In this document: positions 1 to 53,769 of the stretch, piece after piece | Numbering within the stretch: the first letter of the stretch is position 1 | Layout: each line of letters starts with the position of its first letter | DNA from: Bacteroidaceae bacterium | Lineage (GTDB): Bacteria; Bacteroidota; Bacteroidia; Bacteroidales; Bacteroidaceae | DNA length: 53,769 nucleotides | Assembly (NCBI GenBank): GCA_017524545.1 | Contig: JAFXVN010000057.1 | Coordinates: 1-53,769 of the forward strand | Reading direction: 5' to 3' | Notes under the pieces: generated by a model | Database searches by the model: none | What the model was told of the DNA's origin: nothing | The model's input: only the letters and a program-made list of their open reading frames with translations | Program-made: the position numbers and the translations under genes

Positions 1-3000
1 AAGCTCATCGAGCGCGGCATTGTGAAGACCGTCAAGAGCGCCAAGAAGATTGTGGACCGCAAGGACTCCATCATTTGGGACATCCTGGAATATGTGATGA
101 AGGGCCATCCCGTTCTGCTGAACCGTGCCCCGACATTGCACCGTCTCGGCATTCAGGCCTTCCAGCCCAAGATGATTGAGGGTAAGGCCATCCAGTTGCA
201 CCCCCTGGCATGTACGGCGTTCAATGCCGACTTCGACGGCGACCAGATGGCTGTGCATCTGCCTTTGAGCAACGAGGCCATCCTCGAGGCTCAGATTCTG
301 ATGCTCCAGTCGCACAACATCCTGAACCCCGCCAATGGTACGCCTATCACCGTGCCTTCACAGGACATGGTGCTCGGTCTGTACTACATCACCAAGCTTC
401 GTCCCGGAGCAAAGGGCTCGGGTCTGAAGTTCTATGGTCCCGAAGAGGCCATTATCGCCTACAACGAGAAGCGTGTCGATGTACATGCCCCTGTCTTTGT
501 GGTAGTTGATGACAAGCTCGAGGACGGCACCATCGGCAAGCGTATGGTGGAGACCTCTGTCGGCCGTGTCATTGCCAACGAGATTATTCCTATGGAGGTA
601 GGCTTCTTCAACGATGTTATCTCAAAGAAGACCCTGCGCGGCATCATCACCGATGTCATCAAGACCGTGGGTGTGGCTCGTGCCTGTGAGTTCCTGGACG
701 GTATTAAGAACCTTGGCTACCGCTTGGCATACGAGGGTGGTCTGTCCTTCAACCTCGGCGACATCATCATCCCGAAGGAGAAGGAAGAACTCATCCGCAA
801 GGGTAACGAGGAGGTGGAGCGCATCAGCGGCGAGTACGGCATGGGCTTCATCACCGACAAGGAGCGCCACAATCAGGTCATCGATATCTGGACACACGTC
901 AACAACGACCTCTCGAAGGCTCTGCTGAAGACCATGAAGGAGGCCGACCAGGGCTTCAATGCCGTGTATATGATGCTCGACTCCGGTGCCCGTGGTAGTG
1001 CCGGTCAGATTAGCCAGCTCTCTGGTATGCGTGGTCTTATGGCAAAGCCCCAGAAGGCAGGTGCAGAACCCGACACCATCGAGAACCCCATCCTCTCCAA
1101 CTTTAAGGAAGGCATGAGCGTGCTCGAGTACTTCATCTCTACCCACGGTGCCCGTAAGGGTCTGGCCGATACCGCCTTGAAGACGGCCGATGCCGGTTAC
1201 CTGACACGTCGTCTGGTCGATGTCAGCCACGACGTCATCATCAACGAGGAGGACTGCGGCACCCTGCGTGGTCTCGTATGTTCCGCCCTGAAGAATGGCG
1301 ATGAAGTCATCAGCAGTCTCTACGACCGCATCCTCGGCCGTGTCTCTGTGCACGACATCATCCATCCCCTCACAGGCAAGCTCATCTGTGCTTCTGGCGA
1401 AGAGATTACTGAAGCCAAGGCACAGGAGATTGAAGAAAGCCCCATCGAGACCGTCGAGATACGTTCCGTCCTCACCTGCGAGAGCCGCAAGGGCGTCTGC
1501 ATGAAGTGCTACGGCCGTAACCTGGCTACCAGTCGCATGGTGCAGAAGGGCGAGGCTGTCGGCGTCATCGCAGCACAGTCCATCGGTGAGCCTGGTACAC
1601 AGCTGACGCTACGAACCTTCCACGCTGGTGGTGTGGCTGGCAATGCAGCCGCTAACGCCCGCATCAAGGCCAAGTACGACGCACGCCTCGAGTTCGAGGA
1701 GCTGCGCACCGTTGACGTTGTTGACGAGACTGGCAAGGAGGCAAAGGTAGTGGTAGGTCGTCTCACCGAAGTACGCTTCATCGACCCCACCACAGGCATC
1801 ATCCTGCTCACCGCCAACGTCCCCTACGGCAGTACGCTCTACAAGGGCGACGGCGATATGGTCGAGAAGGACGAAATCGTTGCCAAGTGGGACCCCTTCA
1901 ACGCTGTTGTTGTGACGGAAATGCCCGGTCGGGTGAAGTACGAGGATGTCATCGAAGGTGTCAACTACAAGGTTGAGACCGACGAACAGACAGGCCTGCA
2001 GGAACTCATCGTCATCGAGTCTCACGACAGGATGCGTGTTCCTACTGTCCATATCCTCGACGAGAATGGCGACATCCTGCGTCACTACAACCTGCCTATC
2101 GGCGGCCACATTGCTGTCGAGGACGGTCAGGAAGTGAAGGCAGGTGACGTGCTCGTCAAGATTCCTCGCGTCATCGGTGGTGGCGGCGACATCACGGGTG
2201 GTCTGCCTCGCGTGACGGAGCTCTTCGAGGCTCGCAACCCGAGCAACCCCGCAACTGTAGCCGAAATCGACGGCGAGGTGACGATGGGCAAACTCAAGCG
2301 CGGCAACCGCGAAGTCATCATCACGCCGCGTCTCGGTGGCGAAGAGGCTGTCAAGAAGTACCTCATCCCTGCCAACCGTCAGATACTTGTGCAGGAGAAC
2401 GACTACGTCCGTGCCGGCACACCACTCTCCGACGGTGCCATCACCCCGGCCGACATCCTCTCCATTAAAGGCCCCACAGCCGTACAGGAGTACATCGTCA
2501 ACGAGATACAGGACGTATATCGTCTCCAAGGTGTGAAGATTAACGATAAGCACTTCGAAGTCATCGTCCGTCAGATGATGCGCAAGGTGCAGATTGACGA
2601 TGCAGGCGACACACGCTTCCTTTCCCAGCAGATTGTCGATAAGCTCGACTTTGCCGAGGAGAACGACAACATTTGGGGCAAGAAGGTGGTTACCGACTGC
2701 GGCGACTCCGAGAACATGCAGAACGGACAGATTGTGACGGCACGCCGCCTGCGCGACGAGAACTCGTATCTCAAGCGTCAGGACAAGAAGACGGTTCAGG
2801 TGCGCGATGCCCGTCCCGCCACGTCCAAGCAGATTCTGCAGGGTATCACACGTGCTGCCCTTCAGACCAGCAGCTTCATCTCCGCTGCCTCCTTCCAGGA
2901 GACCACCAAGGTGCTCAACGAAGCCGCCATTAACGGCAAGACCGACCATCTGGAAGGCATGAAGGAGAACGTCATCTGCGGCCACCTCATTCCCGCCGGC

Positions 3001-3108
3001 ACAGGTCTGCGTGAGTTCGACAAGATTGTGGTCACCAACCGCGAGGACTACGACCGCACCCTTGCCAACCGCAAGACCCTGCTCGACTATGTGGATGGCA
3101 TCTACTAA
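1..3108 (+). CDS. rpoC: DNA-directed RNA polymerase subunit beta', C-terminal part
   Basis: Catalytic beta' subunit of RNA polymerase. The frame is open from base 1, so the gene starts upstream of the window and about 1035 residues are visible. The Mg2+-binding motif NADFDGDQ lies at 223-246. It is followed by the bridge-helix and trigger-loop region ([17 protein letters not shown] near 1585-1630). The second zinc site shows as a Cys in EEDCG and the cluster [13 protein letters not shown] near 1480-1512. The family C-terminus ([11 protein letters not shown]) is intact. The gene would be the last of the usual rpoB-rpoC pair. Its stop is followed at once by a palindromic repeat and then an intrinsic terminator. 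Identification is certain from the motifs; only the 5' part is missing. Confidence 0.98.
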
Positions 3109-3142
3109 AGACCCTCCCCATCCCTCCCTTAAAGGGAGGGGG
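3109..3142 (+). repeat. GC-rich palindromic element, copy after rpoC
   Basis: AGACCCTCCCC head followed by the palindrome CCCTCCCTTAAAGGGAGGG, starting right after the rpoC stop codon. It belongs to the ~34-bp family that recurs about 19 times in the window. It lies upstream of the real terminator hairpin and has no T run of its own. Confidence 0.85.
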
Positions 3143-3149
3143 ATAACCA

Positions 3150-3189
3150 AAGAACCGCAAGGCACACAATGCTTTGCGGTTCTTTTTTT
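3150..3189 (+). terminator. Intrinsic terminator of rpoC
   Basis: Perfect stem AGAACCGCAA / TTGCGGTTCT around a 12-nt loop, followed by a run of seven T. It is placed correctly to end the rpo operon before the convergent TIR gene. Confidence 0.9.
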
Positions 3190-3226
3190 GCTGGTAGCCG
3201 AGATGGTTCTGTTCGGGTTCAGGGAG

Positions 3227-3979
3227 TCAAGAAAATATAAGATACAACAAAAATAAAATCATCCCCCAAGCTATCATTTTGCTTAGCCACGTTGATTCCT
3301 TAGCATCTTTTCTCCCTATAGCGGGGGCTTTCTTTGGTCGGCTAATAGGATGCCATTGTTCCTTGGGCTCGGCCTTCGATTCTATGGGATGAGTCCAGAG
3401 CGTTGAGGGCTTGTGTTTTGTCGATTCGTAGGTCTTCAAAGCTTCCCAAGCATGTTCCCATGCCGCCTCGTCTGTGATTGTGTCGTCAGAAACTATTATC
3501 TTGGATTCCGGTTCCTCGGTCTGTGCCTTTGGTTCAGGTTTTTCGGGCTTTGGAATTTCGTATTTGCGAGGCGTTTCCTTTATGCTCACCCACGAACTGA
3601 TGTCGTGCATGAGTTTCGTCCTTTCCGCGTCCTTAGCGTAGTTGTACTGGCGGTAGTGATAGTAGTGGATGATGAAGTCGCTCGACAGGTGACAGTCGTC
3701 AATTTTCACTACGACGATGCGTTTGCCCTTCTTCTGTGCCAGTGCGATTTCCTTGCGTGGAGGTATCGCCTCTTGGGAGTTTGCGGAGAGCATGAATAGA
3801 AACAGCTGTGCCGCATCGACAGCTTCCTCGTTGACTTCCACGAGGTCTGTAGCGTCGTTCTCGATGCCGTCGATGTCCATCCAGCAGTTGATGCCCACTT
3901 CGCGGTCTATCTCTGTCTTGATTTCTCGGACAGCATCGTAGTCCTTCCGGCTGTATGATATGAAGACTTCGTTTGCCAT
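3227..3979 (-). CDS. TIR-domain protein with C-terminal membrane anchor
   Basis: 250 residues. An N-terminal TIR domain (residues 1 to about 130) opens with EVFISYSRKD. It contains CWMDIDGI, LFLFMLSANS and PPRKEIALA. Glu77 in that last helix sits where TIR NADases carry their catalytic glutamate; this is alignment by eye. A charged, Pro/Glu-rich linker (about 135-225) leads to one hydrophobic segment at about 233-249 (GMILFLLYLIF), so the TIR domain should be cytoplasmic and membrane-tethered. Bacterial TIR proteins act as NAD+-consuming effectors in phage defence or as scaffolds; no partner gene of a known defence system is adjacent, so the role is open. It is convergent with rpoC and has its own promoter at 3998-4029. 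Confidence 0.8.
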   Translation of the reverse strand: MANEVFISYSRKDYDAVREIKTEIDREVGINCWMDIDGIENDATDLVEVNEEAVDAAQLFLFMLSANSQEAIPPRKEIALAQKKGKRIVVVKIDDCHLSSDFIIHYYHYRQYNYAKDAERTKLMHDISSWVSIKETPRKYEIPKPEKPEPKAQTEEPESKIIVSDDTITDEAAWEHAWEALKTYESTKHKPSTLWTHPIESKAEPKEQWHPISRPKKAPAIGRKDAKESTWLSKMIAWGMILFLLYLIFS

Positions 3980-3997
3980 TTTCTAATGTTTGCCCTG

Positions 3998-4029
3998 CAA
4001 AAATACAATTTATTTGGCAGACTGCAAAA
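3998..4029 (-). promoter_or_regulatory. Promoter of the TIR gene
   Basis: On the minus strand TATTTTTG (3998-4005) fits the Bacteroidetes -7 box TAnnTTTG. A TTTTG (4025-4029) lies 19 nt upstream, the usual place of the -33 box. It is about 20 nt from the start codon. Confidence 0.55.
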
Positions 4030-4140
4030 TTCTTCATTATCATTTTATCTTCCGTTCCAAAAATCTGCAACAAGCGAAACAGAAATTAGTGGTTAGTGTC
4101 TAATGCCTGTTTTAGGTTCAATCATCTGCATAAGTGATTA

Positions 4141-4163
4141 TTTTTTTTGTTTCCAGCAATTTT
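4141..4163 (+). repeat. 23-bp direct repeat, left copy flanking the Rpn-type gene
   Basis: A run of eight T followed by GTTTCCAGCAATTTT. The same 23 bases recur at 5201-5223, exactly 1060 bp downstream. The two copies bracket the promoter, the nuclease gene and its terminator. Confidence 0.7.
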
Positions 4164-4198
4164 TCTCGGCTTTTCTTTGATGTGTCTCTAATTATTCA

Positions 4199-4206
4199 TA
4201 ACTTTG
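4199..4206 (+). promoter_or_regulatory. -7 promoter box of the Rpn-type nuclease gene
   Basis: TAACTTTG followed by TGGC, the Bacteroidetes -7 consensus. It lies 24 nt before ATG 4230 and so excludes the longer upstream start at 4134. Confidence 0.65.
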
Positions 4207-4229
4207 TGGCGCGATATAATTTATGGATT

Positions 4230-5099
4230 ATGATAGACGAAGAAAAAGAAAGATACATAAATCCCTATACCGACTTCGGCTTCAAGAAACTGTTCGGCAC
4301 AGAGATGAACAAGGACTTGCTCATCAGTTTTCTCAATGCCATGTTCAATGGACATGAAGTGGTCTGCAATGTGACTTACCTCAATGGAGAGCATTTCGGT
4401 GAGAGCTATCGCGATCGCAAGGCCATCTTCGATGTCTATTGCGAGAACGAGAAGGGCGAGAAATTCATTGTCGAGATGCAGAAGGCCGAGCAGGACTACT
4501 TCAAGGACCGCAGCGTCTATTATGCTACGTTCCCAATTCGAGAACAGGCACCGCGCGGCAACTGGGATTTCCAATTGAAAGCCGTCTATACGGTGGGCAT
4601 CCTTAATTTCGTGTTCCCCGGTGATGAGTACAGCCTAGAATGCTACCACCACGAGGTGAAGTTAATGGATACAGAAGACAAGCATGTATTCTACGACAAA
4701 CTAACCTTCGTCTATTTAGAAATGCCGAAGTTCAACAAGACAGAGGACGAACTGGTGACGATGTTCGACAAATGGCTCTTTGTCCTGCGCAATCTTTCGC
4801 GCCTGATGGAACGTCCAGCCGCCCTTCAAGAGCGAGTCTTCACCAAGCTTTTCGAGCAGGCAGAGATTGCCCGCTTCACACCGCAGGATGCCCGTGAATA
4901 CGAGGAAAGCGTCAAGATTTACCGTGACTTGACCAATGTTGTAAATACAGCAGAACGAAAAGGCCGGGCAGAAGGTCGGGCAGAAGGATATGAGGAGGCC
5001 AACCTTGCAAACGCCCGTAAGATGAAGGCCAGGGGATTTAACTTGGCAGACATATCTGATATTACTGGCCTGACAATAGAACAGCTGAAGACTCTTTAG
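4230..5099 (+). CDS. Rpn/PD-(D/E)XK nuclease family transposase-like protein
   Basis: 289 residues from ATG 4230; an upstream in-frame ATG at 4134 lies before the promoter box and is rejected. The N-terminus (INPYTDFGFKKLFG, KDLLISFLNAMF) is the hallmark of the Bacteroidetes PDDEXK_2 / Rpn family. The nuclease core reads FDVYCENEKGEKFIVEMQ, with Asp and Glu-x-Gln as the expected metal ligands. The C-terminus has the family tail (ARGFNLADISDITGLTIEQL). E. coli Rpn proteins are RecA-independent recombination-promoting nucleases; Bacteroidetes members are multicopy and often called transposases, but transposition is not proven. The gene is flanked by 23-bp direct repeats, and the last ~45 bp plus downstream DNA is duplicated at 6396-6466. 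Confidence 0.85.
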   Translation: MIDEEKERYINPYTDFGFKKLFGTEMNKDLLISFLNAMFNGHEVVCNVTYLNGEHFGESYRDRKAIFDVYCENEKGEKFIVEMQKAEQDYFKDRSVYYATFPIREQAPRGNWDFQLKAVYTVGILNFVFPGDEYSLECYHHEVKLMDTEDKHVFYDKLTFVYLEMPKFNKTEDELVTMFDKWLFVLRNLSRLMERPAALQERVFTKLFEQAEIARFTPQDAREYEESVKIYRDLTNVVNTAERKGRAEGRAEGYEEANLANARKMKARGFNLADISDITGLTIEQLKTL

Positions 5100-5125
5100 T
5101 CCAATACATTTGACAAACAAAAAGC
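5055..5125 (+). repeat. 3' end of the Rpn-type gene, duplicated at 6396-6466
   Basis: The last ~45 bp of the nuclease gene and 26 bp downstream recur as a near-identical 71-bp block at 6396-6466, with about three differences. The two copies bracket the FISUMP gene in direct orientation. Confidence 0.85.
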
Positions 5126-5176
5126 ATTGACACACCCCTCGAATCCATAAGGGCACGTTTCTGAATCCTTTAGAAC

Positions 5177-5208
5177 ATAAAAAAGCATCCGCGTGGATGC
5201 TTTTTTTT
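5177..5208 (+). terminator. Intrinsic terminator after the Rpn-type gene
   Basis: Stem AGCATCC-GCGT-GGATGCT followed by eight T. The T run is also the start of the second copy of the 23-bp direct repeat. Confidence 0.85.
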
Positions 5209-5223
5209 GTTTCCAGCAATTTT
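5201..5223 (+). repeat. 23-bp direct repeat, right copy
   Basis: Identical to 4141-4163; see that entry. Confidence 0.7.
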
Positions 5224-5295
5224 CTTTTGTATTTCTTTGCGCATATTGAAATAATCGCTATCATTGCACATGATTTCCCGTTGCAGTTGTAGTGA

Positions 5296-5376
5296 CAGCT
5301 GTGCCTGCGCCGATCAAAGCCTAAGGCCGATGGCCGAAGCTTAGTCAAGGGCGAAAGCCCTGCGGTCTTTTTTTTT
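5296..5376 (+). other. Structured intergenic segment ending in a T run
   Basis: No gene is seen between 5100 and 5447 apart from the terminator above. This part folds into short hairpins (GGCC-GAT-GGCC near 5331; GGGC-GAAA-GCCC near 5349) and ends in nine T. It could be a second terminator or the tail of a small RNA; no RNA family was recognised. Confidence 0.3.
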
Positions 5377-5393
5377 CGAAAGGAGCATGATTG

Positions 5394-5425
5394 TTTGGCA
5401 GGTAATGTAAAAAGTTGTACCTTTG
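5394..5425 (+). promoter_or_regulatory. Promoter of the FISUMP gene
   Basis: TTTG at 5394-5397, a 20-nt spacer and TACCTTTG at 5418-5425, followed by TGGCA. This is a close match to the Bacteroidetes -33/-7 promoter. It fixes the start at ATG 5448. Confidence 0.7.
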
Positions 5426-5447
5426 TGGCAAGTATCACATATTTGTT

Positions 5448-6200
5448 ATGAAGGTAAATAGTATTTTTGCAGCTTTGCTGCTATTGGTGGCAGGCTTGCA
5501 GACGGCGATGGCACAGAAGATGATTGTCACGCTGAACGACAACAGCAAAGTAACTTACAGTATTTCGCAAGTAAAGGAAGTCTCGTTTGTAGAATCCGAT
5601 GAGCACGAGTACGTTGATCTTGGCTTGCCGAGCGGCACGAAGTGGGCGACGTGCAACGTCGGTGCCAACAGCCCGGAAGAATATGGCGACTACTTCGCCT
5701 GGGGCGAGACAGCACCGAAGGACTACTATGATTGGAGCACATACAAATGGTGCAAAGGCTCGGATAACACAATGACGAAGTACTGCGCAAATAGCTCCTA
5801 CGGCTACAATGGCTTTACGGACAACTTGACCGAGCTTCAGCCCGAGGACGATGCTGCGACAGCGAACTGGGGCAGCCCTTGGCGGATGCCGAGCCTCGAC
5901 CAAATCAAAGAGCTGTTCAACAGCAGCTACACTACAACGGAGTGGACGACGCTGAACGACGTTTACGGCCGCAAGATAACGAGCAAGAGCAACGGAAACT
6001 CCATTTTCCTTCCTGCCGCTGGGTATCGCTGGCGCGACGAGCTCGGCCGCGCGGGCAGCTACGGCTACTACTGGTCCAGTTCGCTTTACCCGAGCCGCGG
6101 CGGCTACGCGTACGGCATGTACTTCTATTCCGGCAGCTGGTACTGGGGCGGCGACTACTACCGCCGCAGCGGTCGGTCTGTGCGGGCTGTTTGCCCGTAG
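5448..6200 (+). CDS. Secreted FISUMP-domain protein
   Basis: 250 residues from ATG 5448; the in-frame ATG at 5415 overlaps the promoter. A signal peptide (about residues 1-22, ending TAMA before QKM) predicts export. The mature part has a short beta-rich segment (TLNDNSKVTYSISQVKEVSF). It then matches the Fibrobacter succinogenes major paralogous domain: YVDLGLPSGTKWATCNVGA, YFAWGE, WRMPSLDQIKEL, AAGYRW, YYWSSS and the terminal GRSVRAVCP. The domain is common in secreted Bacteroidetes proteins, is C-type-lectin-like in some accounts, and has no firm function. The gene lies between the two 71-bp copies of the nuclease 3' end, so it may have arrived or been rearranged with that element. Confidence 0.85.
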   Translation: MKVNSIFAALLLLVAGLQTAMAQKMIVTLNDNSKVTYSISQVKEVSFVESDEHEYVDLGLPSGTKWATCNVGANSPEEYGDYFAWGETAPKDYYDWSTYKWCKGSDNTMTKYCANSSYGYNGFTDNLTELQPEDDAATANWGSPWRMPSLDQIKELFNSSYTTTEWTTLNDVYGRKITSKSNGNSIFLPAAGYRWRDELGRAGSYGYYWSSSLYPSRGGYAYGMYFYSGSWYWGGDYYRRSGRSVRAVCP

Positions 6201-6257
6201 CTCAGAATTTAAGTGCATCCTCCCAAGAAGCACGGAACAAGGAAAGAACCGCAGTAG

Positions 6258-6349
6258 TCATTTTCTCTCCAGCCGTGTGGGCGGACGGGGAGAACAGCGT
6301 GCCCCCAAGGCACGCCCCCCGTCAGCGCACACGGGTGGAGAGAAAATGA
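6258..6349. repeat. 92-bp imperfect palindrome (long stem-loop)
   Basis: A 22-bp arm (TCATTTTCTCTCCAGCCGTGTG) at 6258-6279 is matched by its reverse complement at 6328-6349 with one mismatch. Inside are two further nested stems, GACGGGG/CCCCGTC and CGTGCC/GGCACG. No T run follows, so it is not a plain terminator. It could be a MITE remnant or a structured RNA. Confidence 0.7.
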
Positions 6350-6395
6350 ACTAAACGCAATAATGATACGGCTTCAATAAGGGAAATACCGGAAA

Positions 6396-6466
6396 TCAGA
6401 TATTACTGGCCTGACAATAGAACAGCTTAAGACTCTTTAGTCCAACACATTTGACAAACAAAAAGC
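6396..6466 (+). pseudogene. Remnant of the 3' end of an Rpn-type nuclease gene
   Basis: A 71-bp block nearly identical to 5055-5125. It encodes the last residues of the nuclease (ITGLTIEQLKTL), its stop codon and following bases, with no gene body upstream. It is a scar of a second, deleted copy or of a recombination event. Confidence 0.8.
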
Positions 6467-6469
6467 GGT

Positions 6470-6630
6470 CCTGCCAGCTTTGCTGGCTTAACTTCCAGCA
6501 CGCAGTGCTTAACTCCCTATTTAACTTCATGGATGCTTTAGCACCATGGCGCGCGGTTAAGCGCGGAGCATTTTATAACTCCCGAAACTAAACAAACCCC
6601 GGCCTGTTGCAAAACTGGTCGGGGTTTGTT
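6470..6630. repeat. Cluster of hairpins upstream of the HU-like gene
   Basis: Between 6201 and 6858 there is no gene. This stretch holds GCCAGC-TTT-GCTGGC (6474-6488), AGCAC-GCA-GTGCT (6497-6510) and a 14-bp inverted repeat AACAAACCCCGGCC / GGTCGGGGTTTGTT (6591-6604 / 6617-6630). The last may terminate transcription, but a T run is lacking. Confidence 0.5.
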
Positions 6631-6706
6631 GTATAATGTCGCGAGGCGTTGTGACAAAGTCTTTTCTGCGAGGTGCAAAAGTTGTCGCGGCTGCCTGCAT
6701 AATTAT

Positions 6707-6790
6707 TTTCAAGGCTTGATAATGTATTTCCAAGCCGTGAAAATATATTTTCAAGCTTTGATAATATATTTTCAAGCCTTGATAATTGTT
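6707..6790. repeat. Array of four 21-bp units, copy 1
   Basis: Four direct units of exactly 21 bp, each centred on a CAAGNNTTG-like palindrome (TTTCAAGGCTTGATAAT...). A homologous four-unit array lies at 42141-42224, and the third unit is identical in both. The array ends at the -33 region of the promoter at 6808, so it could be an operator for the HU-like gene. Seven-codon open frames across it (YFQGLKI-type) are a by-product of the 21-bp period. Confidence 0.85.
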
Positions 6791-6815
6791 ATGTGCCGAG
6801 GTTTTCGTATCTTTG
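6786..6815 (+). promoter_or_regulatory. Promoter of the HU-like gene
   Basis: TTG at 6786-6788, a 19-nt spacer and TATCTTTG at 6808-6815, followed by TGGCA. The -33 element is formed by the end of the 21-bp repeat array. Confidence 0.6.
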
Positions 6816-6858
6816 TGGCACGTTATAACATGTTTTATCCTTAACAATAAAGAATTTT

Positions 6859-7491
6859 ATGGCACAGTACATCAAAAAAGAGATGCCGGACCTGAACGGG
6901 TCGGGCGAGCAGAAGGCTTATTACAAGCTGAAGACATGGCAGAAGCTGGAGTTTAACGAGTTCGTGAGACGCTGCAGTTCATTCCACCGTGCTTACGGAA
7001 GGAGTGTGATAGAGGGCGTTATGGCTGCTGTCTGCGACCATTTGGCCTACGAGATGTCTCATGGCTACAGCGTGAAAATCGACGGCATCGGGACGTTCAC
7101 TGCCAAGCTTGGCGTGTGCGAGGACAAAGAGGTTGACAGCTTCGAGGAAGGCACCACCAAGCGCAACGCCAAGAGCATAGAGGTGACGGGCGTGACGTTC
7201 AGAGCCGACAAGAAGCTGGTGAAGGAAATCAACCAGGGCTGCGAACTGGAACGCGGAGGCGAAGAGCGGCTGAGAAAGCCCAAGATGACGCAGGAAGAGC
7301 GGATTGAGCGTGCACGCCAGTTCTTGCGGGAGAAGGGCTATATGCACGTCGGCGACTATGCTTCGCTCACGAGCCTGTCTTACTCTTCTGCCGCCCGCGA
7401 ACTGCGCCGGTTTGCCGCCGACCCGCAAATAGGCATCAAGAGCCACGGCCAAAAGAGCAGCAAGCTCTATCTGTTGGCAGAGCAATCTTAA
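6859..7491 (+). CDS. HU-family DNA-binding protein (HU-HIG type)
   Basis: 210 residues. Residues 1-130 match the Bacteroidetes HU-HIG domain. They include YYKLKTWQKLEFNEF, the helix SVIEGVMAAVCDHLAYEMSHG, the strand SVKIDGIGTFTAKLG and the arm region with KSIEVTGVTFRADKKLVKEI. After a charged linker (RLRKPKMTQEERIERA) there is a small helical domain (about 150-210: LREKGYMHVGDYASLTSLSYSSAARELRRFA) that resembles a winged-helix module. HU proteins bend DNA and act in nucleoid organisation or as recombination accessory factors. The gene is monocistronic, preceded by the 21-bp array and its own promoter, and its stop lies 1 bp from the convergent RND gene. Confidence 0.85.
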   Translation: MAQYIKKEMPDLNGSGEQKAYYKLKTWQKLEFNEFVRRCSSFHRAYGRSVIEGVMAAVCDHLAYEMSHGYSVKIDGIGTFTAKLGVCEDKEVDSFEEGTTKRNAKSIEVTGVTFRADKKLVKEINQGCELERGGEERLRKPKMTQEERIERARQFLREKGYMHVGDYASLTSLSYSSAARELRRFAADPQIGIKSHGQKSSKLYLLAEQS

Positions 7492-7492
7492 C

Positions 7493-10400
7493 TCACTTCT
7501 TCACCATGTGCCCGAAGCGGCTATGCATCCACTGGAAGGGCATGTAGAGGACGGGGACGACGAACAGCAGGGCGATGGTGCCGACGAGCATCCCGCCTGC
7601 ACAGCCCACGCCAAGGGAGATGTTGCCGTTGGCCCCCACACCATGCGCAAAGACCAGAGGCAACATGCCGAATATCATGGTGAGCGAGGTCATGAGGATG
7701 GGGCGCAGGCGCACGCGGGCGGCGGTCATGGCGGCCATCGTGATGCTCATGCCGTGGCGGTGCCGCTCGGTGGCGTACTCGGTGAGCAGGATGGCAGTCT
7801 TGGCCAGAAGGCCAATGAGCATGATGAGACCCGTCTGCATGTAGATGTTGTTCTCCAGCCCCCATGCTGAAGAGAAAAGGAAGCTGCCCAGCAAACCGAA
7901 TGGCACGCTCAGGATGACGGCCAAGGGGATGAAGAGGCTCTCGTAGAGGGCGCAGAGGATGAGGTAAACAAAAACGATGACGATAGCGAAAATGATGGCC
8001 GTCATCGAAAGTGAAAAGTGAAAAGTGAAGAGTGAAAAATTTAGGCCTTCGGAAAGGGAGGCTTCTTCGCGCGACATGCCGCCGAACTCGTAGCCGTAGC
8101 CTTCGGGCAGCACCTTGGCGGCGGTGCGGCGGATGGCCTCGATGGTCTGGCCACTGCTATAGCCGTCGGCTGTCTGTCCCATGACGGCGATGCTGCTGAA
8201 GAGGTTGAAGCGGTTCAAGCCCTCGCTGCCATAAACGCGCTCCATCGTGATGTACTGCGTGATGGGAATCATCTGCCCGCTCTCGCTGCGGACGCGCATA
8301 TTCCCGAGTGCTTTCTCGTCGAGGCGGAACTCGGGCGAGGCTTGCACGATGACGCGGTAGAGCTTTGTGAAGCGTGTCAGGTTGCTGCTGTATGTGCCGC
8401 CGACGTAGCCCGACAGCACCTTCAGGACAGCGTTTGGTGTCACGCCATCGCGCTTGCAGCGGGCAGCATCCACCTCCACGCGATACTGCGGATACTTGGT
8501 GTCGAAGGTCGTGAAAGCGCGGGAGATGGCGGGCTCCTGATTGAGGGAATCAATCAGCACACGGGTCAGGCGCATCAAATCATCGATTTTGCCGCCCTTG
8601 CGGTCTTGCACATGCAGCTCGAAGCCGCTCGTGGCACCGTAGCCCGAAATCATCGGGCGGGTGCTAACACGAATCTGAGCCTGCGTGATGTCGGCGGTGC
8701 GGCGGTATATCTCATCGATGACTGCGTTGATGTCGTCGCCCTTCCCCTTGCGCTCGTCCCAGTTCTTGAGGCGGATGTTGAAGGAGCCAGCCGAGGAGGA
8801 CTGGTCGAAGGTTGAGCCGCGACCGATGGTCATGTTGTAGAGGCGGAACTGTGGGATGTCCTTGATGCGGCGTTCCACCTCGCGCGTTATCCTGCCCGTC
8901 ACCGCCATGCTCGTGCCTGGGGCGCACTGCACGTTGACGTTGATGGAACCCATGTCTTCGTTGGGCACGAAGCCCGTGCGGGTGGTCTTTAGCATATAGC
9001 CAAGCAACAGACAGACAGTCACGATAGCCACCCACGGCAGCCAGCGGTGGCGGAAGATGCGCAGCACACCGCGCTGGTACTTGCCCACGACGCGCTGGAA
9101 GCTCACGTTGAACGCCTCGTGGAAGCGTGCCGAGAAGCTGGTGTCGCCCGCCTTGCGGGGACGCAGCATCAGGGCGCAGAGGGCTGGCGAGAGCGTCATG
9201 GCATTGATGGTGGAGATGATGACCGCTATGGCCATCGTCACACCGAACTGCGTGTAGAACACGCCCGTCGTGCCGCCCACAAAGCAGACGGGGATGAAGA
9301 CGCTCATAAACACAATTGTGGTCGTGATGAGGGCAGAGGTCAGCCCCTTCATCGCATCCACAGAAGCCAGATATGGCGAGCGGTAGCCCTCGTCGAACTT
9401 CGCCTGCACCGCCTCCACCACCACTATGGCATCATCCACCACCGTGCCGATTACCAGCACGAGGGCAAAGAGCGTCAAGAGGTTAAGGCTGAATCCGATG
9501 AAGTAGAGCACGGCGAAGGTGCCTATCAGACTGACCACGATGGCGAGCGAAGGGATGAACGTGCTGCGCAGGTCTTGCAGGAAGATATAGACCACGAGCA
9601 CGACGAGGAAGATGGCTTCGAGAAGCGTGCGGACGACATTATGGATGCTGGCATCGAGGAAGTCCTTTGTGCTCATCACATCGACCAGCTCCATCCCCGG
9701 CGGCAGTTCCTTCTTTATCTCAAGAGCCGTCTCGTCGATGCGCCCGATGATTTCGTTGGCGTTGGAGCCAGGCGTCTGTGCTATCATGCAGTTGGCTCCC
9801 GCGTGTCCGTTGGTGCTGTTCTGTATGGTGTAGCTCTGGATGCCAAGCTCCACGCGGGCCACATCCTTGAGGCGCAGCACGCTGCCGTCAGGCAGGGACT
9901 TGATGACCATGTCCTCGTAGTCGCGCTCCTCCTCATAGCGTCCCCTGTACTTCAGGACGTACTGGAACGTGTTCTCCGCATCGGCTCCCAAGGTGCCTGT
10001 CGGTGCCTCAATGTTCTGCTCCGCCAACACATTATCTATATCGGAGGGCATCAATCCGTAGGCAGCCATCTTGAGCGGGTCGAGCCAGATGCGCATACTA
10101 TAGCTTGCGCCCCAGATGTTCACCTCGCCCACGCCCGGCACGCGCGACAGTCGCGGCTCGATGTTGATTTTCATGTAGTTGGTCAGGAAGTCCGTGTCGT
10201 AGGCATCCGTTGGGCTGTAGAGCGAGAGGCTCTTGATGTTGCTCGTCTGGCGCTTGCGCACCGTCACGCCGCTTCGCGTCACGTCGGCAGGCAGCTGTCC
10301 CTGCGTCGATGCCACGCGGTTCTGCACATTCACCATCGCCATGTCCGCATCCGTGCCTTGCTTGAAAAAGATGCTGATGCTGCCCGAGCCCGTGTTGGTG

Positions 10401-10648
10401 GCCGAGGAGGTCATGTACATCATGTTCTCCACCCCGTTGAGGCTCTCCTCCAAGGGGATGATGACGCTCTTCTGCACCGTCTCGGCATTGGCGCCCGTGT
10501 AGTTGGCACGCACGCTGACTGTAGGCGGCGCAATCTCCGGGAACTGCTCGATGGGCAGGTTCAAGAGACCTATCAGCCCCAGCACCACAATAAAGACTGA
10601 AATAACACCCGACAATATGGGGCGGTCTATGAAAAGCTTTACGTTCAT
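7493..10648 (-). CDS. RND efflux transporter, inner-membrane pump (AcrB/HAE-1 type)
   Basis: 1051 residues, full length for the family. It starts with the cytoplasmic stub and TM1 (MNVKLFIDRPILSGVISVFIV). It has the porter domain (NLPIEQFPEIAPP, VQNRVA) and the proton-relay TM4 segment LVLVIGTVVDDAIVVVEAV with the Asp pair. TM helices 7-12 follow at the end (ALYESLFIPLAVIL, GLLAKTAILLTEYA). The pump exports drugs or detergents with its adaptor, encoded just upstream. Oddity: just before TM8 the peptide NFSLFTFHFSLS is encoded by four 7-bp GTGAAAA repeats (8011-8038, minus strand), an in-frame insertion the family lacks. It follows the adaptor gene across a 91-bp inverted-repeat element; no outer-membrane factor gene is nearby. 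Confidence 0.95.
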   Translation of the reverse strand: MNVKLFIDRPILSGVISVFIVVLGLIGLLNLPIEQFPEIAPPTVSVRANYTGANAETVQKSVIIPLEESLNGVENMMYMTSSATNTGSGSISIFFKQGTDADMAMVNVQNRVASTQGQLPADVTRSGVTVRKRQTSNIKSLSLYSPTDAYDTDFLTNYMKINIEPRLSRVPGVGEVNIWGASYSMRIWLDPLKMAAYGLMPSDIDNVLAEQNIEAPTGTLGADAENTFQYVLKYRGRYEEERDYEDMVIKSLPDGSVLRLKDVARVELGIQSYTIQNSTNGHAGANCMIAQTPGSNANEIIGRIDETALEIKKELPPGMELVDVMSTKDFLDASIHNVVRTLLEAIFLVVLVVYIFLQDLRSTFIPSLAIVVSLIGTFAVLYFIGFSLNLLTLFALVLVIGTVVDDAIVVVEAVQAKFDEGYRSPYLASVDAMKGLTSALITTTIVFMSVFIPVCFVGGTTGVFYTQFGVTMAIAVIISTINAMTLSPALCALMLRPRKAGDTSFSARFHEAFNVSFQRVVGKYQRGVLRIFRHRWLPWVAIVTVCLLLGYMLKTTRTGFVPNEDMGSINVNVQCAPGTSMAVTGRITREVERRIKDIPQFRLYNMTIGRGSTFDQSSSAGSFNIRLKNWDERKGKGDDINAVIDEIYRRTADITQAQIRVSTRPMISGYGATSGFELHVQDRKGGKIDDLMRLTRVLIDSLNQEPAISRAFTTFDTKYPQYRVEVDAARCKRDGVTPNAVLKVLSGYVGGTYSSNLTRFTKLYRVIVQASPEFRLDEKALGNMRVRSESGQMIPITQYITMERVYGSEGLNRFNLFSSIAVMGQTADGYSSGQTIEAIRRTAAKVLPEGYGYEFGGMSREEASLSEGLNFSLFTFHFSLSMTAIIFAIVIVFVYLILCALYESLFIPLAVILSVPFGLLGSFLFSSAWGLENNIYMQTGLIMLIGLLAKTAILLTEYATERHRHGMSITMAAMTAARVRLRPILMTSLTMIFGMLPLVFAHGVGANGNISLGVGCAGGMLVGTIALLFVVPVLYMPFQWMHSRFGHMVKK
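8011..8038. repeat. GTGAAAA heptamer array inside the RND gene
   Basis: Four 7-bp units (GTGAAAA, GTGAAAA, GTGAAGA, GTGAAAA) in coding sequence. The same heptamer fills intergenic DNA at 50208-50240, 50851-50878 and 50975-51004. Confidence 0.85.
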
Positions 10649-10659
10649 CTTCGTTATAG

Positions 10660-10760
10660 TTAAGAATTAAGAGTTAAGAGTTAAGAAAAATACCAAATGC
10701 CATGTAATGAATCAGTGTAAAAACTATCTTTCTTAACTCTTAATTCTTAACTCTTAATTC
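10660..10760. repeat. Inverted heptamer-array element between adaptor and pump genes
   Basis: Four TTAAGAA/G units (10660-10687), a 42-bp core and four inverted units TTCTTAA/CTCTTAA (10730-10757). The core begins AAATACCA and ends AAAACTATCT, as does the core of the element at 37136-37230. The right arm encodes the last residues and the stop codon of the adaptor gene. Confidence 0.85.
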
Positions 10761-11831
10761 ATTTTTAAGCAGTCCTGCGCCTTCGGCAATGATGACATCG
10801 CCGTCGGTCAGGCCGGTTTCCACGATGTAGCTTGTGCCGTCGTCTAATGGGGCGACCTTGATTTCCGTCTGGGCGGTTTTGCCATCGACAACGCGATAGA
10901 CGAACACCTTGTTCTGCAGCTCGAAGGTGGCTGTCTGCGGAATGACTATTACATTGTCCCTGACGGTGGAAACCACCACGGTTCCTGTGCCGCCGTTTCG
11001 CAGCAGATGCTCCTTGTTTGGGAAGACGGCACGCAGGGAAACGGCTCCCGTCTGGGCATCGACTATGCCGCTCACGGCATCCACACGCCCCTTTTCCATG
11101 TATTCCCGGCCATTGCTCATCAGGAGCGACACGTCGGGCATCCCCTGCATGAATGCCTCCAAGCTGCCGTACTGCATGGCGAGGTCGGTCACTTCGCGCT
11201 CGCTCAAACTGAAATATACCCACATCTCGCTGTCGTCGCATACGGAGATGAGCGGTTCGGCAATGCTGCTGCTCACCAGCGCCCCGACGTGATAGGGTAT
11301 CATGCCGGCCACACCGCTCACGGGGCTCTTCACCTCCGTATAGCCGAGGCTGTTCCGGGCATTCGCCACCTGTGCCTGCGCCTGTGCCACCTGTGCCTGT
11401 GCCGAGAGCAAAGCCTGTGCTGCGGTCTGCAGCTCGAAATCGCTGATGACCTGCTGGTCCCGCAGCTGCTTTTTGCTGTCGTAGGTGAGTTGGGCAGTGG
11501 CCTCTGCCGCCTTTGCCGCCTTCAGGCTCGCCTCGGCGGTGTTCAAGGCAGCCACGAAGGGTGCCTGGTCTATGACGAAGAGCGTCTGCCCCTTGTGCAC
11601 CTTCTGCCCCTCGGCTGTAAGAATCCGGGTGATGAGGCCGCTCACCTGCGGACGTATCTCTACAATCTCCCTGCCCTTCATGGTGGCGCTGTAGCCAGCC
11701 TTTACGGTTTGGCTGCTGCGCTCCACCTTCATGGTCTTATAGACAAGTGCTGCTTTGTCCTGTCTCTTTTCCTGGCAGGAGCTGAACACAAAGAGTCCCG
11801 ACAAAAGAAGCCATACAATCTTTTTTACCAT
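10740..11831 (-). CDS. RND efflux periplasmic adaptor (membrane fusion lipoprotein)
   Basis: 363 residues from the ATG at 11831; a longer frame to 11891 runs through the promoter. The signal peptide has a lipobox (LFVFSSC), so it is a lipoprotein facing the periplasm. The order is typical of AcrA/MexA: a lipoyl half (MKGREIVEIRPQVSGLI), an Ala/Gln-rich coiled-coil hairpin (about 95-165), the second lipoyl half (TEVKSPVSGVAGMI), a beta-barrel and the membrane-proximal domain. It bridges the RND pump to an outer-membrane channel that is not encoded here. The last residues (NELRVKN) and the stop codon are encoded by TTAAGAG heptamer repeats, so the original C-terminus was replaced or extended. 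Confidence 0.93.
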   Translation of the reverse strand: MVKKIVWLLLSGLFVFSSCQEKRQDKAALVYKTMKVERSSQTVKAGYSATMKGREIVEIRPQVSGLITRILTAEGQKVHKGQTLFVIDQAPFVAALNTAEASLKAAKAAEATAQLTYDSKKQLRDQQVISDFELQTAAQALLSAQAQVAQAQAQVANARNSLGYTEVKSPVSGVAGMIPYHVGALVSSSIAEPLISVCDDSEMWVYFSLSEREVTDLAMQYGSLEAFMQGMPDVSLLMSNGREYMEKGRVDAVSGIVDAQTGAVSLRAVFPNKEHLLRNGGTGTVVVSTVRDNVIVIPQTATFELQNKVFVYRVVDGKTAQTEIKVAPLDDGTSYIVETGLTDGDVIIAEGAGLLKNELRVKN

Positions 11832-11861
11832 AGGATATGATGTGTGTGCATATAGACTTTG

Positions 11862-11869
11862 CAAAGATA
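11862..11869 (-). promoter_or_regulatory. -7 promoter box of the RND operon
   Basis: TATCTTTG on the minus strand, about 30 nt before the adaptor ATG, with TTTG 19 nt further upstream (11889-11892). It overlaps the upstream region of the divergent hexosaminidase gene. Confidence 0.6.
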
Positions 11870-11964
11870 CGATTATGCGTGCGATAAACAAAGCAAATCA
11901 GGAAATTTAACACACAAAATGCCATTTTCACGGACAGAATGCAATTACATTCAAAGAAAAACAG

Positions 11965-11972
11965 TAACTTTG
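11965..11972 (+). promoter_or_regulatory. -7 promoter box of the hexosaminidase gene
   Basis: TAACTTTG followed by TGGCA, 39 nt before ATG 12012. It rules out the longer frame starting at 11859. Confidence 0.6.
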
Positions 11973-12011
11973 TGGCAAATAAACCAGAAAACACATAAAA
12001 ACCTGAAGACT

Positions 12012-13637
12012 ATGAAGAAGAGCATCACGCTATGTTTGAGCCTGCTGTGCCTGTGCGTGGGGACGGCAATGGCTGAAGTGAACATCATCCCCAAACCCAC
12101 ATCGGTCGTAGAGAGAGAAGGCGCGTTCCTGCTGAAGGACGGCCTCACCATCGGCTACAACGACGCGAGCCTTGCGCCCGCCGCCACCTACTTGCAGGAG
12201 ATACTTTCACGCGAAACAGGACTGAACTTCAAGATTGGCAAGAAGGGCAAGATACAACTAAGCCTCTCCCCAACCCTCTCCCAAGGAGAGGGGGACGTGT
12301 CTGAGGACTATGAGCTGGAAAGCGACAAGAAGGGTGTCCGCATCTATGCCCACAGCTATCGCGGCATCATCAACGGCATCGCCACTCTGCGGCAGCTGCT
12401 CAATAAAGTTAAAAGTGAAAAGTTAAAAGTGAAAAATAATAGTAACCACTTTTCACTTCCTTGCGTCAGCATCAAGGATTCCCCCAACTTCCATTGGCGC
12501 GGACTGATGCTCGACCCCGTGCGCCACTTCTTCTCTGTAGAGGAGACCAAGCGTCTGCTCGACGAAATGGCACTCTACAAGCTCAACAAGTTCCACTGGC
12601 ACCTCTCCGACAATGAGGGCTTCCGCATGGAGGTGAAGGCATATCCCGAGCTGACGGGCGACACCATGGCATGGCGCCGCTTCAACTATCACGACCGCCA
12701 GTGTCTGGAGCGTGCCTCCAAGGAGAACAATCCCACCATGCTCATTCCCTGGAAGTTCTTCAAGGAAGTGCCGGGCTTCGGCGAACTCTATGGCGGCTAC
12801 TACACGCAGGACGAGATTCGCGACGTGGTGCAGTATGCTGCGGTGCGCGGCATTGATGTTATACCCGAAATCGACATGCCCGGCCACAACGGTTCGGCTT
12901 GCTGGTGCTATCGCTGGTTGAGCTGCACACAGGACGGCCGCGAGCCGCTTTGCTTAGGCAGGCAGACCACCATCGACTTCGCCGAGAAGGTCTATGACGA
13001 GGTCTTCAAGCTCTTCCCCTACGAGTATGTGAGCATTGGTGGCGACGAGGTGAACCGCCGCCGCTGGTCGGAATGCGAGGCGTGCAAGAAACGCATTCAG
13101 GACGAGGGGCTGAAGGATGTCAGCGAGCTGCAGGCATGGTTCACCAAAAAGATGGAGAAATACTTCAACGCTCACGGCCGCCGCATCCTTGGCTGGGACG
13201 AGATTCTGGAGGGCGGCCTCTCCAAGACGGCCACGGTGCACTGGTGGCGCGGCGACCATCCCGACGTAGCCCAGAAATCAACGGCTATGGGCAACGAAGT
13301 GGTGCTCTGCCCCTTCACGTTCCTTTATTTCGACTATGCGCAAGACGACAACACCCTGCGCCATATCTACGACGGCGACATTGTACCCACCGACCTCACG
13401 CCCGAGCAGCTGAAGCTCATCAAGGGTATGCAGGCCAACATCTGGTGCGAGCGCATCCCCACCGAAGCCCGCATGGAGTGGATGGTCTTCCCCCGCGCTT
13501 TGGCCTTAGCCGAGAAAGCCTGGACACCGCGCAGCGAACAGAACTGGGATGACTTCCTGCCCCGACTGAAAGCCCACCTGAAACGGCTCGATGCAATGGG
13601 TATCCAATACCGTCCCTTGCAGACTAAGAGACCGTGA
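12012..13637 (+). CDS. Secreted GH20 beta-N-acetylhexosaminidase
   Basis: 541 residues from ATG 12012. A signal peptide (residues 1-20, ending TAMA) is followed by the GH20b domain (IIPKPTSVVEREGAFLL) and the catalytic barrel. That barrel contains FHWRGLMLDPVRHFF, KFHWHLSDNEGFRMEV, VIPEIDMPGHN and the catalytic Asp-Glu pair in SIGGDEVNRRRW; it ends GMQANIWCERI. It removes terminal GlcNAc or GalNAc from glycans outside the cytoplasm, as in mucin or chitooligosaccharide use. Two repeat-coded peptides interrupt the N-terminal part in frame: [11 protein letters not shown] from a palindromic element (12261-12295) and VKSEKLKVKN from heptamers (12408-12435). Both fall before the catalytic residues, so activity is probably kept. 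Confidence 0.93.
   Translation: MKKSITLCLSLLCLCVGTAMAEVNIIPKPTSVVEREGAFLLKDGLTIGYNDASLAPAATYLQEILSRETGLNFKIGKKGKIQLSLSPTLSQGEGDVSEDYELESDKKGVRIYAHSYRGIINGIATLRQLLNKVKSEKLKVKNNSNHFSLPCVSIKDSPNFHWRGLMLDPVRHFFSVEETKRLLDEMALYKLNKFHWHLSDNEGFRMEVKAYPELTGDTMAWRRFNYHDRQCLERASKENNPTMLIPWKFFKEVPGFGELYGGYYTQDEIRDVVQYAAVRGIDVIPEIDMPGHNGSACWCYRWLSCTQDGREPLCLGRQTTIDFAEKVYDEVFKLFPYEYVSIGGDEVNRRRWSECEACKKRIQDEGLKDVSELQAWFTKKMEKYFNAHGRRILGWDEILEGGLSKTATVHWWRGDHPDVAQKSTAMGNEVVLCPFTFLYFDYAQDDNTLRHIYDGDIVPTDLTPEQLKLIKGMQANIWCERIPTEARMEWMVFPRALALAEKAWTPRSEQNWDDFLPRLKAHLKRLDAMGIQYRPLQTKRP
12261..12295 (+). repeat. Palindromic element inside the hexosaminidase gene
   Basis: AGCCTCTCCCC head and CCCTCTCCC-AAGGAGAGGG palindrome, 35 bp, read in frame as [10 protein letters not shown]. 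Confidence 0.85.
12408..12459. repeat. Heptamer array with inverted partner inside the hexosaminidase gene
   Basis: GTTAAAA GTGAAAA GTTAAAA GTGAAAA (12408-12435), followed 12 bp later by the inverted CACTTTTCACTT (12448-12459). It is a miniature inverted pair carried in coding sequence. Confidence 0.8.
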
Positions 13638-13686
13638 CATAATAACACAAAAAGGGCAGCGTCAAGATACAGTTAATATTATAAAA

Positions 13687-13772
13687 ACAACGGATTTCAC
13701 AGATTAAACGGATTTAAGTGCTATTGATAATCAGCAAATAAAATAATCCGTATAATCCGTGAAATCCGTTGT
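13687..13772. repeat. Inverted-repeat element with ACGGATT units
   Basis: The left arm, ACAACGGATTTCAC and onwards (13687-13715), is matched by the reverse complement at 13745-13772 around a 29-bp core. Each arm is built of degenerate copies of (A)CGGATT. It lies between the convergent hexosaminidase and amidase genes. Confidence 0.8.
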
Positions 13773-13808
13773 CGTTAAAGGACTGGCAAGTTCACCAGCA
13801 ACCGATAA

Positions 13809-14396
13809 TCACAATGAGTTGATGTATTGAATGATGCCGGTGGCGTGGGCATCGATCAGTGCATTAACGCAAGCCTCATCGTAGAGCAGGGCAACGTCCT
13901 CCTTGCTGTCCTGGAAGAGGTTCTCTGTCAGGACGGCAGGGCAGTTTGTGTCCCTGCACATGCCCAGGTTCTGTGCCCAAAATGGCTCGCTGGGGGAATA
14001 CTTGCGCACCTTTATGCCTCGTGCCTCGACTGCCTCGACAAGGCGGCAGGCAAGCTTCTTGCTCCTGTCGGAAGCATTCAGGCTGACATGAACAGACCAG
14101 CCGCGAGCATTGTGCCAGTTGCCATCGGAGCCTGCTGCATTGTTATGGATAGAAACCATCAGGACATTCTTCGAGCCGACTTCTGCGCAGATGGCATTCA
14201 CCCTCTGGCAACGCTCCCTGATACTGATGTCCGTTTCCTCCGGCACGATGCGTTGTGCATCATAGCCGAGATCCCGCAAATGTTGAACCAGTCTCTCTGC
14301 GAACTTACGAGCCCACTGGTATTCCCTGTGCTTTCCGTCGGGGCTGCACTTGCCCTTTGTGTCCGAGCCGTGCCCGTTGTCAATTAAAATTTTCAT
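13809..14396 (-). CDS. N-acetylmuramoyl-L-alanine amidase (Amidase_3)
   Basis: 195 residues, a single catalytic domain. The zinc ligands are His9 (IDNGHG), Glu25 (HREYQWA) and His84 (VSIHNN). The catalytic Glu158 lies in LTENLFQD. It should cleave the amide bond between MurNAc and L-Ala of peptidoglycan. There is no signal peptide or binding domain, so it resembles phage endolysins and the stand-alone amidases frequent in Bacteroidetes prophage remnants; no other phage gene is nearby. It is convergent with the hexosaminidase gene and has its own upstream promoter box. Confidence 0.9.
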   Translation of the reverse strand: MKILIDNGHGSDTKGKCSPDGKHREYQWARKFAERLVQHLRDLGYDAQRIVPEETDISIRERCQRVNAICAEVGSKNVLMVSIHNNAAGSDGNWHNARGWSVHVSLNASDRSKKLACRLVEAVEARGIKVRKYSPSEPFWAQNLGMCRDTNCPAVLTENLFQDSKEDVALLYDEACVNALIDAHATGIIQYINSL

Positions 14397-14462
14397 GTCG
14401 TGTTAGGTTTATGTAGGTTTGAAGAAAGTTTAATTGTCTGAATGTTGATGACTCTCCGAACA

Positions 14463-14470
14463 CAAAGTTA
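14463..14470 (-). promoter_or_regulatory. -7 promoter box of the amidase gene
   Basis: TAACTTTG followed by TG on the minus strand, 66 nt before the amidase ATG. Confidence 0.5.
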
Positions 14471-14567
14471 AGGAATTTTTCTTTACGTCCGACGATTTCC
14501 CCTTGTTTTTTTTCCTTTGTTGAATAAATATAGCCTCAAAGCCCCCAAGAGTGGGGGAAAGAGCATG

Positions 14568-14575
14568 TAATTTTG
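14568..14575 (+). promoter_or_regulatory. Upstream -7-like box before moxR
   Basis: TAATTTTG preceded by GGGGGAAAGAGCATG. The same context (GGGGAGAAAGCAG-TAATTTTG) recurs at the second box at 14681, so the two look like duplicated promoters. Most of 14471-14733 otherwise shows no gene, only a short hairpin (CCCCC-AAGAGT-GGGGG near 14542). Confidence 0.4.
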
Positions 14576-14656
14576 GAACCGTATATGATAATTCATTTAT
14601 GGCTTTCTGCTTTTAACAAAGTTAAACATCGTTATAACTTTATTTATCATTTTCTG

Positions 14657-14688
14657 TTTGGTAGATAGGGGAGAAAGCAGTAATTTTG
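14657..14688 (+). promoter_or_regulatory. Main promoter of the moxR-bat operon
   Basis: TTTG (14657-14660), a 20-nt spacer and TAATTTTG (14681-14688). This gives a leader of about 80 nt before moxR. Confidence 0.6.
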
Positions 14689-14733
14689 CACCCGAAAAAA
14701 TCTCCCCTGACCCTGTTCTCCATGGGAGATGGG

Positions 14734-14775
14734 ATTAAATCGTAAATGATAAATGATTAAATAGTAAATGATTTT
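14734..14775 (+). repeat. Heptamer-type array in the moxR leader
   Basis: Degenerate GTAAATC/ATAAATG units directly before the moxR start codon. The same unit recurs upstream of batB (19504-19543) and batE (23143-23187). Confidence 0.7.
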
Positions 14776-15771
14776 ATGGCAGAATCAATCGACATTCGCG
14801 AACTAAACGAGCGAATAGAAAGACAAAGTGGCTTTGTCACGAATCTGGTGACAGGCATGAATCAAGTAATCGTAGGGCAGAAGCATCTGATAGAGTCGCT
14901 GCTCATCGGCCTCCTGAGCGACGGACATATCCTGCTCGAAGGTGTGCCGGGCTTGGCAAAGACAATGGCTATCAAGACGCTGGCACAGCTGGTTGACTCC
15001 AAGTTCAGCCGCGTGCAGTTCACGCCCGACCTGTTGCCTGCCGACGTTATCGGCACGATGATTTACAGTCAGAAGGACGAGAAGTTCCTGGTTGAGCAAG
15101 GTCCCGTCTTCGCCAACTTCGTGCTGGCCGACGAAATCAACCGTGCTCCGGCAAAGGTGCAGAGCGCCCTTTTGGAGGCTATGCAGGAGCGTCAGGTGAC
15201 GATTGGCAAGAACACCTTTAAGCTGCCAAAGCCCTTCCTCGTGCTTGCCACGCAGAACCCCATCGAGCAGGAAGGTACTTATCCCCTGCCCGAGGCACAG
15301 GTCGATCGTTTCATGCTGAAGGTGGTCATCGACTACCCGAAGCTCGAAGAGGAAAAGCTCATCATCCGTCAGCAGATTAAGGGCGAGGCTCAGGAAGTGA
15401 AGCCCGTGATGGGAACAGACGAGATAATGAAGGCGCGCGAGATTGTCCGCGAGGTTTATCTCGATGAGAAGATAGAGCAGTACATCGCCGACATCGTGTT
15501 CTGCACACGCTATCCCGAGAAGTACGGCCTGAAGGAGATAAAGGACTACATCGAGTTCGGCGGCTCGCCCCGTGCCAGCATCAACCTCGCTCTGGCAGCC
15601 CGTGCCTTCGCTTTCATCAAGCGTCGCGGCTATGTCATCCCCGAGGATGTGCGCAGCGTGGCCCACGACGTGCTCCGTCACCGCATCGGCCTCACCTACG
15701 AAGCCGAAGCAAACAACGTCACCAGCGAAGAAATCATCAGCAAAATAGTAAATAAAGTCGAGGTTCCCTAA
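14776..15771 (+). CDS. moxR: MoxR-family AAA+ ATPase of the bat operon
   Basis: 331 residues. Walker A GVPGLAKT (56-63), Walker B VLADEINRAP (Asp119-Glu120), sensor 1 region LVLATQNPIEQEG, arginine region PLPEAQVDRF and a C-terminal lid domain. MoxR ATPases act as chaperones that work with VWA-domain proteins; here it heads the locus with DUF58 and the VWA proteins BatA and BatB, as in Bacteroides fragilis. The gene is cytoplasmic and full length. It is separated from its usual neighbour, the DUF58 gene, by an inserted DUF559 cassette. Confidence 0.95.
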   Translation: MAESIDIRELNERIERQSGFVTNLVTGMNQVIVGQKHLIESLLIGLLSDGHILLEGVPGLAKTMAIKTLAQLVDSKFSRVQFTPDLLPADVIGTMIYSQKDEKFLVEQGPVFANFVLADEINRAPAKVQSALLEAMQERQVTIGKNTFKLPKPFLVLATQNPIEQEGTYPLPEAQVDRFMLKVVIDYPKLEEEKLIIRQQIKGEAQEVKPVMGTDEIMKAREIVREVYLDEKIEQYIADIVFCTRYPEKYGLKEIKDYIEFGGSPRASINLALAARAFAFIKRRGYVIPEDVRSVAHDVLRHRIGLTYEAEANNVTSEEIISKIVNKVEVP

Positions 15772-15772
15772 A

Positions 15773-15806
15773 AGACCCACCCCGACCCTCCCTTAAAGGG
15801 AGGGAG
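15773..15806 (+). repeat. Palindromic element, left end of the DUF559 cassette
   Basis: AGACCCACCCCG head and CCCTCCCTTAAAGGGAGGG palindrome, 34 bp. Its reverse complement recurs at 16211-16244 with a single mismatch. Confidence 0.9.
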
Positions 15807-15820
15807 AAAAGTCGCTGATA

Positions 15821-16195
15821 ATGATGAAATATGAAACTGCATCACCAGACATTTATCCTTTACTCAGGGCTTTTGCCCGAGAGAACAGGAAGAATGCAAC
15901 GGTGGCAGAACAAGTGTTGTGGGAGCACATACGGCATGATGCGCTGGGGGTGAAGATACAACGGCAACACATTATTGGTGACTTCATTGTTGACTTCCTT
16001 GCACCAAACGAAAGATTGATTATTGAGGTTGATGGTGCATACCATTCGGAATCTCGGCAAAAGGAGGATGACGAATTGCGTACGGGAATACTTGAGAAAA
16101 AGGGTTATAAGGTGATTCGCTTTTCAAATGAAGAAGTATTATACGATACTGATATGACTATAAAGAAGATAAAGGAGGCGTTGAAACATGAATGA
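15821..16195 (+). CDS. DUF559-family endonuclease-like protein, inserted in the bat operon
   Basis: 124 residues (123 if the second Met is used). It matches the DUF559 / Vsr-like PD-(D/E)XK fold: ARENRKNATVAEQVLWEHIR, VKIQRQHIIGDFIVDFLAP, LIIEVDGAYHSE, then GYKVIRFSNEEV. The Asp of GDFIVDF and Glu-Val-Asp of IIEVDG are the expected metal ligands. Codon use is visibly more A/T-rich than in the flanking bat genes. It is enclosed by 34-bp inverted repeats (15773-15806 and 16211-16244) and splits moxR from DUF58, genes that are normally adjacent. This suggests a recent arrival as a small IR-bounded cassette. The biochemical role of DUF559 proteins is not established. Confidence 0.85.
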   Translation: MMKYETASPDIYPLLRAFARENRKNATVAEQVLWEHIRHDALGVKIQRQHIIGDFIVDFLAPNERLIIEVDGAYHSESRQKEDDELRTGILEKKGYKVIRFSNEEVLYDTDMTIKKIKEALKHE

Positions 16196-17105
16196 TGCTC
16201 AGCGTGATAGCTCCCTCCCTTTAAGGGAGGGCCGGGGTGGGTCTGTTGATATCTTAAAGAAGGTTCGGCAGATTGAGATTAAGACTCGTGGCCTGAGCAG
16301 CAATATCTTTGCGGGCGAGTACCATTCTGCCTTCAAGGGACGCGGCATGACCTTCTCCGAGGTGCGCGAGTACCAGTACGGCGACGATATCCGAGACATT
16401 GAGTGGAATGTGACGGCACGCTTCGGGAAGCCTTACGTCAAGGTCTTTGAGGAGGAACGCGAGCTGACGGTGATGCTCCTTGTCGATGTGAGCGGTAGCC
16501 TCGACTTCGGTTCCGTGAAGCAGTTCAAGCGCGACATGGTGACGGAGATTGCTGCCACGCTGGCCTTCTCTGCCATCCAGAACAACGACAAGATTGGCGT
16601 CATCTTCTTCTCGGACAAGATAGAGAAGTTCATCCCGCCCAAGAAAGGTCGCAAGCACATCCTGTACATCATCCGCGAACTGCTCGACTTCCAGCCCGAC
16701 AGCAAGCAGACGAACATCGCATACGCCTTGGAGTACATGACGCAGGCCATCAAGCGCCGTTGCATCGCCTTTGTGCTGAGCGACTTCCTCGACGAGCATG
16801 TGTTCCTGCAGCCCCTCTCCATCGCTGCCCACAAGCACGATGTCGTGGCCATTCAGGTCTATGACAAGCGCGTGGCAGAGCTGCCCAACATCGGTTTGCT
16901 CAAAGTGCGTGATGCCGAGACAGGCGAGGAGCAGGTCATCGACACCAGCAGCCGGGCTGTCCGCGAGGCACAGGCACGCTGGTGGAAGCAGCAGACGATG
17001 CGGCTCAAGGACACCTTCAGCCGCAGCCAAGTGGATGCCGTCAGTGTGCGTACCGACCAGGATTATGTGAGTGTGTTAAGGGGGTTGTTTGCAAATCGTA
17101 AATAA
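16188..17105 (+). CDS. DUF58 domain protein of the bat operon
   Basis: 305 residues. The body matches the DUF58 family: LKKVRQIEIKTRGLSSNIFAGEYHSAFKGRGMTFSEVREYQYGDDIRDIEWNVTAR, shown here in parts, is its signature N-terminal region. A degenerate VWA-like fold follows (MLLVDVSGSLDFGS). It works with MoxR in the bat locus; its molecular function is unknown. The ATG at 16188 overlaps the DUF559 gene by 8 bp. The first ~20 residues (with SSLPLREGRGGS) are encoded by the right-hand palindromic element at 16211-16244. No other start lies between that element and the conserved region, so the cassette seems to have replaced the original start. Confidence 0.9.
   Translation: MNDAQRDSSLPLREGRGGSVDILKKVRQIEIKTRGLSSNIFAGEYHSAFKGRGMTFSEVREYQYGDDIRDIEWNVTARFGKPYVKVFEEERELTVMLLVDVSGSLDFGSVKQFKRDMVTEIAATLAFSAIQNNDKIGVIFFSDKIEKFIPPKKGRKHILYIIRELLDFQPDSKQTNIAYALEYMTQAIKRRCIAFVLSDFLDEHVFLQPLSIAAHKHDVVAIQVYDKRVAELPNIGLLKVRDAETGEEQVIDTSSRAVREAQARWWKQQTMRLKDTFSRSQVDAVSVRTDQDYVSVLRGLFANRK
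16211..16244 (-). repeat. Palindromic element, right end of the DUF559 cassette
   Basis: Inverted 34-bp copy of 15773-15806. It is translated in frame as the N-terminus of the DUF58 protein. Confidence 0.9.
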
Positions 17106-17106
17106 A

Positions 17107-17135
17107 AGCCTCCCCCAGCCCCTCCCAAGGAGGGG
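17107..17135 (+). repeat. Palindromic element between DUF58 and the BatD-like gene
   Basis: AGCCTCCCCCAG head with CCCCTCC-CAAG-GAGGGG palindrome, right after the DUF58 stop. Confidence 0.85.
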
Positions 17136-17155
17136 TGAACAGAAACGAGAATAAT

Positions 17156-18286
17156 ATGATAGAAAAGATAAAACAAATAATGAAGGCAGCCTTTCGCTCC
17201 TCCTGTGAGGGCAGGGTGCAGGTTGGGGTAGGCTTGTTATTTCTCTTTTGTTGTGCCAGTTCACGGGCGCAGGTTCAGGTCGATGTGAAGCTGGATTCAG
17301 TCCAGATGTTTATCGGACAGCAGATGGGCCTCACACTTTCCGTCACGTTCGACGCGAAGCAGAAGCTCGTGATGCCCGACATCAAGAAGGGGCAGGAGCT
17401 GATTCCTGACATTGAAGTCGTGGAGGTCGGGAAGCCCGACACTGCTGTCCTGAACGACGGCAAGCGCCTGACGGTGAGCCAAGCCTACACCATCACGCCT
17501 TGGGATTCTGCCTTCTACTTCCTGCCGCCTATGCAGGTGGAGGTGGATGGCAAAGCCTACGAGTCCAAGAGCCTCGCGCTGAAGGTTTACACGGTTGATG
17601 TTGATACGCTTCACCTCGATAACTTCTTCCCGCCCAACGGCATCATGGAGCTGCCCTTCCTCTGGGAAGAGTGGCAGATGGTGACGCTCGGCGGTCTGCT
17701 TTTCGTACTGATGCTTGTCTGCATAGGCGTGCTCTATTATCATGTTAAGCACGGCAAACCCATCGTCCGTTTCATCCGCAGGAAGAAGAAGCTGCCGCCT
17801 CATCAGGTGGCAATGGATGAGATAGAGCGCATCAAGAACGAGCGGAAGTGGGCAGAAGAGGATAGCAAGGAGTACTACACCCTGCTGACCGACACCCTGC
17901 GCAACTACATCCGCGACCGCTATGGCTTCAACGCAATGGAGATGACGTCGAGCGAAATCATCGACCGTCTCATTGCAGAGAACAACGAAGAGGCACTCGA
18001 CGAGCTGCGCGAGATATTCCGCACGGCCGACCTCGTCAAGTTTGCGAAGTGGAGCACCCTCATCAACGAGAACGATGCAAACCTTGTCGCAGCCGTAGAA
18101 TACGTGAACCAGACCAAGATAGAAGTCGATCCGAACGCGAAACCCGAACCCGAAGTCATCAAGGAGACCGACCAGAAACGCCTCACACAGGTAAAGATAA
18201 TGCGTGTGGCAATGGTCGTACTCGTCGTCCTCTCTGTAACTTTGCTGGGTTGGATTATCTGGAGGTCGGCTGACCTGTTGATGTAA
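17156..18286 (+). CDS. BatD-like membrane protein of the bat operon
   Basis: 376 residues from ATG 17156; a GTG at 17135 lies in the palindromic repeat and is less likely. A signal-like hydrophobic segment (GVGLLFLFCCASSRAQ) leads to a periplasmic beta domain of the BatD type (about 40-175, VQVDVKLDSVQMFIGQQMGL...). Then come a TM helix (TLGGLLFVLMLVCIGVLYYHV), a cytoplasmic helical part with MDEIERIKNERKWAEEDSKEYYTLLTDTLRNYI, and a final TM (VAMVVLVVLSVTLLGWIIW). It sits between DUF58 and batA as in other Bacteroidetes; function unknown. The signal-peptide region (17189-17235) contains a degenerate, inverted copy of the palindromic element, ending GGGGTAGGCTT. Confidence 0.8.
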   Translation: MIEKIKQIMKAAFRSSCEGRVQVGVGLLFLFCCASSRAQVQVDVKLDSVQMFIGQQMGLTLSVTFDAKQKLVMPDIKKGQELIPDIEVVEVGKPDTAVLNDGKRLTVSQAYTITPWDSAFYFLPPMQVEVDGKAYESKSLALKVYTVDVDTLHLDNFFPPNGIMELPFLWEEWQMVTLGGLLFVLMLVCIGVLYYHVKHGKPIVRFIRRKKKLPPHQVAMDEIERIKNERKWAEEDSKEYYTLLTDTLRNYIRDRYGFNAMEMTSSEIIDRLIAENNEEALDELREIFRTADLVKFAKWSTLINENDANLVAAVEYVNQTKIEVDPNAKPEPEVIKETDQKRLTQVKIMRVAMVVLVVLSVTLLGWIIWRSADLLM

Positions 18287-18290
18287 ATAA

Positions 18291-18411
18291 AGGAGTTATG
18301 ATGAGGAGTTATATAATAGGAGTTATAATGAGGAGTTATAATGGGCCATTACTTTTGGCTCTTCATAACTCCCTATCATAACTTCTTATCATAACTTCCC
18401 ATTATAACTCC
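18291..18411. repeat. Inverted pair of GGAGTTATAAT arrays before batA
   Basis: The left arm has four AGGAGTTATAAT-like units (18291-18344). The right arm has their reverse complement with a 13-bp period (ATAACTTCTTATC and variants, about 18363-18411). The inner ends GGAGTTATAATGGG / CCCATTATAACTCC are perfectly complementary. The 143-bp gap holds nothing else. Confidence 0.8.
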
Positions 18412-18429
18412 ACAATATGAAAAAGAACT

Positions 18430-19428
18430 ATGACCTTTGAAAACCCACTATATCTGCTTTTGTTGCTGCTGGCGATACCTTATATAATATGGTATTGGTT
18501 CAGACATAAGGCTTCGACACCTGCCATTCGTGTCAGCTCGACAACAGCTATGTTCCAGGCTCCGAAGAGCCTCCGCCAGCGTTTGCTGCACTTGCCGCTC
18601 CTGTTGAGGCTGGCTTGCTATGCCTTTGCCGTAATTGCTTTGGCCCGCCCTCAGACCTCTAACAGATGGAGCAGCAAACATACTGAGGGTATTGACATCA
18701 TGCTTTGTATGGACGTCAGCACGAGTATGTTGGCGGAAGACCTGAAGCCCAATCGTATAGAGGCAGCCAAGAAAGTGGCTTTGGAGTTCATCAGCGGCCG
18801 CCCGGACGACAACATCGGCCTGACGCTCTTTGCAGGAGAAGCCTATACGCAATGCCCCATGACCGTTGACCATGCAGTTCTCTTGAACCTGCTCAACGGC
18901 ATGAAGGTCGATATGGCGATGCGAGGACTCATCGACGACGGCACGGCCATCGGTATGGGCATAGCCAACGCCTTGTCGCGACTGAAGGACAGCAAGGCGA
19001 AGAGCAAGGTCATCATCCTGCTCACGGACGGCACCAACAACTGCGGACAGATAAGCCCCAACACGGCAGCCGACATTGCGAAGAGCTTTGGTGTACGCAT
19101 CTATACCATTGGCGTCGGCACGAACGGTGAAGCTCGCTACCCCTATCCTGTCGGCGGACGCATTGAATACATCAACGTCCCTGTGGAGATAGACACCAAG
19201 ACCCTCGCCACGATAGCCCGCAAGACAGACGGCGAGTTCTATCGCGCCACAAACAACCAGAAGTTGCACGAAGTCTATCAGGAAATTGACAAGCTGGAGA
19301 AGACCAAGATGAACGTCCGCCAGTACTCCAAACGCTACGAAGCCTACGGCATGTTCCTGCTCATCAGCGTCCTCTGCCTCATGGTTGAATTGCTCCTACA
19401 AAACACTATACTGAAACGCATACCATAG
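18430..19428 (+). CDS. batA: BatA, VWA-domain aerotolerance protein
   Basis: 332 residues. An N-terminal TM (YLLLLLLAIPYIIWYWF) and a second TM (LRLACYAFAVIALARP) precede a VWA domain with an intact MIDAS motif (MDVSTSM, about residue 95; also LTDGTNN). A C-terminal TM follows (MFLLISVLCLMVELLL). Bat proteins were described in Bacteroides fragilis as promoting survival on oxygen exposure; the mechanism is unknown, but MoxR plus VWA pairs are thought to assist maturation of envelope proteins. It is paralogous and adjacent to BatB. Confidence 0.95.
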   Translation: MTFENPLYLLLLLLAIPYIIWYWFRHKASTPAIRVSSTTAMFQAPKSLRQRLLHLPLLLRLACYAFAVIALARPQTSNRWSSKHTEGIDIMLCMDVSTSMLAEDLKPNRIEAAKKVALEFISGRPDDNIGLTLFAGEAYTQCPMTVDHAVLLNLLNGMKVDMAMRGLIDDGTAIGMGIANALSRLKDSKAKSKVIILLTDGTNNCGQISPNTAADIAKSFGVRIYTIGVGTNGEARYPYPVGGRIEYINVPVEIDTKTLATIARKTDGEFYRATNNQKLHEVYQEIDKLEKTKMNVRQYSKRYEAYGMFLLISVLCLMVELLLQNTILKRIP

Positions 19429-19430
19429 AA

Positions 19431-19543
19431 AGCCTCCCCCATCCCCTCCCAAGGAATAGCCTCCCCTAACCCCTCCAAAGGAGGGGGAATAAATTACCAA
19501 ATAGTAAATAAGTCGTAAATCGTAAATAGTTAAATCGTAAATT
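19431..19543. repeat. Two palindromic elements plus heptamer array between batA and batB
   Basis: A 3'-truncated copy (19431-19455) and a full copy (19458-19488) of the GC-rich element stand in direct tandem right after the batA stop. They are followed by GTAAATC heptamers (19504-19543) up to the batB start. Confidence 0.8.
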
Positions 19544-19549
19544 ATCTCG

Positions 19550-21259
19550 ATGTTTCGCTTTGAAAGTCCACAATATCTCTACTTGCTGTTAGTGCTCGCA
19601 GCGCTGACCGCTATACATTATTATATTATATATAGGAAGAAGCAGCAAGTGAAGCGCTTCGGCGACCCTGAGCTGACGCGGCAATTGTTCTTGGGTGTCT
19701 CGCGTTGGAGGCCGGAGGTGAAGTTCTGGTTGGCAATGGTCGCCCTGATGTCGTTCATCGTCGCTTTGGCACGTCCGCAGTTCGGCACGCGCCTCGACAC
19801 CCGCGAACGCATGGGCATAGAGGCCATTATCGCCCTCGATGTCAGCAACTCCATGTTGGCAGAGGACGTAAAACCGAATCGTTTGGAGAAGGCCAAGATG
19901 ATGGTCAGCAACATGGTCGATGGCATGAAGGACGACAAGGTCGGCCTGATTGTCTTCGCTGGTCAGGCTTTTGTGCAGTTGCCCATCACCAGCGACTATG
20001 TGAGTGCCAAGATGTTCCTCGAAACCATCTCGCCTGCCATGATTAGCGTACAGGGCACCGATGTTGCGGAGGCCATCAACCTTGGAATGCGCAGCTTCAC
20101 CCAGCAGGAAGACGTCTCGCGCGCCATCTTCATCATTACCGACGGCGAGGACAACGAGGGCGGAGCTGTCGAGGCTGCCAAGAAAGCAGCGGCAGCGGGT
20201 GTCCGCGTCTATGTGCTGGGTATCGGCAACCCCGGCGGAGCACCCATCCCTATCCCCGGTACCGGCCAGTATATCATCGATGAACAGGGCAACACCGTTG
20301 TATCGAAGTTGAGCGAAGAGATGTGTCGCGAGATTGCAACGGCAGGACAGGGTTCCTATATCTACGTCGATAACAGCAGTTCGGCACAGAAGAAGCTCTC
20401 CGAGCAGATCGACCGCCTCGCCAAAGCCAAGATGGAGACTCAGATATACAGCGAATACGACGAGCAGTTCCAGGGCTTCATCCTTATTGGACTTCTCTTC
20501 CTGCTGATTGATGTTCTGCTCATCGAAAGGGAAAGCAAATCCACTTGGCTCAGCAATCTATTCCGCCGCCAACGTCCGGTGACAGCCATCTGCCTGCTGT
20601 TCTTCTGCCTGTCGTCAATGGCCCAGACCGACAGAGATTACATCCGCCGGGGCAACCGCCTAATGCGCGATAGCGTTTACGACAAGGCACAGGTTGAATA
20701 CCAGAAGGCCATCGAGAAGGACAACACGAATCCCATCTCGCACTACAACCTCGGCAATGCCCTCCTCTATCAGAGCAAGGCCGAGGATGCCATGAAGGAG
20801 TACGAGACGGCGGCGCGTTTGGAGAAGGACAAATCACGTCTGGCTCAGATATACCACAATATGGGTGTCGTGCTTCAGTCGGCCAAGCAGTTCGACAAGG
20901 CTGTGGCTTGCTACAGGAACTCCCTGCGCAACGACCCCACCAACAATGAGACGCGCTACAACTACGCCCTGAGCCTCTTCCAGTTGAAGAAGCAGCAGAA
21001 GGAGGATAATCAGCAGGACCAGCAGAAGGACGAACAGGGGAAGAACGAAAAAGAAGAGAAAGAGCAGCAACAGCAGCAACAAGACAAGAAAGAAGAGCAA
21101 CAAGAGCAAAAGGAGCAGCAGCCTCAGCCGGAGCAAATGAGCCGCGAGAACGCCGAGCAGATGCTTAATGCCGCCATGCAGGACGAGAAAGCTACGCAGG
21201 AAAAGATACAAAGGGCGCAGCAACAACACCAGAAGAAACAATTGCAGAAGCAATGGTAA
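19550..21259 (+). CDS. batB: BatB-BatC fusion: VWA domain plus TPR domain
   Basis: 569 residues. Residues 1-330 are BatB: two TM helices, then VWA with intact MIDAS (ALDVSNSM, about 95; FIITDGEDNEGG), then a TM (FILIGLLFLLIDVLLI). A short stretch with a hydrophobic segment (TAICLLFFCLSSMAQ), which looks like the former signal peptide of BatC, leads to TPR repeats (about 357-470). The C-terminal tail of about 80 residues is extremely rich in Gln, Lys and Glu. In B. fragilis BatB and BatC are separate products; here they read as one frame, with the BatC signal peptide now internal. It overlaps batD by 7 bp. Confidence 0.93.
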   Translation: MFRFESPQYLYLLLVLAALTAIHYYIIYRKKQQVKRFGDPELTRQLFLGVSRWRPEVKFWLAMVALMSFIVALARPQFGTRLDTRERMGIEAIIALDVSNSMLAEDVKPNRLEKAKMMVSNMVDGMKDDKVGLIVFAGQAFVQLPITSDYVSAKMFLETISPAMISVQGTDVAEAINLGMRSFTQQEDVSRAIFIITDGEDNEGGAVEAAKKAAAAGVRVYVLGIGNPGGAPIPIPGTGQYIIDEQGNTVVSKLSEEMCREIATAGQGSYIYVDNSSSAQKKLSEQIDRLAKAKMETQIYSEYDEQFQGFILIGLLFLLIDVLLIERESKSTWLSNLFRRQRPVTAICLLFFCLSSMAQTDRDYIRRGNRLMRDSVYDKAQVEYQKAIEKDNTNPISHYNLGNALLYQSKAEDAMKEYETAARLEKDKSRLAQIYHNMGVVLQSAKQFDKAVACYRNSLRNDPTNNETRYNYALSLFQLKKQQKEDNQQDQQKDEQGKNEKEEKEQQQQQQDKKEEQQEQKEQQPQPEQMSRENAEQMLNAAMQDEKATQEKIQRAQQQHQKKQLQKQW

Positions 21260-23091
21260 CTAAGATGAAAAGACGATACACCATATTCACGCTATTATTC
21301 CTTGTACTGAGCACCGTTTGTGCCCAGGTAACATTAAAGGTTCAGGCACCGTCGCAAGCCGAAGTCGGACAGAAAATCCGCATCAGCTACATTGCCAACA
21401 CGACAGACGTAGATGACATACAGGTTGGGGATTTCACGGGCTTCGATGTCCTTTACGGTCCCAGCACCAGCCGTTCAAGCAGCTACTCGATAGTTAACGG
21501 CCATGTGACCGGTGGCAGTACCATAACCTACACCTACACCGTCATACCCACTACAGAAGGAACGCTCAAGGTGCCTGTTGCCACTATCAAGGTTGATGGG
21601 AAGACCGTCAAGAGCGCTTCACCCAGCATCGAAGTGTTGCCATCCGACCAGCAACAGAGCCAGCAGCCCTCTAACTCGCAGCAAAGAGGCAACGCGCGTC
21701 AGCAGCGGGGCGCATCGGGGGACAGACAGATAGACAGCAAGGAGCTATATGTGAACGTGACTGCCAATCGCCAGAAGATTTATGAGCAGGAAGCCGTGAT
21801 GCTTACCTACAAGCTCTACACCTTGGTAAACATCCGAGGAATCGACGGCGATATGCCTCAGATAGACGGTTGTCACGTCCAGGAGATGGACCGTGGGGCA
21901 CAGCTTTCACTCAAGTATGAGAACGTCAACGGCAGAAACTATGGCACAGCCGTCTGGAAACAGTATGTCATCTTCCCGCAGAAGACGGGTAAGTTGAAGA
22001 TTCCCAGCATCACCTTCGACATGCAGGTAGAGGTGCAGAACCGGAGTATGGACCCCTTCGACATCTTCTTCGGAGGCGGAAGCCTCACGCAGATGGTGCA
22101 CAGACAGGTAGTCGCTCCCGCTGTCGAGATAGAGGTGCTGCCTCTGCCAACGCCGAAGCCGGACAACTTCTCGGGTGCTGTGGGTAAGTTCTCTGTATCA
22201 GCCAGCTTGACCCCCGAACAGGTGAACGCCAACGATGCCGCTACCTTGCGGCTCGTCGTGAGCGGTCAGGGCAACATGAAGTTGATGAAGGCACCGAAAG
22301 TCAACTTCCCCCAGGACTTCGAGGTCTATGACCCCAAGGAGAACAACAAGACGACAAACACTGCGACGGGTGCCAAAGGAAACATCATCTACGACTATGT
22401 CGTGGTGCCGCGTCACGGCGGCAAGTTCTCAATTCCGCCTGTCGAGTTCTGCTATTTCGACCCGGAAAAGGAGCGATACAATACCGTTCGCACAGACTCC
22501 TTCAGCCTCGCAGTTGCCAAAGCAAAGGGACACGCCGTTGCCTATACCCGCGAACAGGAAGACCTGAACGTCCTTAGCAACGACATCCGCTTCATCAAGC
22601 TTGGCGAATTGGAGAGTGCAGAGACGGACGACTTCTTCGGCACCTCTGTCTATTGGCTCACATACGTTCTGGCCTTCGTCGCTTTCGTCCTCGCATTCCT
22701 TTGGATACGGCGTCAGCAGAGGCTCAACCCCAACTCGTGGAGCGTGAAGGGTAAAAAGGCGGGCAAGGTGGCATCGCGCCGCCTGAAGCAGGCTTCGAAG
22801 CTGATGCGCGAGAAGAACGATGCCGCCTTCTACGACGAAGTGATGCGGGCTCTGCTGGGTTATGCGGGCGACAAGTTGTCGCTTCCGACCAACGAACTCA
22901 GCAAGGACAACGTCATCAGCAAGCTCACAGAGCGCGGTGTAGAGCAAAGCGTCGTGGATGCATTCATTGCCGTCCTCAGCGACTGCGAGTTCGCTCGCTA
23001 TGCTCCAACTGCCGACGCGAACCTGGCAAAGGAGAAGATATTCCAGCAGGCTTCGGACGTTATCACGCAAATGAACAACTCGATAAAATAG
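21253..23091 (+). CDS. batD: BatD, periplasmic aerotolerance protein
   Basis: 612 residues from the ATG at 21253 overlapping batBC; a second Met at 21265 (MKRRYTIF) gives a cleaner signal peptide and may be the true start. The signal sequence (FTLLFLVLSTVCAQ) is followed by several BatD beta-sandwich repeats (VTLKVQAPSQAEVGQKIRI; ELYVNVTANRQKIYEQEAV; GKFSVSASLTPEQVNANDA). Then come a TM at about 473-493 (WLTYVLAFVAFVLAFLWI) and a cytoplasmic tail. A Gln/Ser-rich linker (QQQSQQPSNSQQR) separates the first domains. It is predicted to act in the periplasm with BatA and BatB. Confidence 0.93.
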   Translation: MVTKMKRRYTIFTLLFLVLSTVCAQVTLKVQAPSQAEVGQKIRISYIANTTDVDDIQVGDFTGFDVLYGPSTSRSSSYSIVNGHVTGGSTITYTYTVIPTTEGTLKVPVATIKVDGKTVKSASPSIEVLPSDQQQSQQPSNSQQRGNARQQRGASGDRQIDSKELYVNVTANRQKIYEQEAVMLTYKLYTLVNIRGIDGDMPQIDGCHVQEMDRGAQLSLKYENVNGRNYGTAVWKQYVIFPQKTGKLKIPSITFDMQVEVQNRSMDPFDIFFGGGSLTQMVHRQVVAPAVEIEVLPLPTPKPDNFSGAVGKFSVSASLTPEQVNANDAATLRLVVSGQGNMKLMKAPKVNFPQDFEVYDPKENNKTTNTATGAKGNIIYDYVVVPRHGGKFSIPPVEFCYFDPEKERYNTVRTDSFSLAVAKAKGHAVAYTREQEDLNVLSNDIRFIKLGELESAETDDFFGTSVYWLTYVLAFVAFVLAFLWIRRQQRLNPNSWSVKGKKAGKVASRRLKQASKLMREKNDAAFYDEVMRALLGYAGDKLSLPTNELSKDNVISKLTERGVEQSVVDAFIAVLSDCEFARYAPTADANLAKEKIFQQASDVITQMNNSIK

Positions 23092-23187
23092 TTCATAGTC
23101 CATAGTTCATAGTCCATAGTTAGGCTACGCCCTAAATAGCCAAATCGTAAATAAATCGTAAATTGTAAATCGTCAAATCGTAAATAT
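23091..23187. repeat. Heptamer arrays and TTAGGCTACGCCCT core between batD and batE
   Basis: CATAGTT/C units (23091-23120), the sequence TTAGGCTACGCCCT (23120-23133, also at 46348-46361) and GTAAATC units (23143-23187) fill the whole gap. Confidence 0.8.
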
Positions 23188-23192
23188 AAGAG

Positions 23193-23948
23193 ATGAAACG
23201 CAATATATTATTCCTCATTCTCTGTGTCGTCGCTCTCTTGGCACGCGCTGACAACCTTTCGGAAATGAAGACGCAGGCAGATAGCGCTTACGCCCGGGCC
23301 GACTATGAAACGGCAGTCAAGCTCTACGGCAAGTTGGCAGAGCAGAACATGTCGAGCGATGTCTGCTATAACCTCGGCTGCGCCTATTATCGCATCGACG
23401 ACATGGCGCACAGTGTCCTTTGGTTCGAGCGTGCTTTGAAACTCAACCCCAGCGACAGGGACATCCTTGCCAATCTGGAAATGGCGCGAACGAAGACCAT
23501 CGACAGGATTATTCCGCAGCATGAGTTCATTCTCTTTACATACTTCCGTGTCTTAACGAACTGGTTAAGTCTTCGTGCATGGACCACCATCGCCTTGGCC
23601 AGCTTTGTACTTATGCTGGTTTCCCTGCTGCTTTTCTGGGCTTCGGGCAGTGTGACGGTGAGGAAACTCACCTTCGCTTCAGCCATCATACTGCTTCTCT
23701 TTTCCATCCTCTCCAACGTATGCGCCATGAAGCAGGAGGACTTCAAGCAGACACACACAAGCGGCATCATCACCGCACCGGCTGTGACCGTCAAGAGTAC
23801 TCCCGCCGACAACGGCAACGACCTCTTCGTCCTGCACGAGGGTTCCAAGGTCGAAATCTTGGACAGCAGCCTCAAAGAATGGTGCGAGGTAAGCATTGCA
23901 GATGGCAAGATAGGATGGATTCCCAAAAAGACCTTTGACCTCATTTGA
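23193..23948 (+). CDS. batE: BatE, TPR and SH3-like protein
   Basis: 251 residues. Signal peptide ([14 protein letters not shown]), TPR region (about 25-105, [20 protein letters not shown]), two TM helices (about 125-150 [20 protein letters not shown] and [18 protein letters not shown]) and a C-terminal SH3-like domain ([25 protein letters not shown] ... [14 protein letters not shown], shown in parts). This is the standard BatE layout and closes the bat gene set. It is followed within 6 bp by the PAP2 gene. Confidence 0.93.
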
Positions 23949-23953
23949 TAGCT

Positions 23954-24652
23954 ATGATAGAACAGATAATCCAGTGGGACAAGGAACTTCTTGTCGCCTT
24001 GAATGGTTCGTCCTCCCTCTTCCTCGACGGCATTATGATGACGATTACCGAGACACTTACTTGGGTGCCTTTGTTCTTGTGTCTGCTCTATGCTCTTATT
24101 AGGAACAACAGTTGGCGCAGCAGTCTGCTCATCATCGTCATGGTTGCCCTGCTCATTACGCTGTGCGACCAGTTTGCCAGCGGTTTTTGCAAACCCTACT
24201 TCCACCGTTTGCGACCTTCGCAAGAGCCGACGCTCGCAGAGGTCATCGACCTTGTGAACGGCTATCGCTGCGGACTCTACGGCTTCATTTCCAGTCACGC
24301 CTCCAACACCTTCGGGTTGAGCGTCTTCTTCTCGCTCCTGTTCCGCGACAGGAAGGTCACGCCGCTGCTGTTGCTATATGCATGTCTGGCAAGCTATAGC
24401 CGCATTTATCTGGGTGTCCATTATCCGCTCGACATCCTGACGGGAGCCTTGTGGGGTGTCCTGTGCGCTGTAGTGGTGTTTCGGCTTTACCTTTGGGTCA
24501 GCGGTCGTTTCAACTTTACGGTGCATCCTGCCTCTTCTTTTTATACCGTTACAGGTTACAGGCGCACGGACATGATTCCGATTCTCGTCGTATTCCCCCT
24601 CATTTTTGTCTATATTCTCATTCGGGCAACCTTTTTTGCCTTCACGCCGTAA
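23954..24652 (+). CDS. PAP2-family membrane phosphatase
   Basis: 232 residues from ATG 23954; a TTG at 23945 overlapping batE is a less likely start. The three phosphatase motifs are present: KPYFHRLRP, SSHASNTFG and SRIYLGVHYPLDI. Five or so TM helices carry the periplasmic active site. Relatives dephosphorylate undecaprenyl pyrophosphate or lipid A; the substrate cannot be told from sequence. It is probably co-transcribed with batE and with the sensor-kinase gene that starts 9 bp after it. Confidence 0.9.
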   Translation: MIEQIIQWDKELLVALNGSSSLFLDGIMMTITETLTWVPLFLCLLYALIRNNSWRSSLLIIVMVALLITLCDQFASGFCKPYFHRLRPSQEPTLAEVIDLVNGYRCGLYGFISSHASNTFGLSVFFSLLFRDRKVTPLLLLYACLASYSRIYLGVHYPLDILTGALWGVLCAVVVFRLYLWVSGRFNFTVHPASSFYTVTGYRRTDMIPILVVFPLIFVYILIRATFFAFTP

Positions 24653-24661
24653 GCCAGCCAG

Positions 24662-27600
24662 ATGAAAGCCAAAGCCGCCCTTTTCTCCATCCTCCTTGTG
24701 CTTGCTGCCTGTACATCAGTCGGCGAAAGGAATGCGATGTCTGTAGAAGAGGCGTGCGACAGGGCTTATCGCCTGCGCTATACCGATGCTTCTGCCTCGC
24801 TTCAGGCGGCAAAGCAGGCATATACACTTTCCGAGGGGAATCCCGACGGACAGGCAGAGGCACTCAACAACATGGCGTACGTCGCCTATCAGCAGATGCG
24901 CTACGACCAGGCGCTGCATCTTTTGCAGAAGGTCTATGGCTTCAGCCGCAACCAGTTGGAACTGCTCTGTGCCGATGTGCTCACCATGAAGATTATGCAG
25001 CGCATAGGCCGTGGGAAGTCGTTCTTCAACAGCCGTTTGCGTGCGGGGAAGCGCATCGGCCGCATCCTTTCCGAGGAGGGTAGCCTCACGTCACGTCAGA
25101 AGCTCCGCCTCCATTATGCCCTGACCGAGTTCCACATCGTGGCTTCCACCTATTATTACTACCTTGGCCAAGACGAGGCGGCGCGTCGGGAGATAGACGA
25201 CGCTGCACGGTACGTCAATTTGGAAACAGACACGACGCAATGGCTCTACTATCACTACATGCTTGGCAGTGGCGGCCTTGTGGAAGGGACACCCGAAGAA
25301 GTGACCATCGCTGAGTTCGACCACCTCATCCGCGTCTATACATTGGCAAGGGTCAGACACTTTGCCTACTTCGAGGCCAATGCCTTGCAATCGCTTTCTG
25401 CCATGATAGCTGACTCGCTTCGAGCCGACCTCCTCAAGCAGCAACGCTTGGATGCCTACAGCTATCTCTACGAGCACCACAAGCGCTGGCAGAGCGACGG
25501 CACGCTTCCTTCCAGATACCAGTTTGCAGCCGCCCTGTCGCATCATGCCGTTTCGCTCTTCCGACAATACAACGATTTGTTTCAGACGGCTTGTGCCTTG
25601 CGTACGCTTGGCGAAGTTTATTTCGCTGCGGGACATTATGACGAGGCACTCCAGAGCTTCCGCTCCGCCCTGCATCTGGCTTCCTACCATAGGCGTTCGC
25701 CCTATCAGGTAAAGCCCTGGCTGGCTGGCATCCACGAGAATCTGAGCCTCACCTACAGTGCTTTGGGCGACAAACGCCTTGCCGACACCCATCGCAACAC
25801 ATATCTCGACCTGCTCGACCAGTCGCGCCAGAACCGCGAGCTTGACAGCCGAAAGGCGCTTCTCGGACAGGAAGCTCGCAGTGAGCAGATACAGTTTGCC
25901 CTGCTTCTGTTGCTTGTCGTGGTGGTCGTTGTGCTTTCTGTCGTTTATTATCGTCAGGTCAATCATCGTTCGCGTTCCTTCGAGCAACGTGTTCGCGGAA
26001 TAAGCGCCAGCGAGGAGTGCCAGCAAGCCAGGCAAAGGCTTATGGAGCTTCAACAGCAGAGCGAAGAACGCCTTGAAGAGGGTCGGGAGGCGTGTGAGGT
26101 CATGCGGCAGCGCATCCTTCAGCAACAGCAGCGGCATATCCTCCAGCGCACAAAGCTGTCGGTCGTCTATGCCATTATTCCCTATCTCGACCGTGTCATT
26201 GCAGAGGTCAAGAAGCTTGATGAAAAGGCAGAAAACGCAGCCCCTCACCTCACTTACATACAGGAGTTGTGTTCTGGCATCATGACCATCAACGACCGGC
26301 TGACCGAGTGGATTCAAGTGCAGCAAGGCCGTCTCGGCCTTCAGGTCACGCGCTTCCCGCTCGCCGATGTGCTGCAAGTCATCTCCATGCAGCAATATGC
26401 CTTCGCCCAGCAGCAGCTCACGCTCGACATTCCAGAGACAGACCTTCAGGTCAAAGCCGACAAGCCCCTGACGCTCTTCATGGTCAACACGCTTGTTGAT
26501 AATGCACGCAAGTTCACACCGGCCGGTGGAAAGGTCTCTGTCGCGCTTGATGCTACCGACAGTTATGTAGAGGTCAGCATCTGCGACACGGGCATTGGTC
26601 TCTCCCCGGAAGATGTGCAGACGCTTAACGACAGCAAGGTCTATGACCCGAACCTTATCGGGACGAAAAATGCGAGCAAGGGCTTCGGCTTCGGCATCAT
26701 GAACTGCAAGGGCATCATCAACAGTTACAGGAAGCTCTCGTCGCTCTTTGCTGTCTGCGATTTCGGCGTGGAAAGCAGGCAGGGGAAGGGCAGCCGCTTC
26801 TGGTTCCGCCTGCCGAGGGTGTTACTCTTGTTCTTTGCTGTTCACTGTTCACTCTTTGCTTTTTCACAGCAGGAGCTTTTCGACTCCGCCTATGCTGCCA
26901 ATCTGCAAAGCCGATATGCCGAGGCTTACCAGTATTCCGACAGTGCCATCCGCTTGATGACGGAACCTGTTGACACCCCTTTGCTCGTTTCGCTTTATAA
27001 CGAACAGGCCATAGCTGCTCAGGCTCTCGGTTGGTGGGACGCATATCGCCAGAGCAATGCCGAATGTGTGCGTCTGCATCGCCTTTACAGTACCGACGGC
27101 TCACTTGCTTCCGATTGTCAGCGGCTCGAGAAGATGACGGCAGACTCGCGTGTGCTCTACGTTCTGATTGTCTTGCTGCTCATTGCATCTCTTGCCCTTT
27201 TCTATATGGTTGTCCTGCGCCATCGACTGCGCCATCGTGCTTCGCTCGACGACCTCTACCAACGCCTCTTAGCCGTGCTTCGCGCTTTCCCGGAGAATGC
27301 ATCAGAGCTGGACCAGGAGTTGCAGGCAATCATTGGCAGCCTCGAACAGCCGCAGCTGCGACAGTCCGTGCAGGAACTCCGGCAGATGCTTTCCTCCGGA
27401 TTGGCAAAGGTTAATGAGACAGAGGAGGCGGCACAGGAGACGGAAGAAAAGGCACAGCGCTGGCGTTTCGAGCATGACCGCCTGTATGTGATGAACCAGA
27501 TACTCGACAATTCGTTGAGCACCATCAAGCACGAGACGATGTACTTCCCATCGCGCATAAAGCAGATGGTGGACTCCTCTAAATCCTTCGGACCTCCGTC

Positions 27601-28219
27601 GCTTACGCTCCCCAATTGCTCCGCTTCTAACGGGCAATTGCCCCTTAAAGGGGAGACTTCCCATCCCGAGTCCTCCCCCTTTAAGGGGGAGTTAGAGAGG
27701 GTCTGTGGCTACTACCGCCACATCTATATGCTGCTTTACGAGCAGGCTCAGAGGCAGACCGACCAGAGTCTTTTGCGTATGCAGCCAATAGCCGTCGGCA
27801 ACCTTTTCGCCTACGCTTCCAAGACGCACGGCATTGTGTGTCAGCCTACTGAAGCATGGGTGAGAGGGGACGAAACATTGCTCCAGCTGTTCTTCGACCA
27901 GATGCTTGCAGTCGATAAGGCAAACGCTGCACTCTCTGCCGAAGAGCGCGACGGCATGATATACATTATATATAATGTGGCGGGGCGGCAGCTCACACCA
28001 GAGCAGCTCTCCAACCTCTTCTCGCCTCAGACGGAGCGACTGGAGTATCTCGTCATGCGGCAGATTGTGCGCGAACATGATGCCGCTTGCGGTCATCCCG
28101 GCCTGCGCCTCGTGGCAGAGAACACGGAAGGGGGCTACAGAATAACCTTCTCGCTGCAAAAGGAAAAACCTCGAAATAACGAAATAACGACATCCCGTAA
28201 TAACGACATAACGACATAA
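24662..28219 (+). CDS. Large TPR sensor kinase lipoprotein (DUF5112-HATPase-DUF5113 type)
   Basis: 1185 residues. The lipobox signal (LVLAAC, Cys17) is followed by a TPR-rich sensor (about 20-400), a TM (about 412-431) and a coiled coil. A complete HATPase follows: N box NTLVDNARKF (~610), DTGIGLS (~643) and GFGFGIMNC (~676). A second unit follows: a hydrophobic signal-like segment (VLLLFFAVHCSLFAFS, ~719), a helical sensor, another TM (~830-855), a strong His-box IKHETMYFPSRI (~955) and a C-terminal degenerate ATPase-like region. The layout fits Bacteroidetes kinases called DUF5112/DUF5113. The phospho-acceptor-like His lies after the intact ATPase, an unusual order. A palindromic-element pair is inserted at ~975-1015, and the C-terminus (NNEITTSRNNDITT) is coded by octamer repeats. 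Confidence 0.85.
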   Translation: MKAKAALFSILLVLAACTSVGERNAMSVEEACDRAYRLRYTDASASLQAAKQAYTLSEGNPDGQAEALNNMAYVAYQQMRYDQALHLLQKVYGFSRNQLELLCADVLTMKIMQRIGRGKSFFNSRLRAGKRIGRILSEEGSLTSRQKLRLHYALTEFHIVASTYYYYLGQDEAARREIDDAARYVNLETDTTQWLYYHYMLGSGGLVEGTPEEVTIAEFDHLIRVYTLARVRHFAYFEANALQSLSAMIADSLRADLLKQQRLDAYSYLYEHHKRWQSDGTLPSRYQFAAALSHHAVSLFRQYNDLFQTACALRTLGEVYFAAGHYDEALQSFRSALHLASYHRRSPYQVKPWLAGIHENLSLTYSALGDKRLADTHRNTYLDLLDQSRQNRELDSRKALLGQEARSEQIQFALLLLLVVVVVVLSVVYYRQVNHRSRSFEQRVRGISASEECQQARQRLMELQQQSEERLEEGREACEVMRQRILQQQQRHILQRTKLSVVYAIIPYLDRVIAEVKKLDEKAENAAPHLTYIQELCSGIMTINDRLTEWIQVQQGRLGLQVTRFPLADVLQVISMQQYAFAQQQLTLDIPETDLQVKADKPLTLFMVNTLVDNARKFTPAGGKVSVALDATDSYVEVSICDTGIGLSPEDVQTLNDSKVYDPNLIGTKNASKGFGFGIMNCKGIINSYRKLSSLFAVCDFGVESRQGKGSRFWFRLPRVLLLFFAVHCSLFAFSQQELFDSAYAANLQSRYAEAYQYSDSAIRLMTEPVDTPLLVSLYNEQAIAAQALGWWDAYRQSNAECVRLHRLYSTDGSLASDCQRLEKMTADSRVLYVLIVLLLIASLALFYMVVLRHRLRHRASLDDLYQRLLAVLRAFPENASELDQELQAIIGSLEQPQLRQSVQELRQMLSSGLAKVNETEEAAQETEEKAQRWRFEHDRLYVMNQILDNSLSTIKHETMYFPSRIKQMVDSSKSFGPPSLTLPNCSASNGQLPLKGETSHPESSPFKGELERVCGYYRHIYMLLYEQAQRQTDQSLLRMQPIAVGNLFAYASKTHGIVCQPTEAWVRGDETLLQLFFDQMLAVDKANAALSAEERDGMIYIIYNVAGRQLTPEQLSNLFSPQTERLEYLVMRQIVREHDAACGHPGLRLVAENTEGGYRITFSLQKEKPRNNEITTSRNNDITT
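27636..27704. repeat. Palindromic elements inside the sensor kinase gene
   Basis: CCCCTTAAAGGGG (about 27642-27655) and a full inverted copy (27672-27704) with CCCCCTTTAAGGGGG and the GGGTCT end. They add the in-frame peptide [22 protein letters not shown]. The preceding CGTCGCTTACGCTCC stretch also looks repeat-derived. Confidence 0.8.
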
Positions 28220-28227
28220 CGAACAAG
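28172..28227 (+). repeat. Octamer array at the sensor kinase 3' end
   Basis: Units of CGAAATAA / CGACATAA, 8 bp, spanning the last codons and stop of the kinase and reaching the response regulator start. Confidence 0.75.
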
Positions 28228-28229
28228 AT

Positions 28230-28952
28230 ATGGAAAAATTCAAAGTAATCATCGTCGAGGACGACAAGCTGGAGCTTAAAGGCACCCAGCAGATACTGCA
28301 GACCGAAGTGCCGGAGGCGGAGCTAATCGGCACGGCATCGGGCGAGAGTGAGTTCTGGCGGCTGATGCGCGAAGGGCAGCCCGACCTCGTTCTGCTCGAC
28401 CTCGGACTGGGTGGCAGCACGACCGTCGGAGTGGATATATGCCGGCAGCTCCGCACACGCTATGCCGACATGAAGATTCTCGTCTTTACTGGCGAGATTC
28501 TCAACGAACGCCTTTGGGTGGAAGTGCTCAGTGCAGGAGCCGACGGCATCATCCTCAAGACCGGCAACCTCCTGCAGCGCGACGATGTGATGCAGGTGAT
28601 GCATGGCCGGCACCTCGTCTTCAACGAGCCGTTCCTCGAGAAGGTGATGGCGCGCTTCCGCAAGATTGTTTGCAAGGAGCAGGCTGCCGTCGATGCTTTC
28701 GTCGAGTACGAGATTGACGAGTACGACGAGCGTTTCCTGCGCCATCTTGCCCTCGGCTACACAAAGGACATGATTGCAGGCTTGCGCCAGATGCCTTTCA
28801 GTACAAAAAGCCTTGAGAAGCGTCAGGTTGACCTCACCAATCGCCTCTTCTCCGAGCGTGAACGCAATGGCGTCAATGCCGTGCGTCTCGTGGTGCGTGC
28901 CATACAGCTGCACATCATAGACCCCGAAAACCTCGTGGCCGATGAACAATAG
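28230..28952 (+). CDS. Response regulator paired with the sensor kinase
   Basis: 240 residues. A REC domain (1-125) has the acidic pocket (VEDD, Asp11-Asp12), phospho-acceptor Asp57 (LVLLDLGLGG), a Thr in VFTGE and the conserved Lys in IILKTG. The C-terminal part (about 165-235) is helical with an HTH-like segment (RFLRHLALGYTKDMIAGLRQMPFSTKSLEKRQ, in parts) that resembles LuxR-type DNA-binding regulators. It begins 10 bp after the kinase stop and overlaps the next gene by 11 bp, so the three form one operon. Target genes are unknown. Confidence 0.9.
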   Translation: MEKFKVIIVEDDKLELKGTQQILQTEVPEAELIGTASGESEFWRLMREGQPDLVLLDLGLGGSTTVGVDICRQLRTRYADMKILVFTGEILNERLWVEVLSAGADGIILKTGNLLQRDDVMQVMHGRHLVFNEPFLEKVMARFRKIVCKEQAAVDAFVEYEIDEYDERFLRHLALGYTKDMIAGLRQMPFSTKSLEKRQVDLTNRLFSERERNGVNAVRLVVRAIQLHIIDPENLVADEQ

Positions 28953-29520
28953 GGAAGCTTTAGCTCGGCAAGGTCAACGTGCCTTCATCCTATGCCTTGT
29001 GCTTGCCGCTTTGCTGCCTTTCCTCTCATGGGTCATGTCGGCGTTGGGACTGCCTTGCCGCAGCATCCTCGATGGTGAAGGCTTGCGATGGCTCTTCCGC
29101 CATGCCAGCGACTGCCTGCACAGCCGTCTGGTGATGCTTGCCTTGTGTTGCCTGATGATGCAGGGTGTCATACAGGAGAGCCACCTGTTTCCGCTTGGCC
29201 GCACCTTCCGAGAGCTGCGTTTCCTTCGCTATGTGGCCGTCTATGCTGTCGTGCTCATCGCCATCCTGCTTGCGGCGGTGGCTCCAGAGAGTCCCTTGCT
29301 CAGCATCACGGGCGGTATTGCAGGCAGTCCCCTGCTCGACGGTTTGCTCTTCCTGGGGTGGTTCTCCTTCATGGTGTTCTGTCTTTGCTATGGCCATAAC
29401 AAACAGGAGCCGTGGACGAGGATGCTCACCTACGGCATCCGCCGCCATCCGCTTGCCATTCCCTTTGCCATCGTCCTGTCCTTCTGCTGGCAGTGCGTGG
29501 AATACTTATTAAATTCATAA
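28942..29520 (+). CDS. Integral membrane protein of unknown function, sensor operon
   Basis: 192 residues with four hydrophobic helices: AFILCLVLAALLPFLSWVM, VMLALCCLMMQGVI, VAVYAVVLIAILLAAVA and FLGWFSFMVFCLC, and a final one near the C-terminus (FAIVLSFCWQCVEYL). No family was recognised. It overlaps the response-regulator gene by 11 bp, suggesting translational coupling and a role linked to the two-component system, for example as a target or accessory membrane component; this is inference. Confidence 0.75.
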   Translation: MNNREALARQGQRAFILCLVLAALLPFLSWVMSALGLPCRSILDGEGLRWLFRHASDCLHSRLVMLALCCLMMQGVIQESHLFPLGRTFRELRFLRYVAVYAVVLIAILLAAVAPESPLLSITGGIAGSPLLDGLLFLGWFSFMVFCLCYGHNKQEPWTRMLTYGIRRHPLAIPFAIVLSFCWQCVEYLLNS

Positions 29521-29632
29521 TTCTCAATTCATAATTCATAATTGAGAAACAAAATCAAATACAAGGGCAAAGAGCATAAGGAGGAGTAGTTTACGATGTA
29601 TATTTATGAATTGTGAATTATGAATTATGAAT
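29512..29632. repeat. Inverted AATTCAT heptamer element before the helicase gene
   Basis: The left array of CATAATT-type units (29512-29543), a 60-bp core and the inverted right array (29604-29632). The left arm carries the stop of the membrane protein gene; the right arm provides the start codon and first residues of the helicase. Confidence 0.85.
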
Positions 29633-31932
29633 TAAATGAAAGTCAGCTTGAAGCGGTGCTTTGCATCGATGCCCCTTCGCTTGTCATAGCAGGTGCGGGC
29701 AGCGGCAAGACGCGCGTCCTCACTTACAAGATAGCCTATCTGCTGGAGCAGGGTATGCAGCCGTGGAACATCCTTGCGCTGACCTTTACCAACAAGGCTG
29801 CCAAAGAGATGCGTGAGCGCATCGCCACGCTCGTATCGCCCGAGAAGGCCGACAAGCTCTGGATGGGCACCTTCCACAGCGTCTTTGCCCGCATCCTCCG
29901 CCTCGAAGGGCACCGTCTGGGCTACGACAACAACTATACCATCTACGACACTGCCGACAGCCAGAGCCTCCTTAAGCTCATCATTCGCGAGATGAACCTC
30001 GACGAGAAAATCTATAAGCCCAGTGCTGTGCAGGGCCGCATCTCCGCAGCCAAGAACCGCCTCGTGCTGCCATCGGGCTATATGTCCGTGCGCGAGTTCC
30101 GCGACAGCGACCAGATGACGAAGCGCACCCTCATGCCCGAGATATACAGCCGCTACCAGGAACGCTTGAAGCAGGCCAATGCTATGGACTTCGACGACTT
30201 GCTGCTGAACACTTGGCTGATTCTCAAGCACAACCCGGAGGTCGCAGCACATTGGCAGGAGCGTTTCCACTTCGTGTTGGTCGATGAGTATCAGGACACC
30301 AACTTCGCACAGCATCAGATTGTCTGGCTCCTCACCAATCAGCGGCAGCGGGTCTGTGTCGTGGGCGACGATGCCCAAAGCATCTACAGCTTCCGGGGAG
30401 CCGACATCGACAACATCCTGCACTTCCAGGAAGCCTACGTCGATGCCCGCCTCTTCAAGCTCGAGCGCAACTACCGCTCCACGCAAACCATCGTGAATGC
30501 CGCCGGCAGCCTGATTCGTAACAATCGCGAGCAGATAAAGAAGCAGGTCTTCAGCGAGAAGGAAGTGGGCAACCCCATTGCGCTCTTTTCGGCTTATAGC
30601 GATAAAGACGAGGCCAACATCATCCTTCGCGAAGTGCAGCGAGCGCATCGTGCGGGCATCCCCTATCGCGGCATAGCCGTGCTCTACCGCACCAATGCGC
30701 AGAGCCGCCAGATAGAGGACGGCTTCCTCTACGGTCGCGTGCCTTATCACATCTTCGCCGGCATGTCGTTCTACCAGCGCGAGGAAGTCAAGGACATGCT
30801 CTGCTATCTCCGTCTCACGGTCAATCCCTACGACGAGGAATCCCTGCGCCGCATCATCAACAAGCCTGCCCGAGGCATCGGCGACGCCACCGTCCGCAAG
30901 CTCTTCGATGCAGCCAGAGCCGAAGGAAAAGCGGTGTGGGAGGTAATAGCCTCCCCCGTCCCCTCCCAAGGAGGGGTGACTGGCTGTAAAACTCCCTCCC
31001 CTTTGGGGAGGGCAGGGGAGAGGCTGTCCTTATTTGCTGCCATGATTTCCTCCTTCCACGAAGACGCTGCCACCGTCGATGCCCATACGCTTGCCTTGCG
31101 CATCGCAAAGGAGAGCGGCTTGCAGGAAGCGATATTCAGCGGGCACGACCCGGAGGATGTCTCTAAGCAGGAAAACTTGCAGGAGATGCTCGATGGCATC
31201 GCTGCCTTCGTTGCCGACAATCGGGAGCAGGGGCAAGGCATCCTTCTCAGTGACTACCTGCAAATGGCGAGCCTTGCAACCGACATGGATCGCAATAATG
31301 TGGACAAGGATGCCGACTGCGTCAACATGATGACCATCCACACCGCCAAGGGTTTGGAGTTCCCTGTTGTCTTCATTGCAGGCTTGGAGGAAGGGCTCTT
31401 CCCGAGCGAGATGTCGGAGGATTCGCCCCGCGCCCTCGAGGAGGAACGCCGCCTTTTCTATGTCGCCCTGACCAGAGCCGAGCGACAGGTGGTGCTCACA
31501 TACGCCAAGTCGCGCTTCCGCTACGGCAAGATGGAGTACATGCGCCCCAGCCGCTTCATCCGCGAGATACCGGCCGAGTATTATAAGGGGCAAGGAGTAA
31601 GGGACATGGGGCAAGAGAATAGTTTCAGGTCTCCTGTTATGCCGGATTTGCAATCCGGCAGAAGCGAATTCACCAGACTCTCCCCCAATCCCTCCTTTGT
31701 GAGGAAGGGAGGAGTTACCCCTTCGGCGGAGAAACCATCAGCCCCCCTCCCTACAAAGGAGGGATTGGGGAAGGACCTGGCACCAGGTTCTGTCGTCCTT
31801 CACGACCGCTTTGGCCGTGGAGTGGTGCAGGCCATCGAGGGCACAGGCATTGATGCCAAAGCCACCGTCAACTTCGAGAATGCCGGCACCAAAGTCCTCT
31901 TGCTTCGCTTTGCCAAGCTTACCGTCCAGTAA
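29620..31932 (+). CDS. uvrD: UvrD/PcrA-type superfamily 1 DNA helicase
   Basis: 770 residues, close to family size. Walker A AGAGSGKT (~25-31), motif II VDEYQD (~221), GDDAQSIYSFRGAD, motif IV-VI (NYRST, TIHTAKGLEF, YVALTRAERQ) and a C-terminal tudor-like domain (GSVVLHDRFGRGVVQAIEGTG). It is a 3'-5' helicase of nucleotide-excision and mismatch repair. Two repeat-derived insertions are translated: ~443-469 (ASPVPSQGG...PSPLGRAGERLS) in the 2B region, and ~672-718 in the linker before the tudor domain (RLSPNPSFVRKGG...PLPTKEGLGKD). The start codon and first residues (MNYEL) come from the AATTATG heptamers. All helicase motifs are intact. Confidence 0.95.
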   Translation: MNYELNESQLEAVLCIDAPSLVIAGAGSGKTRVLTYKIAYLLEQGMQPWNILALTFTNKAAKEMRERIATLVSPEKADKLWMGTFHSVFARILRLEGHRLGYDNNYTIYDTADSQSLLKLIIREMNLDEKIYKPSAVQGRISAAKNRLVLPSGYMSVREFRDSDQMTKRTLMPEIYSRYQERLKQANAMDFDDLLLNTWLILKHNPEVAAHWQERFHFVLVDEYQDTNFAQHQIVWLLTNQRQRVCVVGDDAQSIYSFRGADIDNILHFQEAYVDARLFKLERNYRSTQTIVNAAGSLIRNNREQIKKQVFSEKEVGNPIALFSAYSDKDEANIILREVQRAHRAGIPYRGIAVLYRTNAQSRQIEDGFLYGRVPYHIFAGMSFYQREEVKDMLCYLRLTVNPYDEESLRRIINKPARGIGDATVRKLFDAARAEGKAVWEVIASPVPSQGGVTGCKTPSPLGRAGERLSLFAAMISSFHEDAATVDAHTLALRIAKESGLQEAIFSGHDPEDVSKQENLQEMLDGIAAFVADNREQGQGILLSDYLQMASLATDMDRNNVDKDADCVNMMTIHTAKGLEFPVVFIAGLEEGLFPSEMSEDSPRALEEERRLFYVALTRAERQVVLTYAKSRFRYGKMEYMRPSRFIREIPAEYYKGQGVRDMGQENSFRSPVMPDLQSGRSEFTRLSPNPSFVRKGGVTPSAEKPSAPLPTKEGLGKDLAPGSVVLHDRFGRGVVQAIEGTGIDAKATVNFENAGTKVLLLRFAKLTVQ
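30948..31025. repeat. Inverted pair of palindromic elements inside the helicase gene (1)
   Basis: A direct copy (30948-30979, AGCCTCCCCCG head) and an inverted copy (30991-31025, ending GGGGAGAGGCT), 11 bp apart, read through in frame. Confidence 0.9.
31641..31773. repeat. Hairpin plus inverted pair of palindromic elements inside the helicase gene (2)
   Basis: GCCGGATT-TGC-AATCCGGC hairpin (31641-31659), a direct copy (31675-31713, AGACTCTCCCCCAATCC head) and an inverted copy (31742-31773, ending GGATTGGGGAAGG), 28 bp apart, all in coding sequence. Confidence 0.85.
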
Positions 31933-31975
31933 ATTCATCAAGCGTTATGTGAAAGAAACGTCCGCTTGGATTCTC

Positions 31976-32009
31976 GCCCTTCAATGCCTCCCATTGAAGG
32001 GCTTTTTTT
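31976..32009 (+). terminator. Intrinsic terminator after the helicase gene
   Basis: GCCCTTCAATG / CATTGAAGGGC stem followed by seven T. Confidence 0.9.
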
Positions 32010-32046
32010 GTGTTATCACTAAAAACATAAAAGGCCTCGAAAAACT

Positions 32047-32106
32047 GTTTCGCGTGTGGAAACACTTTGTTTCACGGGCGAAACAACTTGTTTCGGCACG
32101 CGAAAC
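32047..32106. repeat. Nested GTTTC/GAAAC inverted repeats
   Basis: Outer arms GTTTCGCGTG / CACGCGAAAC with inner GTTTC...GAAAC pairs spaced about 16 bp. It lies in the gene-free stretch 32010-32300, which otherwise shows only promoter-like boxes at its end (TATCTTTG, 32266-32273). It could be a regulator site cluster or a structured RNA. Confidence 0.6.
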
Positions 32107-32300
32107 AAACAGGAACTCCGTTGACCGATGTCCCGATAGTTCCATTCCCGACATTATGTTCTTGTTCTCAGATTGCGATATTAAGTGTTTTGTTAGGATT
32201 CCTTGGCAGAATGTTTATGTTTTGACAGGTTCGAGGACGCAAAATCATTAAATGTTACCTCATTTTATCTTTGCGATTTAAGATTGTGAGGAAAATTTTG

Positions 32301-32308
32301 TAACTTTG
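32301..32308 (+). promoter_or_regulatory. -7 promoter box of the small HTH gene
   Basis: TAACTTTG followed by TACCC. Transcription should begin near 32315, so the protein start is placed at ATG 32390. Confidence 0.6.
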
Positions 32309-32389
32309 TACCCGATGCGCATACGAGTACACGGACGTAATATAGTATGCGAAGGTTCTAGGAAGAAGCATACAAACAAAAGAACAAAT

Positions 32390-32710
32390 ATGACGGAAAA
32401 TGATGAAGGAATTTCTCAAAAACAGCCCAAAAAACAGCCAAGAAAACAGCCAAGAAAACAGCCAAGAAAACAGCCAAGAAAACAGCCAAGAAAACAGCCA
32501 AAATTGAAGGCACCGAAATTTCCTGCGCCCATTGTAGAGGAGGTTTACAAGGCAATCAAGCTGAATCGCAAAGCGAAATATTCTTGGCTGGCCGATAACC
32601 TTGGTGTCAGTGAGCGTACAATCCAGCGGGCAATTGATGACTTAAAGGAACTTGGATATATCAATAAAGAGCATTCAAAAATCAAGGGCGAATGGCAGTT
32701 GTTGAAATAA
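32390..32710 (+). CDS. Small winged-helix protein with KQPR repeats
   Basis: 106 residues from ATG 32390; ATGs at 32306 and 32315 lie in or at the promoter. After a short acidic start (MTENDEGISQ) comes a basic tail of about seven KQPR/KQPK tetrapeptides, coded by a 12-bp tandem repeat (32418-32501). A winged-helix domain follows (about 48-106: IVEEVYKAIKLNRKAKYSWLADNLGVSERTIQRAIDDLKELGYI, in parts) of the HTH_11/DeoR type, with the wing GEWQLLK at the end. It probably binds DNA; the Lys/Arg-rich tail would add non-specific affinity. Copy number of the tetrapeptide is expected to vary by slippage. No target or partner is evident. Confidence 0.75.
   Translation: MTENDEGISQKQPKKQPRKQPRKQPRKQPRKQPRKQPKLKAPKFPAPIVEEVYKAIKLNRKAKYSWLADNLGVSERTIQRAIDDLKELGYINKEHSKIKGEWQLLK
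32418..32501 (+). repeat. 12-bp tandem repeat coding KQPR units
   Basis: About seven units of AAACAGCCAAGA, nearly perfect, in frame. The region 32711-32839 after the gene shows nothing recognisable. Confidence 0.9.
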
Positions 32711-32839
32711 AAGAGGAATTACAGTGCGGTTCTCTTTGAAGAGGGAGAACTTGACACACCCTCTTCTCGTTAGTTGCCAAAGACAGTAATGTTTCTGTCT
32801 ATAGTGTCAATGGAATAGTGCGTAAATATGTGCTCAAAG

Positions 32840-35161
32840 TCAAGGGACAATGACCTTTCTGCCGTTTTTGATGCAGATACCCCGAGGCCATTTACCATTT
32901 ACAATATTTCCGCTGAGGTCATAACATTTACCATTTGACGATTTACCATTTACCATTTCTCCCTCTCCTTTGGAGAGGGCTGGGGTGAGGCTGATTCCAT
33001 CTGCATCATCCTTGCTGACATAGATGATGTCGCCGGGGGCGTCGCACTTCAAGAAGCATTCGCCTCCTGCGACTGTCTGCCCGTCTGTCCGACGGAACAC
33101 ACGATAGCCGTCGTCTTCTGTCAACAGGTATTCGTTGCCGCCTGCTGTGGCATAGGGGGTATGCTGACCTACGAGAAGTCCTTCCTGATAGGAGGGTAGG
33201 ATGGCATGAGCTACACCGCGATAGATATAGTCGCCGGCCTCTGCCATAATGATATATGGCGTATTGGCTTGGACGGTGGAGAGCGGTTCACTGCACATCG
33301 TCCATTGTACATCATTCTCCGTTCCGATGCCAGTAACGGTGCTGGCACTAACGCCTTCGGGGAGTTCGGCATCGAAGGGGAGTATCAGCGTGCTGATGTT
33401 CTGTCCTGTGGGGATGGTGACGGTCAGCTCTATTTCCGAGGCAGGGACGATGGACAGCCCTGTGCGGGTGGGTCGCAGCAGTGTTCCGCTATTCGTCGGG
33501 ATGAAGGTGTTGCTCTGATTGGATGTGCCGAGGTACAGGTCGCCGTCCATGAGCGTTATCTCTCCCTCTTCGGTATGGGAAGGTATGGCGGTGATGGTGA
33601 TGGCTTCGGCGGGCTCTGTAGTAAGGACGAGACTGCCGTCCACTTCTCCAAGATAGTACTTGTCCCGATAGTCATGGACAAAGGCTCGAAGCTGGTTGCT
33701 GTATGTGTCCGAAGCGCTCTCGAAGCCGAAGGCAAGGGTAAAGACAGACAGCCCGGGCTTTTGGCTGAACTGCATCGTCATGTCTTCGCCGATGGTGACG
33801 GCATTGCCTGTCCATTTGGTTGAGAGGAGGCTTATCCAGTCGTCGCGCATCAGGATGTTGAACAGCTCGCCGGTTTTCGGAGCGATGAATGCCTGTTTGT
33901 CGAATTTGTCTTTGGCTTGTTCAAGGGCCAGTATGTCCTTGCTGTAGTGACCTTTGAGCGTGTTGTCCAAACCATCGAGGTTGCTCAGGTCGCTCTTGGT
34001 AAGAAAGTCTGCCAGTTTGTCGTTGTTGTATTTGTCCGTTGCCGAGAGAAGCGCGTTGTTGTAGTTCTCGGTGAGCGTCCTGTCGTATGAGAAAGCGGGC
34101 TGTGCGGCTGTTCCCTCCGCATCGGCATTGTAGTTGGCTTCGATTGCAGAATGTCCCTTGAGTGCTTCTGCCAGGTCTGCCTTTGCAGTGGAGAGGATGG
34201 TTTCGGCAGCCCGAAGGCCAGTGAGCTGCAGGTTGTCTGCACGGTATTGCTCGGTTCCGATGAATGGCACCATTCCTGCATTCATACCGATGATGACGAC
34301 ATCCCCTTCGTCGATGATGAAGCGCAGCTCTCCATCGGAGAAGGTGTTGAGGTTCTGGCAACTGGCAGACTCAGTATATAGCTTGCCGTTCTCGATGAAA
34401 ACCCCAATGTACTGCGTCATGTCGAAATTAGAGAGAAGTTCTGTCCAGTCGGTGGTGTTTGAGAGCATGTCGCCAAGAATCTCCTGCACGATATTTGTGG
34501 GTATAACTAAGGCATTGAGGTGAACCTTGTTCAGGCGGAAGAAGCCCGGATTGCAGGCGACCTTGGCGCTGAAGCTGTAGATGCCGGCAGGCAAGCCGAT
34601 GAGGGGCTGCATTATCAACTGACTGCTGTTCAGGTAGTATTTCTGGTCCCCGCCCGAGATGGCATTCCCTCCGGCATTCTCGATGGCTTTGGTGTCCTCG
34701 TTCCAATTGTTCACGGAGACGGCGTTGACCAATCCGCTCACGTCGCCGCCACTAATGGCGTTGGTGATGTCGGAGAGACCTATCTGGCTGAGGTCGAATC
34801 CGATACTGTACCATAGGGAAAGGTCGCCAGTGTCGAAAGAGTGATTGCCCACCAAGCCGGTAAAGACCTGTTCGTCCTGAAATGCTCCGGTTGTTTGAAG
34901 GTAGCCCAGCACACCAGCCCTGAGCGCAGTCATGGTGCGGCGCATGGCGTCCTTTGTCTGGCTCACGCCAAGCGAAGCCTTTGCTATTGAAATCATCGAG
35001 CGCATGGCAAAGCTGTCGCCTATCTTACTGATGTTGTCAATGGCAGCAAGGCAGGCTGTGTTGTAATCAGCAAGGCTGTCGGCCTCTGTCTCGTCTTGTG
35101 CAAAGGCAGCAGGAGAGACGATTCCAAAACACAGAATCAAAGAGAAGATGAGTTTTTTCAT
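32840..35161 (-). CDS. Large exported protein with C-terminal sorting-like tail
   Basis: 773 residues. A signal peptide (MKKLIFSLILCFGIVSPAAFA) is followed by a helical region, beta-rich domains (LVGNHSFDTGDLSLWYSIG, a carbohydrate-binding-like start; LPAGIYSFSAKVACNPG) and repeated TIP/TVTIPTGQNISTLILPFDAELPEGV segments. The C-terminus (CYDLSGNIVNGKWPRGICIKNGRKVIV) resembles the tails of secreted Bacteroidetes proteins recognised for type IX-like sorting. Just before this tail, repeat DNA is translated (SLTPALSKGEGEMVNGKSSNGK): a palindromic element at 32959-32992 and CCATTTA heptamers. Function unknown. Its start lies 26 bp after the stop of a lipoprotein gene on the same strand, so they are likely co-expressed. 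Confidence 0.8.
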   Translation of the reverse strand: MKKLIFSLILCFGIVSPAAFAQDETEADSLADYNTACLAAIDNISKIGDSFAMRSMISIAKASLGVSQTKDAMRRTMTALRAGVLGYLQTTGAFQDEQVFTGLVGNHSFDTGDLSLWYSIGFDLSQIGLSDITNAISGGDVSGLVNAVSVNNWNEDTKAIENAGGNAISGGDQKYYLNSSQLIMQPLIGLPAGIYSFSAKVACNPGFFRLNKVHLNALVIPTNIVQEILGDMLSNTTDWTELLSNFDMTQYIGVFIENGKLYTESASCQNLNTFSDGELRFIIDEGDVVIIGMNAGMVPFIGTEQYRADNLQLTGLRAAETILSTAKADLAEALKGHSAIEANYNADAEGTAAQPAFSYDRTLTENYNNALLSATDKYNNDKLADFLTKSDLSNLDGLDNTLKGHYSKDILALEQAKDKFDKQAFIAPKTGELFNILMRDDWISLLSTKWTGNAVTIGEDMTMQFSQKPGLSVFTLAFGFESASDTYSNQLRAFVHDYRDKYYLGEVDGSLVLTTEPAEAITITAIPSHTEEGEITLMDGDLYLGTSNQSNTFIPTNSGTLLRPTRTGLSIVPASEIELTVTIPTGQNISTLILPFDAELPEGVSASTVTGIGTENDVQWTMCSEPLSTVQANTPYIIMAEAGDYIYRGVAHAILPSYQEGLLVGQHTPYATAGGNEYLLTEDDGYRVFRRTDGQTVAGGECFLKCDAPGDIIYVSKDDADGISLTPALSKGEGEMVNGKSSNGKCYDLSGNIVNGKWPRGICIKNGRKVIVP
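32890..32992. repeat. CCATTTA heptamers and palindromic element in the exported-protein gene
   Basis: Heptamers CCATTTA (32888-32958, interrupted) and an inverted 34-bp palindromic element (32959-32992, ending GGGGTGAGGCT), all within the coding region near its 3' end. Confidence 0.85.
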
Positions 35162-35187
35162 GGAGAAAGTTTAGTTAGTTGCAATTA

Positions 35188-35748
35188 TTATCCGTTGTAA
35201 ATCAGAAGTGCCTGCCCGACGTAGCTCACGCGGTAGCGGTAGAGTGGGCGACCGGCGGTGCCGTCGGAGATATTGCCGACATCGTTCAGGTTGTAGGTGC
35301 GCTGGCAGTTTTGGCATTTGACGTAGCCGCCTGCCTGTAGTTGAAGCGGCTTGGTGATGTTGTAGTTCTGGTAGCAGTTGGAGCAGGCACGGTCGTAGCA
35401 GACGACGTGCGTGTCGTTCTCGCCCACTTCGGGGATGGTGAGGCGACCGACGATGAAGCCGTCCAGCCCGAGGTAAAAGCCACTATATCCGCTGAGGGCG
35501 GTGATGTTGATGGGGTCGGTCTTGCCTGCGGCATTGGTGAAGAGGAAGCGGTCTCCGTCGCTTGTGACGGTGCAGTATTCACCCATGCTCTCGCACGCAG
35601 TGAACAGGACGGGAGCCTGCTGCACATTTTCGACGGTCAGCCGTGCCGGCAGGTTGCAGAACTTGTTGTTCACCTCGTCGTCCTTGCAGGAGGTTAGGAG
35701 GATTATGGAATAGAGAATAGGGAATAGAGAATAGAGCAGTCTTTTCAT
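35188..35748 (-). CDS. Lipoprotein with CxxC pairs, function unknown
   Basis: 186 residues. The lipobox LLTSC gives an outer-envelope lipoprotein. The mature part has Cys-rich motifs (CYDRACSNC and CQNCQRTYNL), a pattern seen in zinc-ribbon or iron-sulfur proteins such as Rieske-like folds; metal binding is inferred only. The hydrophobic core of the signal peptide (YSLFPILYSI) is encoded by four GAATAGA/G heptamers (35708-35735), an unusual origin for a signal sequence. It lies between argH and the large exported-protein gene on the same strand. Confidence 0.75.
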   Translation of the reverse strand: MKRLLYSLFPILYSIILLTSCKDDEVNNKFCNLPARLTVENVQQAPVLFTACESMGEYCTVTSDGDRFLFTNAAGKTDPINITALSGYSGFYLGLDGFIVGRLTIPEVGENDTHVVCYDRACSNCYQNYNITKPLQLQAGGYVKCQNCQRTYNLNDVGNISDGTAGRPLYRYRVSYVGQALLIYNG

Positions 35749-35793
35749 ACTTCAATCGTTTATTGTAATCTCTAATCCCTAATCCCTAATCTA
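35708..35793. repeat. Heptamer arrays shared by lipoprotein start and argH end
   Basis: GAATAGA/GAATAGG x4 (35708-35735) codes for the signal-peptide core. TAATCTC/TAATCCC x4 (35766-35793) codes for the C-terminus and stop of argH. Both have a strict 7-bp period. Confidence 0.85.
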
Positions 35794-37115
35794 AGCTCCG
35801 CTTCTTCTGCCTTCTCGAAGTGGAAGGCATTCCATGTCTGCTCGAAGAGGGCGGCTATCTCTTTGGTGCAGAGATTGCCGATGCTGCCTTCGTGGGTGTG
35901 GTGCACCTGTTTCCGAGGCGTGAACTTGCCTGCCTCGATGTCGAGGCCGACCTTCTTGTAGGCATCGCGGAAGGGCATCCCTTCGCTGGCCAGTCGGTTG
36001 ACTTCCTCGACGGAGAACATCAAATCGTAGCGCGGGTCGTCGAGGATGTGCCTGTTCACTTCGAGGCGGGCGATGATGTAGGTTGCCATCTGCAGGCACT
36101 CTCTCAGTTCCTGGAAGGCTGGCAGGAATACTTCTTTGATGATTTGCAGGTCGCGGAAGTAGCCGCTGGGCAGGTTGTTCATGATGAGCGTGACCTGCTG
36201 GGGCAGGGCCTGCAGCTTGTTGCACTTGGCGCGTGTCAGCTCGAAGACATCGGGGTTCTTCTTGTGGGGCATGATGCTGGAGCCTGTGGTGCATTCCTTC
36301 GGCAGCTTGATGAAACCGAAGTTCTGGCTGTTGAAGAGGCAGGCGTCGAAAGCAAGCTTGCTGACGGTGCCTGCTATGCCAGCCAGGGCGAAGGCGACGT
36401 TGCGCTCCGTTTTGCCGCGCCCCATCTGGGCATAGACGACGTTGTAGTCGAGGGAATCGAACCCCAGCAGCTCTGTCGTCATGGTTCGGTTCAAGGGGAA
36501 CGAAGAACCGTAGCCTGCGGCCGAGCCGAGCGGGTTGCGGTTGGTGATGCGGTAGGCAGCCTGTAGAAAGACGAGGTCATCGACCAGGCTCTCCGCGTAT
36601 GCCCCCAGCCAAAGCCCGAAGCTGCTGGGCATCGCCACTTGCAGGTGGGTGTAGCCGGGCATGAGTACGTCCTTGTATCGCTCGCTCTGCTGCTGCAACT
36701 CTGTGAAGAGGCTGCGCACATCTTCTGCTACGAGGCGTAGTTGCCTCCGGATGAAGAGCTTCAAATCGACCAGCACTTGGTCGTTGCGGCTGCGCCCGGA
36801 GTGTATCTTCTTGCCGATGTCGCCAAGGCGTCGCGTGAGCATCAGTTCCACTTGCGAGTGCACGTCCTCGATGCCCTCTTCAATGACGAACCGCCCCTCA
36901 CGTATCTCTGCGAGGATGTTTCGCAGCTCTGCCAGCAGCACCTGCAGCTCGTCTTTCTGCAGAAGCCCGATGCTTTCGAGCATTGTGATGTGAGCCATCG
37001 AGCCAAGCACGTCGGCTTCTGCCAGATACATGTCCATCTCGCGGTCACGGCCGACGGTGAAGCGCTCTATCTCCGCCGTCACCTCATATCCTTTGTCCCA
37101 CAATTTCATAGTCAT
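35772..37115 (-). CDS. argH: Argininosuccinate lyase
   Basis: 447 residues; start at 37115 or the second Met at 37109 (MKLWDKGY), which fits the family better. It carries the fumarase/aspartase superfamily signature TGSSIMPHKKNPDV, plus TVGRDREMDMYLAEADVLGSMAHITML (in parts), HSGRSRNDQV and GYTHLQVAMP. It cleaves argininosuccinate to arginine and fumarate, the last step of arginine synthesis, in the cytoplasm. The final residues (LRLGIRD) and stop codon are encoded by TAATCCC heptamers, so the native C-terminus has been altered. It follows the SRPBCC and pyrE genes on the same strand, after an inverted heptamer element. Confidence 0.95.
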   Translation of the reverse strand: MTMKLWDKGYEVTAEIERFTVGRDREMDMYLAEADVLGSMAHITMLESIGLLQKDELQVLLAELRNILAEIREGRFVIEEGIEDVHSQVELMLTRRLGDIGKKIHSGRSRNDQVLVDLKLFIRRQLRLVAEDVRSLFTELQQQSERYKDVLMPGYTHLQVAMPSSFGLWLGAYAESLVDDLVFLQAAYRITNRNPLGSAAGYGSSFPLNRTMTTELLGFDSLDYNVVYAQMGRGKTERNVAFALAGIAGTVSKLAFDACLFNSQNFGFIKLPKECTTGSSIMPHKKNPDVFELTRAKCNKLQALPQQVTLIMNNLPSGYFRDLQIIKEVFLPAFQELRECLQMATYIIARLEVNRHILDDPRYDLMFSVEEVNRLASEGMPFRDAYKKVGLDIEAGKFTPRKQVHHTHEGSIGNLCTKEIAALFEQTWNAFHFEKAEEAELRLGIRD

Positions 37116-37135
37116 TTATGATGATTCTTAGTTAT

Positions 37136-37230
37136 GAGTTAAGAATTAAGAGTTAAGAAAAATACCACACGCAATAATGGTCGGCATCCAAAACTATCTT
37201 TCTTAACTCTTAACTCTTAATTCTTAACTA
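37136..37230. repeat. Inverted TTAAGAG heptamer element between SRPBCC gene and argH
   Basis: Left array (37136-37159), 40-bp core with AATACCA near its start and ending AAAACTATCT, and right inverted array (37200-37230). It has the same design and core ends as 10660-10760. Confidence 0.9.
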
Positions 37231-37235
37231 TATTA

Positions 37236-37715
37236 TCAATATGGCAAAGACGCCAGCATCTGTGCGAGGCCATCTACGCCTTGCTCCAGCTTCTTGCCCA
37301 CCATTTGGCGGATGAAGAAGTTGAGGTCGGCTTTGACGGTGAGGCGCATGGCACATTCGTTTTCGCCTGCGGGCAAGAGCTGAATCCACATGTTCGCGGC
37401 CACAGGCGTTCCCTCGGCAACGAATTTGATGGTCTTGTCCTGCTCGCGTTCGATGATGCGCAGGGTGGCAGGGCCTACGGGCGTGTCGCCCGTAACGCTG
37501 TCCCTGTCGAAGCGCAGGGAGCGCAGTTTCTCCACTATCTGTTCCAGCTGCTCGGGCTTCACCTTGTCGCCAGCCTGCTCTTGGATGCGCCGCATGGCTT
37601 CGGGGTTGTCGAGTCCCTGCTGAATGACAGCCATGTTGTTGAGGTCGGACAGACGCTCATAGACGCGCCCGATGGGAGCATATATCTTCTTTACTTCGCT
37701 TTTGTATTCAGTCAT
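37236..37715 (-). CDS. SRPBCC-family (START-like) protein
   Basis: 159 residues. The N-terminus TEYKSEVKKIYAPIGRVYERLSDLNN is the usual first strand and helix of polyketide-cyclase/START-like folds. It ends with a long helix (NFFIRQMVGKKLEQGVDGLAQMLASLPY, in parts). Such proteins bind hydrophobic ligands; the ligand here is unknown. The gene stands between pyrE and argH on the same strand; such linkage with biosynthetic genes is seen in other Bacteroidales, but a functional link is not shown. Confidence 0.8.
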   Translation of the reverse strand: MTEYKSEVKKIYAPIGRVYERLSDLNNMAVIQQGLDNPEAMRRIQEQAGDKVKPEQLEQIVEKLRSLRFDRDSVTGDTPVGPATLRIIEREQDKTIKFVAEGTPVAANMWIQLLPAGENECAMRLTVKADLNFFIRQMVGKKLEQGVDGLAQMLASLPY

Positions 37716-37719
37716 CTTG

Positions 37720-37786
37720 CATTTACCATTTAGTCATTTACCATTTACCATTTGTTCCCCCTCCTTTGGAGGGGTTAGGGGAGGCT
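37720..37786. repeat. CCATTTA heptamers and palindromic element after pyrE
   Basis: Heptamers at 37720-37753 and an inverted palindromic element at 37757-37786 (ending GGGGAGGCT) fill the gap between pyrE and the SRPBCC gene. Confidence 0.85.
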
Positions 37787-37790
37787 GAGG

Positions 37791-38420
37791 CTATCCCCAG
37801 TTTGCCGGGTCTTTGCGCCACTGGTTGAGGGTTTCGATGTCGGTCTCCTTGATGTAGCCTGTCTTGACGGCTTCGCTGACGACGGCTTCGTAGTTGGTGA
37901 GGGTGACGAGCTTCACACCGGCGGCCTTGAATGCTTCTTCCGCAACAGGGAATCCGTAGGTGTAGGAGGCCACCATGCCGACCACTTCGCATCCTGCTTT
38001 CCGCAGGGCTTCCACAGCTTTGAGGCTGCTGCCTCCTGTGCTGATGAGGTCTTCAACGACCACAACCTTCATGCCTGGCCTGAGTTCGCCCTCGATGAGG
38101 TTCTCCATGCCGTGGTCCTTGGGCTTGCTGCGGACGTAGGCGAAGGGCAGGCTCAGGGCATCGGCCACCAAAGCACCTTGGGCAATGGCACCTGTGGCAA
38201 CACCTGCAACGCCCTCTGCCTCAGGGAACTGCTCCATGACGAGGCGCGTCAGCTCCACCTTGACGAAGCTGCGGAGGTCGGGGAAGGAGAGTGTCTTGCG
38301 GTTGTCGCAATAGAAGGGACTCTTCCATCCGCTTGCCCAAGTGAAGGGATTGCTTGGTTGTAACTTGATGGCTTTCACGCCCAGCAGCTTGGCTGCAAAG
38401 ATAGATTCAACTGTATTCAT
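37791..38420 (-). CDS. pyrE: Orotate phosphoribosyltransferase
   Basis: 209 residues. The family N-terminus (KAIKLQPSNPFTWASGWKSPFYCDNRK, in parts) and the PRPP-binding motif VVVVEDLISTGG (119-130) are intact. It converts orotate and PRPP to OMP in pyrimidine synthesis, in the cytoplasm. It is first of the pyrE / SRPBCC / argH group. A short GTAAATC-type heptamer stretch (38427-38455) and an unassigned GC-rich stretch (38461-38525) precede it; no clear promoter box was found upstream. Confidence 0.95.
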   Translation of the reverse strand: MNTVESIFAAKLLGVKAIKLQPSNPFTWASGWKSPFYCDNRKTLSFPDLRSFVKVELTRLVMEQFPEAEGVAGVATGAIAQGALVADALSLPFAYVRSKPKDHGMENLIEGELRPGMKVVVVEDLISTGGSSLKAVEALRKAGCEVVGMVASYTYGFPVAEEAFKAAGVKLVTLTNYEAVVSEAVKTGYIKETDIETLNQWRKDPANWG

Positions 38421-38557
38421 CTTGCTTATTTACGATTTGACAATTTACGATTTCTTTGATTCTTTAGTTCCGCCTGCGCCTGAGCTTTGCGAAGAACAAA
38501 GGCGCGATTGTAGTCGCGGAGGTCAATTTATTTACGAGAATGGACTATTTTGCTATT

Positions 38558-40735
38558 TTACGCTTTCACGATGATTTTCTTGCCGTCCTTGATGTAGAGC
38601 CCAGGCTCTTGCATACTGGCGGTACGGGTGCCGTCGAGTCGATAGATATGGTGGTTGCCCTCTCGCGCCTGCGATGGGGCGGAGACGCTGTCGTCGTCGC
38701 CTTTGCCGATGGTGAAGTACTGGCGCGGGAAGGGTTCCTCGTAGCCGTCGGCCATGAAGTAGCCCACGAAGTAGTTGCCTTCGGGCAGGGGCTCTGTCCA
38801 GTTCTTCGTGCCGCTGACGTTGAGGGTGAGCGATCCGTTCACCTTCGTGTTGTAGAGCCATGTGGGGCACTTGGCATCCTTTGGGACGATGCCAGCCTCG
38901 AAGATGCCCACCCAGTCCTTGCTGATGGCGGGTGCGCCTTGAAGCGTCACCATGATGGGTTCGCCTACGGCATAGACCTGTTTGTCGGTCTGCATGGAGA
39001 AGGCTGTGGGGTCGAAAGCCCTTGAGGTGACGAAGAAGGGGATGCGCTGCGAGCACTCCGAGTAGCCGCCGTCGCTGAAGAGCACGGCAAAGTATTCGCC
39101 TGCTGCCGAGACGCTGAGACTGACTGCTCCTGCTGCCACTTCGGTGTATTTGTAGGTCGTGGCCTTGTCGCTCGTGCCCGGTGTCTTGCCTTTGGCATAG
39201 ATGCCAACCCATGCTTCCGTCCCTACAGGAACGTCGCTGAAGGTCAGCTTGATGCTCTCGTTCACCTTGTAGAACTGCTTGTCGAGCGAGAGGGTTGAGG
39301 TGTACATTGCCGTCTTGCTGTCCAGCCAGTCGGTATAGATGGGATTGCCTTTGCCGCCGAAGCAGTTACAGGGGCGGATGGCGAAGCGATAGGCAAAGTC
39401 CTTGGGCAGTTCGCTTGCACCATAGACGCAGCGAACTTCGCCTTCCTGCTTGTTCTCGCCGAGGTAGCACTTGGGCGAGAAGACGCGCTTTGTGGCTGTG
39501 ACGTGACGCACATCGAGCCAGTCGTATTCCACCTGCACCTCATAGTCGAAGGCTCGGACGCCTGCGTTCTTCTTCAGGACTGCTGGGAAATGCACGGTGA
39601 CTTGCTTCTGTGAAGTGCCGTAGCGGTCGGTACCGTTGCCGGCTGTGACCGTCGCCTTTGCGTCGGCGGGGAACTGCGGGATTGGGGCTGTCTTGGCGCG
39701 GTTCTCGAAGGAGAGGGGCTGCGAGGTAGAGATGGGCCAAGGCAAGTACCAAGCGTCGCCGATGGGCTCGTCATAGACAAACTCGCGCTTCTCGAAGGTG
39801 ATGGCCGAGTCATAGACGCGCATCACCATCCCCTGCCTGCCGTCCTGCGGGTTCATCTTCTGCATTTGCGAAGGGGGCTGTGCGCTCCAGTCGTCCTGAT
39901 AGGTGTTCTCGCGTGCGGGCATTGGATAGAGGTATTTGAGCGAAGAGGTGCCTATGCTGGTGAAACTGCCTTGCCAGAGGTCGCGGTCGTCGTCGAGAGG
40001 CGAATGCGAATGGCCCGAGAAAGCGACGGCATTGGGGTAACGGCTCAGCAGCTTCGTCACCGTCCCGTCGTCTCGTCCCCAAGCCCAGGCGCAGTTGCAG
40101 GTGTCCTTGGGGTGCGGATGCTGGATGTAGAAGAAGGGCTTGCCGTCGGCAGTCAGCTCTGTGTTGTGTTCCTGAAGGAAGCTGGCGAGCCCCGTGATAT
40201 GGTTTTGGTTCTCCCAATGGGCACCGATGAAGTGGTAGCCTTTGATGGTCTTCATCCAGATGGGCTGGTAGTCCTCCTTGAAGCATTGCTTCCAGACCTC
40301 CGCAGGCCGCTTGCCGATGGCCTGAGCCTCAGCCGTCTCTGCGCCAACGCTACTGATGGTGCTACCCCAGGTGTAGGCCTCCTTGTCGTGATTGCCGTAG
40401 ATGAAGAGCTGCACCGTCTCCTTGCCGTTCAAGCCCTTGTTGTCCGGAAAGACCTGGAACCAGGCATTTGCCACCACCTCGAGTTGCGGGATGAGTCCTT
40501 GGTCGGCCATATCGCCGGCGATGATAACGCCGTCCACCTTCAGGTCGCGGAAGTATTCCAGCGTGTGGATAAACGTCCCGGCTGTATCTGTGCCGCGAAG
40601 GTGAATGTCGCTCACGATGCCGATGACGAGGTTCGGCTCGCCCATCGTGGCCAGCCTCTCTGCCAAAGCTGGTGTACCCAGATAGGCGGCCCCGGCAAGG
40701 GCGGTGGAGCGTTGTAGGAATTCTCTTCTGTTCAT
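38558..40735 (-). CDS. Tat-exported calcineurin-like metallophosphoesterase with Ig-like repeats
   Basis: 725 residues. The N-terminal RREFLQRSTALAGAAYLG is a twin-arginine signal. The phosphoesterase core has VSDIHL (Asp43, His45), GDMAD, GNHDK, QHPHP and GHSHSP, the five metal-ligand blocks of the calcineurin-like fold. After the catalytic part come a fibronectin-like region and two tandem related domains (LDKQFYKVNESIKLTFSDVP... and TDKQVYAVGEPIMVTLQGAP...). The tail YRLDGTRTASMQEPGLYIKDGKKIIVK resembles sorting tails of secreted Bacteroidetes proteins (shown in parts). Substrate unknown. The promoter box is at 40756-40763. Confidence 0.88.
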   Translation of the reverse strand: MNRREFLQRSTALAGAAYLGTPALAERLATMGEPNLVIGIVSDIHLRGTDTAGTFIHTLEYFRDLKVDGVIIAGDMADQGLIPQLEVVANAWFQVFPDNKGLNGKETVQLFIYGNHDKEAYTWGSTISSVGAETAEAQAIGKRPAEVWKQCFKEDYQPIWMKTIKGYHFIGAHWENQNHITGLASFLQEHNTELTADGKPFFYIQHPHPKDTCNCAWAWGRDDGTVTKLLSRYPNAVAFSGHSHSPLDDDRDLWQGSFTSIGTSSLKYLYPMPARENTYQDDWSAQPPSQMQKMNPQDGRQGMVMRVYDSAITFEKREFVYDEPIGDAWYLPWPISTSQPLSFENRAKTAPIPQFPADAKATVTAGNGTDRYGTSQKQVTVHFPAVLKKNAGVRAFDYEVQVEYDWLDVRHVTATKRVFSPKCYLGENKQEGEVRCVYGASELPKDFAYRFAIRPCNCFGGKGNPIYTDWLDSKTAMYTSTLSLDKQFYKVNESIKLTFSDVPVGTEAWVGIYAKGKTPGTSDKATTYKYTEVAAGAVSLSVSAAGEYFAVLFSDGGYSECSQRIPFFVTSRAFDPTAFSMQTDKQVYAVGEPIMVTLQGAPAISKDWVGIFEAGIVPKDAKCPTWLYNTKVNGSLTLNVSGTKNWTEPLPEGNYFVGYFMADGYEEPFPRQYFTIGKGDDDSVSAPSQAREGNHHIYRLDGTRTASMQEPGLYIKDGKKIIVKA

Positions 40736-40755
40736 TGTCTGTTATTCTGCGCGGG

Positions 40756-40763
40756 CAAAGTTA
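40756..40763 (-). promoter_or_regulatory. -7 promoter box of the metallophosphoesterase gene
   Basis: TAACTTTG on the minus strand, 20 nt before the start codon. Confidence 0.55.
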
Positions 40764-40928
40764 ACACTTTATCCCAAATGCCGCAAAGGAAAGGTCGTAT
40801 TTTTCCCGCTCCGTGCAAAAAATAGGTTTTGTCACCTATAAATCCCGTTTTCCCTCGTCGCATCTTGCGTCAGGCGACCGAGCCTTGACGCTCTATGACA
40901 TCCTTTTGCAAAGGCAGTGATTTTATTG

Positions 40929-40976
40929 TTTATGGACAACAAAAGTGTCAATTATTTAAATTTTGTTGTCTATAAA
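40929..40976. repeat. 16-bp inverted repeat in a 400-bp gene-free stretch
   Basis: TTTATGGACAACAAAA (40929-40944) and its reverse complement with one mismatch (40961-40976). The rest of 40764-41088 is A/T-rich with no gene; a related sequence (AGGTTTTGTCACCTATAAA) occurs at 40832. Confidence 0.6.
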
Positions 40977-41088
40977 TGCCATTCTTTCTTGTTCCGAAAC
41001 TTGAATAATATAACAAAGGAAATGAAGCGTTTTCTTGCAAAGTCGCTTATAAAAGTGTAGGCTTCCGTCATTTTTCCCTGCTTTTTAC

Positions 41089-41119
41089 TTGGCTGATTCA
41101 GGAAAAGTCCGTACCTTTG
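41089..41119 (+). promoter_or_regulatory. Promoter of the DUF3791/DUF3990 module
   Basis: TTG (41089-41091), a 20-nt spacer and TACCTTTG (41112-41119). Followed by CAAAAGGTAAAG, partly inverted to the box, a possible autoregulatory site. Confidence 0.6.
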
Positions 41120-41167
41120 CAAAAGGTAAAGACTGTTACCGTAATGGCAAATACTATTTGAAAAGAC

Positions 41168-41392
41168 ATGAACAAGAGACACTTAGATATTGCCTATTTT
41201 CTGTCTTTCTGCATTGAGCAGTACAAGGAGGCCAGGCATCTGTCTGGTGCAGAGGCGGCTGAGGTGTTTGGCCGTTATGGAGTGCTTGAATATCTGGAGG
41301 AAAACTATGAGCCGCTCCATTCCCAGAGTCGTCAATGGCTTTTGGAGGACATAGAGGATTTTATCAGTCATAGGAAAGGAGAGGTGGCATGA
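41168..41392 (+). CDS. DUF3791-like small protein
   Basis: 74 residues, helical (LDIAYFLSFCIEQYKEARHLSGAEAAEVFGRYGVLEYLEENYEPLHSQSRQWLLEDIEDFI, in parts). It fits the DUF3791 family, which is found next to DUF3990 proteins. First of three genes joined by ATGA overlaps (41389-41392 and 41871-41874), so all are translationally coupled. The arrangement suggests an antitoxin or partner for the middle gene; this is inference from layout. Confidence 0.7.
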   Translation: MNKRHLDIAYFLSFCIEQYKEARHLSGAEAAEVFGRYGVLEYLEENYEPLHSQSRQWLLEDIEDFISHRKGEVA

Positions 41393-41874
41393 ATTTGTAT
41401 CACGGCAGCTTGGCGTATGTGGAAAAGCCGGAGATTCGAGAGTCCAGTCGTACGCTTGACTATGGAAAGGGCTTTTATACGACGACATCATACGAACAGG
41501 CTGAGAAATGGGTGAGGCGACAGAGAAATCAGGGCAGGGCAGACAAAGGTTATGTGAATGTTTTCGAGTTTGACAAGTCCTCTATGAACATGGTCAAAAG
41601 TCTTGTTTTCGATGCACCGACAGAAGACTGGCTTGACTTTGTTATGCAGAACAGGACAGTCAAGGGTTATAAGCATGATTATGACATTGTGTATGGTCCT
41701 GTTGCCAACGATCGTGTTTATGCAGCCTTTGCTCTTTATGAAGGTGGAATCATAAACAAGCAAGAACTGATAGCAGAACTGAAAATATATAAATTGGTTG
41801 ATCAGTATTTGTTCCATACTGGGAGAGCATTGCAGTATTTGACATTCGTCGAAGCAAAGGAGGTCGTGTTATGA
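41389..41874 (+). CDS. DUF3990-like protein, possible ADP-ribosyltransferase toxin
   Basis: 161 residues. It begins NLYHGSLAYVEKPEI and has LDYGKGFYTTTSYEQAEKWVRR, then VYGPVANDRVYAAFALYEGG. The HGS start, the GKGFYTT strand and the later acidic region are the pattern of the DUF3990 family, which belongs to the ADP-ribosyltransferase-like folds. It overlaps both neighbours by 4 bp and has no signal peptide, so it is cytoplasmic. A toxin role is likely but not shown; its target is unknown. Confidence 0.75.
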   Translation: MNLYHGSLAYVEKPEIRESSRTLDYGKGFYTTTSYEQAEKWVRRQRNQGRADKGYVNVFEFDKSSMNMVKSLVFDAPTEDWLDFVMQNRTVKGYKHDYDIVYGPVANDRVYAAFALYEGGIINKQELIAELKIYKLVDQYLFHTGRALQYLTFVEAKEVVL

Positions 41875-42092
41875 ATCTGAATGTGACCCAAGATAATTTG
41901 TATTTCTTCCTGCCTTCTAAGGTTAGTTGGGTTGCAGAGATGCTTTCGGAAGAAAAGAAAGTAGGCATCTCTGATGCTATAAGGGAGATATATGCTTCCG
42001 ATACTTATCGCCAATTGGAAAGGGAAGATACGAAGCTATGGCAGTTGGCTCCCGTTGCCCTTTATGAAGAGTTATCGTCCCAGCAACACTAA
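41871..42092 (+). CDS. Small DUF3791-type or related partner protein
   Basis: 73 residues: NVTQDNLYFFLPSKVSWVAEMLSEEKKVGISDAIREIYASDTYRQLEREDTKLW, in parts, then LAPVALYEELS. It resembles the short proteins encoded downstream of DUF3990 genes, with a conserved KLW segment. It is coupled to the middle gene by an ATGA overlap. Probably the cognate antitoxin or a stabilising partner. Confidence 0.65.
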   Translation: MNLNVTQDNLYFFLPSKVSWVAEMLSEEKKVGISDAIREIYASDTYRQLEREDTKLWQLAPVALYEELSSQQH

Positions 42093-42140
42093 TGTTTTGA
42101 TGCCTGTTATAAAAGTTCTTCAGGCGGGTTACATAATTAT

Positions 42141-42224
42141 TATCAAGGTTTGAAAATATATTTCCAAGTCTTGATAATATATTTTCAAGCTTTGATAATA
42201 TATTTTCAAACCTTGAAAATAGTT
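42141..42224. repeat. Array of four 21-bp units, copy 2
   Basis: Four 21-bp units homologous, in order, to 6707-6790. The third units are identical, the second units share TTCCAAG, and the left flank CATAATTAT is shared. It lies between the DUF3990 module and the fusion-enzyme gene; 42225-42434 holds no gene. Confidence 0.85.
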
Positions 42225-42434
42225 ATTAGGCGGGTTGCTTGGATGTTTATAGGTTGCTTCGCGGCATTTGTTGCCTAAGGAAAAGCGAAAAGAGTCTGCG
42301 TTGTCTGGGGTTAAAAGGAAGACCAGCGTGGCAAGGCTGCGCAAAAGGTACAAACTTTTTTAATAAACAAGCATAAATATGGAAAAAATCATCATCTGCT
42401 TCAAAGAATTGCTCTTCACTTTCTGTTTTTTTTG

Positions 42435-42442
42435 TATCTTTG
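42435..42442 (+). promoter_or_regulatory. -7 promoter box of the fusion-enzyme gene
   Basis: TATCTTTG followed by CAGAAG, 31 nt before ATG 42474. Confidence 0.55.
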
Positions 42443-42473
42443 CAGAAGTAAATGGTAAAAGGCAAATAATACA

Positions 42474-45400
42474 ATGGTAAATTCTATCGATTGCTTTATT
42501 CTTTGGCAGAGCGACGAACAGGTGGCTGGGACAATGCAGAACCTGCTGGCCGACGATAATGTGAAGGAGGTGAATTTCCTGCGGGAAGACGCTCCTGGCA
42601 GCACCAAGACGATTAAATACATTGCGGAGAAGGCGACAGCCCCCTATACATTATTATATAGTAAGTACGATACGCTGCAGCTTGGCTATCATGCCCTGAC
42701 GCGCCTGCTCACGATTGCCGAGGACAGCGGGGCACTGATGCTCTACAGCGACCACTGGGAAGTGAAGAGTGAAGAGTTAAGAGTTAAGAATGAAAGTAAC
42801 AATTTAGATGGCGAGAGAAATCCAAGTTCTCGTTACTCTTCGCTTGTGCCAGTGCCTCTCATTGACTACCAGCTTGGCTCTGTGCGCGATGACTTTCAGA
42901 TGGGGTCTGTGCTGCTCTTCCGTACGGAGGTGCTGAAAGAGTATGCGGCACAAGAGAACTTGCACAATTACCAGTATGCGGCACTCTACGACCTCAGGCT
43001 CTTTATCAGTCGCAAACAGCTTCCTCTGCATGTTGACGAGTTCCTATATACTGAGGTTGAGCACGATACGCGGTTGAGCGGGCAGAAACAGTTCGACTAT
43101 GTTGACCCGCGCAACCGTGCTCGCCAGGTGGAGATGGAGCGGGCTTGCACGCGGCATTTGCGTGCCTTGAATGCCTATCTGCATGGCGATGAAAACGATG
43201 AGGTGAACCTCAGCGAGGGTGAGTTCGCAGTGGAGGCTTCTGTGGTGATTCCTGTCCGCAACCGCGAGCGCACCATAGAAGATGCCATCCGTTCGGCGCT
43301 CTCGCAAGAGACGACGTTCCCCTTCAACGTCATCGTCATTGATAACCACTCCACAGATGGCACGACGGACATCATCGAAAGGGTGAAGCACTCTTTGCTT
43401 ATCCATATCATCCCTGACCGCGATGACCTGGGCATCGGCGGATGCTGGAACATGGCTGTGCATCATCCGCAGGTGGGGCGTTTCGTGGTACAGCTTGACA
43501 GCGACGACCTCTACTCTTCGCCCCACACCTTGCAGCGCATGGTGGATGCCTTCTATGCCGAGGGTGCGGCAATGGTGATAGGTTCCTACCGAATGTGCGA
43601 CTTCCAGCTCAACACTCTGCCGCCTGGCATCATCGACCACCGCGAGTGGACGATTCAGAACGGACGCAACAATGCCCTGCGAATAAATGGCCTGGGCGCA
43701 CCTCGTGCCTTCTTCACACCCGTCCTCAGAGAGTTGCAGATACCCAACACCAGCTATGGCGAGGATTATGCGTTGGGTTTGATGATAAGCCGCAGGTATC
43801 GCATCGGACGCATCTACGATGAGGTGTATCTCTGTCGCCGATGGGAGGGCAACAGCGACGCGGCTCTCAGCCAAGACAAAATCAACCGTAACAACACCTA
43901 CAAAGACCATCTCCGCACGCTTGAAATCAAGGCACGCCAGCAGCTCAATCAGCTTTGGCAACACCAGGTGACGGCCGAGGAAATGGAGGCGTTCTTCCAG
44001 AAGGAATTGGAGGAATGGCCAGAAGCCGCCGAGCGGTACAAGGCTCTGGAGAATTGCGTACAAAAGACCCTCTCTGTCTCCCCCTTAAAGGGGGAGGATT
44101 CCCTCCCTTTAAGGGAGGGCTGGGGTGGGTCTTTTATCGTACAGTGGAACCCTGCCCGCATCGTCTCTACAGGAGCTGCCATCGACAAGGAGAGCATCAA
44201 CCGGCGGCCATGCTTCCTCTGCGACAACAACCGCCCGAAGGAGCAGCATAAGCTGATGACGGAGAAGCACTACCAGATTCTCGTCAACCCCTATCCCATC
44301 CTGCCGCAGCACTTCACCATCCCGATGCGAAGACATGCGCCGCAGAGCATATACAGCTCGTTCGGTACGCTTCGCCGCATGGCTTGGAACATGCCGCGTC
44401 ACATCCTCTTCTACAACGGCCCTCTGTGCGGAGCTTCGTGTCCCGACCACATGCACCTTCAGGCGGGAAGCCGGGGTATCGTGCCGCTGGAACGTGACTG
44501 GCAGATGTACGAAAAGGGTCTGAAGAAACTCTATCCGCTGACGGGCGAGCAGATGGCTTCGATGGAGGAAGCCGGCAACGTGGGCAGCCGTCCGGGACTC
44601 TATCTCCTGGAGGGGTATGTCTGTCCCGTTTTTGTCATCCGAAGCCTGCCTGCAGAGAGCGACAGCCTTCTCTGCCAGCGCGTTTATAAGGCCTTGCCCA
44701 TTGTGGGCGACGAGACGGAGCCTCGCCTAAACATCGTCAGCTGGCGGCAGGAGGGCACATCCGGTCGTCCGGACGAAATCGTGACGCTCATCTTCCCCCG
44801 CAGCAAGCACCGCCCGGACTGCTATTATGCAGAGGGCAAGGAACAGTTGCTGATAAGCCCGGGTGCACTCGACCTGTGCGGCCTCCTCATCACGCCTCGC
44901 GAACAGGATTTCAAGGCTATAACGGCGGAAAAGGCTGCGGACATCCTGCGGGAAGTGACCCTGAGCCGAGAGGAACTGAAGCCAGTAATAGAAAGCCTTT
45001 CCCCAACCCTCTCCCAAGGAAAGGGAGAAGAGCCGCAGCCGTTGACTTCGTCGAGCGGTTGCTTCACCTCTCCTTTGGAGGGGATGGGGGAGGCTTCTGT
45101 ATCCGTGGGCATCATGAAGGACACCGCTATCCGCTTCTGCATGAACAGCCTCTATCACGCCAAGGGCAACGAAGTCATAGGCGAACAGGTGGCCGAATAT
45201 ACCGATGGCGGCATCCGCTGGCGGGACAATGTGTATCGCGAGCTGACGTTCAGGGGCGAGGGTTCTTTCACCCTCCACGGCGTCACCATCGGGCAGAAGT
45301 TCCATTGGGAGCGGCAGGAGTCGCAGACCTTCCAGGGCATCCTCAAGCTCGTGGTCGATGAGGACAAGATTGTCGCTATCAACATCCTTCCCGTGGAGGA

Positions 45401-46304
45401 CTATCTGACGAGCGTCATCAGCAGTGAAATGAAGAGCAGCTGCTCGCTGGAGTTCTTGAAGGCCGCCGCCGTCATTTCCAGAAGCTGGCTCTTTGCCCAG
45501 ATACAGAGGCGGCAGGAGAGGGTAGGCCAGCCTGCTCCCTTCTTCACCTTCGTCAAGGGCGATGGTGAGAGCATCCGCTGGTACGACCGCGAAGACCACA
45601 CCATCTTCGATGTCTGTGCCGACGACCACTGCCAGCGCTACCAGGGCATCACGCGCTCCAGCAATCCACAGGTTGCGGAAGCTGTGAATGCCACTCGCGG
45701 ACAGGTCTTGATGTACGACGGGAAGATTTGCGACGCACGCTTCGGCAAGTGCTGCGGTGGCCAGACCAACGAGTTCAAGTACTGCTGGGAGAACATCGAG
45801 GTGCCTTACCTGCGCTCCGTCAAAGATCCATTCTGCAACACAAACGACAAGCAGATTCTCCGGCAGGTACTCAACGACTACGACCTCGAAACGCACGACT
45901 TCTACGAGTGGACGGAAGAGCTCTCGCAAGAGGAGATTCACGACCGCATCACGGGACACCTGAAGATGGAGCTGGGAGCGATTCTCTCGATGGAGGCCGT
46001 GGAGAAAGGCCCTGGCGGACACATCAGCAAGCTTCGCATCGTCGGACAGGAGAAGACGTTCGTCGTGGGCAAGGAACTCGAGATTCGACGGATGCTTAGC
46101 ACCTCCACCCTGAAAAGCAGTGCCTTCACCGTCGAAGCGAAAGATGTCAGCGACGGCATCCCCGCCCGCTTCATCCTTCACGGACGCGGCTGGGGCCACG
46201 GCGTGGGTCTCTGCCAAATAGGAGCTGCCGTCATGGGCGAACAGGGCTACAGCTACAAACAGATACTCGAACATTACTATACAGGAGCTGAGATTAGTTC
46301 ATAA
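42474..46304 (+). CDS. Glycosyltransferase - DUF4922 (HIT-like) - SpoIID fusion protein
   Basis: 1276 residues, three enzymes in one chain. Residues about 252-500 are a family 2 glycosyltransferase ([22 protein letters not shown], metal motif [10 protein letters not shown] ~339). Residues about 540-835 match DUF4922, a GalT/HIT-like domain ([18 protein letters not shown], and the His triad [10 protein letters not shown] ~658). Residues about 880-1276 are a SpoIID/LytB domain ([26 protein letters not shown] in parts, ~980; [13 protein letters not shown] ~1240). SpoIID proteins act on peptidoglycan, so a cell-wall or surface-glycan role is likely. There is no signal peptide, which is odd for a SpoIID domain. 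Repeat DNA is translated at ~97-108, ~530-553 and ~841-874, in the first domain and in both linkers. Confidence 0.88.
42762..42796. repeat. Hybrid heptamer array inside the fusion-enzyme gene
   Basis: GTGAAGA x2 then GTTAAGA x2 then ATGAAAG: a transition between the GTGAAAA and TTAAGAG families within one array, coding [12 protein letters not shown]. Confidence 0.85.
44065..44132. repeat. Compact inverted pair of palindromic elements (domain linker 1)
   Basis: A direct 32-bp copy (44065-44096) and an inverted 32-bp copy (44101-44132) only 4 bp apart. Outer ends AAAAGACCC / GGGTCTTTT are complementary. In-frame product [20 protein letters not shown]. Confidence 0.9.
44994..45095. repeat. Inverted pair of palindromic elements with GTTGACTTCGTCGAGC core (domain linker 2)
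   Basis: A direct copy (44994-45027), a 38-bp core with GTTGACTTCGTCGAGC (45041-45056) and an inverted copy (45066-45095). A near-identical core motif occurs inside heptamer elements at 46319-46333 and 50160-50175. Confidence 0.9.
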
Positions 46305-46423
46305 TTCATAGTTCATAGTTGACTCCGTCGAGCTAAAGCTTCATAGTTAGGCTACGCCCTGTAACCAAGCGAAAGGAACTCATAACTATGAATTATGAAC
46401 TATGAATTATGAACTCATAACTT
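46298..46423. repeat. Inverted CATAGTT/AACTATG heptamer element
   Basis: Left array (46298-46320), core with GTTGACTCCGTCGAGC and TTAGGCTACGCCCT, and right inverted array (about 46378-46423). The left arm holds the stop of the fusion-enzyme gene region; the right arm creates a TAACTTTG box (46418-46425) only 4 nt before the next start codon. Confidence 0.85.
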
Positions 46424-46425
46424 TG
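46418..46425 (+). promoter_or_regulatory. -7-like box formed at the end of a heptamer array
   Basis: TAACTTTG made by the last CATAACT unit plus TTGG. If used, transcription would start at or near ATG 46430, giving a leaderless mRNA. Confidence 0.35.
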
Positions 46426-46429
46426 GACT

Positions 46430-47416
46430 ATGAGCTGTTTATTTGTCTTCAATCCCGAGAACGATTTGGCACTTGCCGACGGACGTCCGGGCTATACGCC
46501 ACCCGAACGGATTCAGCAGATGCGCCGTGAGCTGTGGTGGCTTCCCGAATGGTGGGCGAAGGAGGGCGATATTGTGTGGAATGACGAGGACAAGCTCCGT
46601 CTTGCCGACGACACACGCATTTTGCCCTGGGGATGGAGTCCCGCGCTTTGCCACCAGTTGAAGCAGGCGGGCGTTCAGGAGTCCCTCTTGCCCTCAGCCG
46701 AAAAGATAGAGCACATCCGGCAGCTCTCCCATCGGAAAACAGCAGTAGCCCTCCTGCATGAGCTTCGCGAGCAGCTCCCCTTGGACGCCCATTTCGCAGG
46801 AGAATCCACCCTTTGCCAAAGCATGGACGAGGTGGAGGAAGCCATTGAGAAAATAAGAAATGAAGATAATAAGACAGTAAGAGATGCCTTGTTGAAGTCC
46901 CCCTGGAGCAGTAGCGGGAGAGGCTTGATGCAAACGACCAATCCTCAATGGGAAGCATGGGCGAGGCGTATTGTAAAAGCTCAGGGCAGCATCGTCGTTG
47001 AGCGGTTCCTGCATAAAATAACAGACTTCGCCCTTGAGTTCTGGCTCGATGGAGAGGGCGGCGTCGAGTACCGGGGGCTGTCCCTTTTCTATACCAACGA
47101 GCGGGGGGCGTACCTTGGCAACTGGGTGGCACCCGAAGGGCAGAAGCTCGCTTGGCTAGCTCAGTATATCCCCCTCCAGTATCTCCAGGAGATTCGGGCA
47201 TGGTGGGAGGAACGGCTGCGCCACTTCGACTATTCGGGTCCCGTTGGCATAGACATGATGCTGGCCGAGGAAGGCATCTGCCCTTGCATAGAAGTCAACT
47301 GGCGATGGACAATGGGGCTTGTCTCATGCCTTGTCGCCGAGGAGGGGCGCTACGGCCGCATGGTGGTGGAGTACATCTACGGCCATTACTCCGCCGAGGT
47401 CGAAGCCTTTGGTTAA
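46430..47416 (+). CDS. ATP-grasp-like protein of unknown function
   Basis: 328 residues, no signal peptide. FVFNPENDLALADGRPGYTPP at the start and SPWSSSGRGLMQT (about 160-172) recall the phosphate-binding loop of ATP-grasp enzymes. VERFLHKITDFALEFW, GPVGIDMMLAE and EVNWRWTMG (last acidic metal-binding block) fit the C-terminal lobe. ATP-grasp enzymes join a carboxylate to an amine or thiol; the substrate is unknown. It follows the fusion-enzyme gene on the same strand and is 15 bp from the lipoprotein gene, with which it is probably co-transcribed. Confidence 0.65.
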   Translation: MSCLFVFNPENDLALADGRPGYTPPERIQQMRRELWWLPEWWAKEGDIVWNDEDKLRLADDTRILPWGWSPALCHQLKQAGVQESLLPSAEKIEHIRQLSHRKTAVALLHELREQLPLDAHFAGESTLCQSMDEVEEAIEKIRNEDNKTVRDALLKSPWSSSGRGLMQTTNPQWEAWARRIVKAQGSIVVERFLHKITDFALEFWLDGEGGVEYRGLSLFYTNERGAYLGNWVAPEGQKLAWLAQYIPLQYLQEIRAWWEERLRHFDYSGPVGIDMMLAEEGICPCIEVNWRWTMGLVSCLVAEEGRYGRMVVEYIYGHYSAEVEAFG

Positions 47417-47431
47417 CAAAAACAATACACA

Positions 47432-48346
47432 ATGGAAAAGACACTTACACGATTCGTTATCCTGAGCGCGACAATAGTAACGCTATTGTCAATGTCTGCC
47501 TGCAAGCCTCTTGACTTTAGCGGTGCCTCTGTTCAGAAAATAGCAGACTTGCAGGGTGTTCAGGGACAGAGCTATCAAGGCATGGCTATCTGGAAGGACT
47601 ATCTGGTCAGCCTTCAAAACACAGGTTGGGCCACTATCTATCGGCTTGACGGAGACAGCATACAATTGCTGCGACAGTTCCCCTTGGCCAGTCAGATGAA
47701 GGAGAATCACGCAAACGTGGCATTCTTCGGCACGGAACGCTACGACAAGACAGATGACTTCCCACTGCTCTATGTGTCGCAATGTTCCAAGCAGCTTTAC
47801 AACGGCATGAAAGATGTCTGCCTTGTGGAGCGCATTTCACTCACGGCGCCTCCACAGCTGGTTCAGACAATTGTGCTGGATGACAAGGAAGGTCTCTTCG
47901 GCTATGCTTTGCAATGGATGATTGACCGTAAACACAACCTCCTGATAGGCTACGGCAATACTGTCGAGAACATGGGCAAAGGCAACCGATGGCGCACCAT
48001 GATTTTCCCTATGCCCAAGTTAAGTGACGGTTCTGTGGTTCACCTGCGTCCCCAAGATGCCCTCGACAACTATTGCATTCAGGACCTCGACCCACGATTC
48101 CCCTCCAACCACATCGGCCAGGGAGCTTGCATCATAAAAGACCAAATGTTCATACCCGTCGGACTGGGGACGGAGAAGCATCCCAGCATCCTCTATGTAT
48201 GGAACATGAAGGAGAAACGTCTCGACCACATCCTCAATTTCCAAGAGCAAGTGCCACATGAATTTGAGGACTGCGAACCATACCGCCGCACCCTCATCAT
48301 GCAAACCAATGGCGGTGGGGTAGTCCGTTTCAGACCAAACAGATGA
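47432..48346 (+). CDS. Lipoprotein, possible beta-propeller
   Basis: 304 residues. The signal peptide ends in a lipobox-like LLSMSAC. The rest is a run of strands with regular motifs (SYQGMAIWKDYLVSLQNTGWATIYRLDGD; FPLLYVSQCSK; KHNLLIGYGNTVENM; ILYVWNMKEKRLDHIL, in parts) that suggest a propeller fold. No family assigned. It follows the ATP-grasp-like gene by 15 bp and converges with the ClC gene (13-bp gap, no terminator seen). Confidence 0.7.
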   Translation: MEKTLTRFVILSATIVTLLSMSACKPLDFSGASVQKIADLQGVQGQSYQGMAIWKDYLVSLQNTGWATIYRLDGDSIQLLRQFPLASQMKENHANVAFFGTERYDKTDDFPLLYVSQCSKQLYNGMKDVCLVERISLTAPPQLVQTIVLDDKEGLFGYALQWMIDRKHNLLIGYGNTVENMGKGNRWRTMIFPMPKLSDGSVVHLRPQDALDNYCIQDLDPRFPSNHIGQGACIIKDQMFIPVGLGTEKHPSILYVWNMKEKRLDHILNFQEQVPHEFEDCEPYRRTLIMQTNGGGVVRFRPNR

Positions 48347-48359
48347 GTTGAAAATACGC

Positions 48360-50144
48360 TTAGTCGTTGGAGAAGTCGGCGAGCACTTGGCGATAGACGG
48401 TGAGGACGGTGCTCTTGCGGATGAAGCCGACAAAGACACCGTCGGCATCAACAACGGGGAGCGTCCAGGCATGGGTGCGGTCGAAGACACTGACCACGAC
48501 ATCCATCGAATCGCCCAGAGAGAGTCGCGCCTCGGGCTGCGTCATAAGCTGCGAGACGGTGAACTCCCTGTATAGCTCCGTGCGGAAGACAAGGTGGCGT
48601 ATGTCGTCGAGATAGACTGCCCCGACAAGTTGCATCTGCTTGTTGACAACGGGGAACACATGGTTCTTGCTGCCCGAAACCTGCGCCGCCACATCACCGA
48701 GGTTCATGTCGGGATAGAGGACATGGTCGTAGTGCTGGATGACGCTGTCCATGCTCATCAGGGTGAGGATGGACTTGTCGGTATGGTGGGTAAGCAGTTC
48801 ACCGCGTTGCGCCAGTCGCATGGCATAGATGCTGTGAGGCTCGAAGCTCTTGATGGTGAGATATGAGCCTGTTGCCACTATCATCAGGGGCATGAAGAGG
48901 GCATAGCCGCCGGTCAGCTCTGCAATGAGGAAGATGCCCGTAAGCGGTGCGTGCATGACGCCGCTCATCAGTCCGCACATGCCCAGCATGGCGAAGTTGC
49001 GCTCCGGTATGTCGATGCCAAGGATGTCGTAGGTGTTCCACAGGCGGCAGAAGATGAATCCGCAGATGCATCCGAGGAAGAGGCTGGGCGCGAAGATACC
49101 GCCGCAGCCGCCGCCACCGTTGGTGGCTGTCGAGGCAAAGACCTTGAAGACAACTATCAGGAAGAGATAGATGAGCAGGTGGTCGCTGCCATAGAAGAGG
49201 GAACGGTCCATCGCTGTGTCCCAGTCGGCTTGTCCATTGCCGTTGAGCAGCAGGGTGATGAGGTCGTAGCCTTCACCGTAGAGCGACGGAAAAAGGTAGA
49301 TGAGCAGGCTCAACATGATGGCTCCCAGCGCGAACTTCTTGTAGCGCCCTTGCAAGCGGCGGAAGATGCCTTCGAGGTAGTTCATGGTGCGCGTGAAGTA
49401 GAGCGCCACCAGTCCGCAGACGATACCAAGGGCAATGTAGGCTGGAATGCGGTCCACCGTGAAGGGGTTCTGCAGGTGGAACTCAAAGATGGGGTTGGTG
49501 CCCGTGACGGCAAAGGTAAGTCCGACGGCTGTGACGCTGCTGACGAGCAGAGGCAGCAGGCTGGTCATCGTCAAGTCTATCATCAGCACTTCGAGCACAA
49601 AGACGAGTCCGGCAATGGGTGCCTTGAAGATACCCGACACGGCTCCTGCGGCTCCGCAGCCCACGAGCAGCATCATGTACTTGTTGCTCAACCTACAAGC
49701 CTGACCAAGGCTGCTGCCGATGGCACTGCCGGTCAGCACGATGGGAGCCTCTGCACCCACACTGCCGCCAAAGCCGATGGTAATGGCAGAAGCCACGACG
49801 GAGGTCCAGGTGTTGTGCGGTTTGATGCGGCTCTGCTTGCGGGCAATGGCAAAGAGAATCTTGGTGACGCCGTGGCCGATGTCATCTCTTACAATATAAC
49901 GAATGAAGAGCATCGTCAGCCAAATGCCCACGACGGGATAGACGAGGTAGAGCCAGTTGGCACCCGTGATGGAGAACTCGTGCGTCAACAGGTGCTCTAT
50001 CTGCCCGATGAGCCACTTCAGCAAAAGTCCCGCGCAAGCCGTGAAGATGCCGACGAAGAAACTGATGAGCAGCACGAAGTTCTTGTCGGACAGATTCCTG
50101 CGCCGCCAACGAAGGAGGTAGGCTATGAGGTCTCTATAATTCAT
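48360..50144 (-). CDS. ClC-family chloride channel/transporter with CBS domains
   Basis: 594 residues. About ten or more TM helices with the selectivity-filter motifs GSVGAEAP (127-134, Glu132 as gating glutamate) and GGIFAPSLFLG; a third block is GVMHAPLTGIFLIAE. The C-terminal ~130 residues hold two CBS domains (VIQHYDHVLYPDMNLGDVAAQV; VSQLMTQPEARLSLGDSMDVVV, in parts), which usually bind adenine nucleotides. It moves chloride, possibly in exchange for protons; the intact gating Glu fits an exchanger. The start codon and first codons (MNY) are part of the neighbouring ATAATTC heptamer array. Confidence 0.93.
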   Translation of the reverse strand: MNYRDLIAYLLRWRRRNLSDKNFVLLISFFVGIFTACAGLLLKWLIGQIEHLLTHEFSITGANWLYLVYPVVGIWLTMLFIRYIVRDDIGHGVTKILFAIARKQSRIKPHNTWTSVVASAITIGFGGSVGAEAPIVLTGSAIGSSLGQACRLSNKYMMLLVGCGAAGAVSGIFKAPIAGLVFVLEVLMIDLTMTSLLPLLVSSVTAVGLTFAVTGTNPIFEFHLQNPFTVDRIPAYIALGIVCGLVALYFTRTMNYLEGIFRRLQGRYKKFALGAIMLSLLIYLFPSLYGEGYDLITLLLNGNGQADWDTAMDRSLFYGSDHLLIYLFLIVVFKVFASTATNGGGGCGGIFAPSLFLGCICGFIFCRLWNTYDILGIDIPERNFAMLGMCGLMSGVMHAPLTGIFLIAELTGGYALFMPLMIVATGSYLTIKSFEPHSIYAMRLAQRGELLTHHTDKSILTLMSMDSVIQHYDHVLYPDMNLGDVAAQVSGSKNHVFPVVNKQMQLVGAVYLDDIRHLVFRTELYREFTVSQLMTQPEARLSLGDSMDVVVSVFDRTHAWTLPVVDADGVFVGFIRKSTVLTVYRQVLADFSND

Positions 50145-50240
50145 AGTTCATAATTCATAGTTGACTTCGTCGAGCTTTGCTTCATAGTTGTTCGGGCGGC
50201 AGCAAATTATTCACTTTTCACTTTTCACTATTCACTTTCG
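50136..50240. repeat. Composite heptamer element between ClC and Sua5-type genes
   Basis: CATAATT-type array (50136-50160), core TTGACTTCGTCGAGC-TTTGCTTCATAG (50161-50187) and a TTTTCAC-type array (50208-50240). Two different heptamers bound one core. The right array holds the stop codon of the next gene (TGA within AGTGAAT). Confidence 0.85.
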
Positions 50241-50810
50241 TATAATACGAACCTGTCCGTCCAGTCCCAGCTTGATGATTTGGCTGGGCTTGCCCTTACT
50301 TGTGTCGTTCTGGCGGGAACGCATGATGTAGTCCACGCCCTGTTTTATCTCGTCAGATATTTCGTCGAAGCAGGCAGGCGAGGGCTGGCCGCTGATGTTG
50401 GCGCTGGTGCTGACGACAGCCCGCTCGAAACGGTAGCAAAGCTCGTGGCTGATGTTCTCGCGGGTGACACGAAGTCCTACGCTGCCATCTTCGGCAATAA
50501 GGCTTGGAGCAAGATTGATAGCCCCGTCGAGGATAAGCGTAAGCGGCTTGTCGGCATACTCCACGATGTCCCAAGCCACATCCGGCACCTGTCGCAGGTA
50601 TCGCTGCATCCTATTGGCACTATCCACAAGGCAAATCATCGCCTTGCTGTCCGCTCTTTGCTTCAACTGGAAGATGCGCCTCACGGCTTCCTCATTGCTC
50701 GCATCACATCCAATGCCCCATATCGTATCGGTGGGATAGAGGATGAGTCCACCCTGCCGCAACGTCTGCACCGCCGTCCTAATGTCTTCTGCTATTTCTT
50801 TCTGAGTCAT
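50232..50810 (-). CDS. Sua5/YciO/YrdC-family protein (threonylcarbamoyl-AMP synthase type)
   Basis: 192 residues from the ATG at 50810. A longer frame to 50885 runs through heptamer repeats and the promoter box and is rejected. The YrdC core is clear: GGLILYPTDTIWGIGCDA, LKQRADSKAMICLVD, LTLILDGAI, SVGLRVTRENISHELC, VSTSANISGQPSP. Members make threonylcarbamoyl-AMP for the t6A modification of tRNA; YciO-type paralogues have other roles, and the short length without the Sua5 domain leaves both open. The stop codon is supplied by the GTGAATA heptamer array. Confidence 0.88.
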   Translation of the reverse strand: MTQKEIAEDIRTAVQTLRQGGLILYPTDTIWGIGCDASNEEAVRRIFQLKQRADSKAMICLVDSANRMQRYLRQVPDVAWDIVEYADKPLTLILDGAINLAPSLIAEDGSVGLRVTRENISHELCYRFERAVVSTSANISGQPSPACFDEISDEIKQGVDYIMRSRQNDTSKGKPSQIIKLGLDGQVRIIRK

Positions 50811-50833
50811 GCTTCTGTTTTGTAATCGCGCTG

Positions 50834-50841
50834 CAAATTTA
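50834..50841 (-). promoter_or_regulatory. -7 promoter box of the Sua5-type gene
   Basis: TAAATTTG followed by CAG on the minus strand, 23 nt before ATG 50810; it supports the shorter start. Confidence 0.55.
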
Positions 50842-50850
50842 CAACAAAAA

Positions 50851-51004
50851 GTGAAAAGTGAAAAGTGAATAGTGAAAAATGACATGTGTTCCGTATATAA
50901 AACGCACGCGTTGGCACTGAAACATTCAATAAGAATGAAGAAAACAGACGAAAGTTATTCCTCTTTCTTATTATTTTTCACTCTTCACTTTTCACTTTTC
51001 ACTT
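50851..51004. repeat. Inverted GTGAAAA / TTTTCAC heptamer element
   Basis: Left array (50851-50878), a 96-bp core and right inverted array (50975-51004), placed between divergent genes. The right array ends 8 bp before the promoter box at 51013. Confidence 0.9.
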
Positions 51005-51012
51005 AAAAGTCG

Positions 51013-51020
51013 TATCTTTG
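51013..51020 (+). promoter_or_regulatory. -7 promoter box of the YafQ-type toxin-antitoxin operon
   Basis: TATCTTTG followed by CCC, 32 nt before the antitoxin start. Confidence 0.6.
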
Positions 51021-51052
51021 CCCTCGTAAACACAGAATAAAGTGCAAACACT

Positions 51053-51304
51053 ATGGCAAATGTAGCAACTTTATCTCCTTCACCGAACCAGATTATTGTC
51101 ACGCTGGAACCTGATGCGATTATTGCCGACCTCAAGAAAGCCATGAAGCTGATGCGGGGCGTGGCTTCGGTGAAGGTTCAAAAGCCCAAGGAGTATGATA
51201 TCACGAAGACGGCGGGCTATCGCGAAGCTATGGACGATGTGAAACACGGACGGGTGACGACATACGCATCGTTGGACGATTTCTACAAAGAAATGGGATT
51301 GTAG
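51053..51304 (+). CDS. Antitoxin of a YafQ-type pair
   Basis: 83 residues. It has an N-terminal beta part (NQIIVTLEPDAIIADLKKAMKLMRGVASVKV, in parts) and a C-terminal helical part (GYREAMDDVKHGRVTTYASLDDFYKEMGL, in parts), the usual end of antitoxins of the RelB/YafN-like group. It precedes the toxin gene by 4 bp, the normal antitoxin-first order. It should bind and neutralise the toxin and repress the operon. Confidence 0.8.
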   Translation: MANVATLSPSPNQIIVTLEPDAIIADLKKAMKLMRGVASVKVQKPKEYDITKTAGYREAMDDVKHGRVTTYASLDDFYKEMGL

Positions 51305-51308
51305 ATTT

Positions 51309-51584
51309 ATGAAGTACACGGTCAAAATCTCGAACCAGTTCAAGAAAGACTTCCGTCGCTGCATTAAACGAGGGCTGAACATGCAGCTTATTACCGATGC
51401 AATGGACTTGTTGGCCGATACGGGTACCCTACCTTCACAATATCGCCCTCACATGCTGTCAGGCAATCGGCAAGGACAGTGGGAGTGTCACATCCAGCCA
51501 GATTGGCTGATGACATGGGAGCAGAATGATACCGAATTGATACTACTCTTTCTACAAACCGGCACACATTCCGACTTATTCTAA
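51309..51584 (+). CDS. YafQ-family mRNA interferase toxin
   Basis: 91 residues, the full family size. KYTVKISNQFKKDFRRCIKRG at the start, PSQYRPHMLSGNRQGQWECHIQPDWLMTW in the middle (in parts) and LLFLQTGTHSDLF at the end are the YafQ hallmarks. His in ECHI and in GTHSDLF are the expected catalytic residues. It cleaves mRNA on the ribosome when the antitoxin is lost. Confidence 0.9.
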   Translation: MKYTVKISNQFKKDFRRCIKRGLNMQLITDAMDLLADTGTLPSQYRPHMLSGNRQGQWECHIQPDWLMTWEQNDTELILLFLQTGTHSDLF

Positions 51585-51606
51585 ATATAAAGGTAACATC
51601 TGCATG

Positions 51607-51654
51607 AGCGGATAGCCCACAGTATTTCGTGGCTATCCGCTTGTTTGTTTTTTC
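51607..51654. terminator. Terminator between the toxin gene and DUF1643 gene
   Basis: AGCGGATAGCCCAC / GTGGCTATCCGCT stem (one bulge), followed by TGTTTGTTTTTT. It could act in both directions for the convergent genes. Confidence 0.8.
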
Positions 51655-52167
51655 CTATTTCAGATATGCTTCAACATCAAAGTTTTCCAATGGGACATAA
51701 CGGGCATAAAGAGGATGACGAGGGTTTCCCCATTTCGTAGGATTGCCTATTTGCTTCCACTGAGGGCATAATGGCTGAAGCATTGTCACAATATCCTTTA
51801 AGCATCCTTTCAAATATGGTGCAGCACTAATTGCATTGCCAAAAGCAAAGAGTACAACAGGATTACTTTTATTGCCCATCACTTCATTTATCTCCACAAG
51901 ATTTTTTTGATGTAGTTCTTCGTCCATTGCTTTGGGCAAAGCATTCGGATTTGTACTCCGCAAAGGATATAGGTTCATCATGGCAAAACCATCAAAACCA
52001 TTACGCTCTGCAAAGCCTATAACCTTTTGCATCGTGGGGTCTGGTTTTGTGTCCGTGGCTGTACTTGGGTTTACACCAAACACATATAGCATTTGTTCTC
52101 CCTCCTTCAAGAGGGCAAAGCGGATTGTGCTGCCCTCCGCTCTCATTTTAACATTTGTGTAATCCAT
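51655..52167 (-). CDS. DUF1643 domain protein
   Basis: 170 residues. MLYVFGVNPSTATDTKPDPTMQKVIGFAERNGFDGFAMMNLYPLRSTNP (in parts) is the DUF1643 signature: N-P-S-T-A followed by D-x-T and the NLYPLR block. The C-terminal KWGNPRHPLYARY is also conserved. The family is widespread and often carried by mobile DNA; its function is unknown. It follows the TonB-C gene by 9 bp on the same strand, so the two are probably co-transcribed. Base composition is more A/T-rich than in the core genes. Confidence 0.85.
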   Translation of the reverse strand: MDYTNVKMRAEGSTIRFALLKEGEQMLYVFGVNPSTATDTKPDPTMQKVIGFAERNGFDGFAMMNLYPLRSTNPNALPKAMDEELHQKNLVEINEVMGNKSNPVVLFAFGNAISAAPYLKGCLKDIVTMLQPLCPQWKQIGNPTKWGNPRHPLYARYVPLENFDVEAYLK

Positions 52168-52176
52168 TTTCTCTTT

Positions 52177-53517
52177 TTAATTAGGCCGAAACATTATAGG
52201 TAAAATAAATCTTGTACGAACAGGCTGTCCGTCCTTCATCGCCGGCTTCCACTTTGGCATACTCTTAACTAAACGCAACGCTTCTTCGCTTAGAGCATCA
52301 GATGGACTTTTTATTACTCTAGCTAACAATATAGAGCCATCACGTTCAACAACATACTCAACTATGACCCTTCCTTGTTCATTATTTTCCTGTGCTTTTG
52401 TTGGATAGCGTAAGTGTCCCGAAAGCCATTCAAAACACGCATAATCTCCCCCTGGAAATTGAGCGTGTTCATCAACATCTTTCGCAAGAGGACCTCCTTT
52501 AGCCAATTCCTCTTCCCACGTTTTATGAATAGCTTCTATGCTATCTTGTTCGTGCTTAACCATATCAGTTACTATCTGGTTTACTATCTGGCCTTTTGCT
52601 TCTATCGTCTTTACTTCTTCTAGTTTTTTTGAATAGTCTTCGTCTGAAACTGCATAAGTAATCTCCCGCTCTGTCCAATTTTTAAGCTTGTCACCTACAA
52701 AATGCAATCTTTTAAGCCAGTTCCCATTTTGGTCATAGACATATTGGGTAGTTTCCACAGATCGAGAGCCACCACTCCACTGATGAAGGATTTTTACCTC
52801 ATCACCATATTCATTATAAGAAAATGTAATAGTCCTTAAATGCTCATTATCAATGCTTATTTCACGTTTTGTTGGCCTCCCTTTTGCATTCAATGTTTCC
52901 GTAGTTATTCTGGTACTATTGAAACCGCAATGGTCTTTTGTTTTTCGAACACTTCCATTATATATTTCCTCTTTATCTATAGAGAATTCATTTCGATAAA
53001 CTATCTTCTTTCCATTGGAATCGTACGAATAAACTATACGATAATATTGCTCCATATCACCAAGCCACCTCTTGAACTCGAAGAATTTAACTTCCTCCAA
53101 TCTGCCACCTGAGTTATAAACATACTGGTAAAATTTGTGATCTACCGTGTCATTGAGATGATAGAGATTATTATCTATTCTATATTCTTGCCCCTTTCCA
53201 ACTTTGACACACATCTCTTCGGTCAAGTTATTATGCTCATCATACTCAAATCTTTTATACTTATTCGGAGAAAAGACTTCTGCATACACATTTCCATTCT
53301 TGAGGAAATAGTATATGGTGTCATTAGATTTTCCTGTAGGAACGACTTCGCCAAATTTAATCGAAAATTCTATATCCTTTTCTACAACTGCAGAAACAGA
53401 GCCTCTTAATTCATGGTCTTTCCTGTTGTTAGTTTTGCCATAACAAGAATTAGAAAGAGACACAAGAGTTGTTATTGTCAGCAATACACACCTGAAAACA
53501 TCCATTGCTTTATTCAT
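52177..53517 (-). CDS. Exported protein with YD-like repeats and TonB C-terminal domain
   Basis: 446 residues. A signal-like N-terminus (VFRCVLLTITTLVSLSNS) is followed by repeated YEYD/YSYDSNGK-type segments (KRFEYDEHNNL, YVYNSGGRL, YSYDSNGKK, FSYNEYGDE, YVYDQNGNW), like those of wall-associated or RHS-type proteins. The C-terminal ~100 residues are a TonB-C domain (AQFPGGDYACFEWLSGHLRYP; GRVIVEYVVERDGSILLARVI, in parts). The usual cytoplasmic anchor plus Pro-rich stretch of true TonB is missing, so it is not a standard energy transducer. The gene is markedly A/T-rich compared with the rest, suggesting acquisition. Confidence 0.8.
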   Translation of the reverse strand: MNKAMDVFRCVLLTITTLVSLSNSCYGKTNNRKDHELRGSVSAVVEKDIEFSIKFGEVVPTGKSNDTIYYFLKNGNVYAEVFSPNKYKRFEYDEHNNLTEEMCVKVGKGQEYRIDNNLYHLNDTVDHKFYQYVYNSGGRLEEVKFFEFKRWLGDMEQYYRIVYSYDSNGKKIVYRNEFSIDKEEIYNGSVRKTKDHCGFNSTRITTETLNAKGRPTKREISIDNEHLRTITFSYNEYGDEVKILHQWSGGSRSVETTQYVYDQNGNWLKRLHFVGDKLKNWTEREITYAVSDEDYSKKLEEVKTIEAKGQIVNQIVTDMVKHEQDSIEAIHKTWEEELAKGGPLAKDVDEHAQFPGGDYACFEWLSGHLRYPTKAQENNEQGRVIVEYVVERDGSILLARVIKSPSDALSEEALRLVKSMPKWKPAMKDGQPVRTRFILPIMFRPN

Positions 53518-53660
53518 TTGTATTTCGTTTTAGTTGTTACTTTTTTACATTCTCATTGGTAATCGGCACTAACTTATGGGCATAAGAAAAGCGCAGACTC
53601 TGCCATATCTCCGACAGGCCTGCGACAGCCTCCTGACTTCGTCAATGCGACACCCAAACT

Positions 53661-53769
53661 TCAACGTTGTCCCAAGTCTACCTCAAAGAGGGGACGTATG
53701 GCCTTGTGGTCATTAGTCAGGAACATGGTCTTAGTGTAGAAACTCCTGTTGTTAGGCATGTGTACTCTC
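53661..53769 (-). other. Short open frame running off the right edge
   Basis: On the minus strand a frame open to the window edge reads MPNNRSFYTKTMFLTNDH and ends in GQR-stop at 53661. No family was recognised and it may be a fragment or chance frame. The rest of 53518-53660 shows nothing recognisable. Confidence 0.2.

Follow-up and report, generated by a model that had tools for sequence, protein, structure and literature searches.

Short palindromic repeats are widespread across bacterial genomes. REP palindromes are linked to RAYTs, and a 2013 survey proposed an enzyme for the GTAG class only; the CGTC class, reported there from Bacteroidetes and alphaproteobacteria, was described as having no transposase of its own (PMC3733652). 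Rickettsia palindromic elements (RPE) are about 150 bp long, specify a conserved peptide and lie in frame within many unrelated proteins, as described in PMC10969869. One DUF559 gene has already been placed in EDxHD, the group of I-Bth0305I (PMC9403480). This work describes a DUF559 gene that lies between inverted palindromic arms, together with related loci in which the arms, the gene or both recur.

Results

A DUF559 gene between inverted arms separates moxR from DUF58

The window (the whole 53,769-nucleotide stretch of Bacteroidaceae DNA analyzed here) has a 124-residue DUF559 gene between moxR and DUF58 that is enclosed by inverted 34-nt arms, as read directly from the sequence (Table 1). 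The initial annotation had placed an inverted-repeat-enclosed DUF559 gene inside the moxR-DUF58 pair, and this is confirmed. The arms at 15773-15806 (+) and 16211-16244 (-) differ by a single mismatch (A/G), and profiles identify all three genes. The window ORF matched PF04480 (DUF559) with E = 5e-33 and 113.6 bits, above the cut-off of 20.6, and its neighbors matched AAA_3/MoxR-type and DUF58 profiles. A longer stretch, 15770-15825 with 16192-16247, is 82% complementary. The GC content of the DUF559 gene is 41.6% compared to 53.1% for the window. In each arm, a C-rich tail that is unpaired leads into a hairpin whose stem is 8 bp long; the left arm folds as single-stranded DNA with -8.7 kcal/mol (z = -3.5). 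The DUF58 start seen in relatives is replaced here by element-derived codons. In one genus genome with the cassette (G035, locus L061) the nuclease is frameshifted, yet the start codon and arm are still in frame with DUF58.

Table 1. Features of the cassette and of arms elsewhere in the window. "Model" is the covariance model and "detector" the simple arm detector.
Feature	Position	Strand	Remarks
moxR, upstream host gene	14776..15771	+	stop codon abuts left arm
Left arm	15770..15806	+	tail AAAGACCCACCCCGA + hairpin CCCTCCCTTAAAGGGAGGG
DUF559 nuclease, 124 aa	15821..16195	+	PF04480 match, AF2 model; second ATG at 15824
DUF58 ORF	16188..17105	+	first ~20 codons (MNDAQRDSSLPLREGRGGS) are the element 3' end including the right arm
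Right arm, inverted copy of left arm	16211..16247	-	
Solo arm	3106..3143	+	detector, model; family as cassette arms
Solo arm	12258..12295	+	detector, model; other family
Solo arm, DUF58 3' end	17103..17138	+	detector, model
Solo arm	19454..19490	+	detector, model
Solo arm	27670..27704	-	model
Convergent pair, two different arm types	30944..31028	.	gap 10 bp (model), 17 bp (detector)
Solo arm	32958..32995	-	detector, model
Solo arm	37754..37790	-	detector, model
Convergent arm pair, abutting	44065..44135	.	model
Convergent arm pair, 35 bp apart	44994..45096	.	model; right arm weak, E 0.25

The predicted nuclease has an EDxHD-type fold

An AlphaFold2 model of the DUF559 protein was obtained with a pLDDT of 88. 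The nearest folds found by Foldseek were 3hrl (NGO0050) and the catalytic domain of I-Bth0305I; E. coli Vsr matched more weakly (E = 0.13). The I-Bth0305I match had E = 1.8e-5 and TMt = 0.77, and a sequence profile match at E = 1e-7 agrees with it. Residues E29, D57, E68, D70, H74 and D83 are invariant among 51 sequences, and these acidic and histidine residues are predicted to form the DUF559/EDxHD active site. To our knowledge, no transposase has such a fold. The nuclease is the likeliest moving agent because it is the sole protein found between the arms, and we infer that it acts on the arms and moves them.

DUF559 genes mostly lie within cognate arm pairs

Three DUF559 matches are present in the genome that contains the window (3.6 Mb in 85 contigs), each of them inside an inverted arm pair. 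The arm sequence differs from pair to pair among these resident elements. In the third (L003), most of the nuclease is gone and the arms are identical over 37 nt. A flank test was applied in which the left 250 bp was aligned with the right 250 bp in reverse complement, using alignment score thresholds of 14 and 20. Bacteroidota DUF559 loci scored ≥ 14 in 97/127 and ≥ 20 in 82/127 cases, a set that leaves out four contig-end loci (L014, L026, L028 and L033), one duplicate and one short flank and includes some redundant slices of one element (the later pair set is 84/89). Control ORFs from the same loci reached these scores in 8/300 and 5/300 cases. The excess of inverted arms around DUF559 over other genes, which had been suggested as a check of the initial annotation, was therefore found (97/127 versus 8/300). 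The 30/127 loci scoring below 14 include Flavobacteriaceae RecG insertions in which the left arm can still be seen, as well as short-armed loci.

Sampling across the phylum detected DUF559 in 170/296 genomes. Scores ≥ 14 were obtained for 16/28 of these loci, weaker than 97/127 and scored without matched control ORFs, from a sample of 30 that excludes L182 and L186 at contig ends; about four of the 16 high scorers resemble other long inverted repeats. The right arm of the same element was the best match of the left arm in 48/84 pairs and among the top three in 73/84, and same-genome similarity was 0.73 for cognate arms (18) compared to 0.36 for non-cognate arms (42); these ranks and similarities are inflated because the pairs were preselected by score. 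Arm similarity rises with DUF559 protein identity (Mantel r = 0.27, p ≤ 0.0005).

The detector found an arm within 300 bp at 13/15 plasmid or chromid DUF559 loci (Cyanobacteria, Alphaproteobacteria, Deinococcota, Photobacterium), which were taken from the 47 matching plasmid or chromid records. Within six 40-kb stretches, an arm was within 300 bp of 6/6 DUF559 genes compared to 57/2,226 other 900-bp windows. No arm was found by the detector at E. coli ycjD, where one possible single palindrome was noted by eye. Arms beside DUF559 genes occur outside Bacteroidota as well.

Arms recur throughout the window in several families

The simple arm detector found 12 arms in the window and 0, 0, 0, 0, 0, 0, 1, 0, 0 and 0 in ten block-shuffled copies; it had been relaxed after its initial version missed the cassette arms, and its counts are tuned to this arm family. 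It is blind to the arms of the second resident element (L002) and to the DUF58 3'-junction arms of L055, L059, L064, L076 and L081. A covariance model (R2, which replaced a badly aligned and discarded predecessor, R1), likewise tuned on these arms, identified 13 full-length arms besides those of the cassette at E ≤ 0.02. About 17 further copies of one repeat had been proposed for the window. The recurrence holds, the number is 13 at this threshold, and the copies belong to several arm families and not to a single repeat. Closely spaced inverted pairs, also proposed at that stage, are present at 30948/30991, 44065/44098 and 44994/45064. By the model, the first has a gap of 10, the second an overlap of 2 bp and the third a gap of 35 with a right arm at E = 0.25. 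By eye, the DUF58 3' end has differing arm-like sequences in the window, in L055/L059/L064, in L076 and in L081, and no arm at most other loci compared.

Arms without the gene are numerous

A 442-kb sample of the genome containing the window (12.3%) has 67 detector arms, which extrapolates to ~545 genome-wide. Arms resembling those of the three resident elements account for 17/67, four of which are the elements' own. The other 50/67 match none of the three resident DUF559 arm types, a result counted against the mobile-element reading; by eye, some of these non-resident families equal arms that bound DUF559 elements of other species. Among neighboring arms < 60 bp apart, the 442-kb sample has 11 convergent cases and 1 tandem case; at this spacing a wider 806-kb set has 12 that are convergent, 8 tandem and 1 divergent.

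One arm pair of 100 bp occurs in four copies (L276:1945, L278:17563, L284:7816 and L293:13831) with 34-bp spacers of the form TG...GCA. The right arms of all four equal the arm of L047, a full DUF559 element from another species, over 29 nt. The inner sequence that the 100-bp pairs have in common with L047 amounts to 2-4 bases, which is counted against the mobile-element reading. Judged by their arms, the 100-bp pairs are putative empty, MITE-like forms of the element. The proposal of loaded and empty forms is borne out by these pairs with L047-type arms and by the internally deleted L003.

Arm number was compared with DUF559 presence across the genus genomes, a genome being scored positive with a match ≥ 70 bits; G011, G057 and G060 have weaker matches and were counted as without. 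The median was 84.5 arms in the 34 genomes with DUF559 and 6 in the 27 without (p = 6e-7, Spearman 0.66), with arms counted among the best 114 scored candidates per genome, so that high values mean at least that many. G059 has the highest DUF559 count, 7; it was entered as 6, which leaves the rank tests unchanged. Arm-rich genomes devoid of DUF559 had been named as an outcome that would count against the initial annotation. Such genomes mostly carry the gene: a DUF559 match ≥ 70 bits is absent from 8/38 genomes with ≥ 20 arms, all eight of them assemblies that are 61-87% complete. Neither of the two suggested checks refuted the initial annotation. By the covariance model, 4 genomes have DUF559 and < 20 arms.

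The element replaces spacer DNA and is usually open in the frame of the downstream gene

No target-site duplication was found: the mean longest flanking match was 1.68 compared to 1.78 in permuted flanks (p = 0.83). Judged against unoccupied sites in other species, the element replaces the spacer between stop and start codons. The stretch left unmatched in relatives is 2 to 59 bp long, with a median of 19.5 (30 comparisons, nine insertions), and is 10 to 23 bp for the window cassette. Element orientation is that of the host gene, and the sites are mostly tight operon junctions or gene interiors.

Outward from the right end, the sequence stays open for ≥ 300 nt in 78/82 elements compared to 2,958/5,480 random positions and 156/482 intergenic midpoints. 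The host frame is open across the entire right arm in 75/79 elements and an in-frame start codon precedes the arm in 69, counts that again come from pairs preselected by score. A start codon and an open arm usually lie at the 3' end, and the downstream gene can therefore be an N-terminal fusion. With this start codon and open right arm, DUF58 in the window is predicted to read MNDAQRDSSLPLREGRGGS-VDILK. The DUF559 frame continues into the host gene in 15/84 elements and is embedded on both sides in 8/84. The candidates for DUF559-host fusions comprise 14 ORFs; nine were put to Pfam, and 9/9 consisted of DUF559 plus a host protein. The hosts were RecG, three class I tRNA synthetases, a methylmalonyl-CoA mutase, an AAA_11/12 helicase, methionine synthase (MetH), an aldehyde dehydrogenase-MaoC protein and a GH31 enzyme. 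The in-frame right arm, insertion inside proteins, occurrence in several phyla and the existence of several arm families go beyond the initial annotation.

Occupied and unoccupied sites

A moxR match was present in 57/61 genus genomes. Separately, ~120 places gave DUF559 matches, and 30 loci and 20 further regions among them were included in the analysis. The cassette was present in 2 of 30 moxR loci (G000, G035), an arm relic in 1 (L082), and neither in 27; outside these 30 loci, moxR and DUF559 pieces share one contig in G020. An element occupies the start of gmk in 5/30 loci. A joined-flank search for seven other insertions gave junction-spanning matches in many relatives, and those examined are unoccupied. 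All of these comparisons are between species, and the genus assemblies are 61-97% complete and mostly metagenomic.

Four elements (L041, L087, L094 and L096) have DUF559 proteins that are 80-89% identical and near-identical arms, and different host genes lie downstream. At the starts of three genes that we take from sequence motifs to be argC, leuC and gmk (guanylate kinase), the same junction holds nucleases that are merely 45-50% identical. Of the 49 elements that share their site with another, 23 have their nearest DUF559 relative at that site. In a DUF559 tree, 11/11 RecG rows fall in one clade and 6/7 labeled gmk rows in another; the tree has few columns and unsettled bootstrap values, it contains the duplicates L157/L015 and L139/L024, and two of the six gmk rows are duplicates. 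Site-bound clades exist beside close relatives at other sites, so some lineages appear to stay at a site and others to move. The 80-89% identical nucleases before different genes and the unoccupied junctions support a mobile element, as far as comparison between species can indicate. Matches to the window protein were found in 3/50,697 phage records and 47/72,556 plasmid records, and a phage or plasmid origin was rejected on these counts.

Discussion

Comparison with described systems

The initial annotation had likened the cassette to RAYT/REP systems. This stands as a functional analogy; membership does not, the enzyme being another one and the GTAG tag being absent. In common with REPtrons, REPINs and BIMEs, there are high-copy short hairpins, head-to-head pairs, intragenic repeats and few, repeat-flanked enzyme genes. 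The enzyme here has a PD-(D/E)XK/Vsr-type fold, in contrast to the HuH tyrosine transposase of those systems, and the arms are composed of a tail and a C-rich stem and bound a ~470-bp element. Inspection of the arm lists by eye found no constant GTAG tag at the hairpin foot and a C-rich tail instead. The CGTC-tagged REPs are similar in their 8-9 bp stems, mostly paired copies and intragenic copies, as described in PMC3733652; the CGTC tag, AT first stem pairs and CCA tail of that description were absent from the arm lists by eye. Insertion sequences with MITE derivatives likewise combine one enzyme gene inside terminal inverted repeats with short arm-only copies. They differ in enzyme fold, and the element described here makes no target duplication and loses target bases. 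The element is thus likened to REP/RAYT and IS/MITE and is placed outside both because of its enzyme, the lack of the tag and the lack of a duplication.

RPE, compared by their description in PMC10969869, show the same in-frame insertion into unrelated proteins, and the DUF559 element differs in carrying a nuclease gene. The likeness to I-Bth0305I (EDxHD) lies in the fold and profile of the catalytic domain; unlike it, the DUF559 element has no intron and no DNA-binding extension, has its own palindromes and occupies many sites. E. coli YcjD and N. gonorrhoeae NGO0050 (3hrl) are DUF559 or DUF559-like proteins, 3hrl being the closest solved structure, and ycjD differs in having no arm by the detector.

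A minimal mobile element and its alternatives

The cassette is best read as a minimal autonomous selfish mobile element of ~470 bp with non-autonomous derivatives, a reading to which we assign a probability of roughly 70% on the sequence comparisons above. Its components would be one Vsr/EDxHD-fold nuclease gene (DUF559) and, on either side of it in inverted orientation, a copy of the element's own palindromic arm. The arms, in the form of single-stranded hairpins or of cruciforms, would be recognized by the nuclease and cut there. The element, freed or copied, would then enter a second break, and between a few and some tens of bp of target would be lost as it is joined in. Movement of solo arms and mini-elements would occur in trans. 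Capture of the host start codon would make clean loss costly; alternatively, the whole element may be read through within the host gene.

A free-standing homing endonuclease, copied into a cut unoccupied allele through recombination of the flanks, with the arms as unrelated host palindromes that tolerate it, is an unlikely alternative origin for the same locus. The fold and profile match to I-Bth0305I fits such an enzyme, as do the site-bound clades (recG 11/11; gmk 6/7, with the duplicates and unsettled bootstrap noted above) and the striking identity of the arm end GGGGGAGGCT with the native gmk start ATGGGGAGGCT. However, close nuclease relatives lie before different genes, one site has been entered by 45-50% identical nucleases, each nuclease comes with cognate arms, arm-only pairs exist and phage matches are few (3/50,697). 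Strict single-site homing is contradicted by the similar nucleases before other genes, despite the largely site-bound recG and gmk clades. A role for the gene in the host is highly improbable: a Vsr-type repair or defense nuclease would be kept by selection for its benefit, and the palindromes would be operon regulators or terminators. Caulobacter VsrA, also a DUF559 protein, is linked to cytosine methylation and SOS (PMC12907096), and PADLOC returned weak matches to DpdF and to a homing endonuclease model. Against these stand the patchy presence among relatives, the arms in frame with host proteins, the location of DUF559 inside some of them and the 67 arms in 442 kb, nearly all without a gene.

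It is also improbable, though less so than a host role, that the arms are moved by another enzyme, e.g. a HuH/RAYT transposase, and that DUF559 is a passenger caught between them. In other systems REP palindromes go with RAYTs (PMC3733652), some arm-rich genomes are without DUF559 and many arm families have no resident DUF559. A Y1_Tnp match at E ≤ 0.001 occurs in 23/61 genus genomes, mostly weak and with 18 above the cut-off, and the genome containing the window has four weak matches at this threshold. However, a score > 60 bits was reached in just 6/61 genomes, which disfavors RAYT/Y1 as the driver, and the recurrence of DUF559 with arms across phyla and the covariation of arm and protein argue against a passenger.

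Scope and meaning of the mobile element

The kind of element is called new because, in the open-access literature, no known kind that was compared combines these parts with this enzyme. A description of an element made of DUF559 and palindromic arms was not found in that literature. None of the open-access papers naming DUF559 also contained "inverted repeat," and neither "endonuclease" nor "DUF559" was present in the main text of PMC12306157. A broader proposal, for which the chances appear about even, is that a third, untagged superfamily of palindromic repeats, spread over several phyla, is driven autonomously by DUF559 proteins. Such a superfamily would work without HuH, DDE or recombinase chemistry, and its in-frame read-through would capture start codons or form domains of essential proteins.

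DUF559, a family of "unknown function," would provide a testable enzyme candidate for a large class of untagged palindromes and, if it mobilizes DNA, a compact mobile-element enzyme of ~120 aa. If the broader proposal is true, a selfish element persists by fusion to important genes (tRNA synthetases, RecG, MetH, guanylate kinase), many stretches like SPLGEGRGEG/SLPLREGRGG in annotated proteins are element footprints, and the finding bears on gene-start annotation and on how N-terminal extensions and inserted domains of proteins arose.

A minor observation concerns the right ends of the elements. Microhomology there was set aside as evidence; it is absent in L052 and striking in gmk, where the arm end GGGGGAGGCT closely resembles the native ATGGGGAGGCT.

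Cassette variants and DUF559 in other settings

The second genome with the moxR cassette (G035, locus L061) carries the same arrangement as the window, and its nuclease gene is frameshifted. The right arm and the start of DUF58 are still in frame, and it looks as though the host gene DUF58 now relies on the 3' end of the element. In the 442-kb sample of the window's genome (L276-L295), 48 of the 67 arms lie within ORFs of at least 100 aa, which were called mechanically and many of which are possibly spurious.

Both flanks of DUF559 on a Pseudanabaena plasmid (L258/L270) carry alternating arm copies. The sequence of these cyanobacterial arms, GCCCCCTAAATCCCCCAATTCTGGGGG, differs from that of other arms, and the tail-plus-hairpin plan is similar despite this difference. 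At three loci of the wider phylum sample (L176, L180 and L189), DUF559 lies in frame within proteins that, judged by a motif, resemble the type I restriction protein HsdR.

Other repeats in the window

The A/T-rich repeats form a second family, distinct from the cassette arms, with units such as TTAAGAG, AAGTGAA and ATAATTC. This family also forms inverted pairs (32-36 nt, spacing 30 to 92 bp), and units resembling it fill the moxR-DUF58 junction in four relatives (L055, L057-L059). Within each copy of a 153-nt repeat, two arms of 47-48 nt with a complementarity of 79-85% adjoin with no spacer and form an imperfect palindrome.

Repeats in the window other than the cassette arms
Feature	Positions	Description
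153-nt repeat	6662-6814 and 42096-42248	two copies, 77% identical
Direct repeat	5054-5125 and 6395-6466	72 nt, 96% identical, 1,341 bp apart
Tandem repeat	32407-32514	12-bp unit AAAACAGCCAAG, ~100 bp in all
A/T-rich repeats	10656-10757, 37114-37232, 50834-51018 and others	unit ~7 nt
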